From the NCBI RefSeq assembly GCF_002831645.1, contig NZ_CP025117.1, forward strand, positions 2,433,001 to 2,497,000: a stretch of DNA of 64,000 nucleotides. Reading direction: 5' to 3'. Below, in pieces: positions 1 through 64,000 of this stretch. Within the stretch, counting starts at the first letter, position 1. Every line of letters starts with the position of its first letter. This stretch comes from Olleya sp. Bg11-27. Its GTDB lineage: Bacteria > Bacteroidota > Bacteroidia > Flavobacteriales > Flavobacteriaceae. A model generated the notes under the pieces. That model did not search any database and was not told the DNA's origin. It was given only the letters and a program-made list of their open reading frames with translations. Position numbers and translations under genes: made by a program.

Positions 1-597
1 CAATTCTCTTTCGATAATATAGGTACGTATCAGTTTCAAGGCCAAACAAAGGTTTATGAAGTTAAATCGTTTGTTGGGGTAGATAACAATGTGTTAATTT
101 TAATGCTAAGTAATTGCAGAATAATTAGTTTAGATATAAATACAGGAGCATTACAATACGACATTAAATTGGCGGAAATTTATGGTAAAGATTCTGGTAA
201 TTTTATCGATGTACACAATACGCTACATTTAGATATAAAAAATAATCGTTTACTGTTTTTAAGTAACCAGACTTTAGTACATATAAATCTTTCAAATTTT
301 AGTCATACTTTAATAAAAGAATACCAACACGAAACTAAGGAGAAACAATGGCGTTTTATGAAAAACACCTTAGCAGAAGATGGATTACTTTATTTTACTG
401 CAGATTATGCTTGGCAATATGTAACACCAAGCTATATAGGAGTTATGAATCCTAATACAGGAGATGTGTTATGGAGTCAACAGCTAGAGAAAACAGGAGG
501 TATAAATGAACCACCACAAATAAGGGGCACAAAACTTTATATAAGAACGGTAACAAAAGATTTATACATTTTTGAGAAGCAAGATAAAAATATTTAA
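1..597 (+). CDS. PQQ-like/WD-type beta-propeller protein, C-terminal part (5' end outside window)
   Basis: The frame is open from base 1, so the gene is truncated by the window edge. The first internal ATG (base 91) is not a credible start because coding sequence continues upstream of it. The visible part is rich in short beta-strand-like blocks of the type seen in PQQ-like propellers, for example NPNTGDVLWSQQL and RGTKLYIRTVTKDLYIF near the C-terminus. The motif 'G-D/A-L-W' followed by a strand is typical of blades in this fold. The protein ends in FEKQDKNI with no sorting domain. The function is unknown; a scaffold or lectin-like role would be a guess. The next intact gene lies about 700 bases downstream, across a degraded transposase. 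Confidence 0.55.
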   Translation, partial: QFSFDNIGTYQFQGQTKVYEVKSFVGVDNNVLILMLSNCRIISLDINTGALQYDIKLAEIYGKDSGNFIDVHNTLHLDIKNNRLLFLSNQTLVHINLSNFSHTLIKEYQHETKEKQWRFMKNTLAEDGLLYFTADYAWQYVTPSYIGVMNPNTGDVLWSQQLEKTGGINEPPQIRGTKLYIRTVTKDLYIFEKQDKNI

Positions 598-617
598 ATA
601 ATTTTAATCTCCACTAT

Positions 618-646
618 CGCCCGTTTGTAACGAGTGCCGAACAGAG
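618..646 (+). repeat. REP-like imperfect hairpin, copy A
   Basis: A 29-base sequence starting CGCCCGTTTGTAACGAGTG can fold into an 8-bp stem (CGCCCGTT with AACGAGTG, one mismatch and one G-T pair) around a TGT loop. A second copy differing at two positions lies at 864-892. Both are next to or inside a decayed RAYT transposase, as expected for its REP substrate. Confidence 0.6.
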
Positions 647-696
647 TAAGTAAACAAAAATAGAGCAAAAAGTTAAGGTGAAAATAAATTTATTTC

Positions 697-1104
697 ATGA
701 GCAGAAAATACAAATTTCATAATAAGGAGGGATTATGTTTTGTGTCTTTTGCTACGGTAAACTGGACAGCTATTTTTACAGGTCAAAATTATTATACTTT
801 TTTAGAAGAAAGTATAAACTATTGTAGGTTTGAGATTAAGAGGAGAAAGCATCTGCCTGCTAGCGCCCGTTTGTAACAAGTGTCGAACAGAGGAAAAAAA
901 AATAATATAACAAAATATCAATTTTGGCAACATCACAATAAACCAATAGAATTATGGAGTACAAAAGTTATTCAACAAAAAAATAGATTATATCCACAAC
1001 AACCCTGTAGAGCGTGGTTTTGTAACGCAACAAATGGATTGAAAATATTTAAGTACCAGAAACGCTGAAGATGAGACCAAACAGTTTTAGAAATAGATAT
1101 ATAA
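697..1104 (+). pseudogene. Decayed REP-associated tyrosine transposase (RAYT, Y1_Tnp family)
   Basis: Two recognisable ends of a RAYT remain. Bases 697-876 begin MSRKYKFHNKEGLCFVSFAT, the usual N-terminus of Bacteroidota Y1_Tnp proteins, and stop at codon 60. The C-terminal part starts near 894 with YQFWQHHNKPIELWS. It then shifts +1 frame near 985 into DYIHNNPVERGFVTQQMD, hits an in-frame TGA, and ends in a VLEIDI tail before TAA at 1102-1104. Roughly 100 central codons, including the HUH and catalytic tyrosine region, are missing. The gap is occupied by a REP-like hairpin (864-892). The element is therefore dead. A GTG-started frame at 880-1068 over the C-terminal part is only a fragment of this relic. 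Confidence 0.8.
864..892 (+). repeat. REP-like hairpin, copy B, inside the RAYT relic
   Basis: This copy matches 618-646 at 27 of 29 positions and lies exactly where the central part of the transposase gene has been lost. It supplies the stop codon of the N-terminal fragment (TTG TAA). The stem is weaker than in copy A because of the changes. Confidence 0.6.
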
Positions 1105-1308
1105 TAACAAGTTTTTTATTTTGTTTGATGGCATAATCAAGAAGTTTATACAGGCAAAATAAAAAAAATGGAATCGATGATGTTGATAATATTGTGTTTT
1201 AAAAAATAAATAGAAGCGCAGCAAATCACCCGAAATAAATTAAAATGAATAATAATATTTTTCAGTTTAACGAAAAAATAAACCTAAATAATTAAGTGCA
1301 AATTAATT

Positions 1309-6312
<5,004 letters not shown>

Positions 6313-6314
6313 AA

Positions 6315-8393
6315 ATGAAAAAATCAATAATACTAATACTTATATTTTTTGGACTTACTAGTAGTTATTCACAAAGTAATGCTGATTCTATCGCTTTAGA
6401 GTTTCCAGAAATAAAAGTAATAGGAAGAGCGCAAAGTAATAAAATACTATTACGTTGGGCGCCAACAACACCTATAGCATGGAAACAGTTAAATACATAT
6501 GGTTATACAATAGAACGTTATACTATTTCTAGAGATAAAAGCACTTTACTTGAACCTGAAAAAAAGGTATTAACACAAAATATATTACTACCCGAACCAT
6601 TAGAACAATGGATGTCTATAATAGAAGCTAATGACAATGCAGCTATTGTTGCGCAAGCTTTATATGGTGAAGATTTTAGTGTAACTATGAATAATGACGT
6701 AGAAAGTATTGTTGCTATGTCTGAAGATTTACAACAACGTTATACGTTTACCTTGTTTACAGCAGATCAAGATTTTGATATAGCTAAGAAAGCAGCATTA
6801 GGATTTGAAGACACCACAGTAAAGGCTAACGAAAAATATGTGTATCGTGTAATATCAAATGTGCCAAGTGCTATAAAAGACATTAAATATGGAGGTGTTT
6901 TTGTTGGTATTACAGATTTTGAGAGCTTACCAAAACCATTAGATTTAGTCTCTGATTATAAGGATGCTAATGTGATTTTAAGTTGGAATTTTAAAATTTT
7001 TGAAACCACTTATAATAATTATAATATAGAACGGTCATCAGGTAATGATGAATTTATAAAAATTAACCCAAGACCTTACACTATTTTAAATCAATCTAAT
7101 CGAAATGGAAAATCAGACCGAATTTTTTATATCGATTCTATATCAAATAATAAACAGTACAAATATCGTGTACAAGGTATTACAACTTTTGGCGAATTAG
7201 GGCCTTATTCAGAAATTGTGTTGGGTGAAGGGAAGTCTCTTTTAAAAGAGGTGCCCCATCTTACAATTAAAAATATAATAGATGAAAACAATGTTGAATT
7301 AACTTTTGAATTTCCTGAAGATGCAAACAAAGAAATTAAAGGCTTTGAATTAAACAGATCAAACGGGGAAGGAGAAACTCTAGAAATAGTCGTTAAAAAT
7401 ATACCACCAAAAAATAGAACAGTGGTTTATGATAAACTGAAAGCGTCTAACTATTTTACAATAGCAGCGGTTGGAAAAAATGGAGATAAGCGTACTTCTT
7501 TTCCTATGTTAGTGCAGCCGGAAGATTCTATTCCACCAAAAAAACCAATAGGTTTAACAGGTACTGTTGATAGCTTGGGTGTTGTTTCTTTAAGTTGGAG
7601 TAAAAATACAGAGTCAGATTTATTAGGTTATCGTGTTTATCGAGGAAATATTGAAAAAGAAGAATTTAGTCAACTAACAGTTAATCCGCAAAAAGCAAAT
7701 ATGTTTACTGATACAATTACGGTTAGAAACCTTAATAGCAAAGTGTTTTATCAGGTTATCTCAACAGATATCAGATATAATATGTCTATACCTTCAGATA
7801 TACTGGCTTTAAAAAAACCAGATTTTATTCCGCCTTCTTCTCCTGTTTTCAAAGATTATGAGTTCACGGATGAACAAATAGATTTAAATTGGGCAAAAAG
7901 TTCGAGTGAGGATGTTGTAAAGCAGCTACTATATCGTAAAACGAACAAAGCTAAAGAGTGGGATTTGATTTTAGAAACCGAAGAACCATTAGAAACCTAT
8001 ACCGATACTGATATTACAGTAGGAAAGATGTATAGTTATACTATTTTGGCGATTGATGATAGTGGGTTAGAGTCTATTCCGTCACCTTCAATTTCAATAG
8101 TTATTCCAAAAACAAAAGTTAATACTCAAATTAAGGGTTTTTACGCGCACGTAGATAAAATAAATAAAGCTGTTTTATTGTCATGGCGATATAAAGAAGA
8201 CGGTATTGCAGAATATGAAATCTACAAATCAAAAAAAGGAGAGAAACTAAGGTTGCTCAGGATGGTACCAACTGACTCTAAACGGCTTTACGATTATGAT
8301 TTAAAAATCAATACGGAGTACCAGTATGCCATTCGTGCTGTATTTAAAGATGGACGAATGTCTAAATTAGTAATTAAAAAAGTGAAATATTAA
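6315..8393 (+). CDS. Exported fibronectin type III multi-domain protein (692 aa)
   Basis: A signal peptide (MKKSIILILIFFGLTSSYSQ) ending in the flavobacterial SYSQ-type cleavage site leads into a series of fibronectin type III-like modules. These are recognisable by repeated 'L-S-W ... Y-x-I-x-R/Y ... Y-x-Y-x-I/V' patterns, for example VVSLSWSKNTESDLLGYRVY and VLLSWRYKEDGIAEYEIYK. I count about four to five such modules spread along the protein. There is no obvious sorting tail; it ends KLVIKKVKY. It starts 2 bases after the 1667-aa gene and its stop overlaps the next start (TAATG), so translation of the three is probably coupled. A partner or linker role in a surface complex is inferred from context. 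Confidence 0.75.
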   Translation: MKKSIILILIFFGLTSSYSQSNADSIALEFPEIKVIGRAQSNKILLRWAPTTPIAWKQLNTYGYTIERYTISRDKSTLLEPEKKVLTQNILLPEPLEQWMSIIEANDNAAIVAQALYGEDFSVTMNNDVESIVAMSEDLQQRYTFTLFTADQDFDIAKKAALGFEDTTVKANEKYVYRVISNVPSAIKDIKYGGVFVGITDFESLPKPLDLVSDYKDANVILSWNFKIFETTYNNYNIERSSGNDEFIKINPRPYTILNQSNRNGKSDRIFYIDSISNNKQYKYRVQGITTFGELGPYSEIVLGEGKSLLKEVPHLTIKNIIDENNVELTFEFPEDANKEIKGFELNRSNGEGETLEIVVKNIPPKNRTVVYDKLKASNYFTIAAVGKNGDKRTSFPMLVQPEDSIPPKKPIGLTGTVDSLGVVSLSWSKNTESDLLGYRVYRGNIEKEEFSQLTVNPQKANMFTDTITVRNLNSKVFYQVISTDIRYNMSIPSDILALKKPDFIPPSSPVFKDYEFTDEQIDLNWAKSSSEDVVKQLLYRKTNKAKEWDLILETEEPLETYTDTDITVGKMYSYTILAIDDSGLESIPSPSISIVIPKTKVNTQIKGFYAHVDKINKAVLLSWRYKEDGIAEYEIYKSKKGEKLRLLRMVPTDSKRLYDYDLKINTEYQYAIRAVFKDGRMSKLVIKKVKY

Positions 8394-9661
8394 TGAAAAA
8401 AGTAGCAATTATAATAATTTTACTATTGTCATGCACTATGTGTGTTGGACAATACAAATATAAATTGGAATCTGATATTCAAATAAATCCTGCATTTTTC
8501 AATCAGTATACTATAAATGCAAATATTACGGATATAGATTTTGCTTATAGCAGTTTTAACGACACGCAAACTACTTCTTTTTTATCAATGACCTTAGTAA
8601 GATCTATACAGGGGTCTACGGATTATTCTTACCAAGTAAAAAATAGTATTCTCGAATATCAAACTGAAATAAGAGAAATTGTTATAGAAAGGCGCAGTGC
8701 TAACTCACCATACTCACCACTAGCTAGAAATTATTCTACATCTGTTTACAACAATTGTATTAGTTCATTATATACTGGTAGTGGTAACCCTTACTCATTA
8801 ACTATAAATTATTTTCGTTTAGCAAGAATATTCACTTTATTAGAGCTAAATAACTTTTCAGGAACAGATAATGAAATAAAGGAGTGTGAACCTAAAGTAT
8901 TACAAACATTTTCTTGTGGAAATATAACAAGTTATTCTGTTAAATATGCATTAGATGATAATATAACAAAAGAACTTTTACCTTATGGTAATCATGGAAA
9001 CTCAGTAATAATAGATAGAAATGGTATAACTGGAGCTGATAGCAGTAATACTATTAAAGTATGGCTACAATATACCTTTAACAATGCTGATATTTCAGAT
9101 GTTTTAACATATAATTTCAAAAATTGTTCTCCATTAATTAACTCGGATTCATCAATAGATACATCTTGTTTTAATACTAATGACGGCAGTTTTACTGTAA
9201 CATTTGATAGAGAATTAAAACCAAATGAAAAATTAACAACAGTAACTCTATATCGTATTATTAACAACACCGATTATGTATTGGAAGATACTTTAATAGA
9301 CCAAGTATATACAGACATGACATACACATGGCCCAACCCTTTGCCAGCAGGTCAATACCGCTTAGTATATCAATCTGGAGGAGACAACTCTCCAGTAGAG
9401 TATTTTCCAATAATTATTAATGCTCCTACACCAGTAACCTTTACAGCAACTTGGACACCAGAGGTAGATTGCTTTGGGGATAATACAGGAAGTATAAATA
9501 TTGGAGCTTCGGGAGGTACCGGTAATTATGAATATAGTTTAGACGATGGTAATAATTGGAGTTCTTTTTCAAGTATTAGTACACATTTAGAAAGTAATTT
9601 AGTGGCTAGCACCTATCAATTAAAAGTAAGAGACTCCAATGGATGTGTCGCTCAACAATAG
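8393..9661 (+). CDS. Short SprB-repeat exported protein, paralogue 1 (422 aa)
   Basis: It has a signal peptide (MKKVAIIIILLLSCTMCVGQ), a unique region of about 330 residues, and a single C-terminal SprB repeat with the usual core (CFGDNTGSINIGASGGTGNY) that stops abruptly at NGCVAQQ. SprB repeats are known from the mobile gliding adhesin SprB and other flavobacterial surface proteins. Its start codon overlaps the stop of the upstream gene. The next gene is a paralogue: both share the PTPVTF linker, the SprB core and the same C-terminal CxAQQ ending. No T9SS tail is present, so how it is anchored or exported is unclear. The ending at a repeat junction may be natural or may mark an old split of a longer protein. 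Confidence 0.7.
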   Translation: MKKVAIIIILLLSCTMCVGQYKYKLESDIQINPAFFNQYTINANITDIDFAYSSFNDTQTTSFLSMTLVRSIQGSTDYSYQVKNSILEYQTEIREIVIERRSANSPYSPLARNYSTSVYNNCISSLYTGSGNPYSLTINYFRLARIFTLLELNNFSGTDNEIKECEPKVLQTFSCGNITSYSVKYALDDNITKELLPYGNHGNSVIIDRNGITGADSSNTIKVWLQYTFNNADISDVLTYNFKNCSPLINSDSSIDTSCFNTNDGSFTVTFDRELKPNEKLTTVTLYRIINNTDYVLEDTLIDQVYTDMTYTWPNPLPAGQYRLVYQSGGDNSPVEYFPIIINAPTPVTFTATWTPEVDCFGDNTGSINIGASGGTGNYEYSLDDGNNWSSFSSISTHLESNLVASTYQLKVRDSNGCVAQQ

Positions 9662-9665
9662 AAAA

Positions 9666-10934
9666 ATGAAAAGAAATTATTTTATAACATTGCTAATATT
9701 GACATTTTGTATGATGCCATTGTGTGCTCAGAATAAATTATATGTTATTTCAGAAAAAGCTACTCTTCCTGATTTAGTTAATCTTTGTGATGATATTTAT
9801 CCCTATAATGGAGGATCAAATATTTTTCTAAATTATACTTATTCATACCCTGATGGAGTATATTCTATTGTGGATTCATCTATACCGGTATCATTAATTA
9901 TTGGTTGTTCAATTGCTTATGATTCTTGTCCCCCCGGAACGAATTGTGGAGGTACTTTATGTTGTCAAGAAGGAGGCAGTAGAAGCTTACTTGATTATGA
10001 TTTAGAATTGTCGGAACAAATAATTATTAATGAAGGCTCGACTGTTTCATGTGGTGGTTTTCGTTCTGCTGATCCTGAGTTGCAATATTATGCTCTACTT
10101 GTGCCTTTAAATAGTCAACTACAAAGAAACATAACGCCTTGTTCTAAAGATGCTCTTTTTGAGATGTATAACGGTCAGGTTAATACAATAAACAATATTT
10201 CTTGGCAATATTATGATATTAATAATGAATGGGTAGATATTCCGAATTTTCAAAATCAGTATCCATTGGTTGCTAGTGTTGAAGATATATTCGGAACAAA
10301 CTATTCTAGTTTTTTTAGTGATAATCTTCAATTACAATATAAGATATCTACTAGTTTTTCGAGTACAGTTTATTTTTCAGAAATAGAAACATTTTCTATT
10401 GCACCGTGCACACCAGAAATATCATCTGTACCTACGATATCAACTTCTTGTTCAAATATTTCAGACGGTAATTTTTCAATACTATTTGAAAGACCATTAG
10501 AAGATGGTGAAACATTAAGTTTTTTTTTACATAAAGGTAGTCCAGCAGGTCCTGTTTATAATGAATTGGAACAAAGTTTTATAGGTAATAGTTATACCTG
10601 GCCAGATCATTTATTAGAAGCGAATGATTATTATTTGTATTATCAAACAGATCCTAATGGTAGTCTTAAGAATTATGGTCCAATAACAATTAATTCACCT
10701 ACACCAGTAACTTTTATAGCAACTTGGATTTCAGATGTAGATTGCTATGGTGATAATACAGGTAGTATTACTATTAATGCTAGTGGAGGCCAAGGAAATT
10801 ATCAATATAGTATAAATGACGGTCTGGATTGGTTTTCTTTTTCGAATGCTACATTCCATACAGTTACCAATTTATTAGCAACAACTTATCGGGTAAAAGT
10901 CAAAGATTCAAATGGTTGTATTGCTCAACAATAA
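9666..10934 (+). CDS. Short SprB-repeat exported protein, paralogue 2 (422 aa)
   Basis: I start this gene at ATG 9666 rather than an upstream in-frame ATG at 9639. From 9666 the protein begins with a good signal peptide (MKRNYFITLLILTFCMMPLCAQ), and 9666 lies 4 bases after the preceding stop, whereas 9639 would overlap the upstream gene. The mature protein has a Cys-rich patch (SCPPGTNCGGTLCCQ) and one C-terminal SprB repeat (CYGDNTGSITINASGG), again ending right after NGCIAQQ. It is a divergent duplicate of the preceding gene. The 2100-aa SprB adhesin gene starts 9 bases later. A surface-exposed role is inferred from the fold and the neighbours. Confidence 0.7.
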   Translation: MKRNYFITLLILTFCMMPLCAQNKLYVISEKATLPDLVNLCDDIYPYNGGSNIFLNYTYSYPDGVYSIVDSSIPVSLIIGCSIAYDSCPPGTNCGGTLCCQEGGSRSLLDYDLELSEQIIINEGSTVSCGGFRSADPELQYYALLVPLNSQLQRNITPCSKDALFEMYNGQVNTINNISWQYYDINNEWVDIPNFQNQYPLVASVEDIFGTNYSSFFSDNLQLQYKISTSFSSTVYFSEIETFSIAPCTPEISSVPTISTSCSNISDGNFSILFERPLEDGETLSFFLHKGSPAGPVYNELEQSFIGNSYTWPDHLLEANDYYLYYQTDPNGSLKNYGPITINSPTPVTFIATWISDVDCYGDNTGSITINASGGQGNYQYSINDGLDWFSFSNATFHTVTNLLATTYRVKVKDSNGCIAQQ

Positions 10935-10943
10935 AAAATAGAC

Positions 10944-13900
10944 ATGAAAAAAATTATTATAACTTTAACAATATTATTGCCGTTTTTGTCTTTATCCCAA
11001 GATAAAGTGATTGCATTAACTATTAATCAGCCTAACGCTGCTCTTTCTATTTCTGGTACAGCAACTCCAACAACAGGGTTTGGTTTAGCAACAGGATCTA
11101 TTAACATAAATGTTTCTGGAGGAACATCAGGATATACTTATGCCTGGAGTAATGGTGTAACGACACAAGATATCTCTGGTTTATCGGCAGGATTCTATTC
11201 TGTAGTTGTAACAGATGCAAACAGCTGTACAGAAACATTCTCAGGGACAGTAACGCAACCTGCAATATTAAGTGTAAATATTACTAATCCAAATGGAATT
11301 AGTTGTAATACAGGAAGTAATGGCGGTTTATTAGCAGTGGCTAGTGGAGGTATATCAAGTTATAGTTTTCAATGGGCAAAATTTATTAGTGGTAGTTATC
11401 TAAACATAGGAGTAGGACCAACTTTAAATTCTCAATCTGCAGGACTATATAGGGTAATTGTTACAGATGGTAATAATATTACTGCTCAAGATACCTTTAC
11501 ATTGGATGATCCGCCACAACTCGTTGTAAATTTTACGCAAATTAATGTCGAGTGTTTTGGTGCTCAAACCGGAAGTATTGATCTAACAATAACTGGAGGA
11601 ACCGGTGATTATACAGTAGATTGGCTTGATTTAGTTGGGGATAGCAACCCTGTAGATAGAACAAGTGTTTTAGCTGGTACCTATGCTTATTCTATTAGTG
11701 ATGCTAGTGGTTGTACAGTTGATAATTATTCAACTCCAATTAGTATAACTCAGCCTATAGCTCCTCTAGTTATAACACCTGTAACCGATGGTATCCAAAA
11801 CCCTACTTTTTCTGGTGCTACAGATGGTTCAATTGATATCAATGTTACAGGAGGCTCTTCTGGATATACGTACTCTTGGAGTAATGGAGTTACAACCCAA
11901 GACCTTACTGGACTATCTAATGGCACATATATACTAACAGTAACCGATGCTGAAGGTTGTATGGATACAGAGACCTTTATTTTAACTGATCCATTGCCTT
12001 TTAGTGTGTCTATAAATACAACACAAACAATAGGTTGTAATAATGAAAAAGGAACTTTACAAGCTTCTGCAGCTGGAGGTGTTCCAAATCCAAATCCAAA
12101 TCCAGATCTATTTTATAATTATGCTTGGTTTAATATTACTAGTGGTACACCGGTTTCAATAGGAATTACTACGGCTACAGCATCTAATTTAATAGCTGGT
12201 GATTATAGAGTTATCGCTACAGATTATAATGGAAATACATCTAGTGCAGATCAGTCTTTAACAGAGCCGACAGCATTAATTTTTTCAGCTTCTTCAAGCT
12301 CTAATACTTTATGTTTTGGAGGGAATGATGGTTCAGCAAGTGTTTCAGTTTCTGGTGGAACTGGCAGTTACACTTATGTATGGACAAAAACAGGAGATAC
12401 TAGTTATTCAGCTTCTACTTCATCTATAAGTACTTTAACATCTGGTGAATATAACCTAGCGGTTACAGATGCTAATGCATGTACAATTAATACCTCCTTT
12501 ATAATAACCCAACCTGCTTCAGAAATGGCAATTTCATTAGTTAATCAAACAAATGTATTAATTAATGGTCAAAGTACAGGAGCTATAGATATTAATGTAT
12601 TTGGAGGAACACCATCGTACACTTACACTTGGTCAAAAACAGGAGATGTTAGTTTTAGTGAAACGACTCAAGATCTTATTAACATAAATGCTGGAGAATA
12701 TATTGTTGTCGTAAAGGATAGTAATTCTTCTAGCTTATCTAATGGTGGCTGTATAGCGACTCAAACGTTTATAGTCACAGAGACAGCAGCTTTAAATGTT
12801 TCCGCTGTAATTAGTAATTATTTAAATTGTTTTGGAGATACAGATGGTCAATTAACGGCATCAATTTCGGGAGGTATAGGGCCATTTTCTTATTCGTGGT
12901 TTAAAATTATAGCGACAATACCAACAGATTTAGGACAATCTACAAATATAATTAATGGGCTGTCTGCAGGGGATTATCAAGTTCAAGTTACTGATACTTA
13001 TGGAGCTGTTGATACTGTTACAATAACCATATCAAATCCTATAAAACTAATAGCTAGTTTAGCTTCAACTACAAATGTAAGTTGTTTTGAGGGGACCAAT
13101 GGAAGTATCGATATTGATGTCTCTGGTGGGACAGGCAGTTATACTTATTCTTGGTCTGATTTAAATGGAGCTTTAGATAATAGTACACAAGATTTGGTTG
13201 GTTTAACAGCTGGTAGTTATAATGTTTCCATTCACGATGATAATAGTTGTTCAGTGTCTTTGATGTCTATTCTCATTGCGCAACCTGTTATTGGTGTGAG
13301 TGTTAGCTCAAGTCCCATTATTACAGATGCTTCTGGAAGTAGTTTAACAAATGGAAGTGTCGAAGTTGCGGTAACAGGGGGAACCGGTCCATATACATAC
13401 CTTTGGACAGATGCTTTAAATACCACTTTACCATCGACTACAAATGTTTTAAGTAATGTCGGTGCTGGTAGTTATTTTTTAACGGTTACAGATTTTAATG
13501 GCTGTATATTATCCCCTATTGAATATGTAGTAGGGGTTTTATTAGTTTCAATTTCCAATCCAGTAAACAACATCGCTTGTTTTGGAGGAACAGGTACTTT
13601 AATAGCTTCTGTTTCTGGAGGTATTGGATCTTATACTTATAACTGGTATAATGTTTTTGATAGTACAACACCCCTTTCAACTACAAATACATTAACAACT
13701 ATTGCAGGTGAGTATACTTTAGAGGTTACTGATGGTAATGGTATTGTAAATAGTCAAAATATTTTGTTAAATGAACCTCCAGAACTAGTAGTAACCTTTA
13801 CTCAAACTAATGTCCTTTGTAATGGAGGGGATACGGGAAGTATAGATCTTTCTGTTACAGGAGGAACAGGAAGTTATACCTATAATTGGTCAAATACAGC

Positions 13901-16900
13901 AACTACTCAAGATATCTCAGATTTAATTTCAGGTACGTATTCTGTAACAGTTAGAGATTCAAATTTATGTCCAAAGACTGTAAGTGTTACTATTACCCAA
14001 GCAGCTAATCCACTAAGTATTAGTTTAAATCCTGTAATTACAGATACCTCAGGATATGGATTAACAAATGGAAGTGTAGAAGTTACGGTAGCAGGGGGGA
14101 CTAGTCCATATACTTACCTTTGGACAGATGCTTTAAATACCACTTTACCATCGACTACAAATGTTTTAAGTAATGTCGGTGCCGGTAGTTATTTTTTAAC
14201 GGTAATAGATAATAATGGCTGTGTATTATCTCCTATTGAATATGTAGTAGGAGTTTTATTAGTTTCAATTTCCAATCCAGTAAACAACATTGCTTGTTTT
14301 GGAGATACGGGAATTTTAATAGCTTCTGTTTCTGGAGGTACGGAACCTTATATTTATAATTGGTATAATGTTTTAGATAATACAATATCCCTTTCTGCTA
14401 CAAATACGTTAACAGCTATTGCAGGTGAGTACATTTTGGATGTTATAGATTATAATGGCACTGTAAATAGTCAACATATTATATTAAGTGATCCTGATAA
14501 GTTATTAATCGATACAACTGCTATTATAACGAGTAACGTTAATTGTTATAATGGTTTAGATGGTTCAATTCAAATTAGTGTTTCTGGAGGAACGGGATTA
14601 TATACTTATGTATGGAATAATAATGGGTCTACTACTAATAGTCAAAACGAACTTTCAGCTGGAATTTATTCGGTTACTGTAACAGATGCTTCAGGTTGTA
14701 GTGTTTCAAGTGGGCCAATTAATATTACTCAACCTGAAGAGTTTTTAATTTCTAGTGCTCTTCTTGTTCGTCCTAATGACACAAGTTCTTCCGATGGATC
14801 TATATCCATTGATATTACAGGGGGGATTGCTCCATTCGATTATGAATGGTTTGATGCTTCAGACCATTCGATTCAATTAACAACAAATGTTACTACAACT
14901 TCAAATAGTATAAATAACCTTAATGAAGGTTTATATACTATAGTTGTTACAGACAGTACAGGTTGTATTATATCTACAGTATATAATTTAGCAAATCCAG
15001 GAGAACTACTTTTATCTGCGAATTTAACACAAGATATTAGTTGTTTTGGATCGAGTAATGCTATTCTTGATGTAACAACAATTGGAGGAGCTGGAGGGAA
15101 TAATTTTGCTTGGTATAATGCAATAGATAATTCTCAAATTGGAAGCACACAAACTCTTAACAATGTTCCTCCTGGTTCTTATTATGTTATAGTTAGTAAC
15201 GCTGATGGCCTTCAAGAGCAAAGTGCGATAATAGTAGTTACAGGGCCAGAGGCTATAGCAGTAAGTTTATCACAAACTAATCCAGTATGTTTTGGAAATA
15301 ATGACGGTAGTATAACTATTACAGCAACAGGAGGTAACGGGGTTTATGAGTATAATTATCAAATTAATGGAGGAGGGTACAGTACTAATTGGTTTACTTT
15401 CGATACAGCTAATAGCTCACAAATTACAATGTTAGGCTCAGGTAATTATGATATAAGAGTTAGGGATTCAACACATTGTTTTTACGAAGAGAGTGGAGCA
15501 GTCGGAACATTAACAACGATATTAACCCAGCCCAATGAGTTATTAATAGATTATGCTATTGAAAATAATCCAACAGGATTTGGTCTAGTAAATGGTAGTA
15601 TAGATGTGACCGCTTCTGGAGGAACTTTAGCATATACCTATTTATGGAGTGATAGTAATGGTGTTTTGCCTGAAACTACAAATATATTATCAAACCTGGG
15701 AGCAGGTGATTACACTGTGTTGATTACAGATGTCGAAGGGTGTTTGGTTGAGCAGAGCTATACTTTAACACAACCTCAAGACCTATCTGTAACTATTCAA
15801 AATGTAAATGTTAATTTATGTAATGGAGATAATAGCGCTAGTTTAATACCTGTTGTAGTTGGAGGAGTCGTACCATATTCATATCAATGGTTTGAAGTAG
15901 GAGATACAAGTGTTATCGGAGATTCAGAATTATTAGAAAACTTAAGTGCAGGTAATTACTATGTAGTAATCACAGATAATAACTCTAATACAGTCCAGAG
16001 TACTCCATTTATAGTTTTAGAGCCAGATTTACTTGATATTACATTGTCATCAGATTTTGTACTATGTGGAGATGGTAATGATTGGGAAATAACTTCAATT
16101 ATAACAGGAGGAACAGAGCCGTATACATATTCTTGGAATAACGGCGCTTTAGAGAGTAGTCTTTTTAATGTATCGGCTGATACTTATATTTTGACAGTAA
16201 CAGACAGTAATGGGTGTTTGTTGACGGAAAATATTAGTTTAGTACCACCTCCAGCTTTATCTGTTTCAGAAACGTTATTAAACCCGATCTGTTTTGGGGC
16301 TTCAGATGGATTTATTCAAACTATTGTAAATGGCGGGGCATTACCATATACCTACCTATGGGATAATGGAGAAACCACTGCTAATATTAGTAATTTAAAT
16401 GCAGGAAGTTATGAACTTACAATTACAGATTTTAAAGGATGTGAATTAATTCAGACATTTACACTTACCGATCCTACCGAATTAATATTAGATTTAGGAG
16501 AAGATATAACACTTTGTGCTAATCAAACGTATCTTATCGATGCAGGAGTACCAAATGGAGTATCTTATCAGTGGACTTCTGATAATGGTTTTTATAGTGA
16601 AAACCAGGCGGTTGAGTTGTCTTTGGAAGGAGTATATATTGTAACAGCTGTTAATAATATAGGCTGTATCGCAACAGATGAAATTATTGTTACAACATCA
16701 AACCAAGCTATTTCTGCACAGTTTTTAGTGTCTTCACAAGTATTCGTAGATGAATCTTTTTTTATAATTGACGATAGTAATCCTATTCCTGATGATGTCA
16801 TTTGGGTGTTACCAGAAGAAGCAGAAATTCTTTCTGAAAATAATATTTATGCGGAAATCAGATTTAATACAGCAGGTGAATATGAAATTACTATGATTTC

Positions 16901-17246
16901 AATTATTGGTGATTGTTCAGAGTCTCAAACTAAAAGTATACTTGTTATTGAGCAAGAAGAGTTTACAGAAGATGAGTCTAATCAATTAGGACCAATTATT
17001 ACTGAATTTATAGTTTATCCAAACCCATCTGATGGTAATTTTAATGTCAATGTGGACCTTCGAGAAACTTTGCCAATAAGTTTAAAGATATTTGGGTTAG
17101 TTAATAATTCAATGCTTGATTATAGAACTTTTGAAGGAGAATCAAGCTATCAAATTAATTATGCTTTAAATGTCCCTTCTGGTGTCTATTTTATTATTTT
17201 AGAAACAGCTTTTGCAACACAGTTGCAAAAAATAGTAATTGAGTAA
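10944..17246 (+). CDS. Giant SprB-repeat adhesin-like protein with T9SS type A sorting domain (2100 aa)
   Basis: The protein has a signal peptide (MKKIIITLTILLPFLSLSQ), then about twenty SprB-like modules. Each has the pattern 'G-S-I-x-I-x-V-x-G-G-T-x-x-Y-x-Y-x-W ... L-x-x-G-x-Y-x-V-x-V-T-D-x-x-G-C'. The last about 80 residues form a T9SS type A C-terminal domain (starting VYPNPSDGNFNVNVDL, ending FATQLQKIVIE). The family precedent is secretion through the type IX system and display on the outer surface for adhesion or gliding. Modules 13.3-13.6 kb and 14.0-14.3 kb are nearly identical. This is the last gene of the five-gene operon and is followed by a strong terminator. It is the only member with a recognisable T9SS tail. 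The specific ligand is unknown. Confidence 0.85.
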   Translation: MKKIIITLTILLPFLSLSQDKVIALTINQPNAALSISGTATPTTGFGLATGSININVSGGTSGYTYAWSNGVTTQDISGLSAGFYSVVVTDANSCTETFSGTVTQPAILSVNITNPNGISCNTGSNGGLLAVASGGISSYSFQWAKFISGSYLNIGVGPTLNSQSAGLYRVIVTDGNNITAQDTFTLDDPPQLVVNFTQINVECFGAQTGSIDLTITGGTGDYTVDWLDLVGDSNPVDRTSVLAGTYAYSISDASGCTVDNYSTPISITQPIAPLVITPVTDGIQNPTFSGATDGSIDINVTGGSSGYTYSWSNGVTTQDLTGLSNGTYILTVTDAEGCMDTETFILTDPLPFSVSINTTQTIGCNNEKGTLQASAAGGVPNPNPNPDLFYNYAWFNITSGTPVSIGITTATASNLIAGDYRVIATDYNGNTSSADQSLTEPTALIFSASSSSNTLCFGGNDGSASVSVSGGTGSYTYVWTKTGDTSYSASTSSISTLTSGEYNLAVTDANACTINTSFIITQPASEMAISLVNQTNVLINGQSTGAIDINVFGGTPSYTYTWSKTGDVSFSETTQDLININAGEYIVVVKDSNSSSLSNGGCIATQTFIVTETAALNVSAVISNYLNCFGDTDGQLTASISGGIGPFSYSWFKIIATIPTDLGQSTNIINGLSAGDYQVQVTDTYGAVDTVTITISNPIKLIASLASTTNVSCFEGTNGSIDIDVSGGTGSYTYSWSDLNGALDNSTQDLVGLTAGSYNVSIHDDNSCSVSLMSILIAQPVIGVSVSSSPIITDASGSSLTNGSVEVAVTGGTGPYTYLWTDALNTTLPSTTNVLSNVGAGSYFLTVTDFNGCILSPIEYVVGVLLVSISNPVNNIACFGGTGTLIASVSGGIGSYTYNWYNVFDSTTPLSTTNTLTTIAGEYTLEVTDGNGIVNSQNILLNEPPELVVTFTQTNVLCNGGDTGSIDLSVTGGTGSYTYNWSNTATTQDISDLISGTYSVTVRDSNLCPKTVSVTITQAANPLSISLNPVITDTSGYGLTNGSVEVTVAGGTSPYTYLWTDALNTTLPSTTNVLSNVGAGSYFLTVIDNNGCVLSPIEYVVGVLLVSISNPVNNIACFGDTGILIASVSGGTEPYIYNWYNVLDNTISLSATNTLTAIAGEYILDVIDYNGTVNSQHIILSDPDKLLIDTTAIITSNVNCYNGLDGSIQISVSGGTGLYTYVWNNNGSTTNSQNELSAGIYSVTVTDASGCSVSSGPINITQPEEFLISSALLVRPNDTSSSDGSISIDITGGIAPFDYEWFDASDHSIQLTTNVTTTSNSINNLNEGLYTIVVTDSTGCIISTVYNLANPGELLLSANLTQDISCFGSSNAILDVTTIGGAGGNNFAWYNAIDNSQIGSTQTLNNVPPGSYYVIVSNADGLQEQSAIIVVTGPEAIAVSLSQTNPVCFGNNDGSITITATGGNGVYEYNYQINGGGYSTNWFTFDTANSSQITMLGSGNYDIRVRDSTHCFYEESGAVGTLTTILTQPNELLIDYAIENNPTGFGLVNGSIDVTASGGTLAYTYLWSDSNGVLPETTNILSNLGAGDYTVLITDVEGCLVEQSYTLTQPQDLSVTIQNVNVNLCNGDNSASLIPVVVGGVVPYSYQWFEVGDTSVIGDSELLENLSAGNYYVVITDNNSNTVQSTPFIVLEPDLLDITLSSDFVLCGDGNDWEITSIITGGTEPYTYSWNNGALESSLFNVSADTYILTVTDSNGCLLTENISLVPPPALSVSETLLNPICFGASDGFIQTIVNGGALPYTYLWDNGETTANISNLNAGSYELTITDFKGCELIQTFTLTDPTELILDLGEDITLCANQTYLIDAGVPNGVSYQWTSDNGFYSENQAVELSLEGVYIVTAVNNIGCIATDEIIVTTSNQAISAQFLVSSQVFVDESFFIIDDSNPIPDDVIWVLPEEAEILSENNIYAEIRFNTAGEYEITMISIIGDCSESQTKSILVIEQEEFTEDESNQLGPIITEFIVYPNPSDGNFNVNVDLRETLPISLKIFGLVNNSMLDYRTFEGESSYQINYALNVPSGVYFIILETAFATQLQKIVIE
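13404..14320 (+). repeat. Recent 717-bp internal duplication in the SprB adhesin gene
   Basis: A stretch of about 69 bases starting at 13404 recurs with no mismatch at 14121, and high similarity continues for about 200 bases around it. The offset is 717 bases, exactly 239 codons and so in frame. Other SprB modules in the gene are much more diverged, so this copy is young or has been homogenised by gene conversion. Confidence 0.8.
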
Positions 17247-17327
17247 GTAATATGTTGAAAATACTCTAAGCTTGTCAAAATTAGTATTATTAAGCAAACT
17301 AAAATTATATATAAGCACATCATTTTA

Positions 17328-17364
17328 ATTGTTCTGTGCTTAGGCACAGAACAATGTTTTTTTT
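17328..17364 (+). terminator. Rho-independent terminator of the surface-protein operon
   Basis: A perfect 12-bp stem (ATTGTTCTGTGC with GCACAGAACAAT) closes a 4-base loop and is followed by a run of T. It lies 82 bases after the stop of the SprB adhesin gene. Confidence 0.9.
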
Positions 17365-17368
17365 CTGA

Positions 17369-17764
<396 letters not shown>

Positions 17765-17767
17765 CAC

Positions 17768-17838
17768 TGTCACTGCGAGGAACGAAGCAGTCTTATAAAA
17801 GGAACGAGAGCCAGATTGCTTCGTGCCTCGCAATGACA
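17768..17838. repeat. REP/MITE-like imperfect palindrome (26-bp arms)
   Basis: The left arm 17768-17793 (TGTCACTGCGAGGAACGAAG...) and right arm 17813-17838 match as inverted repeats at 23 of 26 positions, around a 19-base centre. The core 'TGCGAGGAACGAAGCA' belongs to a class of palindromic intergenic repeats seen in many bacterial genomes. It begins 4 bases after the stop of the 119-aa gene and may serve as a bidirectional terminator between converging genes. Confidence 0.75.
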
Positions 17839-17911
17839 CATACGACGCACTGACTAAAAAACGAAACCAGGTTACATCTACATACTAACTAACGTTTGCT
17901 TCGCTATAATT

Positions 17912-19249
17912 TTACTGCGTTCGCAATGCTGTTCTCAATATTTTCTGTACATCTAAATTATCTTTTTGCGGAATCAAAAACGGTTCTAAATCGTCTGGGC
18001 TGTTAATTTGTTCTGAGTTATCAATAAACCCATAACCTAAATACGTGCTGTCTTTAATTAGCACAAAAGCGGTTTCAGCGTTATGTCTGCCTTGCTTTTG
18101 TAAAACCAGGTCTTTTTTGTTTTCCATGGTTTGTGTTATGGCTGAGGTAACACGTAGATTATAAGCAGTTACGGTTTCTTCATTAGCGCAAATCCCTTTA
18201 CAAGTCGTTATTTTATAATGAGAACATTGTGTAACGCCATCTTGTAAATGACAAAATTTTGGACATAATTCAAACTGAGCACATATTTTTTCTAAATACT
18301 GTCGGCATTCGGTAATACTTGAAAAGATTTGGATACTATTGGGTGTCGCTTTTAAGGTGTTGTACGCTAGATGTTTTATGCCTTGTCTATCTTCGTAACT
18401 AAATATAGCATAGGCTTTAGGCGCGCGTTTTGATACAACGTTATATTCTGGATAGTGCTGTTTTATGGCAGCGTCTTCCATAAGCAAGGCAATGAGCTCG
18501 CTTCCGGATTGCTCAAAATCGATATCAGCAGTATTACGACAAAGGTCTAGAGATTTTTGTGCTTTGCTATAAAAATGACTCAAAACACGTTTTTTAATGG
18601 CTTTTGCTTTTCCAATATATATAATGTCGCCTTTTTTGTTTTTAAAATAATAGATTCCTGCGGTATCAGGTAAATTATTAAAAACAGTAGTCGGTAAATG
18701 AGAGGGTAAAGTGGCTTCTTTAGACGATTTTTTTAAGAAATCAGTAAAAACGGTTTCTGCTGCTTCCTGATTAAGTAGTATTTCAAATAAAACAACAGTA
18801 GCTTCCGCATCGCCTCTAGCTCTGTGTCTGTCTACAATAGTAATGTCTAACGCCTTGCAAAGTTTTCCTAAGCTATACGATTTATGACCAGGTAGCAACT
18901 GTCGTGATAATCTAACGGTACATAATTTTTTTCGATTGAATTCAATACTCAAAGCCTTAAATTCATTTCTAATAACATTATAGTCAAAGTTAACATTATG
19001 TGCAACAAAGGTTGTGCCTTCAGTTATCGCTAAAATAGCATCTGCGACTTCGGCAAAAGTAGGGGCATCCGCAACTGTAGCATTATCAATGCCTGTTAAA
19101 GACGTAATAAAATCTGGGATGTATACTTCTGGGTTAACAAGCGAGGTAAACTCGTCAATAACCTGTGTGCCATCATATTTAAAAATTGAAATTTCAGTGA
19201 TCTTATTTTTAGCGCCACTAGTTTCAACATCAATAATAGTATATATCAT
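17912..19249 (-). CDS. DEDDh exonuclease fused to GIY-YIG nuclease domain (445 aa)
   Basis: The N-terminal 165 residues form a DnaQ/epsilon-type 3'-5' exonuclease with D7 and E9 (DVETSG), the HNVNFD block (84-89) and H142-x4-D147 (HRARGD). A UvrC/Cho-type GIY-YIG endonuclease domain follows, with GIY at 198-200, YIG at 211-213 and a candidate catalytic Glu near 257. The C-terminal third carries a Cys/His cluster (CAQFELCPKFCHLQDGVTQC) that may bind metal. The fold combination is known in Bacteroidota and related to the repair nuclease Cho. Its start overlaps the stop of the S24 repressor gene (ATGA), so the two are co-transcribed. The gene faces a DinB/DnaE pair, so a role in damage repair under the same control is inferred. 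Confidence 0.85.
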   Translation of the reverse strand: MIYTIIDVETSGAKNKITEISIFKYDGTQVIDEFTSLVNPEVYIPDFITSLTGIDNATVADAPTFAEVADAILAITEGTTFVAHNVNFDYNVIRNEFKALSIEFNRKKLCTVRLSRQLLPGHKSYSLGKLCKALDITIVDRHRARGDAEATVVLFEILLNQEAAETVFTDFLKKSSKEATLPSHLPTTVFNNLPDTAGIYYFKNKKGDIIYIGKAKAIKKRVLSHFYSKAQKSLDLCRNTADIDFEQSGSELIALLMEDAAIKQHYPEYNVVSKRAPKAYAIFSYEDRQGIKHLAYNTLKATPNSIQIFSSITECRQYLEKICAQFELCPKFCHLQDGVTQCSHYKITTCKGICANEETVTAYNLRVTSAITQTMENKKDLVLQKQGRHNAETAFVLIKDSTYLGYGFIDNSEQINSPDDLEPFLIPQKDNLDVQKILRTALRTQ

Positions 19250-20019
19250 CGTAACGATTTCTCTAAAGCTTTCAACTCGACACCCAACTCATTAAACATG
19301 CCTAGAATACTACTTATTTTTAATTCTTCTTGGGTATATTCTTGAGTGTTAATACTGCAAGTAAATTCCCAAATCTCTAAAACTTCAGAAATAGGAACAC
19401 TATAATCATTGTATACTTTATTGTCCGAAATTAGTAATAAAGAGTCGTTTAAAGCAATGTTATTATACACGCGTTTGTAAACCATACCATCGTTTAAAGT
19501 GACTAATACGTAAGTACGACCGCTTTTAATTTCGCTTCTATCTTCTACAAAACGACCAATAACAAAGGCGCCATCTTTCATGGGTAGCATCGAGTCTCCT
19601 TTAATAGGAAATGCACGGTGTTTTCCGGTGGGTAAAAAAGGCAGTTTTATTTTTTGTAATTGCTCGATATATTCTGGATCGTCATACCCTGCTAAATACC
19701 CAGCAGAAGCTTTTACAGGAACGACTTCAATTAAATTTTCGTTATCATTATCGACCGTTATCGGAAACAGCACCCGTTGGTTATTCAGCTCGATAAACGA
19801 GAAGTCTTTGGCTTTAGTCAAGTCATTACGCAATAAAATATCTATAGGTATTTTAAAGTAATCGGAAAACGCAATTAAAAACTCGATAGTAGGCGCAGAC
19901 CGATTTTCCTCGTAAGAGCCAATACGTGATCTAGTTACATCTAACTCTTCAGCAATACCCTCTTGGGACAGCTTTTTGAGACTTCTTAGGTGTTTTATGT
20001 TTTTAGAGATATAATTCAT
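19246..20019 (-). CDS. XRE-family/S24 peptidase repressor, LexA-like (257 aa)
   Basis: I choose the ATG at 20019 (protein MNYISKNIKHLRSLKK). The upstream ATG at 20046 would put the start beyond the -7 box and adds a poorly helical extension. An XRE helix-turn-helix occupies residues 1-60 (LSQEGIAEELDVTRSRIGSY). The C-terminal half is a LexA/CI-type S24 peptidase, with an Ala-Gly autocleavage candidate at 106-107 (KASAGYL), catalytic Ser143 (GDSM) and Lys182 (VYKRV). Such repressors cleave themselves on RecA filaments after DNA damage. It is divergent from dinB, with the promoter of each in the 52-base gap, so it most likely represses itself, the exonuclease and the dinB-dnaE operon. There is no sign of a prophage around it. 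Confidence 0.85.
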   Translation of the reverse strand: MNYISKNIKHLRSLKKLSQEGIAEELDVTRSRIGSYEENRSAPTIEFLIAFSDYFKIPIDILLRNDLTKAKDFSFIELNNQRVLFPITVDNDNENLIEVVPVKASAGYLAGYDDPEYIEQLQKIKLPFLPTGKHRAFPIKGDSMLPMKDGAFVIGRFVEDRSEIKSGRTYVLVTLNDGMVYKRVYNNIALNDSLLLISDNKVYNDYSVPISEVLEIWEFTCSINTQEYTQEELKISSILGMFNELGVELKALEKSLR

Positions 20020-20023
20020 AATA

Positions 20024-20070
20024 CTACAAATGTAAGCAATAAACACTTAAATATGTAGCTAAGTTTGTAG
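20024..20070. promoter_or_regulatory. Divergent promoters and likely operator between S24 repressor and dinB
   Basis: Each strand has an exact TAnnTTTG -7 box: TAAGTTTG at 20060-20067 (plus) and TACATTTG at 20034-20027 (minus). Both are followed by TAG, so the gap carries an inverted repeat CTACAAA (20024-20030) / TTTGTAG (20064-20070). An extra TGTAG occurs at 20054-20058. The start codons lie only 4 (dinB) and 7 (repressor) bases after the boxes, implying leaderless or nearly leaderless mRNAs. The repeated TTTGTAG is the best operator candidate. Confidence 0.6.
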
Positions 20071-20071
20071 C

Positions 20072-21286
20072 ATGCAAAATAATATTTTACATCTAGATTT
20101 AGACACGTTTTTTGTCTCTTGCGAGCGACTAATAGATAGTCGTTTGCAAAACAGACCGTTACTAGTTGGCGGGACCGGTGATAGAGGTGTGGTCGCTGCG
20201 TGTAGTTATGAGACTAGAGGCTTTGGTGTACATTCTGGTATGTCCATGAAAGTGGCAAGACGTCTATGCCCGGAAGCCACAGTAATTAGAGGAGACGCGT
20301 CCATTTACACCAAATATTCGCATTTAGTAACCGAAATTATTAAAGACAAAGCACCCGTTTTTGAAAAAGCGAGTGTGGACGAGTTTTATGTTGATTTATC
20401 AGGCATGGATAAGTTTTATGGGTGCTATAAATACGCGTCAGAGTTACGTCAAAGCATCATTAAAAATACGGGGTTGCCAATTTCGTTTGGATTATCAGCC
20501 AACAAAATAGTATCTAAAGTGGCTACGGGAGAAGCAAAACCGAATAACCAATTACAGATAGATTCAGGATTTGAAAAAGATTTTTTAGCCCCATTATCCA
20601 TTCGTAAAATACCATCGGTTGGCGAGAAAACATATCAGGTGTTAAGAGGTTTGGGAGTTGATAAAATTAGTGTCATCCAACAAATGCCACTAGAAATGAT
20701 GATAAGTGCGCTTGGCGCGAATGGACGTACCATTTGGAAAAGAGCCCATGGTATTGATAATCCACCATTGGTCCCGTTTTATGAACGAAAATCCTTGTCT
20801 ACAGAACGCACGTTTGGAAAAGATACCATCGATATGGTTAAGCTTAGAACCACCATTTTTGCTATGGCAGAAAATTTAGCCTTTCAATTAAGAAAAGGCA
20901 ATAAACTAGCCGGAACATTAAGTGTCAAAATCAGGTATTCGGATTTTAATACGTACACCAAACAGGTTAAAATCACTTATTCTAGTGCAGACCATGTGAT
21001 TATCCCAAAAGTATTAGAGCTGTTTGAAAAGCTATACCAACGCCGATTATTAATCCGTTTGGTAGGTGTTAAAATTAGCGATATAGTAACGGGGAATTAC
21101 CAAATTAACCTTTTTGATGATACCGAAGACATGCTAAATCTATACAATGCAATGGATGCGATAAGAAACCGATATGGCGACTTAAGTGTTATGAGAGCCT
21201 CTGCAATGGGCGCCAAAACCATTGGTAGATTTAATAACCCGTTTAATGGCGAGCCTCCCGTTTTGTTAGCACACCGTAATCAATAA
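20072..21286 (+). CDS. dinB: Y-family DNA polymerase (Pol IV/ImuB-like)
   Basis: It is a translesion polymerase that copies past damaged bases. The catalytic carboxylates are visible: D9 (LDLDTFF) and D103-E104 (SVDEFY). The palm/fingers motif ACSYETRGFGVHSGM, a helix-hairpin-helix region (IPSVGEKTYQVLRGLG) and the little-finger domain follow in order. A likely beta-clamp binding peptide (QINLF) lies near residue 345. At 404 aa it is longer than E. coli Pol IV and similar to the ImuB-associated group, but with intact active-site residues. Its stop overlaps the dnaE start (TAATG). The divergent S24 repressor suggests damage induction. The mRNA is probably leaderless. Confidence 0.9.
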   Translation: MQNNILHLDLDTFFVSCERLIDSRLQNRPLLVGGTGDRGVVAACSYETRGFGVHSGMSMKVARRLCPEATVIRGDASIYTKYSHLVTEIIKDKAPVFEKASVDEFYVDLSGMDKFYGCYKYASELRQSIIKNTGLPISFGLSANKIVSKVATGEAKPNNQLQIDSGFEKDFLAPLSIRKIPSVGEKTYQVLRGLGVDKISVIQQMPLEMMISALGANGRTIWKRAHGIDNPPLVPFYERKSLSTERTFGKDTIDMVKLRTTIFAMAENLAFQLRKGNKLAGTLSVKIRYSDFNTYTKQVKITYSSADHVIIPKVLELFEKLYQRRLLIRLVGVKISDIVTGNYQINLFDDTEDMLNLYNAMDAIRNRYGDLSVMRASAMGAKTIGRFNNPFNGEPPVLLAHRNQ

Positions 21287-24243
21287 TGTATTTAAACTGT
21301 CACTCATATTATTCTTTGCGTTTTGGAACATTTTCTGAAACCGATCTATTAGATTTAGCAGAAGCTAACGCTATGGAAGTTGTGGCGTTGACGGATATTA
21401 ACAATACCTCGGCGTGTTTAAACTTTGTGCGTCATGCTAAAAAGCGCAATATTAAGCCTGTAATTGGTATTGATTTTAGGACTGGTGCACAACAGCATTT
21501 TGTAGGTCTAGCCAAAAATAATCAAGGATTTAAAGCTTTAAACGCCTTTTTGTCGCAACATTCTGAACAAAAATTACAATTACCAGATGTGGCACCACCA
21601 CTTGCTAATGTGTTTATTATTTATCCTTTTGAAAACGTCTTACAATTAAATAAAAAAACGTTTGCTGACCACGAGTTTATTGGGGTGTCTATTACCGATT
21701 TGCGGAAGCTTAGATTTTCGACCTTAAAAGAACAACAACATAAAATTGTCTTATTGCAGCCCGTAACGGTAAGAGATAAAAAGGATTTTAATGCCCACCG
21801 GTTATTAAGAGCTATAGATAATAACACGCTATTAAGTAAACTGGAAAAAACGGAGGAATGTAATCCTTTGGATACAATGTGGTCTTTAGAACAATTAAAT
21901 ATAGCTGTAGCTGAATTTCCTTTTATCCTAAAGAATACAAAAGCGTTGCTAGACCAATGTGAGGTTGAGTTTGGTTTTGACGATCAAAGAGACTCCCAAA
22001 ACCAGAAATTATACACAGACTCGTTTGAAAATGATTGTATCCTATTAGAACAATTGTGTCGGGACGGTTTACCAAAACGGTATGCTAATCCATCACCAAA
22101 AGTACATGCGCGTTTAAAAACAGAATTGGATACCATCAAATCCATGCAATTTGTATCCTTTTTTCTTATTAATCATGACATTGTATCCTATGCCAAAAGC
22201 AAAGGCTATTTTCATGTGGGTAGAGGTAGTGGTGCCAATAGTATTGTAGCGTATATTATTGGGATTACAGATGTAGATCCCATTGAGCTAGATTTGTATT
22301 TTGAACGCTTTATCAACCCTTTTAGGGCGTCTCCACCAGATTTTGATATCGATTTTTCTTGGAAGGATAGGGACGATGTGACCGCCTATATTTTCAGAAG
22401 ATTTAAGCATACCGCATTATTAGCAACCTATAACACGTTTAAATATAGAGCGGTTGTTAGAGAGTTAGGTAAGGTGTTCGGTTTACCGAAAGAAGACATC
22501 GACAAACTCAGTAAAAACAGTTACACGGCTTCTAGTTTAGACGATATTTCAAAATTGGTTTTAAAATATGGGAAGTTAATTGAAGGCTTTCCAAACCATT
22601 TAAGCGTGCATTCCGCCGGAATCTTAATTTTAGAGCATCCCGTACATTGTTATTCGGCAACAGATTTACCACCAAAAGGCTATCCTACAGTACAGTTTGA
22701 TATGAATATTGCCGAAGATGTCGGTGTGTTTAAATTTGATATTTTAGGACAACGTGGTTTAGCAAAAATTAAAGAAGCGCTAGAAATTATTGCAGAAAAC
22801 AGACCGGAATTACCACCAATAGATATTACCAATGTAGCTGCTTTTAAAACAGATCCAAAAATTAATAATCTATTAAAATCAGGAGGTGCTATTGGCGCGT
22901 ATTATGTAGAGTCTCCTGCAATGCGCGGGCTAATGCAACAATTACAAACGCAAGACTATTTAGGTTTAGTAGCAGCAAGTTCTATAATCAGACCTGGTGT
23001 ATCGGGGTCGGGGATGAAAGACGAGTTTATTAAACGCCATCGGACGCCAGAAAAACGAAAAGAGGCACATCCCGTATTGTACAATATTATGCCGGAAACC
23101 TATGGGGTGATGGTTTATCAAGAGGATGTGTTGAAGGTGGCTAATCAGTTTGCAGATTTAACTTTAGGCGAAGCAGATGTGCTTAGACGTGGTATGAGCG
23201 GTAAGTATAGATCCTTAAAAGAATTTGAAGCTGTTGAAGAAAAATTTATTGCTAATTGTAGAAAAAAAGGATATGCTGACGACTTGATTTTTGAAGTCTG
23301 GAACCAAATTAAAAGCTTTGCTGGTTACGCGTTCGCGAAAGGACATTCGGCGTCTTATGCTGTAGAAAGTTATCAGAGTTTGTATTTAAAATGCTATTTT
23401 CCATTAGAGTTTATGACTGCTGTACTTAATAATGGTGGTGGTTTTTATAGTGCAGAACATTATTTTCATGAAGCTAGGCAACAGGGCGCAACCATTTGCT
23501 TGCCTTGTGTAAATACTAGTGATCATCCCAATAGGTTGATTGATACCTCCATTTATTTAGGATTGGGGTATTTGAAAAGCTTGGAAGCTTATACCATTAA
23601 ACGCCTATTAACGGAACGACAGTTGCACGGACCGTTTAAATCTTTAGACGATTTTATTGATAGAATTGTTATTAGTATCGAACAACTCACCATTTTAATT
23701 AGAAGTAATGCCTTTAGATTTACCAATATCCCTAAAGTAGAATTACTTTGGAAAGCTATTTTTAAATTGAATGCCAAAGGAAAAGACACCATACAATCCA
23801 AACTGTTTAAAACGGAGCATAAACAATTTACCCTACCAAAATTAGATAATAATTGGATTGAAAATGCTTATGACGAAATGGAATTAATTGGATTCCCGTT
23901 ATGTAATTATTTTGATTTAGTAAGTGAGCCCATGGAAGGCGATGTGTTGGCCTCGCAAATGCATCTGTTTGTTAATAAAACAATACTTATTTACGGAAAC
24001 CTGGTCACCACACGTTTTAATAAAACGTCACAAGGCAAATTGATGCGCCTAAGTACATTTGTCGATAAAAACGGAGCCTATTTTGATGCAGTACACTTTA
24101 CAAATGTGGTCCATCAATTCCCCATTAATGGGCTAGGGGTTTATGCGTGTTATGGTAAAATAACGGATAGATTCGGTTTTTATAGTATGAGTGTGGTTTG
24201 GAGTCGGAAACTTTCAGTAGTACAAGATCCTAGAAACAGTTAA
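21286..24243 (+). CDS. Short DNA polymerase III alpha subunit, DnaE2-like (985 aa)
   Basis: This is a C-family polymerase with an N-terminal PHP domain (HSYYSLRFGTFS; ALTDINN) and palm motifs: GRGSGANS at 313-320 and the catalytic aspartates in PDFDIDF (351-357). The active site is therefore present. At 985 residues it lacks about 170 residues relative to the replicative DnaE, mostly at the C-terminus where tau binds, as in DnaE2/ImuC-type enzymes. It is translationally coupled to dinB. The combination of DinB-like and DnaE2-like polymerases under a LexA-type repressor is the layout of an inducible mutagenesis cassette. The replicative dnaE is presumably elsewhere. Confidence 0.85.
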   Translation: MYLNCHSYYSLRFGTFSETDLLDLAEANAMEVVALTDINNTSACLNFVRHAKKRNIKPVIGIDFRTGAQQHFVGLAKNNQGFKALNAFLSQHSEQKLQLPDVAPPLANVFIIYPFENVLQLNKKTFADHEFIGVSITDLRKLRFSTLKEQQHKIVLLQPVTVRDKKDFNAHRLLRAIDNNTLLSKLEKTEECNPLDTMWSLEQLNIAVAEFPFILKNTKALLDQCEVEFGFDDQRDSQNQKLYTDSFENDCILLEQLCRDGLPKRYANPSPKVHARLKTELDTIKSMQFVSFFLINHDIVSYAKSKGYFHVGRGSGANSIVAYIIGITDVDPIELDLYFERFINPFRASPPDFDIDFSWKDRDDVTAYIFRRFKHTALLATYNTFKYRAVVRELGKVFGLPKEDIDKLSKNSYTASSLDDISKLVLKYGKLIEGFPNHLSVHSAGILILEHPVHCYSATDLPPKGYPTVQFDMNIAEDVGVFKFDILGQRGLAKIKEALEIIAENRPELPPIDITNVAAFKTDPKINNLLKSGGAIGAYYVESPAMRGLMQQLQTQDYLGLVAASSIIRPGVSGSGMKDEFIKRHRTPEKRKEAHPVLYNIMPETYGVMVYQEDVLKVANQFADLTLGEADVLRRGMSGKYRSLKEFEAVEEKFIANCRKKGYADDLIFEVWNQIKSFAGYAFAKGHSASYAVESYQSLYLKCYFPLEFMTAVLNNGGGFYSAEHYFHEARQQGATICLPCVNTSDHPNRLIDTSIYLGLGYLKSLEAYTIKRLLTERQLHGPFKSLDDFIDRIVISIEQLTILIRSNAFRFTNIPKVELLWKAIFKLNAKGKDTIQSKLFKTEHKQFTLPKLDNNWIENAYDEMELIGFPLCNYFDLVSEPMEGDVLASQMHLFVNKTILIYGNLVTTRFNKTSQGKLMRLSTFVDKNGAYFDAVHFTNVVHQFPINGLGVYACYGKITDRFGFYSMSVVWSRKLSVVQDPRNS

Positions 24244-24470
24244 TGTGTTGATAGTAAATCGTTTTTGTTGCTTTTTTATCATGATAGTTATAGGCGAATG
24301 TTTCAAATCAAATTAGAAAAGTGTTAGTTTTATATTTTACTGCGTCTAAATAACAGACAAAACATTTAAAAAGTGTCGTGTAAAGTAACTTCTACAGAAA
24401 AAAGACTATTTCTGAACGCGTTTTTGAAGTATTTTTAACACTTACTTAATAAAAGTACAGGCTTTGAGCT

Positions 24471-25124
24471 ATGAGTGGATTAACAAAATATTGGTTTTTA
24501 GAAGGCTTTAATCTTTTTAAAAAACTGGGGATGACTGCAATGATGGAGATGTGTGAGACTCTAGAGATGGAAAATATTGATAAAGGGGCTCCGATTTCTT
24601 CTAGTAATAGAACGTCAAAAAGTATTTTCTTTTTAAAAAAAGGAACTGTAAAAATTGTAAATACAGCTAACGATACAGTCAAGGATGTTGTTAAACGAGG
24701 GAATATCTTTGGAGAGTTAGTACTATACGATCAAGAAGCAGCAAAACAAGAAGTGGCTTATGCTTTAGAAGATTGTATTATTTGTTATATCGAATCGGAA
24801 CGTATGGAAGTCCTAATCGAAAAACATAAATCCTTGAAAAATGGCGTACTTAAAATTTATGGATTAAGAATTAAAAAATTAGAAAGACGATTACACGATT
24901 TACTATATAAAGATAGTTCTGCAAGAATAAAAGATTTTATTATCGATTATTTAAATGAATTTGGTGAGAAAGATGACACCGGAAAGCGAGTCGCAAAAAA
25001 CATATTAACGCATAAAGATATTGCTAACCTTACAAACACATCAAGACAAACCGTAAGTAATGTAATGAGTATAATGCGGAAAGAAGGGATGATTTTTTAT
25101 GATGCCAATACCATTTCAAAATAA
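24471..25124 (+). CDS. Crp/Fnr-family transcriptional regulator (217 aa)
   Basis: The N-terminal half is a cyclic-nucleotide-binding-type beta-barrel (SIFFLKKGTVKIVN ... RGNIFGELVLYDQ) linked by a long helix to a winged helix (LTHKDIANLTNTSRQTVSNV). The PRAARTS-type phosphate-binding cassette is not conserved, and there is no cysteine cluster for an Fe-S sensor, so the ligand is unknown. It stands alone, with a 227-base upstream gap holding no gene and a terminator after it. It precedes the metallophosphatase operon and may regulate it, but that is only proximity. Confidence 0.85.
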   Translation: MSGLTKYWFLEGFNLFKKLGMTAMMEMCETLEMENIDKGAPISSSNRTSKSIFFLKKGTVKIVNTANDTVKDVVKRGNIFGELVLYDQEAAKQEVAYALEDCIICYIESERMEVLIEKHKSLKNGVLKIYGLRIKKLERRLHDLLYKDSSARIKDFIIDYLNEFGEKDDTGKRVAKNILTHKDIANLTNTSRQTVSNVMSIMRKEGMIFYDANTISK

Positions 25125-25157
25125 ATTAATCCTATCTTAAAAACGTAAAACTAAAAC

Positions 25158-25178
25158 AAAGCTATTTTTAGCTTTTTT
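25158..25178 (+). terminator. Short stem-loop terminator after the Crp/Fnr gene
   Basis: A 7-bp stem AAAGCTA/TAGCTTT with a TTTT loop is followed by TTT. It lies 34 bases past the stop. Confidence 0.6.
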
Positions 25179-25240
25179 ATATATAATTAAAGACTAATCA
25201 TTTAAAAAATGATGACGTCAGATAACCAAATAACTAACAC

Positions 25241-28200
25241 ATGAACAAAAGATTATTTAATTCGTTATTGTCCCTTTTTATCGTAGGTTTTACCTATGCG
25301 CAAGACGAAAAATCGCTACCCACGACACCAATATCCCACTCGTTTTATGCTACAGGTAATTTAGCGACTTCTAATACTAACCAAAGTAATCCTGTTGTTA
25401 CCGCACTTGCTAAAGCATTAGAAAAAGATACAAATGCGACCTTATTACTATTGGGGAATAATGTCTCTAATAAAGGGTTTTTAGATCAAAATACTAGTAA
25501 AGATAATTTAAAGCGCTATGCAAAGGTATTACAACCATTTTCAAAGCGCATGCATTTTATTCCGGGTTTTTCAGATTGGAAATCGGGCTTAAAAGGGCTT
25601 AAAGCACAAGAAGAGTATTTGGAAGACCTTTTTGATAATAAAAATATTTTTCAACCAGAAAAAGGATGTCCTCTAGAAAAAATTGAAATTAATGACAATG
25701 TAGATTTGTTAATTTTAGATTCGCAATGGGCTTTGGAAGATTGGGATAACATTCCGAATATTAATGACCATTGTGATATCAAAAATAAAACAGAATTTTA
25801 TGTTGAAGTCGAACATGAAATTATAAAAAGTCAAGGTAAAACAGTCTTGATAGCTGTTTATCATCCTATTGCGACTTATGGAACATATGGACATTCTTAC
25901 GCGTTTGGTATTGATCCTCAAAATTTAAATAATAAATATTATAAGGAGTATAGTCAACGCTTATTAACTATTGCACAACAATCTACAAATGTCGTTTTTC
26001 TTTCTGGTCACGAACAAAATATGCAGTTTATTGTAGATAAAAAAGTGCCAATAATTATTAGTGGTGCAGGTGGAGAAATTAAGGAGGCTAAAAAAGGTAA
26101 AAAAAGTTTAGGAGCCTTTAATGAAGCTGGATTTACAAAAATAATAACATACAAAAATGGCGCGATGTGGATGGCGTTTTATGGTGAATCTAATGCGTTT
26201 TTATCGCCTTTATTTGTGTCCGAAATCATAAAACCAATTGATGAGGTCGTACTACCAGAATTTAACGAAACAGAAACACCACAATATGTTGATGCTTCTA
26301 TATATAAACCAGAAGAGTTAGACCGTTCTGATTTTTATAAAAAGCTTTGGGGAGAGCACTTTAGAGAAGATTACGCAACAGATATACATATAAAAACAGC
26401 GCTTTTAGATACGTTATATGGTGGCTTGTCTATTATTAGAAAAGGAGGAGGGCACCAAACCAATTCACTACGTTTGGAAACAAAAGATGGACGCGAATTT
26501 GCTATGCGTTCAGCCAAAAAAAGTGCGTTACGCTTTATTCAATATTTTCTGTTTAAAACAGAATACTTAGAGCCAGATGTTGAGGATACTTACTTTATTC
26601 AATTATTACAAGATTACTGGACTACCGCAAACCCTTATGGAAGTTTAACTATTGGTGATTTATCTGATGCCATAGACATTTATCACGCTAATACTAAAAT
26701 GTATTACATCCCAAAACAAAAAGCTTTAAAAAATTATAATGAAGCTTTTGGAGATAAAATTTATTTTATTGAAGAACGTATTACTGATGGCCATAAAGCA
26801 GTCGCTAGTCTAGGAAGTACTAATACCATAGAAAGTACGACCGACCTACTGGATAAGCTACGTAGAAAAGATAAAATAGCGATAAACGAGAGTTTATATA
26901 TCAGAACTCGTTTATTCGATAATATTATTGGTGATTTTGACAGGCATGCAGACCAATGGCGTTGGGCAGTTCAAGAACAAGAGGATGGTACGGATTTGTA
27001 TGAGCCTATTCCTAGAGATCGTGATCAAGCGTATGCTGATTTTGATGGTTTTATGCTGGGGGCTTTAACGGCTTTAAGTCCGCCAATGCGTTTTATGCAA
27101 CGTTATAACGGAACCTATAATTCGACGCGCTGGTTTAATGATGCGGGAGATGATGTTGACTTTGCTGTATTGACTAAACATACACAAGAAGACTGGTTAC
27201 GTGAAGCACGTTTTATAAAAGAAAACTTAACGACTGAAGTTATTGATAACGCTTTTAGTAATTTTCCTAAAGAAATAGATCAAACCAAAGTTGCAAGAAC
27301 AAAAAAGGCCTTATTAGAACGGTTAGCAAAAGTTGAAGAGAATGCTGTTAGTCTATATGAATACCTCCGCTCTGGTGTTATTATAACAGGAACTGATAAA
27401 GATGATCATTTTGTAATCACACGTAAGCCAAACGGCATCACAAATGTTAGTATCTACCGCATTAAAAAAGGGGAGAAAACAGATAAGTATTTAGATGTCG
27501 ATTATGATAAATCAATAACTAACGAATTATGGATTTATGGATTAGATGACAAAGATATTTTTGAAGTGAATGGAGAGAGTAATAAGTACATTAAAATCAA
27601 ATTGATTGGGGGACAAAATAATGATACGTACCGCATCAATAACAAACGGAACCTTCGTGTATTTGATCAGAAATCAAAACCAAATACGTTTGAAACTCCA
27701 GTTTCTAAAACACTTTCTGATGACTATGATTTAAACACGTACTATTTTAAGAAAAACCGTAGAGATGTTAGAAACATCCTGCCTATTATCGCCTCTAATA
27801 CCGACGATGGACTAAGATTTGGTGCGACTTTAAACTACACAAAAAATTCATTACATCGGAATCCTTTTACAGCTAAACATAGTTTAAGTGTGGCTTATGT
27901 TACTAATACCTCTGGTATTGATGTGGATTATTCAGGAGAATTTGCTAATATCTTTGATAAAATTAATCTTGGGATTGAAGGCGGCTATTCATCTTCAAAT
28001 TATACGAATAATTTTTTCGGATTTGGAAATGAAACACCAAATTTTGACGATGACTTAGATTTAAATTTTAATAGAGTACGATTACAAACCTTAGCATTAG
28101 CACCATCATTAATTTATAGAGGCTATTATGGAAGTGTTGTAAAATTAGGAGTGAGTTATGAGGGGATTGAAGCAGAAAAAACACCGGAAAGATTTATAGC

Positions 28201-28801
28201 CGTGAGTGGTGTTAATCCTAACGTGTTTGAAGGTCAAGATTTTTTTGGAATAGAATCCTCTTACGAGTATAAGAATTTTGATAACCCTGCAATGCCTAAA
28301 CTAGGCATAGGATTTAAAGTAACTGCAGGGTATAAAGCTAATTTTGATGAAGACAGAGGTTTTTCATACATCATACCAGAACTTAGATTGACAAAAAAAA
28401 TTGACCAACGTGGAATTTTAGTATACGCGACAAAATTGAAGGCACATTTTAATTTAAGTGACCAGTTCGAGTTTCACCAAGCAGCGTCTATTGGAGATGG
28501 TGATGGGTTAAGAGGGTTTAGACAGGAACGTTTTAGTGGTAAAAGCGCCTTTTACCATAATTCGGATATAAGACTATCTTTAGGTAAAATACGTAATGCT
28601 TTTATACCAGTTTCTTATGGGCTTTATGGTGGGTTTGACTATGGACGTGTCTGGGTAGAAAATGATAACTCTAATGAATGGCATACGTCACCAGGTGGTG
28701 GTGTGTTTTTTAACATCGCAGGATTTACAACCGCTAACTTCGGCTATTTTAGTTCGGACGAAGGTGGACGATTAAATATATTACTAAGTCTAGCATTTTA
28801 A
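25241..28801 (+). CDS. Metallophosphatase-like plus outer-membrane beta-barrel protein (1186 aa)
   Basis: After a signal peptide (MNKRLFNSLLSLFIVGFTYAQ), residues 30-330 resemble a calcineurin-like phosphoesterase (SGHEQNMQF retains the GHE/H block). The usual first metal motif DxH is replaced by ATGNLATS. The middle (about 350-850) is a large domain of unknown role with a kinase-like glycine/asp pattern (IIGDFDRHADQWRWA, PIPRDRDQAY). The last about 330 residues are aromatic strands ending in LNILLSLAF, an outer-membrane beta-barrel of the bacterial surface antigen type with a C-terminal Phe. It should sit in the outer membrane with the N-terminal domains in the periplasm. It starts a run of four close genes (spacers 15, 6 and 9 bases). 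Confidence 0.75.
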   Translation: MNKRLFNSLLSLFIVGFTYAQDEKSLPTTPISHSFYATGNLATSNTNQSNPVVTALAKALEKDTNATLLLLGNNVSNKGFLDQNTSKDNLKRYAKVLQPFSKRMHFIPGFSDWKSGLKGLKAQEEYLEDLFDNKNIFQPEKGCPLEKIEINDNVDLLILDSQWALEDWDNIPNINDHCDIKNKTEFYVEVEHEIIKSQGKTVLIAVYHPIATYGTYGHSYAFGIDPQNLNNKYYKEYSQRLLTIAQQSTNVVFLSGHEQNMQFIVDKKVPIIISGAGGEIKEAKKGKKSLGAFNEAGFTKIITYKNGAMWMAFYGESNAFLSPLFVSEIIKPIDEVVLPEFNETETPQYVDASIYKPEELDRSDFYKKLWGEHFREDYATDIHIKTALLDTLYGGLSIIRKGGGHQTNSLRLETKDGREFAMRSAKKSALRFIQYFLFKTEYLEPDVEDTYFIQLLQDYWTTANPYGSLTIGDLSDAIDIYHANTKMYYIPKQKALKNYNEAFGDKIYFIEERITDGHKAVASLGSTNTIESTTDLLDKLRRKDKIAINESLYIRTRLFDNIIGDFDRHADQWRWAVQEQEDGTDLYEPIPRDRDQAYADFDGFMLGALTALSPPMRFMQRYNGTYNSTRWFNDAGDDVDFAVLTKHTQEDWLREARFIKENLTTEVIDNAFSNFPKEIDQTKVARTKKALLERLAKVEENAVSLYEYLRSGVIITGTDKDDHFVITRKPNGITNVSIYRIKKGEKTDKYLDVDYDKSITNELWIYGLDDKDIFEVNGESNKYIKIKLIGGQNNDTYRINNKRNLRVFDQKSKPNTFETPVSKTLSDDYDLNTYYFKKNRRDVRNILPIIASNTDDGLRFGATLNYTKNSLHRNPFTAKHSLSVAYVTNTSGIDVDYSGEFANIFDKINLGIEGGYSSSNYTNNFFGFGNETPNFDDDLDLNFNRVRLQTLALAPSLIYRGYYGSVVKLGVSYEGIEAEKTPERFIAVSGVNPNVFEGQDFFGIESSYEYKNFDNPAMPKLGIGFKVTAGYKANFDEDRGFSYIIPELRLTKKIDQRGILVYATKLKAHFNLSDQFEFHQAASIGDGDGLRGFRQERFSGKSAFYHNSDIRLSLGKIRNAFIPVSYGLYGGFDYGRVWVENDNSNEWHTSPGGGVFFNIAGFTTANFGYFSSDEGGRLNILLSLAF

Positions 28802-28816
28802 TTTAAAACTAACCCT

Positions 28817-30427
28817 ATGAAAAAACCAATCCAAGTATTTAAAGTCAGTGAATTAAAAAATAAGGAACCAGAACATGCCTTAGTTAATGGGTTAGATTTG
28901 GTAATCGTTAAATTTGATGATGATATTTCAGTCCTTTATGGACGTTGTTTACACCGTGGGGCATTAATGTCTGATGGACATATTGATGGTCATAACTTAA
29001 TTTGTGGGGTTCACGGATGGGATTATCGCGTAGATTCTGGAGTTTCGGAATATAATAATAAAGAAGTGTTGCATAAATTCTCAACCAAAATAGACGGCGA
29101 TGATTTATATGTTGATGCCTTCGAAATAGACGCCTATTTAGTTAATAACCCACAACCTTTTAATCGTGATGCTTATTTGGGTGCTTATGCGGATACACAT
29201 CCAGAAGAGACTGAACCATACACTGGTTATATTAAAGAATTAGCACAAAATGGCTTAAAAAACATCGGGCATCATGGATTTTCGGCATCCATGGGTGTGG
29301 ATAGAAACACCTTGCCAAAATGGAATGATATTCAGTTTTTGCCAGCGCAATTAGCCACAAGACCATTGTTAGATGAGGACACAGTAGCGACTAAGGTTAC
29401 TATTGGTCCAAAAGCCAAAAAACCTTTGCATTTAGAGATTCCTTTATTTGTAAGTGATATGAGTTTTGGAGCGTTATCTCGAGAAGCTAAAATAGCATTA
29501 TCAAAAGGCGCAGAGTTAGCAGGAACCGGAATTTGTTCTGGAGAAGGTGGTATGTTGCCACAAGAACAAGCTAATAATAGTAAATATTTTTACGAGTTGG
29601 CTTCAGCTCAATTTGGGTTTTCATGGGATAAATTAGATCATGTACAAGCCTTTCATTTTAAAGGAGGCCAAGGAGCTAAAACAGGAACAGGAGGCCATTT
29701 ACCAGGCAGTAAAGTTAGTAAAGAAATTGCTGAGGTTAGAGGTGTAAAAGAAGGAGAGACTGCCATTTCACCTGCTGCGAATCCTAATTTTCATAGTGTT
29801 CAGGATTTTAAAGCGTTTGCAGATAAAGTACGTCAACGTACAGGAGGGATTCCTATAGGATTTAAAATTGCTGCGAGTCATATTGAAAAAGACATCCAGT
29901 TTGCATTAGATGTGGGTGTGGATTATATTATTCTTGACGGTCGTGGTGGTGGTACGGGTTCTGCACCAACCATATTAAGAGATCATATAAATGTACCAAC
30001 CATACCCGCAATAGCTAGAGCTAGAAAATATTTAGATCGTGTAGGTGCTACGGAGGTTACGTTGGTCGCTACAGGAGGCTTGCGTGTGGCAGAAGATTTT
30101 GCAAAAGCAATGATGCTAGGTGCCGATGCAATTGCGGTCTCTAATTCGGCATTACAAGCTATTGGTTGTTTAGGCATGCGTGCTTGTGGTACAAATAATT
30201 GTCCCGTAGGTATTGCAACTCAAAAAGAATCGTTGCGTAGTCGCTTGATTATAGAGTCTTCGGCTAAACAATTATATAACTATTTTGATGCGACCAATGA
30301 TTTAATTAAAGTCATTGCAAGAGCTTGTGGTTATGATGACGTGACTAAATTTAATAAAGAAGATCTATCAACCTTTGATTATGACATGCACAGACTAACA
30401 GGAATTAATTACGCAGGAATACAATAA
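28817..30427 (+). CDS. Rieske [2Fe-2S] domain fused to FMN glutamate-synthase-type domain (536 aa)
   Basis: The N-terminal 110 residues are a Rieske ferredoxin with both ligand pairs: C44-x-H46 (RCLHRG) and C63-x2-H66 (CGVHGW). The rest is the FMN-binding TIM barrel of the GltB/archaeal GltS type, with GEGGMLPQE, the QGAKTGTGGHLPG loop and the CGTNNCPVGIATQ cluster. The amidotransferase domain of glutamate synthase is absent. The reaction is therefore probably an FMN-dependent oxidoreduction fed by the Rieske centre rather than glutamate formation; the substrate is unknown. It sits 15 bases after the barrel protein gene and 6 bases before the next gene. Confidence 0.85.
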   Translation: MKKPIQVFKVSELKNKEPEHALVNGLDLVIVKFDDDISVLYGRCLHRGALMSDGHIDGHNLICGVHGWDYRVDSGVSEYNNKEVLHKFSTKIDGDDLYVDAFEIDAYLVNNPQPFNRDAYLGAYADTHPEETEPYTGYIKELAQNGLKNIGHHGFSASMGVDRNTLPKWNDIQFLPAQLATRPLLDEDTVATKVTIGPKAKKPLHLEIPLFVSDMSFGALSREAKIALSKGAELAGTGICSGEGGMLPQEQANNSKYFYELASAQFGFSWDKLDHVQAFHFKGGQGAKTGTGGHLPGSKVSKEIAEVRGVKEGETAISPAANPNFHSVQDFKAFADKVRQRTGGIPIGFKIAASHIEKDIQFALDVGVDYIILDGRGGGTGSAPTILRDHINVPTIPAIARARKYLDRVGATEVTLVATGGLRVAEDFAKAMMLGADAIAVSNSALQAIGCLGMRACGTNNCPVGIATQKESLRSRLIIESSAKQLYNYFDATNDLIKVIARACGYDDVTKFNKEDLSTFDYDMHRLTGINYAGIQ

Positions 30428-30433
30428 CATATT

Positions 30434-31177
30434 ATGGAAAAACAAATGCATTTAGCAGCACAATATTTAGCTGCAGCAGGAATTAGTTTTCTTGAAAAGA
30501 AAGACGACGATAGTCACACAAATTTAGGATTTAGTATAACAGACCACTGTTTATATACGCACGCACTTTCTGAAAACGAAGACGTATTGGGTTTAGATTA
30601 CAAAAATTTTGCTCTAGTATGGACCTCTAAAGCAGGGACGACAAGTTTTAATTTGGATGGCGCGACGCACAGTACAATTTTGCAATGGCTTTCAAACACT
30701 GCAAAAAGTAATCTTAATAAATTGTATAGCTATAAGTTTCACTATGACTTACCTTATACTATAGACGCGACTTACACTTTTAAGTTATCTGATGTTGATA
30801 GACTTAAAACTTTGACAGTACAACGTGTATTGGCGGAGGAAGTCATTGAAAAAATAAAAGAGACATACCACTTAAATACGCCATGTAGAGTTTGGCCGCA
30901 TCATTTTGATACAGGTATTTATACAGCGTTTCCAGATAGTGATATCACCATTGGATTGGGCTTAGCGATTCCTGACAGTGTCTCAAAGATATTCTATTTT
31001 TATATTTCTGGTTATAAAAATGGGAAAGCAATAGCTACTTCTGATTTACCAAAATTAGAGATAGGCGAGTGGAAATCGGACGGGTTTACTGGTGCTATTT
31101 TAGAATTAGCCGAGACAACAGAAGCTGAAGGTGTTTCTTTTTTTAAGGAAGCTATTAGCCAATTACAAACAAAATAA
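30434..31177 (+). CDS. Hypothetical protein with WPHHFD motif (247 aa)
   Basis: I do not recognise the exact family. The segment RVWPHHFDTGIYTAFPD resembles the signature of DUF5996-like proteins, and a following run (ITIGLGLAIPDSVSKIFYFYISGY) is strand-like. There is no signal peptide, so it is probably cytoplasmic. It starts 6 bases after the Rieske-GltS gene and is certainly co-transcribed with it. That makes it a candidate accessory or substrate-binding partner. Confidence 0.65.
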   Translation: MEKQMHLAAQYLAAAGISFLEKKDDDSHTNLGFSITDHCLYTHALSENEDVLGLDYKNFALVWTSKAGTTSFNLDGATHSTILQWLSNTAKSNLNKLYSYKFHYDLPYTIDATYTFKLSDVDRLKTLTVQRVLAEEVIEKIKETYHLNTPCRVWPHHFDTGIYTAFPDSDITIGLGLAIPDSVSKIFYFYISGYKNGKAIATSDLPKLEIGEWKSDGFTGAILELAETTEAEGVSFFKEAISQLQTK

Positions 31178-31186
31178 ACAAATAAG

Positions 31187-31612
31187 ATGAATAATAAATT
31201 TTTAAAAAGTATTGTAGCCGGAATTATAGCAACGATTGCCATGACAGTACTAATGGTAATCTCTGGAACATTAGGAATGCCAAAAATGGAACCGCCACAT
31301 ATGTTAGCGACAACTTTAGGAGCTCCCGTAATTGTTGGATGGATGATGCATTTTATGATAGGGATTTCGTTTGCCTTAATTTATACGTATGTTGTTAGTG
31401 GTTGGTTTGTAAAGATTAATTCTGTTATACTAAAAGGTGTTGTTTTTGGTGTCATAGCAGCTGTTATGGCAAAAGTAAGTATGACAATTATGGGTAAGAT
31501 GTTTGATACAATGCCTACGCCTTCGGGTAATATGGCTTTAGTATTAATGGGCTTAGTTATGGGGCATATTTTATTTGGTATTGTTGTCGTGTGGTTTATA
31601 CACCGTAAATAG
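31187..31612 (+). CDS. Small inner-membrane protein, DUF6789-like (141 aa)
   Basis: The protein has four predicted membrane helices: SIVAGIIATIAMTVLMVISG, a second starting VIVGWMMHFMIGISFAL, a third around VILKGVVFGVIAAVMA, and the last MALVLMGLVMGHILFGIVVV. A Met/Pro-rich loop (LGMPKMEPPHML) follows the first helix, as in DUF6789 proteins. Function is unknown. It is the last gene of the four-gene run starting at 25241. Confidence 0.7.
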   Translation: MNNKFLKSIVAGIIATIAMTVLMVISGTLGMPKMEPPHMLATTLGAPVIVGWMMHFMIGISFALIYTYVVSGWFVKINSVILKGVVFGVIAAVMAKVSMTIMGKMFDTMPTPSGNMALVLMGLVMGHILFGIVVVWFIHRK

Positions 31613-31720
31613 TAGTGTAAATAACCTTATTTAATTACTATTCTATAAAGTGAATAGCGTAATGATGTGTCATCAGGATAAGAGGTATAGTATTGTAAAT
31701 TGTATTTGTAAAGGATTAAT

Positions 31721-32347
31721 ATGAGCAGTAAAAAAACAGGAAAAGCAGAAGATAACTATTTAATGGACGAGTTAAAGATCGATAGGGATACCCTTAAATC
31801 TTTAAAGAAAAAACTAGCCAAAATTGAACCAAGGTCGGAGCGTGGGGTCGAAACGTTGTTTCGTTTATTATCCAAAAATCAGTATACTTTAAATACGATG
31901 ATAGATAGAAAATCTAACATTCTTATTTCAATCAATGCATTAATATTGTCATTAATCATTGGGACCGTTATGAGTCAGTTAGAAGCAGATCCACACCTTA
32001 TTTTTCCTGTGGTAATGATTTTGATGACCAATTTGATCTCTATAACATACGCAATATTTGCAACACGTCCAGAACTAGTACATGGCGATAAAGGTGCACG
32101 GAATCTTATGTTTTATGGTAATTTTCAAGATATGGAGGAAACTGAATATGTGGATAGTATTACGGAGTTAATGAATCAAGGGGATGAATTGTATAAAACC
32201 ATTGCAAAAGACACCTTTTATCTAGGGAAAACGATTGATAGAAAATTTAAACTCTTGCGTAAATCCTTTAATGTATTTTTAGTGGGGATTATTTTATCTG
32301 TTATGGGCTTTATAGGCTGTCACGTCTTTTTTGGTGGGCTGATGTAA
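31721..32347 (+). CDS. DUF5706 / Pycsar-effector-like membrane protein (208 aa), orphan
   Basis: A charged N-terminus is followed by a helical segment (RSERGVETLFRLLSKNQYTL) and the DRKSNILISINALILSLIIG motif typical of DUF5706. Further membrane helices follow near residues 88-110 and 185-205. DUF5706 proteins act as the PycTM effector in Pycsar anti-phage systems, where a pyrimidine cyclase makes the signal. Many Bacteroidota also carry DUF5706 genes without a cyclase. No cyclase or HD-domain gene is adjacent here, so a defence role is not supported by context. A partial copy of its 3' end lies downstream (about 32490-32670), evidence of an old tandem duplication. Confidence 0.65.
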   Translation: MSSKKTGKAEDNYLMDELKIDRDTLKSLKKKLAKIEPRSERGVETLFRLLSKNQYTLNTMIDRKSNILISINALILSLIIGTVMSQLEADPHLIFPVVMILMTNLISITYAIFATRPELVHGDKGARNLMFYGNFQDMEETEYVDSITELMNQGDELYKTIAKDTFYLGKTIDRKFKLLRKSFNVFLVGIILSVMGFIGCHVFFGGLM

Positions 32348-32398
32348 TGTAGCATTGGATAGTGTAACAGTGTGATAATAATAGTTGATATTATAAAT

Positions 32399-32432
32399 AA
32401 AAAAGCCTTGCATGAACATGTAAGGCTTTTTG
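32399..32432 (+). terminator. Stem-loop terminator after the DUF5706 gene
   Basis: AAAAAGCCTTGCAT pairs with ATGTAAGGCTTTTT (one G-T pair) around a GAAC loop and ends in T. It is nearly the same as the terminator beside tRNA-Ser at 32745-32776, from which it differs by a few bases. Confidence 0.85.
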
Positions 32433-32700
32433 CTTAGCGTAAAGGATTTGAATTTCTGTGGTTAATTTTAAATTCTAATAATAAACCTTGTAATGCGTTT
32501 TTAGTGGGCATTATGTTATCTGATAGAAAGATTAGCTTTGGCGTGTGTGTTGTAACGTTACATCATTGTTATAGCTTTATCATTTTATTTTTCTTGCATT
32601 ACAAATGCTAAACACAATTAAGACACGCTTTGAAAAAGCGCGCCAGAGTGCATTTATAGGCTGTCACGGATGTGTTTTGTAAAGCCTTATACTGTTGAAG
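32433..32700 (+). repeat. Decayed tandem-duplication remnant: tRNA-Ser 3' relic and DUF5706 3' relic
   Basis: Bases 32431-32461 (GCTTAGCGTAAAGGATTTGA...) align with the antisense 3' end of the intact tRNA-Ser (GCGGAGAGTAAGGGATTCGA...), next to a matching terminator. Bases about 32493-32530 align with the 3' part of the DUF5706 gene (ATGCGTTTTTAGTGGGCATT against ATGTATTTTTAGTGGGGATT). Bases 32653-32669 (TTTATAGGCTGTCAC) match the gene at 32309-32323. Between the last two lies about 125 bases of insert, including a TTAAGACACGCTTTG...AAAAGCGCGCC hairpin like those of the island repeats at 47-57 kb. No gene is present. Confidence 0.7.
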
Positions 32701-32744
32701 GCGCTTATAAAACAGCACTAATAAACACGAAAGTATTATAAATG

Positions 32745-32776
32745 AAAAAGCCTTACATAAAAATGTAAGGCTTTTT
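32745..32776 (-). terminator. Terminator of tRNA-Ser
   Basis: A 14-bp perfect stem (AAAAAGCCTTACAT / ATGTAAGGCTTTTT) with an AAAA loop follows the tRNA on the minus strand with only one base between. Confidence 0.85.
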
Positions 32777-32777
32777 G

Positions 32778-32862
32778 CGGAGAGTAAGGGATTCGAACCC
32801 CTGGAGGTGTGACCCTCAACAGTTTTCAAGACTGCCGCATTCGACCACTCTGCCAACTCTCC
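32778..32862 (-). tRNA. tRNA-Ser, anticodon UGA
   Basis: On the minus strand the acceptor stem GGAGAGT pairs with ACTCTCC and is followed by discriminator G. The D-loop has GGCAGAGTGGTCGAATGC and the anticodon loop is CTTGAAA with anticodon TGA. There is a long variable arm (class II) and the T-loop GGTTCGAATCC. The CCA end is not encoded. The 85-base length fits serine tRNAs. Confidence 0.97.
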
Positions 32863-33039
32863 AAAGTGTCTCATTAAGTATTCCCTAATTGCGAGTGCAA
32901 ATATAGAAAGCTTTTTAGTTCTATTCAAATAAAAAACACACTTTTTTTAAAAAACTTTTAGTTGCTTCCCTTATTGTCTTAGTAATCAATTTATAACATA
33001 AAATTATAGTGCATTTAGTTTTCTTAAAGGTGTAATCTT

Positions 33040-33047
33040 TATTTTTG
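33040..33047 (+). promoter_or_regulatory. -7 box of the nitroreductase gene
   Basis: TATTTTTG matches TAnnTTTG exactly and lies 14 bases before the ATG at 33062. No convincing -33 TTTG is seen at the expected distance, so the assignment is tentative. Confidence 0.4.
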
Positions 33048-33061
33048 AACAAAATAAAACT

Positions 33062-33691
33062 ATGAATATAATAGAGCAGCTTAATTGGCGATACGCCACA
33101 AAAAGCTTCGATTCCGAAAAAAGCATTCCAGAAAAAGATATAGACGTGTTAACGGAAGCCTTTAATTTAACAGCAACTTCTTACGGTTTGCAGCCAATAA
33201 AGCTTCTTATCATAAAAAATAAAGACCTACAATCGGCGTTAGTTCCGTTTTCATATAATCAAAAACAAGTAGGGGAAGCGTCTCATCTTTTAGTCTTTTG
33301 TATCGAATCACAAATAGATACACCTTTTGTTTCTAATTATTTTGATCGTGTCAAAGCCATACGAAATACACCGGATGATATTCTAAATCCTTTTAAAACC
33401 TTTTTGATTGAAGATTTTAAAACAAAAACACAAGCAGAAAAAGAAGCATGGGCAGCAAAGCAAGTCTATTTAGCCATGGGGAATTTAATGACGGTTTGTG
33501 CGATGTTAAAAATAGACGCCTGTCCAATGGAAGGTTTTAGTCCTTCCGATTACGATCGTCTTCTAGAATTAGAAGCGTTACAATTAAAATCGGTACTAGT
33601 GATGCCTATAGGTTATAGAGCAGAAGATGATTTTATGGCAGCATTAGATAAGGTCAGAAGACCTATTGAAGAAAGTGTGATTAGGAGGTAA
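33062..33691 (+). CDS. Nitroreductase-family NAD(P)H:FMN oxidoreductase (209 aa)
   Basis: The N-terminus (NWRYATKSFD) is the FMN-phosphate-binding R-x-x-x-K signature of the nitroreductase fold. Further hallmarks are the SYGLQPIKLLII strand-loop and the C-terminal MPIGYRAEDD. Length is normal for the NfsB/YfkO group. Such homodimeric enzymes reduce nitro compounds, quinones or enones with NAD(P)H. No signal peptide is present, so it is cytoplasmic. The next gene follows after about 70 bases and may be co-transcribed. The natural substrate cannot be told from sequence. Confidence 0.85.
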   Translation: MNIIEQLNWRYATKSFDSEKSIPEKDIDVLTEAFNLTATSYGLQPIKLLIIKNKDLQSALVPFSYNQKQVGEASHLLVFCIESQIDTPFVSNYFDRVKAIRNTPDDILNPFKTFLIEDFKTKTQAEKEAWAAKQVYLAMGNLMTVCAMLKIDACPMEGFSPSDYDRLLELEALQLKSVLVMPIGYRAEDDFMAALDKVRRPIEESVIRR

Positions 33692-33763
33692 GACATTAAA
33701 GTGGCAAGATTATTGTTATTTCATAAAAAAGAATACTTTTGTATTGCCTTAAAACGTTTGAAA

Positions 33764-34237
33764 ATGAAAAAATTACTGTTTCTATTTATGTTATGCGCGT
33801 CGTTTACAATGATTGCTCAAGACGATGATTTTGAAGATTACGAGTCTAATTTAAATTGGTTAACGGATTTGGCAGAAGCTAAAAACGAAGCTGAAGCTTC
33901 TAAAAAACCAATTCTAATTTATTTTACAGGAAGCGATTGGTGTGCCCCATGTAAAATGTTGAAAAAAGATTTTTTCTACTCAGAAGCATTTGAAGAGAAA
34001 GCAGATCAATTTGTGTTACTAATGATTGATATGCCAAGACGGGTTGATATTATATCTGAAGAACAACAAAAAAAGAATAATAACGTCGTTAGTAAATATA
34101 ATACATCAGGAGGCTACCCTAATTTAGTGGTGTTAAATGATAAATTACATATAATAGGAGAATTATCTGGGTATACATTTTTAAGAGAAACAGACAGACA
34201 TTTTGCTTTTATAGAGGCGATTCTAGAAAATTACTAG
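33764..34237 (+). CDS. Exported thioredoxin-like protein (157 aa)
   Basis: I start at ATG 33764, where a signal peptide begins (MKKLLFLFMLCASFTMIAQ). An in-frame GTG at 33701 would bury it. The mature protein has the thioredoxin active site CAPC in the context YFTGSDWCAPCKMLKKDFF, and the cis-Pro loop GGYPNLVVLN. It resembles the DUF255/thioredoxin_7-type periplasmic thiol proteins of Bacteroidota. A role in disulfide reduction or protein folding in the periplasm is inferred. A terminator follows. Confidence 0.85.
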   Translation: MKKLLFLFMLCASFTMIAQDDDFEDYESNLNWLTDLAEAKNEAEASKKPILIYFTGSDWCAPCKMLKKDFFYSEAFEEKADQFVLLMIDMPRRVDIISEEQQKKNNNVVSKYNTSGGYPNLVVLNDKLHIIGELSGYTFLRETDRHFAFIEAILENY

Positions 34238-34260
34238 ACTATTAAAATATAACCCTATTA

Positions 34261-34295
34261 AAAAACGTCTAAATTAAGTTTTAGGCGTTTTTTTT
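34261..34295 (+). terminator. Terminator after the thioredoxin-like gene
   Basis: AAAAACGTCTAAA pairs with TTTAGGCGTTTTT (one G-T pair), loop ATTAAG, then more T. It lies 24 bases after the stop. Confidence 0.85.
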
Positions 34296-34341
34296 ATAGC
34301 TTAAATTCTTTTAAATTTGACTACTAATAAAAACGATAGAG

Positions 34342-35535
34342 ATGCCAGGATTTGAAAGCTTTGGAGATTTAGAGCGAAAAGAAGTAGAAGATGTACTAGA
34401 TAATGGAGTATTAATGCGTTATGGTTTTGATGGCATGCGTAATGGACATTATAAAGCGAAGTCTTTAGAAACAGAAATACAAAAGACATTACAGGTTAAC
34501 CATGCACAATTAGTAACTAATGGTACAGCGGCGGTATCTGTTGCTTTAGCTTTAGCGGGTATTGGAGCTGGAGACGAGGTTATTATGCCTTGTTTTACGT
34601 TTGTTGCTAGTTTTGAGGCGATCATGATGTTAGGAGCTATTCCTGTATTAGTCGATATTGATGATACATTAACCGTAGATCCAGAGGCTGTAAAAAGCGC
34701 TATTACGTCTAAAACAAAAGCAATCATGCCAGTACACATGTGTGGTAGTATGGCTAATCTAGACGCGCTTAAGCAAATAGCGGAAGACCATAATTTAAAA
34801 TTGATTGAAGATGCTTGTCAAGCTATCGGGGGAACTTATAAAGGAAAGGCTTTAGGAACTTACGGAGATTTGGGGTGTTTTAGTTTTGACTTTGTTAAAA
34901 CGATAACTTGTGGAGAAGGTGGCGCAGTCGTTACAAATAACCCAGAGTATGCCAAACATGCCGATTTGTTTACAGATCATGGACATGACCATATTGGAAG
35001 TGATAGAGGAGCGGAAACGCACCCTTATTTAGGTTATAATTTCAGAATTTCAGAATTGAATGCAGCAGTAGGTTTAGCACAAGTGAGACGTTTAAAAGAC
35101 TTTATTGCTATTCAGAAAAAAAATTACACGATTTTAAGAGAGGCGTTGTCAACTATTCCGGAAGTAACTTTTAGAACAGTACCTGAAGGCGGAGAAGAAA
35201 GTTACGCTTTTTTAAGTTTCTTTTTACCAAATTTAGAAACGACAAGAAAGACATCTGCTGCGTTTAAAGAGTCAGGTGTTGATGTTTGTTTTCATTATTA
35301 TGATAACAACTGGCACTATATTAGAAAATGGGACCATTTAAAAGATATAAAAACGCTGTATCCAGTGTCTAAAGACGTTAAAGACGGTTTAGCTTATCTT
35401 AAAGATAAAACGTTTGAAAAATCAGACCATTTTATTGGTAGAAACATCTCTTGTCTAATCAAATTATCTTGGACAGAAGAAGAAACAAGACAACGTGCAC
35501 AACTTATGGTTGAAGCTATAAAAGCATCACTGTAG
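34342..35535 (+). CDS. kdnA: KdnA-like PLP-dependent sugar aminotransferase (DegT/DnrJ/EryC1/StrS)
   Basis: The protein (397 aa) starts MPGFESFGDLERKEVEDVLD and has the PLP lysine in SFDFVKTITCGEGGAVVTNN, the HMCGSMANLD and EDACQAIGG motifs, and FRISELNAA. These match, as I remember the family, KdnA of Shewanella, which makes 8-amino-3,8-dideoxy-D-manno-octulosonate from the 8-keto sugar for lipopolysaccharide. The blocks DHGHDHIGSDRGAETHP and NNWHY are shared too. The oxidase KdnB is not next to it, so it must be elsewhere or the substrate differs. It is cytoplasmic and monocistronic, with terminators on both sides. Confidence 0.75.
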   Translation: MPGFESFGDLERKEVEDVLDNGVLMRYGFDGMRNGHYKAKSLETEIQKTLQVNHAQLVTNGTAAVSVALALAGIGAGDEVIMPCFTFVASFEAIMMLGAIPVLVDIDDTLTVDPEAVKSAITSKTKAIMPVHMCGSMANLDALKQIAEDHNLKLIEDACQAIGGTYKGKALGTYGDLGCFSFDFVKTITCGEGGAVVTNNPEYAKHADLFTDHGHDHIGSDRGAETHPYLGYNFRISELNAAVGLAQVRRLKDFIAIQKKNYTILREALSTIPEVTFRTVPEGGEESYAFLSFFLPNLETTRKTSAAFKESGVDVCFHYYDNNWHYIRKWDHLKDIKTLYPVSKDVKDGLAYLKDKTFEKSDHFIGRNISCLIKLSWTEEETRQRAQLMVEAIKASL

Positions 35536-35553
35536 TAATAATTAATTACATAA

Positions 35554-35588
35554 AAAAAGCTCCAATTTTAATTAATTGGAGCTTTTTT
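35554..35588. terminator. Bidirectional terminator between kdnA-like and ribB genes
   Basis: AAAAAGCTCCAATT pairs perfectly with AATTGGAGCTTTTT around TTAATT, flanked by A and T runs. It separates two converging genes. Confidence 0.9.
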
Positions 35589-35610
35589 GTTTTATACTAT
35601 GTTGTACGTT

Positions 35611-36765
35611 TTAGTACCCTACGTATTCTTCGATTTCTAAACCGTAACCAATCATTCCAACACGTTTAGTTTGTTGAGAATTAGAAATTAATTTTAATTT
35701 ATGAATGTTTAAATCGTGTAATATCTGTGCGCCAATTCCAAAATCTTTACTATCCATTGCAATTGCTGGTGCTTTTACAATCGTATTTGGCTTTTGTTCA
35801 CTTTTTAAAAGAGATAAACGTTGTAAAAGATTCATCGATTCCGCTTCCTGATTGATAAATAGGATAGCACCTTTTCCTTCGTCATTAATAACGCGGAACA
35901 TGTCATCTAATTTTTCGTCAGCATTATTTGTTAACGTTCCTAAGATGTCATTGTTTACTAATGTAGAATTCACGCGAGTTAAAACCGTATCGTCTTTTTT
36001 CCAGTCGCCTTTAGTTAAGGCTATGTGTACTTGGTTATTTGTCGTTTGTTGGTAGGCTCTTAATCTAAAACTTCCAAATCTAGTTTCGATATCAAAATCA
36101 TCTTTCTTTACAATTAAAGAATCGTGATCCATTCTGTAAGCAATCAAATCTTCAATAGAGACCAGTTTTAAATCAAACTTTTTAGCCACTTCAATTAACT
36201 GTGGTAAGCGTGCCATAGTCCCGTCTTCATTCATGATTTCTACAATCACTCCTGCTGGTTGCAAACCTGCTAGTCTTGCAAAATCAATAGCTGCTTCTGT
36301 ATGTCCAGTGCGTCTTAAAACACCGCCTTCTTTAGCTACTAAAGGAAAAATATGTCCAGGACGTGCTAAATCAAAAGGTTTAGTGTCAGCCTTCGTTAAA
36401 GCTTGAACCGTTTTAGCACGATCTCCTGCCGAAATACCTGTTGTAACACCTTGGCCTTTTAAATCTACGGAAACGGTAAATGCGGTCTCCATATGGTCTG
36501 TGTTATTGGTCACCATCATGTGTAAATCTAACTCTTCACAACGTTGTTCTGTTAACGGCGTACAGATTAAACCACGACCATGAGTCGCCATAAAGTTGAT
36601 CATTTCAGGTGTTACTAACTCGGCAGCAGCCACAAAGTCACCTTCGTTTTCTCTGTCTTCGTCATCAACGACTATAATAACTTTTCCGGCTTTTATGTCT
36701 TGTATAGCTTCTTCAATGGTATTTAATTTAAAAGCAGTATTGTCTTGTGTTTTTGTAGTATTCAT
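35611..36765 (-). CDS. ribB: 3,4-dihydroxy-2-butanone-4-phosphate synthase with degenerate GTP cyclohydrolase II domain
   Basis: The N-terminal 205 residues are Rib[14 protein letters not shown] carries the metal and substrate acids, [11 protein letters not shown] and [12 protein letters not shown] complete the site, and RxGHTEAA is intact. It makes the four-carbon unit of riboflavin from ribulose 5-phosphate. The C-terminal 170 residues are a RibA fold that has lost its zinc cysteines: the position of GDxxGSxxCDCG reads [15 protein letters not shown], and the RGHEGRG loop reads [11 protein letters not shown] cyclohydrolase activity is therefore unlikely. The final [11 protein letters not shown] and YGLEIEEYV blocks are kept, implying a structural role. 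It is the last gene of ftsK-lolA-lptF/G-ribB. Confidence 0.88.
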
Positions 36766-36815
36766 AATAAATGTGTTGTCTTACAAAGATATTACATATG
36801 TATTAGTTATGATAT

Positions 36816-38984
36816 CTATGCGTCTATTTTTTGACGTCTATTAAAGTGAATTATTGGGTATAGTATAAACCCTAAAAGTGTAAATAAAGGTTGCTCTTGT
36901 TTATGCTTTATAATCTTTAGTAATTTGACATATTCTAAATAGGATTTGATGTAGTTAAAGACAAATACTATAAATGAAATAATACTAATTTGTATCCCTG
37001 CTAAAGCTAATTGGGGTTGTTCGTTATTTTTTAATATGAAATAAGAGAGAAACAAAATTAAAGCAATACTAAAAAACAGAAAGCTTAACTTGGAGACTGC
37101 TCTAAAGTCTATACTATCATTTTGGCTTAAAGTAATTGGTCTTTCTGTATAAAAGTCTTCACTGTTATGTGTTTTTATAGGATTATAGTTAGTGCCAAAA
37201 GCAATTTTATCGACTCTTAAAAAGTGAGTTAAAGGGTAGACTACGGCGCCAAGTATTTTTTGGATAATCGTCTCTTTTTTATTTGCCGTTAAAGCATTTA
37301 GCTTGTCAAAGGCAAAAGATGATTTAATGTAGTTGTATAAAAATACTATAAAGGCAACAGCACTAACTTGAATACCTGCCTCTGCGAATTGAGGAAGCTT
37401 ATTGTTTTTAAATACAAAGTATAGCAATCCCAAAACTAACGCTATACCAAAGCTAATACTGGTTATTTTTGAAAGCGTTTTATAGTTGTTAATGTCTTTT
37501 TCTTCAAAGGTAACCAACGATGTGCTTCCATTTAAGGTATCAAATTGAGCGCCACGATTAAATTTTTGATTATACCAATGTTTGATGGGTTGTGTAATAT
37601 GATCAAACTCAAAAATACCACGATCTTGTGTCGCTCGTGTTGTTAAAAAAATACTTAGTGGTAACATAATTAACGTAGAGAACCAAGCCGAGAGAGCGGG
37701 ATGTAAATTCCCGTTTTTCGCACTATTTTCTGCAAATAAACCTATGAAGTGATAACTTAAAAATAAGACAATTGCAATTACCATTGGTAATCCTAATCCT
37801 CCTTTTCTTATTAACGCGCCTAGCGGAGCACCAACAAAAAACAGTATAATACAAGCGATAGCCAAAGCAAACTTTTTATGCATTTGTATACCGTGCTTAT
37901 ATAAGTTTGTGTTTCTAGCTTTTAAAATAGCTTGCTTAGATTTTATAATCTGTTGTGTACTAGAGGTACTGTTTATAGCATAATCTAAAACTTGTATTAT
38001 ACGTTTGTCTTTAAAAATATCAAGTATTTCTCCAGTATAAATGCTATCTTTTTTAGGGGTAACCGTTAAGTTTAACGTCGCTAAATTGGTTCTGTTATAT
38101 AAAGAATTAGAAAACTCTTTTACAATAGTATTACGTTCTATTTTTAAAGAATCTATTGCATAGTTCAATTCTGCAACATTTAACATGGTGTATTTGTCGT
38201 CAATATTTTTCTCATCTAAGTCAATATTGTTTAGTTGAGACAAATCCATATTCATAACGTGCTTTTTAAAAGCAGCTTTAGTGAATGGTTTCTTGTTCCG
38301 TTCTTTTATTTTTTTTGGTGGTGTATCATCATAATAATACCCATTATATAAAATAAGTTTTAATATGTTGGAGTCTTTGGCACTAGCTAATTCGCCCCGT
38401 TCGGCGACAATAGTAGTGTAGTTACCGGCAAAATTTTTACCACTTTTTTGATGGATAGTGACTCCTTTTAAATACTGGCCATTTTCTCCTGATTTTTTTT
38501 CTACTTTAATATTGAAAGCTTCACCAATATCATTAAACTGTCCTTCTGCAATAATCATAGCAGGTTTGACTTTGGCAATATTTTTTCTAAGATTGTAACT
38601 GTTATATTCTGCCCATGGGATGACGTTATTACTAAAAAAGAAGGTCAGTATGGATAAGCCTACAATAAAGATACCTAAACCTGACATCGCACGTTGTAGT
38701 GAAATCCCTGTAGATTTCATGGCTGCAAACTCATAGTTTTCGGCAAAATTACCAAAAACCATAATAGAGGCTAGTAAAATAGTAAGGGGTAAAATTAAAG
38801 GAATTAGGGTAGGAGTTATGTACATTAAAAACTTAAGGACCGTTACTAAGTCCAGATCTTTACCTGCTAATTCTTTTATATATAACCATATCGCTTGTAA
38901 AACAAAAATCAGCATGAGTATAACAAACACGCTGATAAAGGTTTTAAGATATGTAGTTAATATGTACCTATCTAATATTTTCAC
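36816..38984 (-). CDS. LptF/LptG-type lipopolysaccharide-export permease with duplicated C-terminal module (722 aa)
   Basis: The first about 470 residues are a YjgP/YjgQ permease: three N-terminal membrane helices, a periplasmic beta-jellyroll (VTIHQKSGKNFAGNYTTI), and three more helices around LILYNG...ALACIILFFVGAPLGALIRKGG (shown as separate blocks). It works with LptB to move LPS from the inner membrane to the outer membrane. The remaining about 250 residues are extra and contain two copies of a module with paired helices: FKNNKLPQFAEAGIQVSAVA... and LKNNEQPQLALAGIQISIIS.... Usual LptF/G length is near 360. The gene starts 6 bases after lolA. Confidence 0.82.
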   Translation of the reverse strand: MKILDRYILTTYLKTFISVFVILMLIFVLQAIWLYIKELAGKDLDLVTVLKFLMYITPTLIPLILPLTILLASIMVFGNFAENYEFAAMKSTGISLQRAMSGLGIFIVGLSILTFFFSNNVIPWAEYNSYNLRKNIAKVKPAMIIAEGQFNDIGEAFNIKVEKKSGENGQYLKGVTIHQKSGKNFAGNYTTIVAERGELASAKDSNILKLILYNGYYYDDTPPKKIKERNKKPFTKAAFKKHVMNMDLSQLNNIDLDEKNIDDKYTMLNVAELNYAIDSLKIERNTIVKEFSNSLYNRTNLATLNLTVTPKKDSIYTGEILDIFKDKRIIQVLDYAINSTSSTQQIIKSKQAILKARNTNLYKHGIQMHKKFALAIACIILFFVGAPLGALIRKGGLGLPMVIAIVLFLSYHFIGLFAENSAKNGNLHPALSAWFSTLIMLPLSIFLTTRATQDRGIFEFDHITQPIKHWYNQKFNRGAQFDTLNGSTSLVTFEEKDINNYKTLSKITSISFGIALVLGLLYFVFKNNKLPQFAEAGIQVSAVAFIVFLYNYIKSSFAFDKLNALTANKKETIIQKILGAVVYPLTHFLRVDKIAFGTNYNPIKTHNSEDFYTERPITLSQNDSIDFRAVSKLSFLFFSIALILFLSYFILKNNEQPQLALAGIQISIISFIVFVFNYIKSYLEYVKLLKIIKHKQEQPLFTLLGFILYPIIHFNRRQKIDA

Positions 38985-38990
38985 TTAAAA

Positions 38991-39626
38991 TTAATCCAGT
39001 TTATTGATGTAATAGTCCTTATACTTACTTTCGTCAAAGGTAAATAAGGATTTTGATAATGTCTCATTAGTTTTAAAAGAATTTACAGTTAAAGTGGTTT
39101 TTGTGCCGTTTTTTCCAACTTCGATCAACCTGTAAATATGTTTTGTTTTGGTATCAACCCCTAATAAGACGTTTTTGATTTCAGAATTTGAATCTATTGG
39201 AATAAGTTTCACAAACTGAATTTTACGACCACTAACATCTTGTATGATGTCCATTTTATATGTAAAACCGTCTTGATAAAAGGATAACATTTTACTTGGT
39301 GTAATTGTACTTTCGTCTTGATCACTACCTTTAGATACTGTTATTTCTTCATCTTCAGGACTAATGCTGAAAATACTTTTACCATCAAAAATACGGGTAA
39401 TACCTAAAATATTCAGACGGTATTTTTCACCTTGCATGACGACATCACCTTTAGTCTCTTGCTTGATATTTTCTTCAGTATTTTCTAAAACGTATTTAAA
39501 ATCTATTGAAATATTATCATAGCTTTTCGCTTTTGCTGATACTTCATCTAATAATTTTTTCGCATCATTATTTTGTGCGAATAGAGTACTGGTAGCTAAT
39601 AAAAATAATACTAATAATTTTTTCAT
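38991..39626 (-). CDS. lolA: Outer-membrane lipoprotein carrier LolA (211 aa)
   Basis: A signal peptide (MKKLLVLFLLATSTLFAQ) is followed by the LolA fold, recognisable in ISIDFKYVLEN, the KGDVVMQGEKYRLNI strand, DGKSIFSISPEDEEI and the C-terminal TLTVNSFKTNETLSKSLFTF with FDESKY. LolA shuttles lipoproteins across the periplasm. It lies between ftsK (11 bases upstream) and the lptF/G-like gene (6 bases downstream), the usual Bacteroidota arrangement for envelope biogenesis. Confidence 0.88.
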   Translation of the reverse strand: MKKLLVLFLLATSTLFAQNNDAKKLLDEVSAKAKSYDNISIDFKYVLENTEENIKQETKGDVVMQGEKYRLNILGITRIFDGKSIFSISPEDEEITVSKGSDQDESTITPSKMLSFYQDGFTYKMDIIQDVSGRKIQFVKLIPIDSNSEIKNVLLGVDTKTKHIYRLIEVGKNGTKTTLTVNSFKTNETLSKSLFTFDESKYKDYYINKLD

Positions 39627-39637
39627 CTTAATTGTAA

Positions 39638-42067
39638 TTAATTTTTTTCGTTTTCTAATAATTGATCTAGTGCCACTAAATCTGTTACTAACACTTGTCT
39701 GGCTTTACTACCTTCAAAACCACCGACAATACCGGCTGCCTCTAATTGATCAATTAAACGCCCTGCACGATTGTATCCTAGTTTTAATTTACGCTGTAAT
39801 AAGGACGCAGAACCTTGTTGTGCTGTAACAATAATTTCAGCAGCATCTTTAAATAATTTATCTCTGTCTGATATATCTACATCAAGACTTGTGCCACTTT
39901 CTTCTCCAACATATTCTGGGAGTAAATAAGCATCAGGATAAGCTTTCTGATTTCCTATAAAATCAACTATTTTTTCGACTTCTGGTGTGTCAACAAAAGC
40001 ACATTGTACACGGATCATGTCATTACCTTGTGTATATAACATATCTCCACGTCCAATTAGTTGATCGGCACCACCGGCATCTAATATTGTTCTAGAATCT
40101 ATTTTACTAGAAACTCTAAAGGCAATACGTGCCGGGAAATTGGCCTTTATAATACCCGTAATAACGTTTACAGAAGGTCGTTGTGTTGCAATAATTAAGT
40201 GAATACCAATGGCACGTGCTAATTGTGCTAAACGGGCGACAGGTGTTTCTACTTCTTTACCTGCAGTCATAATTAAATCGGCAAACTCATCAACAACCAA
40301 AACAATATACGGTAAGTACGCATGACCGTCGTTAGGATTTAATTTACGCGCTTTAAATTTGGTGTTATATTCTACAATGTTACGACATAATGCATTTTTA
40401 AGCATTTCATAACGGTTATCCATTTCTATACACAACGAGTTTAAAGTATGGATTACTTTAGTGTTGTCAGTAATAATAGCTTCTGCTTCATCAGGAAGTT
40501 TGGCTAAGTAATGTCTTTCTATTTTATTAAATAATGTTAATTCTACTTTCTTAGGATCCACTAGTACAAATTTAACTTCCGCAGGATGTTTTTTGTATAA
40601 TAATGAGGTCAGTACAGCATTTAAACCTACCGATTTACCTTGTCCAGTAGCACCTGCCATTAATAAGTGAGGCATTTTGGCTAAATCAATCACTAAAGTC
40701 TCGTTGCTAATGGTTTTACCAATAGCTATTGGTAAATACATATCTGTATTTTGGAACTTTTGAGAAGCAATAACAGAACGCATAGATACTATGGTCGAGT
40801 TTTTATTTGGGACCTCGATACCAATAGTCCCTTTACCAGGAATAGGAGCAATAATACGTATTCCTAAAGCCGATAGTGATAAGGCTATATCGTCTTCTAA
40901 GTTTTTAATTTTAGAAATTCTTATTCCGGCTTCTGGTACAATTTCATATAATGTAACCGTTGGTCCAATAGTTGCTTTAATACTAGCAATACCAATTTTG
41001 TAGTTATTTAAAGTATCTACAATTCGGTTTTTATTTTCTTCAAGTTCTTCTTGGTTAATAGTAACACCTTCATTATCGTATTTTTTAAGTAAATCTAAAG
41101 GAGGAAACTGATAGTTTCCTAATTCTAACGTAGGGTCAAATTGACCAAAGTCTTCAACTAATTTATTGGCGAGATTATCCGTTTCTGATAATTCTTCTTT
41201 TACCGCTTCCACTTCAATTTCCATTTGAGGTTCCTCAATTTCAATTTTCGGAATTTCAATTTCAATTTTAGGTGATTTTACTTCTGTTTTAGTTACCTTT
41301 TTAGGAGTGTCTTGACTCAGTTCAATAGCTTTAGTAACCTCGATTTTAGAATGATTAGAAATCGTCGGTTCTACTTTTTTATCGACATCAAAAGCAGATT
41401 TTATATCTTCAGCTTCGTCAGAATGTGCATTATCTACAGGTACGAAGTCTTCATTAAAGTCGTCTTTAATATTGTTCTGTGCTTTCTTAAAAAATGCGGC
41501 AATACGTTGTGGAGTAAATTTAAATCTGATCGCTAAATAGGTAATAAAAGCAAAGATTAATAATAGGATAGTCCCAATCTTTCCAATATAATCTTGACAA
41601 TAGGAATTAATTTCAAATCCAACAACGCCGCTTAGGCTATCATTTTTATGAGTAAAAAAACCAAAGAACACAGATACCCATAGCATGACTAAAAGGCCCC
41701 AAAACCAATGTTTACGTAATTTAGCTTTACTCAAGTCTGTTAGGACATACACTCCAGATAAAAAGGTTAGTCCAGAGATAATAAAGGCTGCAATACCAAA
41801 ACCACGTTGCACAAATAAATGACTAATCCAAGCCCCAAGCTTACTTAGCCAATTTTTAGTTTCGACGTCTCTAGAGGCAAATTCGCTTAAAACGCTCTGA
41901 TCCGTTTTTCCAGTAAATAAATAGGATAGAAAAGCGATAAAAAACAGAAGACCTAAAATAACCAAAAAGCTTCCAAGGACTAGCTTTTGTTGGCTAGATA
42001 GCTTGAAATCAGGTTTTTTGATACTGACTTTCTTTTTGGGCTTCGTTTGTTTTTTTGCTTTCGCCAT
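39638..42067 (-). CDS. ftsK: DNA translocase FtsK/SpoIIIE (809 aa)
   Basis: Four N-terminal membrane helices (from LVLGSFLVILGLLFFIAFLS to GTILLLIFAFITYLAIRF) anchor it at the division site. An acidic, low-complexity linker follows at about 210-300, with EIEIPKIEIEEPQMEIEVE-like repeats. The motor domain has Walker A GATGQGKS and Walker B VLVVDEFADL, and a C-terminal winged-helix gamma domain (LLQRKLKLGYNRAGRLIDQL) reads chromosome polarity signals. It clears the chromosome terminus before septation and activates XerCD. It begins the ftsK-lolA-lptF/G-ribB run. Confidence 0.93.
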   Translation of the reverse strand: MAKAKKQTKPKKKVSIKKPDFKLSSQQKLVLGSFLVILGLLFFIAFLSYLFTGKTDQSVLSEFASRDVETKNWLSKLGAWISHLFVQRGFGIAAFIISGLTFLSGVYVLTDLSKAKLRKHWFWGLLVMLWVSVFFGFFTHKNDSLSGVVGFEINSYCQDYIGKIGTILLLIFAFITYLAIRFKFTPQRIAAFFKKAQNNIKDDFNEDFVPVDNAHSDEAEDIKSAFDVDKKVEPTISNHSKIEVTKAIELSQDTPKKVTKTEVKSPKIEIEIPKIEIEEPQMEIEVEAVKEELSETDNLANKLVEDFGQFDPTLELGNYQFPPLDLLKKYDNEGVTINQEELEENKNRIVDTLNNYKIGIASIKATIGPTVTLYEIVPEAGIRISKIKNLEDDIALSLSALGIRIIAPIPGKGTIGIEVPNKNSTIVSMRSVIASQKFQNTDMYLPIAIGKTISNETLVIDLAKMPHLLMAGATGQGKSVGLNAVLTSLLYKKHPAEVKFVLVDPKKVELTLFNKIERHYLAKLPDEAEAIITDNTKVIHTLNSLCIEMDNRYEMLKNALCRNIVEYNTKFKARKLNPNDGHAYLPYIVLVVDEFADLIMTAGKEVETPVARLAQLARAIGIHLIIATQRPSVNVITGIIKANFPARIAFRVSSKIDSRTILDAGGADQLIGRGDMLYTQGNDMIRVQCAFVDTPEVEKIVDFIGNQKAYPDAYLLPEYVGEESGTSLDVDISDRDKLFKDAAEIIVTAQQGSASLLQRKLKLGYNRAGRLIDQLEAAGIVGGFEGSKARQVLVTDLVALDQLLENEKN

Positions 42068-42128
42068 TATAGGGTTTTAGTTTGGGTAAAAATACAAATA
42101 GTTAACGTTTATCCTAATGGATAATTGT

Positions 42129-42497
42129 TTAAAATACTTTTGGAATGTAAATTATTAACCCAATGATAGAAGCCGCTATGGAGGCTATAAAAACAGCGCC
42201 TGCTGCGATGTCTTTAATAAAACCAATTTTTTCGTGATGTTCAGGGTGAATAAAATCCGCAATAGCTTCAATAGCAGTGTTCACGCCTTCCACACTCATA
42301 ACTAGTCCTATGGCAAAACATTGCATGATCCATTCTGTGGAAGAAATCTCATAATAAAAACCACCAATGGTCATGATAATAGCAATACAAAATTGGATTT
42401 TGATACTAGCTTCTGTCTTTAAAAGTAAGAGCATGCCCTTAAAGGCATACCCTACACTTTTTAAACGATTGATTATAAAAGGTTCCTTTTTACTCAT
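42129..42497 (-). CDS. dgkA: Diacylglycerol kinase, DgkA family (122 aa)
   Basis: Three membrane helices and the active-site stretch MSVEGVNTAIEAIADFIHPE (E in the VE-x-x-N-T-AIE signature) identify an undecaprenol/diacylglycerol kinase. The sequence HHEKIGFIKDIAAGAVFIAS completes the metal and ATP site (KD-x-AAGAV). The enzyme phosphorylates lipid alcohols in the inner membrane. It overlaps the 3' end of tpx by 8 bases, so the two are co-transcribed. Confidence 0.9.
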   Translation of the reverse strand: MSKKEPFIINRLKSVGYAFKGMLLLLKTEASIKIQFCIAIIMTIGGFYYEISSTEWIMQCFAIGLVMSVEGVNTAIEAIADFIHPEHHEKIGFIKDIAAGAVFIASIAASIIGLIIYIPKVF

Positions 42498-42996
42498 CTA
42501 ATAAGGCCTCAAGCGATGCTTTATAATTAGGTTCGTCAGCCACTTCTTGTACTTGTTCTGTATATTTTACAACACCATTTTCATCTAAAACAACGACACA
42601 TCTAGAATCTAAACCTTCAAAAGGTCCAGTAGCAAACTCTAAACCATAGTCTTTACCAAATTGCCCTGTTTTAAAATCCGATAACATTACGACATTATCA
42701 ATCCCCTCTGCACCACAAAAACGTGCTTGTGCAAATGGCAAATCTCTAGAGATACATAATACTTTAGTGTTTTTCATTTCTGCTGCTTCTTTATTAAAAG
42801 AACGTACAGAGGTAGCACACGTGCCAGTATCCACACTTGGAAAGATATTTAAAACCACCTTTTGACCTTTAAAATCTGATAATTTATGTGTAGATAAATC
42901 ACTTGCAGTTAAAGTAAAGTCAGGAGCTTGTGCTCCAATTTCTGGAAGATTACCTATTGTTTCGACAGGTGTACCGCCTAATGTTATTTTTGCCAT
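42490..42996 (-). CDS. tpx: Thiol peroxidase Tpx (168 aa)
   Basis: It is an atypical two-cysteine peroxiredoxin. The peroxidatic Cys lies in VLNIFPSVDTGTCATSVRSF (the TxxC motif), and a resolving Cys in LPFAQARFCGAEGIDNV. The N-terminus (LGGTPVETIGNLPEIGAQAP) is typical of Tpx. It reduces peroxides using thioredoxin, with no signal peptide and so cytoplasmic. It forms an operon with dgkA. With katG and the fasciclin gene nearby, no common regulation can be claimed. Confidence 0.93.
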   Translation of the reverse strand: MAKITLGGTPVETIGNLPEIGAQAPDFTLTASDLSTHKLSDFKGQKVVLNIFPSVDTGTCATSVRSFNKEAAEMKNTKVLCISRDLPFAQARFCGAEGIDNVVMLSDFKTGQFGKDYGLEFATGPFEGLDSRCVVVLDENGVVKYTEQVQEVADEPNYKASLEALLDE

Positions 42997-43221
42997 TTTG
43001 AATTGTTTTGGTTAAAGTATAAAATTAACAATAATTAGAAGCTTAAACTATTTGTTTTCTTTTTTTATTCATTTTTAAAATTGAAACTGAAAATCAATGT
43101 GTTGCTACTATGGTTTCGTTAATAAAGTGTTAAACGATTATTTTTTAAAAACCGAGTCGTTTGTGTTTTCGTTTATAGGACTGTAACAAATAAATAACTA
43201 ATTTAATAAAACACTAAAATT

Positions 43222-43815
43222 ATGAACATTTCAAAATTAATTAAATCAACAGTATTTACAGTGGCATTATTTTCAACAATTAACGGTTTTTCGCAAGACA
43301 ACATGAAAAAAGAGAAGATGAAAACCGAAAAAACTGTTATGGTTGGTGGTGCAGAGATGTATCCAAGTAAAACCATTGTGGCCAATGCTGTAAACTCTAA
43401 AGAGCATACCACATTAATAGCGGCAGTAAAAGCCGCAGGATTAGTAGAGACGTTATCTAGTGACGGGCCATTTACAGTATTTGCGCCAACAAACGCTGCT
43501 TTTGCAAAATTACCAGAAGGTACGGTGGAGACTTTATTACAACCTGAAAACTTAACGACATTACAAACGATATTAAAAAACCACGTGGTAGCAGGGACAT
43601 TAAATGCTAAAACGCTTTTAAAGTTAATTAAAAAAGGAGACGGAAAAGCAGAACTGACGACTGTAAGTGGTGGTCTGCTTACTGTTTGGGTAAAAGATAA
43701 GGAGGTTTATATCACCGATCAAAACGGAAACTCAGCAAAAGTAACAATCGTAGATGTTAATCAATCTAATGGAGTGATTCATGTTATTGATACGGTAGTG
43801 TTACCTAAAGCGTAG
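43222..43815 (+). CDS. Exported fasciclin (FAS1) domain protein (197 aa)
   Basis: A signal peptide (MNISKLIKSTVFTVALFSTINGFSQ) precedes a Lys/Met-rich stretch and one FAS1 domain. The two conserved FAS1 motifs are visible: GPFTVFAPTNAAFAKLPEGT and the NGVIHVIDTVVLP end, with LKNHVVAGTL in between. FAS1 proteins act in adhesion or matrix binding; the location should be periplasmic or surface. A terminator follows. No operon partner is adjacent. Confidence 0.9.
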   Translation: MNISKLIKSTVFTVALFSTINGFSQDNMKKEKMKTEKTVMVGGAEMYPSKTIVANAVNSKEHTTLIAAVKAAGLVETLSSDGPFTVFAPTNAAFAKLPEGTVETLLQPENLTTLQTILKNHVVAGTLNAKTLLKLIKKGDGKAELTTVSGGLLTVWVKDKEVYITDQNGNSAKVTIVDVNQSNGVIHVIDTVVLPKA

Positions 43816-43843
43816 TTTATTAGAGATTTATCAAGATTAATTT

Positions 43844-43878
43844 AAGGTTACTTTGTAATAGAAGTAACCTTTTTTTTG
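43844..43878 (+). terminator. Terminator after the fasciclin gene
   Basis: AAGGTTACTT pairs with AAGTAACCTT around TGTAATAG and is followed by eight T. It lies 28 bases past the stop. Confidence 0.9.
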
Positions 43879-44000
43879 TTTGGTTAGTTAGGTTTTATTA
43901 AATTTAAAGACCTATTAAGAAGATGTAGTATAAGTAAATGTAATGCTAAAATAAATACAATCAATTTTATTTATCGATTAACGATTAAGTAATAGATTAG

Positions 44001-46211
<2,211 letters not shown>

Positions 46212-46231
46212 TAAACAATACAGTAATTATT

Positions 46232-46267
46232 AAAGGAATGGGTGTCACAACGCATTCCTTTTTTTTA
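46232..46267 (+). terminator. Terminator between katG and the ankyrin gene
   Basis: AAAGGAATG pairs with CATTCCTTT around GGTGTCACAACG, then a T run. It is 20 bases after katG and ends 16 bases before the ankyrin ATG, so readthrough would be needed for co-transcription. Confidence 0.85.
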
Positions 46268-46282
46268 TAAAAAATATCCAGA

Positions 46283-46753
46283 ATGGAAGCTATAAATACC
46301 CTTTTTGAAAGTATAAAAAACAAAGATAATACGACTTTAAAAACGTTGTTGAGTGCTAATCCTAAATTAGCAGAAGCTAAAGATCATCGCGGGTTTACGC
46401 CATTAATTTTAGCGACTTATTTTGATAATGAAACAGCTACCAAAATTTTAGTAGAACATAACGCCCCCATTAACGTTAAAGATGCGTCAGGAAACACGGC
46501 TTTGATTGGTGTGAGTTTTAAAGGAAATGTGGCTTTTGCTGAATATTTAATAGACAATGGTGCCGATTTAAATGCAATCAATGCTAACGGAACCACTGCC
46601 TTGACGTTTGCAACACAATATAATAAAGTCGACATAGTAAAACTGCTTTTAAAGCATAACGCCGATACAACCATTAAAGATAATGATGGTAAGACGGCTT
46701 TTGATTACGCTGAAGCGAAAGGGTTTACTGAAATTACTGGGCTTTTGGGGTAG
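46283..46753 (+). CDS. Ankyrin-repeat protein downstream of katG (156 aa)
   Basis: Four to five ankyrin repeats fill the protein, with the pattern 'G-x-T-P/A-L-x-x-A ... L-x-x-G/N-A-D/P-I/L-N' (KDHRGFTPLILATYFDN, KDASGNTALIGVSFKGN, INANGTTALTFATQYNK, KDNDGKTAFDYAEAKG). No signal peptide is present. Ankyrin genes next to catalases occur in Pseudomonas (AnkB with KatB) and Campylobacter and support catalase activity, so that role is inferred. It is the intact parent of the decayed fragments in the repeats between 47.4 and 57.5 kb. The segment most often found there is the third repeat, around YLIDNGADLNAINANGTT. Confidence 0.88.
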   Translation: MEAINTLFESIKNKDNTTLKTLLSANPKLAEAKDHRGFTPLILATYFDNETATKILVEHNAPINVKDASGNTALIGVSFKGNVAFAEYLIDNGADLNAINANGTTALTFATQYNKVDIVKLLLKHNADTTIKDNDGKTAFDYAEAKGFTEITGLLG

Positions 46754-46815
46754 TTTACTTTCTGTTAATTTAAATTGTTTTGTGCGGTTAATTGTATTGG
46801 TTGGTAACTAAATTA

Positions 46816-46852
46816 GTAAGGCTAAGAAAAATAATTTTTTTTTAAGCCTTAC
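46816..46852. terminator. Possible stem-loop between ankyrin gene and 160-aa gene
   Basis: GTAAGGCT pairs with AGCCTTAC around a long A/T-rich loop, between two converging genes. The loop is too long for a textbook terminator. Confidence 0.4.
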
Positions 46853-46889
46853 AAGTATTTGATATGTAGATTATTAAGTGTTTTTAGTA

Positions 46890-47372
46890 TTAGGTTTTAT
46901 TTTTTATTTTATTTTCAATTTGCTTAAGAATTGTAACAAATTTTTCAAAATGATTAACATCATTAATGCCATGTGCTGGAGTTAAAATAATTCTATTTGT
47001 AGGTTTATTAAGAGTTCTAATAAATATTTTCTCATTCTTTATGTTTTCTAAGAACATTTTGTCTGAAATGAGTTTTTTTATTAAGTCTTTATTTCCGGCA
47101 AATGAAAATTGATTTCTAACAGCTATAGGAATAAATATTGCTCGATTTGGAATTATAAAGTCTAAGAATTTATTCCATAAATTTTTAGGAAAAACATTAA
47201 ATTTAATTCCATAGCTTTTGTCTAAGTGAAGTGTAATTCTAAATGGTTCCGTTGTATACATTGCTCCGCCAACTTCATTCAGGTTAATACTGATTTTTGT
47301 TCCTTTAAAATCTATAATTCCGCTTTTTTGTTGGTAACCGTATTTATCTGTTAATTCCTGAATAATACTCAT
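46890..47372 (-). CDS. Hypothetical protein (160 aa), first island cargo gene
   Basis: I do not recognise the family. The protein is basic, lacks a signal peptide and membrane segments, and ends in a Lys-rich tail (ENKIKNKT). Strand-like blocks (SGIIDFKGTKISINLNEVGG, PFRITLHLDKSYGIKFNVFP) are followed by a helical second half. It is converging with the ankyrin gene. The island repeat (47401-47735) lies just upstream of it. Its size and isolated, minus-strand position match the neighbouring immunity-like genes, but no toxin partner is visible. Confidence 0.6.
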   Translation of the reverse strand: MSIIQELTDKYGYQQKSGIIDFKGTKISINLNEVGGAMYTTEPFRITLHLDKSYGIKFNVFPKNLWNKFLDFIIPNRAIFIPIAVRNQFSFAGNKDLIKKLISDKMFLENIKNEKIFIRTLNKPTNRIILTPAHGINDVNHFEKFVTILKQIENKIKNKT

Positions 47373-47400
47373 TTGTTCAAAATTTTATAAAATTACATCT

Positions 47401-47735
47401 AACGTATACCGAATATAATTCCGATGTAATAAATGAGATTCGTAGTTAAACGAAGTTAGTTTAAAAATTAAACAAACTGAAGGTTCAATTAAAGTAAAAC
47501 GACTTTGCTTTTGCTGACTGTTTAATGGAAAATGATGCCGATTTAAATGCAAACACCATTAATTTAGATTCCTACTCGCGAGAAATGTAACAGGTAATCT
47601 GGCGCACTTTTATAAAGTGTGTCTAATTTAAATTAGCATTTGTAATGCATTAAAGTCATCATTAAAACAATTGGTACGCTTTGCAAAAGTGTATTTAAGG
47701 TGGGGTAATAATTATGGACATATGGCGTGCGAGTG
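47401..47735 (+). repeat. Island repeat, copy A (with ankyrin relic)
   Basis: In order it has the 5' block TATAATTCCGATGTAATAAA (from 47414), GAAGTTAGTTTAAAAAT, a decayed ankyrin segment at about 47482-47578 (KLKVQLK*NDFAFADCLMEN, then DADLNA), a 3' block GTCTAATTTAAATTAGCATT...GGTACGCTTTGCAAAA (47621-47688), and an end GGCGTGCGAGTG. No gene is present here, so this explains the gap 47373-47827. It lies 3' of the SUKH-like gene 47828-48184. Confidence 0.75.
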
Positions 47736-47827
47736 GTATATATTATTTCAAACAATTCTTTTAGCTTATCAAGTTTTCGATCTCTAGTAAAGGCTTCAAT
47801 TTATAAGTTCTAGTTTTTTTTATTTTT

Positions 47828-48184
47828 CTATTCAGCATTTTGATATTCATTCAGAAACGTTTTTAAATCGGTTATTTTATCTGGTTTTAAACTCATTTCT
47901 CTATAAAAATAAACATTCGGATTTTCGCTTCCGTCGGCACTAAAATACCAAAACATATATCCTTGATGCATCATAAAAACAAAATCATTTTCAGTCAAAA
48001 AGTTTTCGGCATTATCTTCTTTTAATAATTCTAAAGCCCATTCTTTTAATTTGCTTTTATCGTGATATAGGTCAGTCCCGATCAGTCCTTTTGGAATAGA
48101 TTTTTGACACTCTACATAAAAACTTGTATAAATTGATGGAAAAGTCAGGTTAAGTGTTTTTTGTAATATATTCAATTTTTCCAT
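47828..48184 (-). CDS. SUKH/SMI1-KNR4-like protein, putative immunity protein (118 aa)
   Basis: The order of elements fits the SUKH fold: an amphipathic N-terminus (LQKTLNLTFPSIYTSFYVEC), an acidic middle (ELLKEDNAENFLTENDFVFM), the aromatic strand block HQGYMFWYFSADGSENPNVY, and a C-terminal helix (KITDLKTFLNEYQ). SUKH proteins are the commonest immunity proteins of polymorphic toxins in Bacteroidota, though some have other roles. No toxin gene is in the window, so it would be an orphan. It has no signal peptide. The island repeats A (3' side) and B (5' side) flank it. Confidence 0.65.
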   Translation of the reverse strand: MEKLNILQKTLNLTFPSIYTSFYVECQKSIPKGLIGTDLYHDKSKLKEWALELLKEDNAENFLTENDFVFMMHQGYMFWYFSADGSENPNVYFYREMSLKPDKITDLKTFLNEYQNAE

Positions 48185-48189
48185 ATAGT

Positions 48190-48344
48190 TTATTTAGATG
48201 ACACATGGCCTATAGCAGCTGTTATTGTAAACTGTGTCTAATTTAAATTAGCGTTTGTAATGCATTATAGTCATAATTAAAACAATAGGTACGCTTTGCA
48301 AAATTGTACTAGGTTAAGTAATGATATGTGTCGAGTGAGTGGAG
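48190..48344 (+). repeat. Island repeat, copy B (3' module only)
   Basis: Bases 48233-48303 match copy A at 47618-47689 with about four differences in 70 (GTGTCTAATTTAAATTAGCG ... GGTACGCTTTGCAAAA), and it ends GTGTCGAGTGAGTGG. The 5' block and the ankyrin segment are absent. It lies on the 3' side of the 170-aa gene 48427-48939. Confidence 0.75.
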
Positions 48345-48426
48345 TCTTTTTGTTAATTCTAAAATTTAACCATTATTTTATTTATTGTGATAAGCTAGGC
48401 TTGTCCTTAATTATTGTTATTATTAT

Positions 48427-48939
48427 TTATTTCCTTGATTCGGCAATTAATTTCAAAGAATTAATATAATCATTATCAAATTCTATTGTTCTTAAGTCAC
48501 CTGGTCTAAATGTAATTTGTCCATCCCATTTTCCTTTGGGGGTGAAGTTCTCAATTACTAATTTTTTGGAAGTTAAACTAATCAATCTACCAAGGTACGA
48601 TGACTTTTCAGATTTAGTATAAATTTGGAATACACCAAACCTTTCTGTCAAATAGTTTAATATCGTGCTAAGATCGGTTAATGGGATTTTTTCATATTCT
48701 TTTGTTTCAATCCCTTTTAATTTAAGTACTTTTTCTGTGAATTTTTCAGGTGATTCTCGTTTAAATCCTTCTATGTTTTTATGTCTTATAATAATGTAAC
48801 CATCGATTATATAATCTACTGTATTATATTTCATCAAAGTCCAATCTTCATTATAATCAACAACAAGTCCCGTAATTATTTCATTTCGGTCAGAAAATTT
48901 TAATGAGATTAACTTCTTTAAATATTTTGGACTGTTCAT
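48427..48939 (-). CDS. Hypothetical protein with two barrel-like halves (170 aa), immunity-like
   Basis: The protein looks like an internal pair: KKLISLKFSDRNEIITGLVVDYNEDW... and LGRLISLTSKKLVIENFTPK... both have the 'R/K-L-I-S-L ... I/V-x-G/N' pattern of a small beta-barrel. There is no signal peptide or membrane helix. I do not recognise a named family. Position and size (one short minus-strand gene between island repeats B and C) match the adjacent SUKH-like gene, suggesting an accessory or immunity role, which is an inference only. Confidence 0.6.
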   Translation of the reverse strand: MNSPKYLKKLISLKFSDRNEIITGLVVDYNEDWTLMKYNTVDYIIDGYIIIRHKNIEGFKRESPEKFTEKVLKLKGIETKEYEKIPLTDLSTILNYLTERFGVFQIYTKSEKSSYLGRLISLTSKKLVIENFTPKGKWDGQITFRPGDLRTIEFDNDYINSLKLIAESRK

Positions 48940-48964
48940 TCTTGAGAGTGTTTTTTGTTTGATT

Positions 48965-49215
48965 GGAGCGTATAGCGAATAATTATATATTAGCTTAAAA
49001 GAAGTTACTTGAAAAACGTAACAAACTCAAGTTTCATTTATGTAAGTACGGATAACATTTTAAACTTGCAGATGCAAATGGTAATTCTGCACTATCTGTT
49101 ACTTTATATCTTATTGACATGCATTAAAGATTTAGTAGTACAAATACTAAACTAAATTAGGTACGCTTTGCAAAAGCGCCAGATTAAGTACGGACATATG
49201 TTGTGCGAGTAGAGT
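48965..49215 (+). repeat. Island repeat, copy C (divergent, with ankyrin relic)
   Basis: It has the block TTAAAAGAAGTTACTTGAAA...TACGGATA (48995-49054), shared with copy D at 59 of 60 bases. A different ankyrin piece follows (ADANGNSALSVTL, about 49070-49108), then CTAAACTAAATTAGGTACGC with the hairpin CGCTTTGCAAAAGCG, and an end ACATATGTTGTGCGAGT. It lies 6 bases from the 3' end of gene 49222-49614. Confidence 0.72.
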
Positions 49216-49221
49216 GGTTAA

Positions 49222-49614
49222 TTATTTTTTGTACCCTAATATCTTAATAATATTTTCATCCATGAAGTATTCAGTTTCTTTATTGTTTAAAAAAGCTAAT
49301 ATGTCATCATTTTTGTTCATTTCAATGTAGTCTATCTCTAGAAACTCTATGAACTTTCCAGAATCATCAATTAAAATTGAAGTCTCAGATAATTCTCTAA
49401 TAAAAGCACAATAATTAGCATTAGAGTTTAACAATAGTTTTATCTTAAATACTATGTTTTTATTCTCAATTATTTCAAAGATATTATGCCATTTTTGGTT
49501 ATTTAAAATTCCACTATAACCTTGTTCTGAAATAATTATTTTGGCTTTTTTAGACCTTGATAATTTTTTAAATTTTTCAGTTTTATTAATTTTTTTTGGT
49601 TTTTTATTTTTCAT
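49222..49614 (-). CDS. Hypothetical small protein (130 aa), immunity-like
   Basis: A very basic N-terminus (MKNKKPKKINKTEKFKKLSR) precedes a globular part with strands (WHNIFEIIENKNIVFKIKLL, SILIDDSGKFIEFLEIDYIE). The GYSGILNNQKWHNIFEII block resembles short immunity-type proteins of Bacteroidota, but I cannot name the family. There is no signal peptide. It is flanked by island repeats C (3' side) and D (5' side). Confidence 0.55.
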   Translation of the reverse strand: MKNKKPKKINKTEKFKKLSRSKKAKIIISEQGYSGILNNQKWHNIFEIIENKNIVFKIKLLLNSNANYCAFIRELSETSILIDDSGKFIEFLEIDYIEMNKNDDILAFLNNKETEYFMDENIIKILGYKK

Positions 49615-49652
49615 TAACTTGTTAATTCTAGTTTTAAAAGTGATTTTCGAAT

Positions 49653-49712
49653 TTAAAAGAAGTTACTTGAAAAACGTAACAAACTCAATTTTCATTTATG
49701 TAAGTACGGATA
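49653..49712 (+). repeat. Island repeat, copy D (60-bp fragment)
   Basis: It matches 48995-49054 at 59 of 60 bases, with one G-to-T change. Only this 5' part of the repeat is present. It lies 4 bases from the 3' end of the lipoprotein gene 49717-50118. Confidence 0.9.
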
Positions 49713-49716
49713 GCTT

Positions 49717-50118
49717 TTACTTTTTTAGTTCGTAAGCATTAAGCTGACCGTCTGATGTAAGATGTTCGGCATCTTTTAACTCGAAATTTCTACCAAATAT
49801 AGAATTTATATCATCAAACCGCACTCGTATTTTATTGTCTTTTATAACATACGTGCCGCTAGTCGTGATTGTTTCTTGAGAATAGTGCCAGTAAGAAGCC
49901 GTAATAGTTGTTTGGTCTACAAAAGTAATAGTAGCAAGAGTTGTTAGTGTTTGTTTAGCAAATTCTGGATTTGCTTTAGCCTCATCAGGAGATATTTGGT
50001 CTTCTGCAAAGCCTTTTTTCTCGAAGATTTTACCATCTAAATAAGTGGTCGAAACTTCATAATTCCCGATGCAAGACGTTAGTGAAAATGTAATAAGTAG
50101 AAAGGCTAGTTTTTTCAT
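49717..50118 (-). CDS. Small lipoprotein of unknown function (133 aa)
   Basis: A lipoprotein signal (MKKLAFLLITFSLTSC, lipobox LTSC with the lipidated Cys at 16) is followed by about 115 residues with lipocalin/META-like strands (TTITASYWHYSQETITTSGT, KIRVRFDDINSIFG). Outer-membrane or periplasmic anchoring is expected. No family name can be given. It lies among island repeats, with copy D at its 3' end. Confidence 0.7.
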   Translation of the reverse strand: MKKLAFLLITFSLTSCIGNYEVSTTYLDGKIFEKKGFAEDQISPDEAKANPEFAKQTLTTLATITFVDQTTITASYWHYSQETITTSGTYVIKDNKIRVRFDDINSIFGRNFELKDAEHLTSDGQLNAYELKK

Positions 50119-50189
50119 AAGTGTTAGTGTTTTTTAATAGTCAATCAATAATAATGTTTTTTTGTAGAACCAGATAGAATAGTTAAGAT

Positions 50190-50570
50190 TAAAGATTTAT
50201 AATCATGAAAACGTCAAGTGTCAATTAAATCAAAACGACCCTACTTGTGCCAAGTGTTTAATTTAAAAATATGCCCATTTAAATGGTATTAATACCAATG
50301 GAAGCAGAGTCTTTATATTTTGAAAACAATAAGATATAATAGATTTAGTAAAACTGATTTTAGATTAGATATCCGGTATAGATAATTACGGTGAACGGGC
50401 TTTGGGATATTAGGTGTACAGGACATGTGCTGTAGGATGGGGTGTTTGGTTTAAGGTCTGCGTATAAGAATAGTTTCTGTTTAGTATATGATGATTTTCT
50501 CTATGAAAACAGGACGAAACAAAAATGTACGGACGCTTGATTAAGCGCTGAATTAAGCATTGTTTTTTAA
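50190..50570 (+). repeat. Island repeat, copy E (decayed) and other intergenic sequence
   Basis: Bases 50205-50300 keep AACGTCAAGTGTCAATTAAA, then an ankyrin-like piece (AAATCAAAACGACCC...TTTAATTTAAAAATATGCCC...). A later block at about 50522-50560 (TACGGACGCTTGATTAAGCG) resembles the 3' hairpin module. The stretch from 50300 to 50520 shows nothing I can identify. No gene lies between 50119 and 50811. Confidence 0.5.
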
Positions 50571-50744
50571 TGTTGTTATTCAATTCTAATATTCAAAACC
50601 AGGGAATTTTATATTTTAACTGAGTACTAATAATTTAATTTTTTTTCAAAAAACTGTAATAAAGTGCTCTTTATTAGTTTAGTAAATGGCAGATTGACGC
50701 GTTTAATAGGATATGAGCCTTGTTTTATTTAACATTTTATTAAC

Positions 50745-50785
50745 ACAAAATCAAACAGACCAGTCTGTTTGATTTTGTAGGTTTG
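50745..50785 (+). promoter_or_regulatory. TetR-type operator and -7 box upstream of the AhpD-like gene
   Basis: A perfect inverted repeat with 16-bp arms (50745-50760 and 50763-50778; core ACAGACCAGTCTGT) abuts the -7 box TAGGTTTG at 50778-50785. It would block RNA polymerase when bound. The likely ligand-responsive regulator is the TetR protein at 53046-53609, whose own upstream region has a related palindrome. Confidence 0.8.
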
Positions 50786-50811
50786 CATTCAATTTTAAAA
50801 TTTGAAGAATT

Positions 50812-51114
50812 ATGTATGACATGAAACAATTGAATAAATTAGGAAGTTTAGGTAAAGGAGCACCGGCTACAATGAAAGCTTTTCAAGCATTGGATGAAGC
50901 AGCTATGGGAGAAGGAGCTATTCCTAAAAAATATAAAGAATTAATAGCTTTGGCAGTAGCACTAACGACACAATGTCCTTATTGTCTTGAGATTCACAAG
51001 AAACATGCAGTTGAGGCTGGAGCAACTGAAGAAGAATTAGCAGAAACAACTTTTATTGCAGCAGTATTAAGAGCAGGTGCAGCGGTTGTTCACGGTACCC
51101 ATCTTATGGAGTAA
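50812..51114 (+). CDS. AhpD/carboxymuconolactone decarboxylase-family protein (100 aa)
   Basis: The redox motif CPYCLEIH (C-x-x-C-x-x-x-H) with IPKKYKELIALAVALTTQ before it is the AhpD/CMD signature. Such proteins form oligomeric peroxidases or decarboxylases. It may start at 50812 or at the in-frame ATG at 50821. It sits right behind a strong palindromic operator and a -7 box, so it is the best candidate for a TetR-repressed, electrophile- or quinone-inducible gene. The following gap of 311 bases separates it from ridA. Confidence 0.88.
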   Translation: MYDMKQLNKLGSLGKGAPATMKAFQALDEAAMGEGAIPKKYKELIALAVALTTQCPYCLEIHKKHAVEAGATEEELAETTFIAAVLRAGAAVVHGTHLME

Positions 51115-51151
51115 CACTTTTTATTTTAATACTTTATTCAGTATTTTGATG

Positions 51152-51278
51152 ACTAGTTTTTTAATCAAACTAGTATGTTTTAAATAGGTATTAAATTAGT
51201 GAAGCCCTTATTGCCAAATAACAAAACTATAATCAGTGTCTTTTAGCACGATTATCCGATTTAGGACATTGATTATAG
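51152..51278 (+). repeat. Two intergenic palindromes between AhpD-like and RidA-like genes
   Basis: A hairpin ACTAGTTT...AAACTAGT lies at 51152-51174. A longer inverted repeat follows, with 14-base arms at 51227-51240 (CTATAATCAGTGTC) and 51265-51278 (GACATTGATTATAG), one mismatch. They may terminate the AhpD transcript or bind a regulator. The rest of the 311-base gap shows nothing. Confidence 0.5.
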
Positions 51279-51426
51279 TACTTGTTGTTATTAATTTCTT
51301 GATAATCAAGTATAAAGTCTTTCATCTATCTATAAAATATAAGTAACTAAATAGAGATATTAGTGATAATTTATAATATTAGGTGTAATTATTTATATTT
51401 TTAAACTATAACCAATAATAAAACTG

Positions 51427-51777
51427 ATGACGATAACTAGAACAGATATAACCCCGCGTATGAGTCGGATTGTTGAACATAATAATACCATTTATCTTTG
51501 TGGACAAGTGGCAAAAGATGCTACCAAAAGCATAAAGGAACAAACGATATCAACCCTAGAAAAGGTCGAAGAATTGCTTAATAAAGCGGGTTCTGACAAA
51601 AAGCATATCCTTTCGGTAACAATTTATGTGAGAGATATGAAAGACTTCTCTGCAATGAATGACGTTTGGGATGCCTGGGTAGCGGACGGTTATCAACCAG
51701 CACGTGCATGTGTAGAAGCTAGAATGGCTAGACCTGAGTTACTTGTAGAAATGTCTGTAGTTGCGGCCAAAATATAG
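51427..51777 (+). CDS. Rid-family protein (YoaB-like, 116 aa)
   Basis: The Rid fold is clear: [19 protein letters not shown], then [20 protein letters not shown], and the end [20 protein letters not shown] with the conserved arginine before E. Classical RidA hydrolyses reactive enamines made by PLP enzymes. This member, with GQVA at the N-terminal motif, belongs to a related subgroup. It precedes a PLP C-S lyase by 52 bases, an apt pairing since such lyases release 2-aminoacrylate. Confidence 0.85.
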
Positions 51778-51829
51778 CACAAAAAAATATTTAATAATCT
51801 AGCACTATACCGCTTCCTAAATTTTGTAA

Positions 51830-53038
51830 ATGATGTCATCTAAAAAATATCAATTTAATCAAGTATTAGACCGAAAAGGGACCAATGCTATGTCTATAGA
51901 AGGGTATAGAGGTTATCTTTTTGATCCAGATGAAGATCTTAGTGGTAACTATCAAGAAGCCGATTTTATTAAAATGTGGGTGGCAGATATGGAATTTGCT
52001 ATAGCACCAGAAATTATCAATGCTATGAAAAACCGCTTAGAACATCCCTTATTGGGGTATTCTATGGTAGCAGATCCGTCTTATGCTCTGAGTTTTAAGC
52101 AATGGTGTATAGAGCGTTATCAGTGGCAGTTTGATATAAACCATTTGGTACATGCTAAAGGGGTTATTCCTGCTTTGTATGATTTAATTGGTCATATCTG
52201 TAAATCAGATGAAAAAGTATTAATTGTTACGCCTTCTTATGCCTTTTTTAAGCACGGAACTGATTATAATAACGTCGCCTTGGTCTGTTCTGATTTGATA
52301 GAAGAGGAGGGCAGGTTTAATATAGATATGGATGATATTAAAAAGAAAACGGCGGATCCAAAATGTGTTTTGGCGGTGTTCTGTAATCCTCATAATCCAA
52401 CAGGTCGATTATGGTCTAAAAAAGAATTAGTTGCGTTTGGTGATGTTTGTTTAAAAAATGGATTGACTATTATATCTGACGAAATTCATTGTGATTTACT
52501 ACGTAAAGATAAACGCTTTACACCTTTGGCTAGTCTTTTTCCTAATTCGGATAAGATTATCACTTGTATGGCGCCAAGCAAAACATTTAATCTAGCTGGT
52601 AATATGTTGGCTAATATTATTATTCCCAACGAAGAATTAAGAGTTAAATACAACAAAAATTATTTACCTTTTGAAAACCCATTAAGTATTGTAGCTGCTC
52701 ATGCTGCATATTCAGAAGGTCATGCCTGGCTTACTGGATTGACAGATTATCTAGATGATAATTTTAAGTATTTAAAAAAACAATTGGATACGTATTTGCC
52801 TCATGCAGAATTTACAATTCCAGAGGCAACCTATTTGGCTTGGGTAAATATTAGTTATTATTTTTCTGATAATGAAAATCTAACCTTGTATTTTGCAAGA
52901 AATGCAGGTGTTTTACTAGAAGGAGGAAATATGTTTGTTGCTAATGCTGATGGCTATATTCGATTAAACCTTGCTTGTCCTAGAGTAATACTAGAAGAAG
53001 GTTTGCGAAGAGTCATACAAGCCGTTTTAGAAAAGTAA
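51830..53038 (+). CDS. MalY/PatB-type PLP C-S lyase/aminotransferase (402 aa)
   Basis: It is a fold-type I PLP enzyme. The N-terminal KMWVADMEFAIAPEI is typical of the MalY/PatB group (cystathionine beta-lyase). NPHNPTGRLWSKKEL and ISDEIHCDLL bind the cofactor, and the Schiff-base lysine is in MAPSKTFNLAG. It should cleave cysteine-S-conjugates to pyruvate, ammonia and a thiol. The upstream RidA-like gene would mop up aminoacrylate, and a TetR gene converges. The substrate is unknown. ATG 51833 is an equally possible start. Confidence 0.88.
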   Translation: MMSSKKYQFNQVLDRKGTNAMSIEGYRGYLFDPDEDLSGNYQEADFIKMWVADMEFAIAPEIINAMKNRLEHPLLGYSMVADPSYALSFKQWCIERYQWQFDINHLVHAKGVIPALYDLIGHICKSDEKVLIVTPSYAFFKHGTDYNNVALVCSDLIEEEGRFNIDMDDIKKKTADPKCVLAVFCNPHNPTGRLWSKKELVAFGDVCLKNGLTIISDEIHCDLLRKDKRFTPLASLFPNSDKIITCMAPSKTFNLAGNMLANIIIPNEELRVKYNKNYLPFENPLSIVAAHAAYSEGHAWLTGLTDYLDDNFKYLKKQLDTYLPHAEFTIPEATYLAWVNISYYFSDNENLTLYFARNAGVLLEGGNMFVANADGYIRLNLACPRVILEEGLRRVIQAVLEK

Positions 53039-53045
53039 TGGCTTT

Positions 53046-53609
53046 TTATTTTAATAGTATAGAACACAAATCCTTTGCTTCCTTAATAGGCCAATTTGCT
53101 TGATGCAAATAACTTTCGACAACTGCACCTTCGTAGAGTAAATATATTTTTCGAGATAGTGAGTTGATTTGTGCTTCTTTAATATTATCTAAATTAGTTG
53201 TTACCAGTTTAGTAATAAATTGAATAAACTTATTTTTTTGATTTTGTATTTCGTTTCTAATCGTTTCACTATTCCCAGAGATTTCTGAAACTGTTTTGAT
53301 AGACCAACATCCATTAAAATCTTCAGAATTATAAAATAACTCAAGAAAGTCAAAAATAGCTAATATTTGCGATTTTCCTTTTGGTTTGGAAGAGGTAAAT
53401 TCTTCCATATTTATATTGAAATTTTTGTCTTTAAAACGCAGAAAAGCAATGCAGATATCTTCCTTTGATCTAAAATGAGCATAGAGTGTCGATTTTGCAA
53501 TACCTGCTTCGGAAATAATTTCATTTATTCCTGTAGAGTTATACCCATTCTTATAAAATAAGGACGAGGCAGTTTCAATAATTCTGTTTTTAATTTCGGA
53601 GTGTTTCAC
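53046..53609 (-). CDS. TetR-family regulator (187 aa)
   Basis: The N-terminal helix-turn-helix (GINEIISEAGIAKSTLYAHF) and the all-helical ligand domain are typical of TetR/AcrR. The start codon is GTG (53609), only 4 bases after the -7 box TATATTTG (53621-53614), so the mRNA is likely leaderless. A palindrome at 53635-53658 lies just upstream for autorepression. It converges with the PatB/MalY gene. The related palindrome before the AhpD-like gene suggests that one is its other target. Ligand unknown. Confidence 0.85.
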   Translation of the reverse strand: MKHSEIKNRIIETASSLFYKNGYNSTGINEIISEAGIAKSTLYAHFRSKEDICIAFLRFKDKNFNINMEEFTSSKPKGKSQILAIFDFLELFYNSEDFNGCWSIKTVSEISGNSETIRNEIQNQKNKFIQFITKLVTTNLDNIKEAQINSLSRKIYLLYEGAVVESYLHQANWPIKEAKDLCSILLK

Positions 53610-53613
53610 TTAA

Positions 53614-53658
53614 CAAATATACAAAAACATTATAAAATAAGACAGGTCTGTCTTATTT
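53614..53658 (-). promoter_or_regulatory. Promoter and palindromic operator of the tetR gene
   Basis: A perfect inverted repeat AAATAAGACAG/CTGTCTTATTT with a 2-base spacer (53635-53658) precedes the minus-strand -7 box TATATTTG (53621-53614). Its centre shares ACAGACC with the operator at 50745. Confidence 0.7.
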
Positions 53659-53803
53659 GTACTATTACCTAACAATTGGTGTATGACTTGGGCGTGTTTA
53701 GGTCTCCGACCAAAGCTTCTTTATTTATAGTTTTTTTAGTGTATTGATAACGTGTTTTGGAATAGTGTTTTTGTTGGATTTAAGGATTCAAATAAAAGCC
53801 GCT

Positions 53804-54308
53804 TTAATATTTTTTAGTTTCATCTTTAATTTGTTTCAAGTCGCTGGGCAAATTGTTTTTTAGGAGTTCTAAACCTTTGTCATAAGCTTCTACTAGATAA
53901 ATTTGTTCTTCTTCCATGCCCTTTTTTATCCATTGTTTTTCAGCGTTTAAGTCACCTTTTCTAACAATAATTAGCTCATATTATTTAATGTTAGCTTTCC
54001 TGTTTTTTATTGTAAGTTGATTAAAATCTGAGATATCAGGATCATTATTTATATTACGTTGCCCAATATCGGCTCCTAAAAATACGTCACAATTCACGTA
54101 TTTGTAATGCGGGTTATTATTGTCAAAATTCCGAAAAATCATTTTGTCACCATTTTTAAGTATAAACGCTTTGATTTGTTCAAATTCTTCAAAACTTATT
54201 ACATCCGAGACATTTGTAAAATTCATAGTAAGGTTTTTATTTGGAATAGTTTTCACTGAGTTGCAACTTGATAAAAGTGTAAAAAACTATAAGTGTTAAT
54301 TTATCTAT
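53804..54308 (-). pseudogene. Decayed lipoprotein gene
   Basis: An intact-looking frame (53981-54256) of 91 codons ends in TAA, but the same frame goes on past that stop for 58 sense codons (YELIIVRKGDLNAEKQW ... DETKKY) to a TAA at 53804. Upstream of it the frame reads LLSSCNS, a lipobox. The preceding signal-peptide codons (DKLTLIVFYT) lie in another frame, and the would-be start is ATA (54308). Start loss, a frameshift in the signal peptide and an internal stop together mean a dead gene. The family is not recognised. It could be read through only by suppression. Confidence 0.7.
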
Positions 54309-54499
54309 TTTTTGTCTAATTCTAGGCAACGTATGGTCAGTCTTTTTTTTATTGTTTGTCCATCGTCTTTTGTTACTTATTTTTTTTATCTGACATTATT
54401 GGATTGAATTCGTGTTTAATGTTTTAATTTTCAGCACAATAGATTTGTTTTGTTTAAATATTTTAGTAAATTTAGTCAACTAAATAAATATATCGTATT

Positions 54500-54760
54500 A
54501 TGAAAAAATCAGTAAAAATTTTAACTCTAGCTTTTTCAATTTGTTTGTTTTCAAGTTTCAAGGCACCCGAAGTAACACAAATAAGTACTGCTCAAATTAG
54601 TATGTACGATTCCTGTGATGACTTAATTAAAACGTGGGTTGGTGACCTTTTTGGTATGACAGCTCATTTTAATAGTCGTGAATGTGCAGAAAATGCAGGA
54701 GCTGACAATATTCAACCAGGCGGGCTTTGGCCGCAATGTCAAACTTTTATTTGTATTTAA
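54500..54760 (+). CDS. Small cysteine-containing exported protein (86 aa)
   Basis: A signal peptide (MKKSVKILTLAFSICLFSSFKA) leads to a mature part of about 60 residues with four cysteines (SCDD, RECAEN, PQCQTFIC). The pattern suggests a disulfide-stabilised secreted peptide. Similar short 'MYDSCDDLI' proteins occur in Bacteroidota, without an assigned function. A terminator lies 46 bases after the stop. A toxin or bacteriocin role is only speculation. Confidence 0.65.
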   Translation: MKKSVKILTLAFSICLFSSFKAPEVTQISTAQISMYDSCDDLIKTWVGDLFGMTAHFNSRECAENAGADNIQPGGLWPQCQTFICI

Positions 54761-54805
54761 TTCAAATTGTATTTTCAAATTTGAAATTCAAGATTTTAAA
54801 ATAAT

Positions 54806-54840
54806 AAACCCAGAACTAAATAGATTGGTTCTGGGTTTTT
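54806..54840 (+). terminator. Terminator after the cysteine-rich peptide gene
   Basis: AAACCCAGAAC pairs with GTTCTGGGTTT around TAAATAGATTG and is followed by T. Confidence 0.85.
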
Positions 54841-54890
54841 ATATGGTTTGACTTAAAGTAAGATTTTTGCTTGTTTAACTATTTACTTAC

Positions 54891-55160
54891 TTATAGCTAA
54901 TATAATTCCGATATAATAAATGGTATTCTACGTTTACGAAGCTAGTTTAAAAATTGGATAAACTTAAGTTTTAATTAAATCAAAACGACTTTGTCTTTGT
55001 TAAGTCTTTAATCGAAAATGGTGCCGATTTAAATACAATTAATGTCACTGAAACAGTGGTAAGCTATAAAGATCTAAAGGGGGGGCGAATACTAAACTAA
55101 ATTAGACACGTTTTTTAAAACTGCGCTAGAGTACGTGATAGATGTTTCGGGCGTGAGACT
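54891..55160 (+). repeat. Island repeat, copy F (with ankyrin relic)
   Basis: In order: TATAATTCCGATATAATAAA, ACGAAGCTAGTTTAAAAAT, the ankyrin relic (about 54980-55050, FVKSLIENGADLNTINVTET after a shift), a G7 run (55079-55085), then CTAAACTAAATTAGACACG with a weak hairpin and the end GGGCGTGAG. It explains most of the gap 54841-55268 and lies on the 3' side of gene 55269-55535. Confidence 0.75.
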
Positions 55161-55192
55161 TTGTAAATAAACTAATTGTTTTATTTAAATGG

Positions 55193-55228
55193 AACAAGCT
55201 CTTAGGTCTTTAACCATAAGAGCTTGTT
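55193..55228. terminator. Stem-loop 3' of the 88-aa lipoprotein gene
   Basis: AACAAGCTCTTA pairs perfectly with TAAGAGCTTGTT around a 12-base loop. The T run is weak, so the orientation is uncertain. Confidence 0.6.
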
Positions 55229-55268
55229 ATTTGAAGAATAAATTATCTAAAACTTTAGATGTTTTAAA

Positions 55269-55535
55269 TTATTTACAGTTCTCCATTTCTTTTGCCAAAG
55301 CTTCAGCAAAAGCTTTCATATCTTCAGCAGTGTTGTATTTTTTCGTTGTTTCTAGAGAAAATTCTGTTATTTCCTTCGTAAAATCACTTGCTTTTGTAGG
55401 GTCCGCAGCCATTGCTTTTGTCATTTTGCAAGTAAGATCAGCCATTTTTTTAGCATCAGACTGCATATCATTTCCACCACCACAAGAGGTTAAAAATATA
55501 GCCCCTAAGCATATTGTAATTAGTACTTTTTTCAT
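55269..55535 (-). CDS. Small lipoprotein (88 aa)
   Basis: The signal (MKKVLITICLGAIFLTSC) ends in lipobox LTSC, followed by GGGND and a helical, Lys/Ala/Met-rich mature part (KKMADLTCKMTKAMAADPTK). Two further cysteines (in DLTCK and ENCK) could form one bridge. Periplasmic or outer-membrane anchoring is expected; the family is unknown. It is flanked by island repeats F (3' side) and G (5' side). Confidence 0.7.
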   Translation of the reverse strand: MKKVLITICLGAIFLTSCGGGNDMQSDAKKMADLTCKMTKAMAADPTKASDFTKEITEFSLETTKKYNTAEDMKAFAEALAKEMENCK

Positions 55536-55622
55536 TTTACTTAATTTAAAGATATTTTTGCTTACTCCCTTTTAAAGTCCTTTTCAGCTTGTTTTGACTG
55601 TGAAAATAATTAACAGGAACAA

Positions 55623-55654
55623 TACTACTTATATTTTGTTAAATATAAGTAGTA
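55623..55654. promoter_or_regulatory. Perfect 14-bp inverted repeat upstream of the 88-aa lipoprotein gene
   Basis: TACTACTTATATTT (55623-55636) and AAATATAAGTAGTA (55641-55654) are perfect inverted repeats 4 bases apart, about 90 bases upstream of the minus-strand gene. It could be an operator or an RNA hairpin. Apart from it and repeat G, the gap 55536-56242 shows no gene. Confidence 0.5.
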
Positions 55655-55870
55655 ATACGTGTTATTTTTATAATAATAATGCCGGATAGATTTTAAGGGT
55701 ATTCTCCTTTAAAAAAGAGTTTACTTTTAAGGAATTAAAAATCAGTCAGATAAAAAATAGTTTAAGATTTTGTGTCTTCTAGAGCATAGTATTAAACGTA
55801 TGCTGTTGTGTCTTCTCTATTTTATTTTTGTTTAATTCTATAGCGTTTGTGGTTTAGTTTTGGTAATTGT

Positions 55871-56142
55871 GGCTAACGTAAAGCCATTATAATTCCGATG
55901 TAATAAATGGTATTCTAAGTTTACGAAGTTAGTTGAAATATGGAATAAACTTAAGGTTCCATTTAAGCAAAACGACTTCACTTTTGTTAAGTATTTAATC
56001 GAAAATGGTGGCGATTTAAATACAATTAATGTCAACGACACTTTTGTAACTTAAAAGATATAAAACGTATTACTAATATTATACTAAATTAAATACGCTT
56101 TAAAAAAGCACGCTAGTGTGCGTGGTAGATATCGCGTGAGTG
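55871..56142 (+). repeat. Island repeat, copy G (best-preserved ankyrin relic)
   Basis: The copy has TATAATTCCGATGTAATAAA, ACGAAGTTAGTTGAAAT, and a 33-codon open ankyrin relic (about 55955-56053). This reads VPFKQNDFTFVKYLIENGGD then LNTINVNDTFVT and stop, and aligns without gaps to VSFKGNVAFAEYLIDNGADL then NAINANGTTAL of the intact protein. Then come ACTAAATTAAATACGCTTTA with a hairpin and the end TATCGCGTGAGTG. It lies 3' of gene 56243-57145. Confidence 0.8.
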
Positions 56143-56242
56143 AATACTTTTTTTATTCAGTATTAAGTACAATATTAATTATATGGCAAGTTGGGCAGAG
56201 CTATCACGCGAGCGAGTAAATCTATATTATTTACCTTTGTTT

Positions 56243-57145
56243 TTATTGTATCTGGTTATAATCGTTAGTAATTTGATCAGAATTGATTAAAACGTCTTCA
56301 TCAGTCATGTTCTGGTGTAATTCTTTTAATATGGAATATGTAAATTCTAAATTACCCTCATTATATCTTCTGGCCCAAAAGGTATAGATAGTAACAAGCC
56401 TAGTTTCTTGCCTTGTAAAAGAGTACTTTTTATATGTAGTGTAATTTAAATCACTTAAAGCATCTAAGATTTCGTTAGTTGCCATAGACATAATTATTGG
56501 TGTTATAGCATCATCTTGTTTACGCGATTTAGAGGCTATTTGATAAATCTGAGCTAAAGGCTCTTTTTCATTTTTGAACCCTTCATAGGACAGTAATAAT
56601 GATTTGACTATAGAATAAGCACCACAATTTTTATAGAGATTATTCTGTTTAAAAATAGAATAGGCTAGTGCTTTTATTTCTGTAGTAAGCATTTTTTCTA
56701 AGGATTCTGTGCTTCTATTAATCTTAGAGATCATATGATTAGCAAAATAATCTTCAGACCAAAATGGATATTCACCATACGCTGGATAAAAAATCCAACT
56801 AGTTCTTATTGCAGTTTCTAAGTCCCTTTTTTCTAAATTCAGGTCTTCAAAGACAAATGAGAGTAATTTTTTATTATCTATAGTAATCCACGAATCCTCT
56901 TCTAGCAAGTGACGAATATTTTCCTCTTTGACATAATTTTCCTCTTTATCTTCTTTTTTTTCAGCAAGTTCTTTTTTCTCTATGGTTAAAGACCTATTTA
57001 TTTGCAGCAAGGAATCGTTTTTATTTTTTTGAAACTCTAATTGTTGCTCTAATTGCTCTAATTGCTCTACTTTTTCTTTGTTTTTGTTTGAATTACATGA
57101 TAATGCAATTGAAATGATAAAAATTAATAGAATCTTTTTTTTCAT
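56243..57145 (-). CDS. Lipoprotein with coiled-coil N-terminus (300 aa)
   Basis: The lipoprotein signal is MKKKILLIFIISIALSC (lipobox ALSC). A coiled coil follows (VEQLEQLEQQLEFQKNKNDS onward to about residue 75) and then a mostly helical globular domain without motifs I recognise. It should be anchored in the periplasm or at the outer membrane. It stands directly after the Argonaute gene on the same strand, but about 357 bases and repeat H lie between, so co-transcription is doubtful. Confidence 0.65.
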   Translation of the reverse strand: MKKKILLIFIISIALSCNSNKNKEKVEQLEQLEQQLEFQKNKNDSLLQINRSLTIEKKELAEKKEDKEENYVKEENIRHLLEEDSWITIDNKKLLSFVFEDLNLEKRDLETAIRTSWIFYPAYGEYPFWSEDYFANHMISKINRSTESLEKMLTTEIKALAYSIFKQNNLYKNCGAYSIVKSLLLSYEGFKNEKEPLAQIYQIASKSRKQDDAITPIIMSMATNEILDALSDLNYTTYKKYSFTRQETRLVTIYTFWARRYNEGNLEFTYSILKELHQNMTDEDVLINSDQITNDYNQIQ

Positions 57146-57210
57146 TTTATTTCTTTTGTAGTTAGTGCTTTTAATAAAATATTCAATGTATTGTTTTCTT
57201 AAATGAATGC

Positions 57211-57465
57211 CAATGTATAACCCATATAATTCCGATGTAATAAATGAGATTCTAAGCTAAACGAAGTTAGTTTAAAAATCCGATAAACTTAAGGTTTCAT
57301 TAAATCAAAACGACTTTGATTTTGTTAAGTCTTTAATTGAAAATGGTGCCGGTTTAAATACAATTAATGTCACTGAAACTTTTGTAAGCTTAAAAGATAT
57401 AAAGGGGATTACAACTATTAAACTAAATTAGGTACGCTTTAAAAAAGCGTTTCAGGGGGGGGGCA
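57211..57465 (+). repeat. Island repeat, copy H (with ankyrin relic and G9 run)
   Basis: The copy reads TATAATTCCGATGTAATAAA, ACGAAGTTAGTTTAAAAAT, the ankyrin relic (about 57298-57390, DFVKSLIENGAGLNTINVTE), and CTAAATTAGGTACGCTTTAA with hairpin CGCTTTAAAAAAGCG. It ends in nine G (57455-57463) instead of the usual GCGTGCGAGTG end. It explains the gap 57146-57502 and lies 38 bases from the 3' end of the Argonaute gene. Confidence 0.75.
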
Positions 57466-57502
57466 ATTGTAAGCTTTCAATTTAATTAATTTAATGATTT
57501 TC

Positions 57503-60500
57503 TTATATAAATAATCTATAATCATATGTTCTACCTTCAAATCTTGAAAGTAATTTTCCAATTCTCGCAATCTTATTTGAAGAGTCGATAGTTGAAGGAA
57601 GCTTTGAGTATAAATCCAATGAATTCCAATTCATTTTAGTTAAGCTTAAAATTTCTGTTGAAATTAAGTCAATATTAGACTCTCCGTAATGCTTAGTTAT
57701 TTTTACTGGTGCTGGGATACTTCTACCGCCTAAGTAGAATTTATAATTCGGTTGTCGAACAGAAGGCACAATTCCGTGAGTCCATAATAGGGCGGTGTGT
57801 TTGTTCGTTACAATACAGGTTCCTCTTGAAATGGGAAACTTATCTACTTGTAATTCTTTATTATATACGCTCATTGCCACAAAACGTGCATCAGGTTCAA
57901 AACTGATTTCAATAAGGTCTATTTTTTTGATTCCAGCTTTATGTAAACTAGCTTTAATTCCGTCTATTTCTTCTTGTGTAAACTTTGTTCTTTTGTGTAT
58001 AACTACTCTTTCAGGAAGTTTATCTAGTGATTCGTAAAACAGCTCTCTAATTGAAACTCCAAATTGAAAAGCATCTTTAAATGATAAAAAAGGATTGTTT
58101 TGCTTATCAAGGAAATAGTTGTCGATTTTAGATAACTTATATTTTAAACCCTGACCGTTTGAATCATAAATGTGACTACAACCAATAACAATTTCTGATT
58201 TATCTTTTATTTTTGAAATACTATACCCAATTCCGGCATATGCTGTGTTTTTTTCCTGATTATTTAAAATCCAAGGTGTTCTTAAAGATTTCACATAAAA
58301 TGATAATGATAACCACCAATTAATCTGACAAGTTAAATTGTCTTCTAATGTTTTCTCTCTAATTAATTGTGTCGCAATTCCTTTTGAAGCAGCAAATGCT
58401 TTTACATAATCGTGTAGGTCAAAACTTTCTTCTTTGTTTACAAAACTTTCAAAATTTTGCCATTCATTTGGAATAAAAATAACGATTGTACTTTGACTTT
58501 GGGTATTCGCTATTTGTTCAATTTTTGAAGTTATAAGTCTAGCGAGTTTAATTGCATTTTCGTGTGCTTCAAGTTCATTTTCACCTCTAAAATCAATATC
58601 TAACCAACTTCCATCATTCTCAAAGTATGGAATGTTTAAGGGAATATTATAAATTGATGAAAAACCTGGGTAATCTATTAAGTAATCAGGGTTTTTATTG
58701 TCAGTTGAGTGTTTCGTTTGTAATTGGGAAAGAAAGGCATAAAACTTATTTGAATATTTTCCTCCACAAATAACAGATAAGTTTATTTCATTAGATAAGA
58801 TTACTCCATTTAGATTAACATCATAAGGACGATTATTAACTAAACCTCTCATTGGATGGTAATCTTTGAATTCCATATCTGATGAAATGTTACGGAAAAC
58901 GAGTTGTGGTTCTAAAAATTGAACACCTTTAAATTGAGTTTGTTTATTATCGTATTCTTTTGGTGCGTAACCTCTAAATTTAGGGTCTAGAACATTTATT
59001 TCTCCAAACGCTGTACTTGAGGATATTTGAAATTCAAGACCACTACCAGATTGAAGGGGGTATTCAAATTTTATTCTAGGTTTATTAAATAACAGCTTAT
59101 TCCAGTTTTCTAATATTTCGTCATACTTATTGTTATATAATTTCTCTAAGTTGTGTTTACTAATAGTTAGTTTGTCTGTTTTTGAAATTTCTTGGTCAGA
59201 CGTTAAGTTTATTGTTGGTGTAAAAGTTAAATAGCCAAAGCTTTTGTTTTTATCAAAGTAAAAAGAAAGAAATAGCGCTTTATGAATTTTGATGCTTTTA
59301 TATTCACTTTCATTTGAAGTCAACCATATTTTATTTTTATTATTGGTGGAAATTCTTTTGTCATTGGCAAAATGTTTCAAAATTGCTTGCAGCATTAAAG
59401 ACTTGAAAGCTGATACATTTTCTACATCAAACTTACTTATAGATTCTCTTTTAATATCACTTTTTAAAAGACCATTAAATGCCTTTGAAATATCGGTTAG
59501 TGTTCCAATTGCAAATACTTTTCTTTTAAAGGGAACTGCACAAATATTATTTACTTGGCAAATGGTTTTTAAAAAACTCCAAGGTTTTTCATCCTTATAG
59601 TCAATTTCAAATTGAAATACCTCTTTTGGAAAAACAACAGGGTGTAAATTACTTTTAATATATTTCCCTGTATTTGAGAAATTTAAATGAAACTCTGTTT
59701 TTAAATACTCTTCATTTTCTGAGCTTTCAAGTGCATTTTGAATTTCTTGTGAAAGAGAATCATTATCCTCAAATGCTGATTTAGCTAAATGAATTATAGT
59801 CTTATCAAATCCGTCTGTTGTTACGTAACGAGCTTCTCTTCCAGAATCTCGAACAGTTCTAAGCAACTTAGCTACTTCGTCCGATATTTCACTTCCATAA
59901 CCACACCAATACAATCTTCCAGCCCCTTTTCGAGTAAAAGCTTTTGTTAATGCGTCCATTAAAGATTTATCTCTTCCACTATAACCAGTAATTATCAAAT
60001 TTTTATCTATATGATAATTAGATAGATTATCAATAAACACTTCATTTTGTGTATCTAACTCTTCTACTGTGTTTTTTAATGAACTGAATTTATAATCACC
60101 GTGAAGAGCGATTGCAAGAAGTTCTTTGTTGCTTTGATTGCGATAGATTCTGTCTACATTATCTAGATTTATTTCTATTGGTGTCAGCTTGTTCTGATGA
60201 GCTGCACGAACAATAAGTCCGTCAAAATTAGTAGTCCAAACAGACTTGATGATATTATGCTCTGCAAGTAAGCATAATAGTTTATATCCAATATAGGGCT
60301 CTTTATTTTCTATTAGACTTAAAAAGTATTTTCTTCTATCATCACTAATTGGATATGCCTTTTCTGCAAAAAAGGAATATTCTTCATTAGAGTCTAATTC
60401 AGGATATTCTCCTTGACTATCCAGCCATTTTTGTATGCTTTTTCTAACAGAATCCTCTTTATAATTTTTATAATAATCAGATGCGTTTATATTCTTAGAG

Positions 60501-60661
60501 AGATAAATGTCTTTTTTCCATTCCCAAATGCAGTCATACGCAGATTGAATTCCTGAACTTATTGAAGCACCTGCTCCTAACAATATTGAATGAGGAACAT
60601 CAGTATTTCTTTTAAAAGACCTTAAAAAAGCATCATAATCTAGTTTTAATTCTTTTGTCAT
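57503..60661 (-). CDS. Single-chain SIR2-APAZ-MID-PIWI short prokaryotic Argonaute (SPARSA-type, 1052 aa)
   Basis: The SIR2 domain (about 20-300) has GAGAS (29-33), TTNFD (143-147), catalytic H187 (ALHGD) and GYSGRD (226-231). An APAZ-like region (about 320-620) leads to a MID domain with FDLHDYVKAFAASKGIATQL (about 747-766), the 5'-phosphate pocket type, and a PIWI domain to the C-terminus. The first catalytic Asp of PIWI is replaced (YAGIGYS, near 808-814), so slicing is not expected. The known mode of such systems is guide-directed recognition of invader DNA or RNA followed by NAD+ depletion through SIR2. The domains are on one chain, the fused subgroup. It is an anti-plasmid or anti-phage abortive system. 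It has no partner gene. Confidence 0.9.
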   Translation of the reverse strand: MTKELKLDYDAFLRSFKRNTDVPHSILLGAGASISSGIQSAYDCIWEWKKDIYLSKNINASDYYKNYKEDSVRKSIQKWLDSQGEYPELDSNEEYSFFAEKAYPISDDRRKYFLSLIENKEPYIGYKLLCLLAEHNIIKSVWTTNFDGLIVRAAHQNKLTPIEINLDNVDRIYRNQSNKELLAIALHGDYKFSSLKNTVEELDTQNEVFIDNLSNYHIDKNLIITGYSGRDKSLMDALTKAFTRKGAGRLYWCGYGSEISDEVAKLLRTVRDSGREARYVTTDGFDKTIIHLAKSAFEDNDSLSQEIQNALESSENEEYLKTEFHLNFSNTGKYIKSNLHPVVFPKEVFQFEIDYKDEKPWSFLKTICQVNNICAVPFKRKVFAIGTLTDISKAFNGLLKSDIKRESISKFDVENVSAFKSLMLQAILKHFANDKRISTNNKNKIWLTSNESEYKSIKIHKALFLSFYFDKNKSFGYLTFTPTINLTSDQEISKTDKLTISKHNLEKLYNNKYDEILENWNKLLFNKPRIKFEYPLQSGSGLEFQISSSTAFGEINVLDPKFRGYAPKEYDNKQTQFKGVQFLEPQLVFRNISSDMEFKDYHPMRGLVNNRPYDVNLNGVILSNEINLSVICGGKYSNKFYAFLSQLQTKHSTDNKNPDYLIDYPGFSSIYNIPLNIPYFENDGSWLDIDFRGENELEAHENAIKLARLITSKIEQIANTQSQSTIVIFIPNEWQNFESFVNKEESFDLHDYVKAFAASKGIATQLIREKTLEDNLTCQINWWLSLSFYVKSLRTPWILNNQEKNTAYAGIGYSISKIKDKSEIVIGCSHIYDSNGQGLKYKLSKIDNYFLDKQNNPFLSFKDAFQFGVSIRELFYESLDKLPERVVIHKRTKFTQEEIDGIKASLHKAGIKKIDLIEISFEPDARFVAMSVYNKELQVDKFPISRGTCIVTNKHTALLWTHGIVPSVRQPNYKFYLGGRSIPAPVKITKHYGESNIDLISTEILSLTKMNWNSLDLYSKLPSTIDSSNKIARIGKLLSRFEGRTYDYRLFI

Positions 60662-60844
60662 TATAATTATTGGTTATTTAGATTGTAGTTTGCTTTTCTT
60701 ATCCTTAATTAATATCAATATATTAAACGAGGTTGTTTTTATTCATCCAAAAAAAGATAAGTTCTACATAGGTATTTTTATCTTGTATATATTATTTTAT
60801 AGGGCTTTGTTGCGCTAAGTTTTGAGTTATTCTGATGTCTGTTT

Positions 60845-61975
60845 TCATTCAAATGGAATCCTAACCTTTGTTTCATTAACACTCATTCTTGTTTTATTTA
60901 AGGTCACAGTTATTGGTTCTTCTCTTTCTCTGTTATATTCGACAATTTCAAAAGTTTTTATTTCTTTTATAGCAACGACCTTGACATCAACATCAATACC
61001 TTGAAGTTGATTGTCATTACTTAAACCTATGTAAAATGTGCCTTGCGTTCTGTTCGAATTTTTCCCATAGGCTGCAACACCTTTTCCTGTGTCGAACTGC
61101 AAATAGGTTAGTCCGTTAATAAATTTTTGCGCATTTTCATAATCAGGAATAAATGAATAAAGTACATCTTCTCCCGTTTTAGGAATTAGTAATTCGGTAA
61201 TTGTTCCCATAGCCAAACCAGCAAGTGGTGTTCCGTACATTGATGATATTCCGTTTGCTAATTCTCCAACAGATTTAGCATTCTCTAAATAGGATTGTTG
61301 TGCTTCTTGACCAACACCAATCCAATACGCCCAAGCAATTACTTTTTCTTCTTTAAGTTCTGATATAATAGGATTTGGTAAATCAACTCTCAAGTAAGTA
61401 CTGCTTTTATTTTGTCCTAAGTAAGAGTGTACTCGTTGACTTTTATTAAATAACATATCCTCAATGTTTTCAGTCTTTACTAATTCTCTAAGTTTTTCTT
61501 TGTATTGTATTTTTTTATAACCAGTAATACTGTCTTGTGTGTAAGGTGTGTAAATGGTATCTCTTATAGTTTTCCATTTCCAGTTTGTATTAAAATCTTT
61601 AGTTGATTTATCAGCAGGGATTCTAGTGATTTTAATTTTACCAACTCTTTTTGTTAGTGAAGAACTATAAAATTTGAATTTATACATTCCTTTATTTCGT
61701 ATATGAATTTGCTTTTTTGAAATTTCTTGAACTTTAAAGTCGGAAAAAATTTTATTGTTTGGCATCTCAAAAACTTCAATTTCTTTTAAGTGTTTTCCTT
61801 TTACCATTTCAAAATCAAATTCAATAATATCGCCTTCAGCAAAACTGAAAAATAATTCTTCTGTTTCGTCAAGATTTAAAGAAATTGTAGTTTCCGTTAT
61901 TAAAATAGGAGTTTCATTAGCGAATGATGTTTGTGAGATAATAATAGCAATAGTAAATAGTAATTTTTTAATCAT
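60845..61975 (-). CDS. Exported protein of unknown function (376 aa)
   Basis: The signal peptide is MIKKLLFTIAIIISQTSFAN. The mature protein has an N-terminal jellyroll-like half (EGDIIEFDFEMVKGKHLKEI, KKQIHIRNKGMYKFKFYSSS) resembling domains that bind lipid or carbohydrate, and a second half with a GVGQEAQQSYLENAKSVGEL helix and a glycine-rich loop (TPLAGLAMGTI). No family is recognised. It is upstream of the Argonaute gene on the same strand with a 183-base gap, so a link to defence cannot be shown. It has no island repeat at its 3' end. Confidence 0.6.
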   Translation of the reverse strand: MIKKLLFTIAIIISQTSFANETPILITETTISLNLDETEELFFSFAEGDIIEFDFEMVKGKHLKEIEVFEMPNNKIFSDFKVQEISKKQIHIRNKGMYKFKFYSSSLTKRVGKIKITRIPADKSTKDFNTNWKWKTIRDTIYTPYTQDSITGYKKIQYKEKLRELVKTENIEDMLFNKSQRVHSYLGQNKSSTYLRVDLPNPIISELKEEKVIAWAYWIGVGQEAQQSYLENAKSVGELANGISSMYGTPLAGLAMGTITELLIPKTGEDVLYSFIPDYENAQKFINGLTYLQFDTGKGVAAYGKNSNRTQGTFYIGLSNDNQLQGIDVDVKVVAIKEIKTFEIVEYNREREEPITVTLNKTRMSVNETKVRIPFE

Positions 61976-62443
61976 GTTTTTTGAGTTTGTTTAAAACAGG
62001 TTTGATAATTATTCGTCATTTATACGATCAGTTGTCTAAATTGACAAGCTAATGAAATATAATAAAGACCTCAGCAACGAATTTAGTCCTTATTCTTCTA
62101 GTATAAAATACGTAGAACTACGTATTTTTTCTTGACAAAAGCCAAGTTACAACAGTCAAACTATTATACTTTACGGAAAACCGTAATCACCATTTATTTT
62201 AAATAAAATAGTCTCTATTAATTATATAAACGGTTTGTTTACATAGCTAATAGAGACTTTAAAAGGGTGAAATTAATAAAAGGTAAAACGGTTATAATTT
62301 GGTTAATTATTTTTGTACCCTCGGGATTTGTTTTCCTATTTGGATTGGACTGGTTGTGTACAACATACAGCATGGCGGTCATTAACTTCCGTTACTCATC
62401 TGATTCGGGCTTCTGTAGTTTGTTACGTCTTTAGTAGCAAACT
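61976..62443. other. Intergenic region with palindromes and a GC-richer conserved-looking segment
   Basis: No gene is seen. A hairpin AAAATACGTA/TACGTATTTT with loop GAAC (62105-62130) ends in T on both sides. TTACGG/CCGTAA (62171-62186) is another. AGTCTCTATTA (62210-62220) pairs with TAATAGAGACT (62248-62258) over a 27-base centre. Bases 62330-62430 are richer in GC than the surroundings and contain GTGTACAACATACAGC and GGCGGTCATTAACTTCCG; this looks like a conserved element, perhaps a remnant of a mobile unit. Confidence 0.5.
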
Positions 62444-63016
62444 TTATTCAATGATAATATCATATTTGCTTAGTAATCCTGCAATATCTTGAAAAGAAAA
62501 TTTAGCTTTTGTAATATTGTTTTTTGTAGGATCGATAGTGTAATTTTTGGCGGTTAAAAAATTAACGCTTTTAAGATTTGTATTACTAAAAATAGTACGA
62601 CTTAAATCTGTATTTTTAAATACAGCATTAGTTAAATCACATTCTGTGAAATCGGCATCTTTTATGGATGAATTAATGAAAGGTGTTTTTTGCATTTTTT
62701 TTCTTAGAAAACTACAACAGTCTAATATACAGTGCTCAAATTGTAATGAAAATAGAAAGTCACTACAAATACTAAAATTAACACCTAATAATTTACTGTC
62801 TTTAAAAGTTATGGTATCTAATTGACAATGCTCGAATTTTGTTAAGGTAAGATTACAATCTGTAAAGACACAATTTGTAAATTCACATGACAAAAATACG
62901 CCATTAGAGAAGTCGCAATTAAAAAAATGACAGGAATCAAATTCTCTGTTTGTCGTTTCGTTTTCAGCATAATTAATTTTATTGAATGTTTTATTATAAT
63001 GTGCTACTACTTTCAT
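62444..63016 (-). CDS. Qnr-like pentapeptide-repeat protein (190 aa)
   Basis: The protein is built of pentapeptide repeats A/C-D/N-L/F-x-x (for example FDSCHFFNCDFSNGVFLSCE and DADFTECDLTNAVFKNTDLS), a right-handed beta-helix. The last residues (FSFQDIAGLLSKYDIIIE) resemble the dimer-forming helix of Qnr and MfpA, which mimic DNA and shield gyrase from quinolones. Its 190 residues are slightly shorter than typical Qnr (about 215). Whether it binds gyrase is untested. A MarR gene lies 5 bases upstream, so the pair forms an operon and may be drug- or stress-responsive. Confidence 0.78.
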   Translation of the reverse strand: MKVVAHYNKTFNKINYAENETTNREFDSCHFFNCDFSNGVFLSCEFTNCVFTDCNLTLTKFEHCQLDTITFKDSKLLGVNFSICSDFLFSLQFEHCILDCCSFLRKKMQKTPFINSSIKDADFTECDLTNAVFKNTDLSRTIFSNTNLKSVNFLTAKNYTIDPTKNNITKAKFSFQDIAGLLSKYDIIIE

Positions 63017-63021
63017 CTTAA

Positions 63022-63465
63022 TTAAGTAATGATTTGTTGTAACTCTTTGGAAAACGTAGATTTATCTGTGATGTTTTTAAAGAATGTATCATTTGATTTA
63101 TTTTTTATCTCTATTGCCTTTTGTAAAACGTCAACACCTTTATCAGTTAAAAACACACATTTTGCTCTTGTGTCTGTTTCATGCTCTTTTCGTTCTATCA
63201 CTCCGTTTTTTTCTAAGGTTCTTAAAATTTTGGATACCATCATTCGGTCTGTTTTACTACTTTCTGCAATGTCCTTTTGTGTTACATTGTCTGAAGTACG
63301 TAGTAACCAAGCTAAAGCGGATAAAATGGCAAATTGGGTATGTGTTACACCAACCACACTTAAAGCTTGGTTAGCTTCTCTTTGCCATTTCATTGTAGCC
63401 TGCCAGAGTAAATAGCCAAGGCTTTCATTAGGGGTTTCAAAGTGGAAATCAATGGTCTTTTTCAT
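63022..63465 (-). CDS. MarR-family regulator (147 aa)
   Basis: The winged helix is visible in VTQKDIAESSKTDRMMVSKI and the wing in HETDTRAKCVFLTDKGVDVL. The dimer helices are at both ends. It overlaps the EVE gene by 17 bases and precedes the pentapeptide-repeat gene by 5 bases, so the three genes are one operon that it probably regulates. MarR proteins typically sense aromatic compounds. No operator could be placed inside the window with confidence. Confidence 0.87.
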   Translation of the reverse strand: MKKTIDFHFETPNESLGYLLWQATMKWQREANQALSVVGVTHTQFAILSALAWLLRTSDNVTQKDIAESSKTDRMMVSKILRTLEKNGVIERKEHETDTRAKCVFLTDKGVDVLQKAIEIKNKSNDTFFKNITDKSTFSKELQQIIT

Positions 63466-63889
63466 GAAGCATTAAGTTTGAAATTAATTTAAAATCAGAG
63501 TCATTTATTTGTAATGTACCCCAACGAAAAGGATAGCCCCATTTTTGTTTGTTTTGAATAAAACTTAAATTGTTAATAAGGGGTAGAATGGACAGATCTT
63601 TAGATTTTTTGAAATCAATATCTATTCTGAAAGGACAGAAATCGGGTGTCATTTCAAATTGATAGATAGTATTAGATTTTACTTGACCGATTGCTGTAAA
63701 TTCTTGACATTTATCTTTTTTGTCAAAGTACGTTTTGCTAGAGTAGTAGATGACATAATCTCCTTTTTTTATTTTTTTTAGTGGTGTTGCTTTGCCATGA
63801 CAGGCTTGAGCAAAACCACCCAAAACACCATTTTTGACGTGGTCTTTGGAAGCTGTGATGATCCAATATTTTGAATTAGTTTGTTCCAT
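63449..63889 (-). CDS. EVE-domain protein (146 aa)
   Basis: EVE domains (PUA-like fold) bind modified bases such as 5-methylcytosine derivatives in DNA or RNA. The protein begins YWIITASKDHVKNGVLGGFA, has the KIKKGDYVIYYSSKTYFDKK core and ends WGYPFRWGTLQIN, which matches the family. It is cytoplasmic. It overlaps the MarR gene by 17 bases. EVE proteins are found in restriction and defence settings, but here the neighbours are a MarR and a Qnr-like gene. The 111 bases upstream to the window end hold no gene. Confidence 0.85.
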   Translation of the reverse strand: MEQTNSKYWIITASKDHVKNGVLGGFAQACHGKATPLKKIKKGDYVIYYSSKTYFDKKDKCQEFTAIGQVKSNTIYQFEMTPDFCPFRIDIDFKKSKDLSILPLINNLSFIQNKQKWGYPFRWGTLQINDSDFKLISNLMLHEKDH

Positions 63890-64000
63890 AGTTATTGTTA
63901 TATATAATTTTGGTAGAGAGTGCTATCAAACGCTATAAGATTTGGAGTAAAGGATAGTATTTAAAGTTGAAATAAGCTTAAATAACTTGCTTTATAAGAA

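Follow-up and report, generated by a model that had tools for sequence, protein, structure and literature searches.

Why a run of repeats, each containing a piece of a neighbouring ankyrin-repeat gene, should lie among minus-strand accessory genes is the question raised by a 64,000-nucleotide stretch of Olleya sp. Bg11-27 (positions 2,433,001 to 2,497,000 of NZ_CP025117.1), here called the window. A sequence-only reading had offered two alternatives, namely that incoming DNA repeatedly joined at the ankyrin gene, each event leaving a duplicate, or that the repeat is the recombination site of a cassette system; the two are parts of one thing. Because related arrays marked by the same repeat unit, X, show cassettes, swaps and attC-like sites linked to a recombinase, we consider the window most likely, at a probability of about 0.8, to be a secondary cassette array, now eroded, that belongs to an integron-like system, an assignment drawn by sequence comparison from X and from other loci.

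The one-orientation repeat family at 47.4–57.4 kb is real. A profile of X made from 19 copies, all from outside the window, finds six copies, all on the minus strand and within the reported stretch (E 1e-6 to 3e-19), and the window's next best match has E 0.13 (Table 1). X consists of a promoter-like motif and then a short att-like hairpin; the modules TATAATTCCGATRTAATAAA and GAAGTTAGTTTAAAAAT, listed earlier as separate, are real and are both parts of it. Each repeat comprises X, mostly just upstream of a minus-strand gene, and then a piece of the ankyrin gene. The repeat had been described as a 3' element with a copy beside nearly every gene, but X usually sits on the 5' side: four of the six copies lie 13–48 nt upstream of a minus-strand start codon, and for the other two the nearest such codon is 323 and 634 nt away. 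The copy at 47385–47491 therefore belongs, as a 5' element, to the first gene (46890). The X profile detects no copy 5' of the genes at 47828, 49717 and 57503, and none between the three plus-strand genes at 50.8–53.0 kb. The hairpin module AAATTAGGTACGCTTT with its GCGTGCGAGTG end is located where an attC site would be expected, but our attC model does not recognise it. The Pfam scan covered four recombinases, six window genes and ten others, some of them also run through PADLOC, with one more gene in PADLOC only, these being a minority of the cassette genes.

Table 1. Anchor gene, X copies, ankyrin fragments and array genes, in window coordinates
Feature	Position	Strand	Evidence and remarks
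Anchor: ankyrin-repeat gene adjoining katG	46283..46753	+	ORF; fragments derive from its second half
Cassette-position gene 1	46890..47372	-	No Pfam match; X 13 nt upstream of start
X copy 1, promoter-like motif and short att-like hairpin	47385..47491	-	Profile E 2.6e-19
Ankyrin fragment from reading-frame nt 250	47507..47555	+	88% over 49 nt
SMI1/KNR4 (SUKH) family gene, weak match	47828..48184	-	PF09346 2e-6, PF14568 3e-6; X not detected
Cassette-position gene	48427..48939	-	No Pfam match; X 25 nt upstream
X copy 2, promoter half retained, att half decayed	48964..49039	-	Profile E 1.5e-7
DUF6678 gene	49222..49614	-	PF20383 7e-7; X 24 nt upstream
X copy 3, chiefly promoter half	49638..49693	-	Profile E 1e-6
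Lipoprotein-like array gene	49717..50118	-	ORF; X not detected
Ankyrin fragment from nt 251	50244..50362	+	70% over 119 nt
Weak attC-like site, the array's best attC-model match	50449..50583	-	26.2 bits; E 0.0091 in wide search, 2e-4 in narrow
X copy 4	54890..54981	-	Profile E 1.4e-10
Ankyrin fragment from nt 253	54996..55059	+	80% over 64 nt
Small lipoprotein-like gene	55269..55535	-	ORF; X 323 nt upstream
X copy 5	55858..55970	-	Profile E 1.9e-14
Ankyrin fragment from nt 251	55981..56037	+	82% over 57 nt
Cassette-position gene	56243..57145	-	No Pfam or PADLOC match; X 48 nt upstream
X copy 6	57193..57307	-	Profile E 1.8e-18
Ankyrin fragment from nt 252	57320..57369	+	82% over 50 nt
SIR2-type prokaryotic Argonaute gene, array end	57503..60661	-	PADLOC pAgo 1562 bits, PF13289 6e-10; X not detected

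The ankyrin pieces are likewise confirmed as five fragments of 49–119 nt with 70–88% identity, which begin at near-identical positions of the reading frame (nt 250, 251, 253, 251 and 252). Repeated duplication of the anchor end is seen, as the idea of repeated joining proposed, but taking the ankyrin piece for the recombination site is wrong or unproved. Close orthologues of the gene (76–86%) are found in five of nine genus mates, and comparison of the locus among the six genomes that have one found X behind the gene in two (G000, G005), none in three, and in G004 only two X matches of 17–19 nt several kilobases off; attC-like sites lie 5–11 kb beyond the gene in G003, G001 and G004. The ankyrin array of the window is too worn to show cassette ends, and the proposal of a cassette recombination site is backed by the related arrays. 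We give an even chance to the window copies being decayed remnants that now do nothing, unless perhaps they still act as promoters, which is compatible with our preferred explanation: X copies 2 and 3 retain the promoter half and have lost the att half, and the search for a recombinase elsewhere in the genome, suggested earlier, located a gene, but a broken one. Decay by itself leaves the origin of the array unexplained, and both halves are kept in the other four copies.

X occurs in all ten genomes of Olleya and at two further arrays of this genome, one of them at the 3' end of pepD. Its hairpin follows the attC plan R''-L''-loop-L'-R' with a GTT core and is 91.8% paired versus 81.4% (0 of 500 shuffles), and the promoter-like motif is present in 17 of 21 copies, chosen among 52 listed matches, versus 0.5. 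In the better-kept pepD arrays there is usually one gene between X and an attC-like site of about 130 nt, and nearly all genes are directed away from X. The earlier reading had named, as a ground for giving up the cassette idea, copies that do not flank variable genes in other strains; the pepD slot holds different genes in sister species, so the idea is not refuted. In three sister pairs identity is 0.97 beyond the X-side break and 0.30–0.38 inside, and the break falls at the GTT core.

Immediately 3' of a tyrosine recombinase, the same attC-like sites make up primary arrays, and one such array covers 86 kb with gaps. Our attC model was built from 13 seed sites beside recombinases, picked by eye from pattern matches needing an exact 6-nt stem. 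It detects sites in the pepD, L001 and other arrays not among its seeds, and in L001, L002, L014 and L015 it also picks up X, as a site of 57 nt (E 0.002–0.1); for whole-genome counts, no more than 150 candidates were scored in each genome. Sites appear at the expected place in new loci: 20 of 30 recombinase loci from other genera of the family have a match, and all 26 matches are on the recombinase strand and 3' of the recombinase. Structure is kept over sequence, the eight inner stem pairs, which the seed search did not demand, being paired in 98 of 104 cells with 15 changed on both sides; the whole seed stem is 96.7% paired versus 79.1%, partly by construction, as six outer pairs were required by the pattern search. 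Neighbouring cassettes have matching ends, mostly of 10 bp (GTT plus 7), in 136 of 145 pairs, against a mean of 15.8 and at most 27 after shuffling. This count was made on 162 distinct sites from 166 matches, 4 of 149 pairs whose R'' does not end in AAC having been dropped; the figures are 100 of 108 (9.5) without a repeated short cassette and 70 of 79 (5.3) for distinct end pairs only. The longest cassette ORF is forward in 48 of 71 cassettes and reverse in one, and 22 have none. Of 56 recombinase loci, 15 were too short to test; in 25 of the remaining 41, a GTT end no more than 150 nt from the recombinase stop has its match further downstream (p<0.05), as an attI adjoining the integrase gene should, and 17 of these 25 ends lie 15–47 nt from the stop. 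The control gave 4 of 48 other gene ends. Outside the family the test gave 4 of 10 loci, and the att evidence beyond Flavobacteriaceae is thin. That X is a MITE-like or REP-like repeat lying between genes by chance, with no cassette mobility, would suit a short, hairpin-bearing sequence in many copies; the one slot with different genes and a break at the core, the single orientation of X relative to genes and the matching cassette ends of linked arrays make this very improbable.

The recombinase has the catalytic residues R, K, H, R, H and Y, invariant in 35 of 35 relatives, falls below the TIGR02249 cut-off and scores best on the XerA-like NF040815. Relatives at E<=1e-50 are found in at most 149 of 249 family genomes, an upper bound in which shorter Xer-like proteins are counted, and G008 has attC-like sites and no such recombinase gene. 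The sedentary chromosomal integrons of Vibrio likewise have a recombinase gene adjoining an attI-like site, and the Vibrio superintegron shares the long one-direction arrays of mostly one-gene cassettes, some ORF-less, the matching cassette ends with a GTT core and the attC-like imperfect hairpins. Here, in contrast, the recombinase lacks the IntI-specific insertion (absent in 35 of 35 relatives) and has about 100 extra N-terminal residues, its gene and the cassettes read in the same direction, and the matched ends are mostly 10 bp. The anatomy supports integron-like working, but by its integrase the system does not qualify as an integron: IntI is defined by a specific additional domain in its catalytic part (PMC9668308, PMC8138268), and the insertion is said to be essential for integron function (PMC8138268).

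Like CALINs, the pepD and L001 arrays have sites and cassettes with no integrase nearby, but many genes here each come with an att unit that bears a promoter, and relics of the anchor end are present in the arrays. A CALIN is defined by at least two attC sites less than 4 kb apart with the integrase absent (PMC9668308), and off-target insertion is one proposed origin (PMC8618304). The pepD array of G001 (L015) has attC-like sites at 6410 and 8446, by our own model and not published ones, with no TIGR02249 match; the window array has one weak site only. Xer-dif modules (pdif) also are small gene modules moved in trans by Xer-like tyrosine recombinases, but they have 28-bp XerC/XerD sites, whereas the sites here are hairpins of 57–200 nt and the cassette ends match.

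How the arrays came to lie beside chromosomal genes is a separate matter. The recombinase would insert and remove cassettes at X in trans, and X may be an orphan attI with its own promoter beside pepD, the ankyrin gene and the L001 gene. More tentatively, X units might contain a duplicate of the anchor end and recombine with the anchor through this shared homology, whereupon the anchor would gain a new end and the old one would stay behind X; repeated events might then leave one relic each, the freshest closest to the anchor. Anchor-end duplication is repeated at pepD, at the L001 gene and, worn, at the ankyrin gene. At pepD, G001 has a relic, B2, that departs at 2 of 144 sites from the pepD end now found in the sister G009 and at 6 of 144 from the end of G001 itself, which are few sites. 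The expected order of decay does not hold at the pepD locus of G005 (72.6% then 74.1%), and in G000 it is weak (Spearman -0.60, p 0.12); G002 has no X behind pepD, G000 has several X with no pepD fragment behind, and the empty pepD site of G001 and G009 was not found in any genome examined. Between X and the pepD fragment, the sequence shows no alignment to pepD beyond that of shuffled sequence (p 0.21–0.97).

Ordinary tandem duplication and unequal crossing-over of a unit of anchor end, cassette and X, with the recombinase merely swapping cassettes, could also produce relics. Well-kept copies of a locus have the same fragment start, as from one ancestral joint (at pepD, -69/-70 in 6 of 19 copies, and these six are the longest among those well kept), and repeated arms of 130–300 bp exist between units. 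We hold this unlikely, if still credible, since it predicts X, not a pepD fragment, beside the downstream DNA, whereas the last copies in G001 and G009 have the fragment there, are missing the start of the cassette and continue into downstream DNA common to both; a later deletion could explain this. The fixed fragment start, intact anchor reading frame and additions at one end would also suit a site-specific integrative element that targets each anchor end and brings a replacement, like the islands that restore tRNA or protein genes, in which a duplicated target-gene end marks successive insertions. This seems improbable: the unit here is mostly a single gene without an integrase, no integron-like tyrosine recombinase is found in this genome's three arrays (TIGR02249, E<=1e-8, a threshold at which 14 of 14 control genomes also match), and X is common to three unrelated anchors, on the 3' side of pepD and the ankyrin gene and the 5' side of the L001 gene.

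A review counts Bacteroidota among the integron-bearing phyla (PMC8618304), although one survey reports that complete integrons are very rare in Bacteroidetes and names Salinibacter ruber as having one (PMC9024848). The present system was not found described in the open-access literature searched, which is weak evidence of novelty. Judged from sequence, we lean towards a second kind of integron in Flavobacteriaceae, and perhaps other Bacteroidia, with a XerA-like recombinase lacking the IntI insertion, which would be either a branch from before the insertion or an independent invention of folded-site cassette capture; in Olleya it would also run satellite arrays, in which many cassettes are each supplied with a promoter-att unit and which homologous recombination would have planted at chromosomal genes, leaving anchor-end fossils that can be dated. 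If this is true, a group of integrons has been overlooked because its integrase lacks the domain used for recognising integrons, and the need for the IntI insertion in folded attC recombination becomes testable. The secondary arrays suggest a concrete route to integrase-less cassette clusters, one in which the anchor relics would record the order of events.

A search of the whole Bg11-27 genome (one contig, 4.31 Mb) with the best window copy of the repeat returns 21 matches. The window accounts for six of them, a second array (L001) for another six and a third (L002, at pepD) for eight; the remaining one is a lone hairpin. The arrays have in common a block of ~85 nt, here called X, and a profile made without the window copies finds six X copies in the window, all on the minus strand. 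The sequence-only reading had set the element on the 3' side of nearly every minus-strand accessory gene of the window array; its side has to be reversed, because four of the six copies lie 13–48 nt upstream of a minus-strand start codon, so that X is mostly a 5' element. In gene direction X runs from a promoter-like motif through R'' (GTTTAAC) and a hairpin to a core GTT. The motif, TTG-N(17-23)-TANNTTYG, which we take to be the flavobacterial promoter form, is present in 17 of the 21 copies chosen, vs a mean of 0.5 and at most 4 on shuffling, and the hairpin covaries, with 91.8% of cells paired vs 81.4% when shuffled and a covariation score of 0.305 vs 0.127, reached by none of 500 shuffles. 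All ten genomes of the genus (G000, the present one, and G001–G009) have X, some of them as a single copy, and 2 of 30 other relatives give weak matches to it.

The genus also carries an extra tyrosine recombinase of 378–408 aa, whose stop codon is immediately followed by an attI-like GTT core and cassettes. No copy scores above the integron-integrase family cut-off; a search with that family alone is not specific, giving a signal in 14 of 14 controls. The gene is one open frame in seven of the ten genomes, two of which (G001 and G009) have a divergent form at another place with 35–36% identity; this genome and G004 have a broken version, and searches with the integron-integrase family and with relatives did not find the gene in G008.

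From 13 sites 3' of recombinases we built a covariance model of the attC-like site, whose six outer stem pairs were demanded by the pattern search and hence carry a seed bias; of the 104 cells in the eight inner pairs, 98 are paired, 15 with both sides changed. With the training sites counted in, 29 loci yield 56 matches to the model; 13 more loci yield 166. In other genera of the family 20 of 30 recombinase loci have matches, 26 altogether, and every one of these 26 lies on the strand, and on the side of the recombinase, where it was expected. Whole genomes hold 24–112 sites, from at most 150 scored candidates each. Cassette ends match in 136 of 145 neighbouring pairs vs 15.8 by chance, in 100 of 108 (vs 9.5) without the repeated short cassette, and in 70 of 79 (vs 5.3) when each distinct end pair is taken once. 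Of 71 cassettes, 48 have their gene pointing forward and one backward, and 22 have no ORF of 50 aa; among the cassettes of G001 is one for a type IIG restriction enzyme. Among cassettes below 450 bp, 36 of 40, from 13 loci, share their first ten bases and are copies of one ORF-less cassette of ~356 bp, which starts with GTTGCCTACA.

The L002 array begins at pepD's 3' end, and eight of the ten genomes have copies of X behind pepD, partial ones among them; none is present in the 12 kb fetched behind pepD of G002, and the G006 contig stops too soon to show X. In pepD direction the order is pepD end and terminator, attC-like site, convergent gene, X and a copy of the pepD end, repeating, with the coding fragment absent behind several X of G000 and behind X of G007 and G008. 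In three sister pairs (G000/G003, G007/G008, G001/G009) the slot gene differs, with identity of 0.30–0.38 inside the slot and 97% on the X side; attC letters at the start of both cassettes make the opposite junction less sharp.

In six genomes pepD is followed by pepD fragments, 19 in total. The longest well-kept fragments, six in number (≥128 nt, 85–98%), begin at -69 or -70, and the other 13, shorter or more worn, between -67 and +28; five ankyrin copies begin at reading-frame nt 250–253, and the L001 anchor (the gene end that recurs) is the 5' end of a gene. A cassette start like TTTAACG follows most internal anchor copies; in G001 and in G009 the final copy has none and continues into downstream DNA common to both, part of which G003 has behind its own array. 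Short pieces apart, similarity to the anchor drops with distance in G003, G001, L001 and a further locus (L013), roughly in G000 (p 0.12), and not in G005. Relic B2 of G001 differs from the present pepD end of G009 at 2/144 sites vs 4/144 from G001's own, and relic B3 at 9/142 vs 15/143; the two present ends differ at 6/144. A unit recombining with its anchor would push the old pepD end behind X, and the relics may be such displaced ends, a reading that is suggestive, not proved. No empty pepD site was found among the genomes examined.

Six genomes have a close orthologue of the ankyrin gene, and X lies behind it in two of them only, G000 and G005; the stop codon and the first X of G005 are 51 nt apart with no gene between, which resembles an empty site. 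The window array's own attC-like sites are too worn for the attC model to recognise, and two of its X copies retain the promoter half and have lost the att half. A SUKH-family gene lies in or beside the array.

Coordinates of the arrays and of features in or near them
Feature	Location	Remarks
Window repeat copies	window 47.4–57.4 kb	repeat search
SIR2-type Argonaute	window 57503–60661 (-)	far array end; long, N-terminal SIR2 domain; PADLOC pAgo 1562 bits
Lone AAATTAGGTACGCTTT hairpin	G000:C1:4128689 (L003 5690–5730)	no X detected with it
IS transposase	L001 7391–8950	inside L001 array
IS transposase, apparently the same	L062 52–699	beside broken recombinase gene of this genome
69 attC-like sites	G001 1,490,250–1,576,138	behind recombinase at 1,488,783; gaps of 22.8 and 6.6 kb
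Second long cassette array	G001:C1:307857–343900 (L111, L112)	127-aa recombinase remnant beside it
Four ~356-bp ORF-less cassettes in a row	L106 14082–15507
Flavo-1 RNA (Rfam RF01705)	L015 11348–11413	~2 kb from pepD array of G001
attC-like sites past ankyrin gene	G003, G001, G004 (L035, L036, L037)	5–11 kb past; no X adjoining gene

At E≤1e-50, relatives of the recombinase occur in no more than 149 of 249 family genomes; at E≤1e-70 they occur in 35 of 295 genomes of the class, which we take to be Bacteroidia. A test free of the attC model looks for a GTT end no more than 150 nt from the recombinase stop that is matched further on; of 41 testable loci 25 reach p<0.05, vs 4 of 48 other gene ends. 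The 41 include ten from outside the family, four of them with p<0.05. Of 18 class-level loci searched with the attC model, the two from the own family account for both strong sites, and the 16 others give two weak attC-like sites (E 0.001–0.002). The system is well supported within the family and, because four of ten outside loci pass the GTT-end test and attC-like sites there are only weak, only hinted at beyond it. Neither this limited reach nor the seed bias alters our odds: cassette ends, swaps at the core, and the strand and side of the attC-like sites are the chief evidence, and they rest on neither. Judged by the anatomical tests run, the system would work like an integron; its integrase lacks the IntI-specific domain and on that point places it outside the integrons proper. 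The closest filing would be as a new integron variant.
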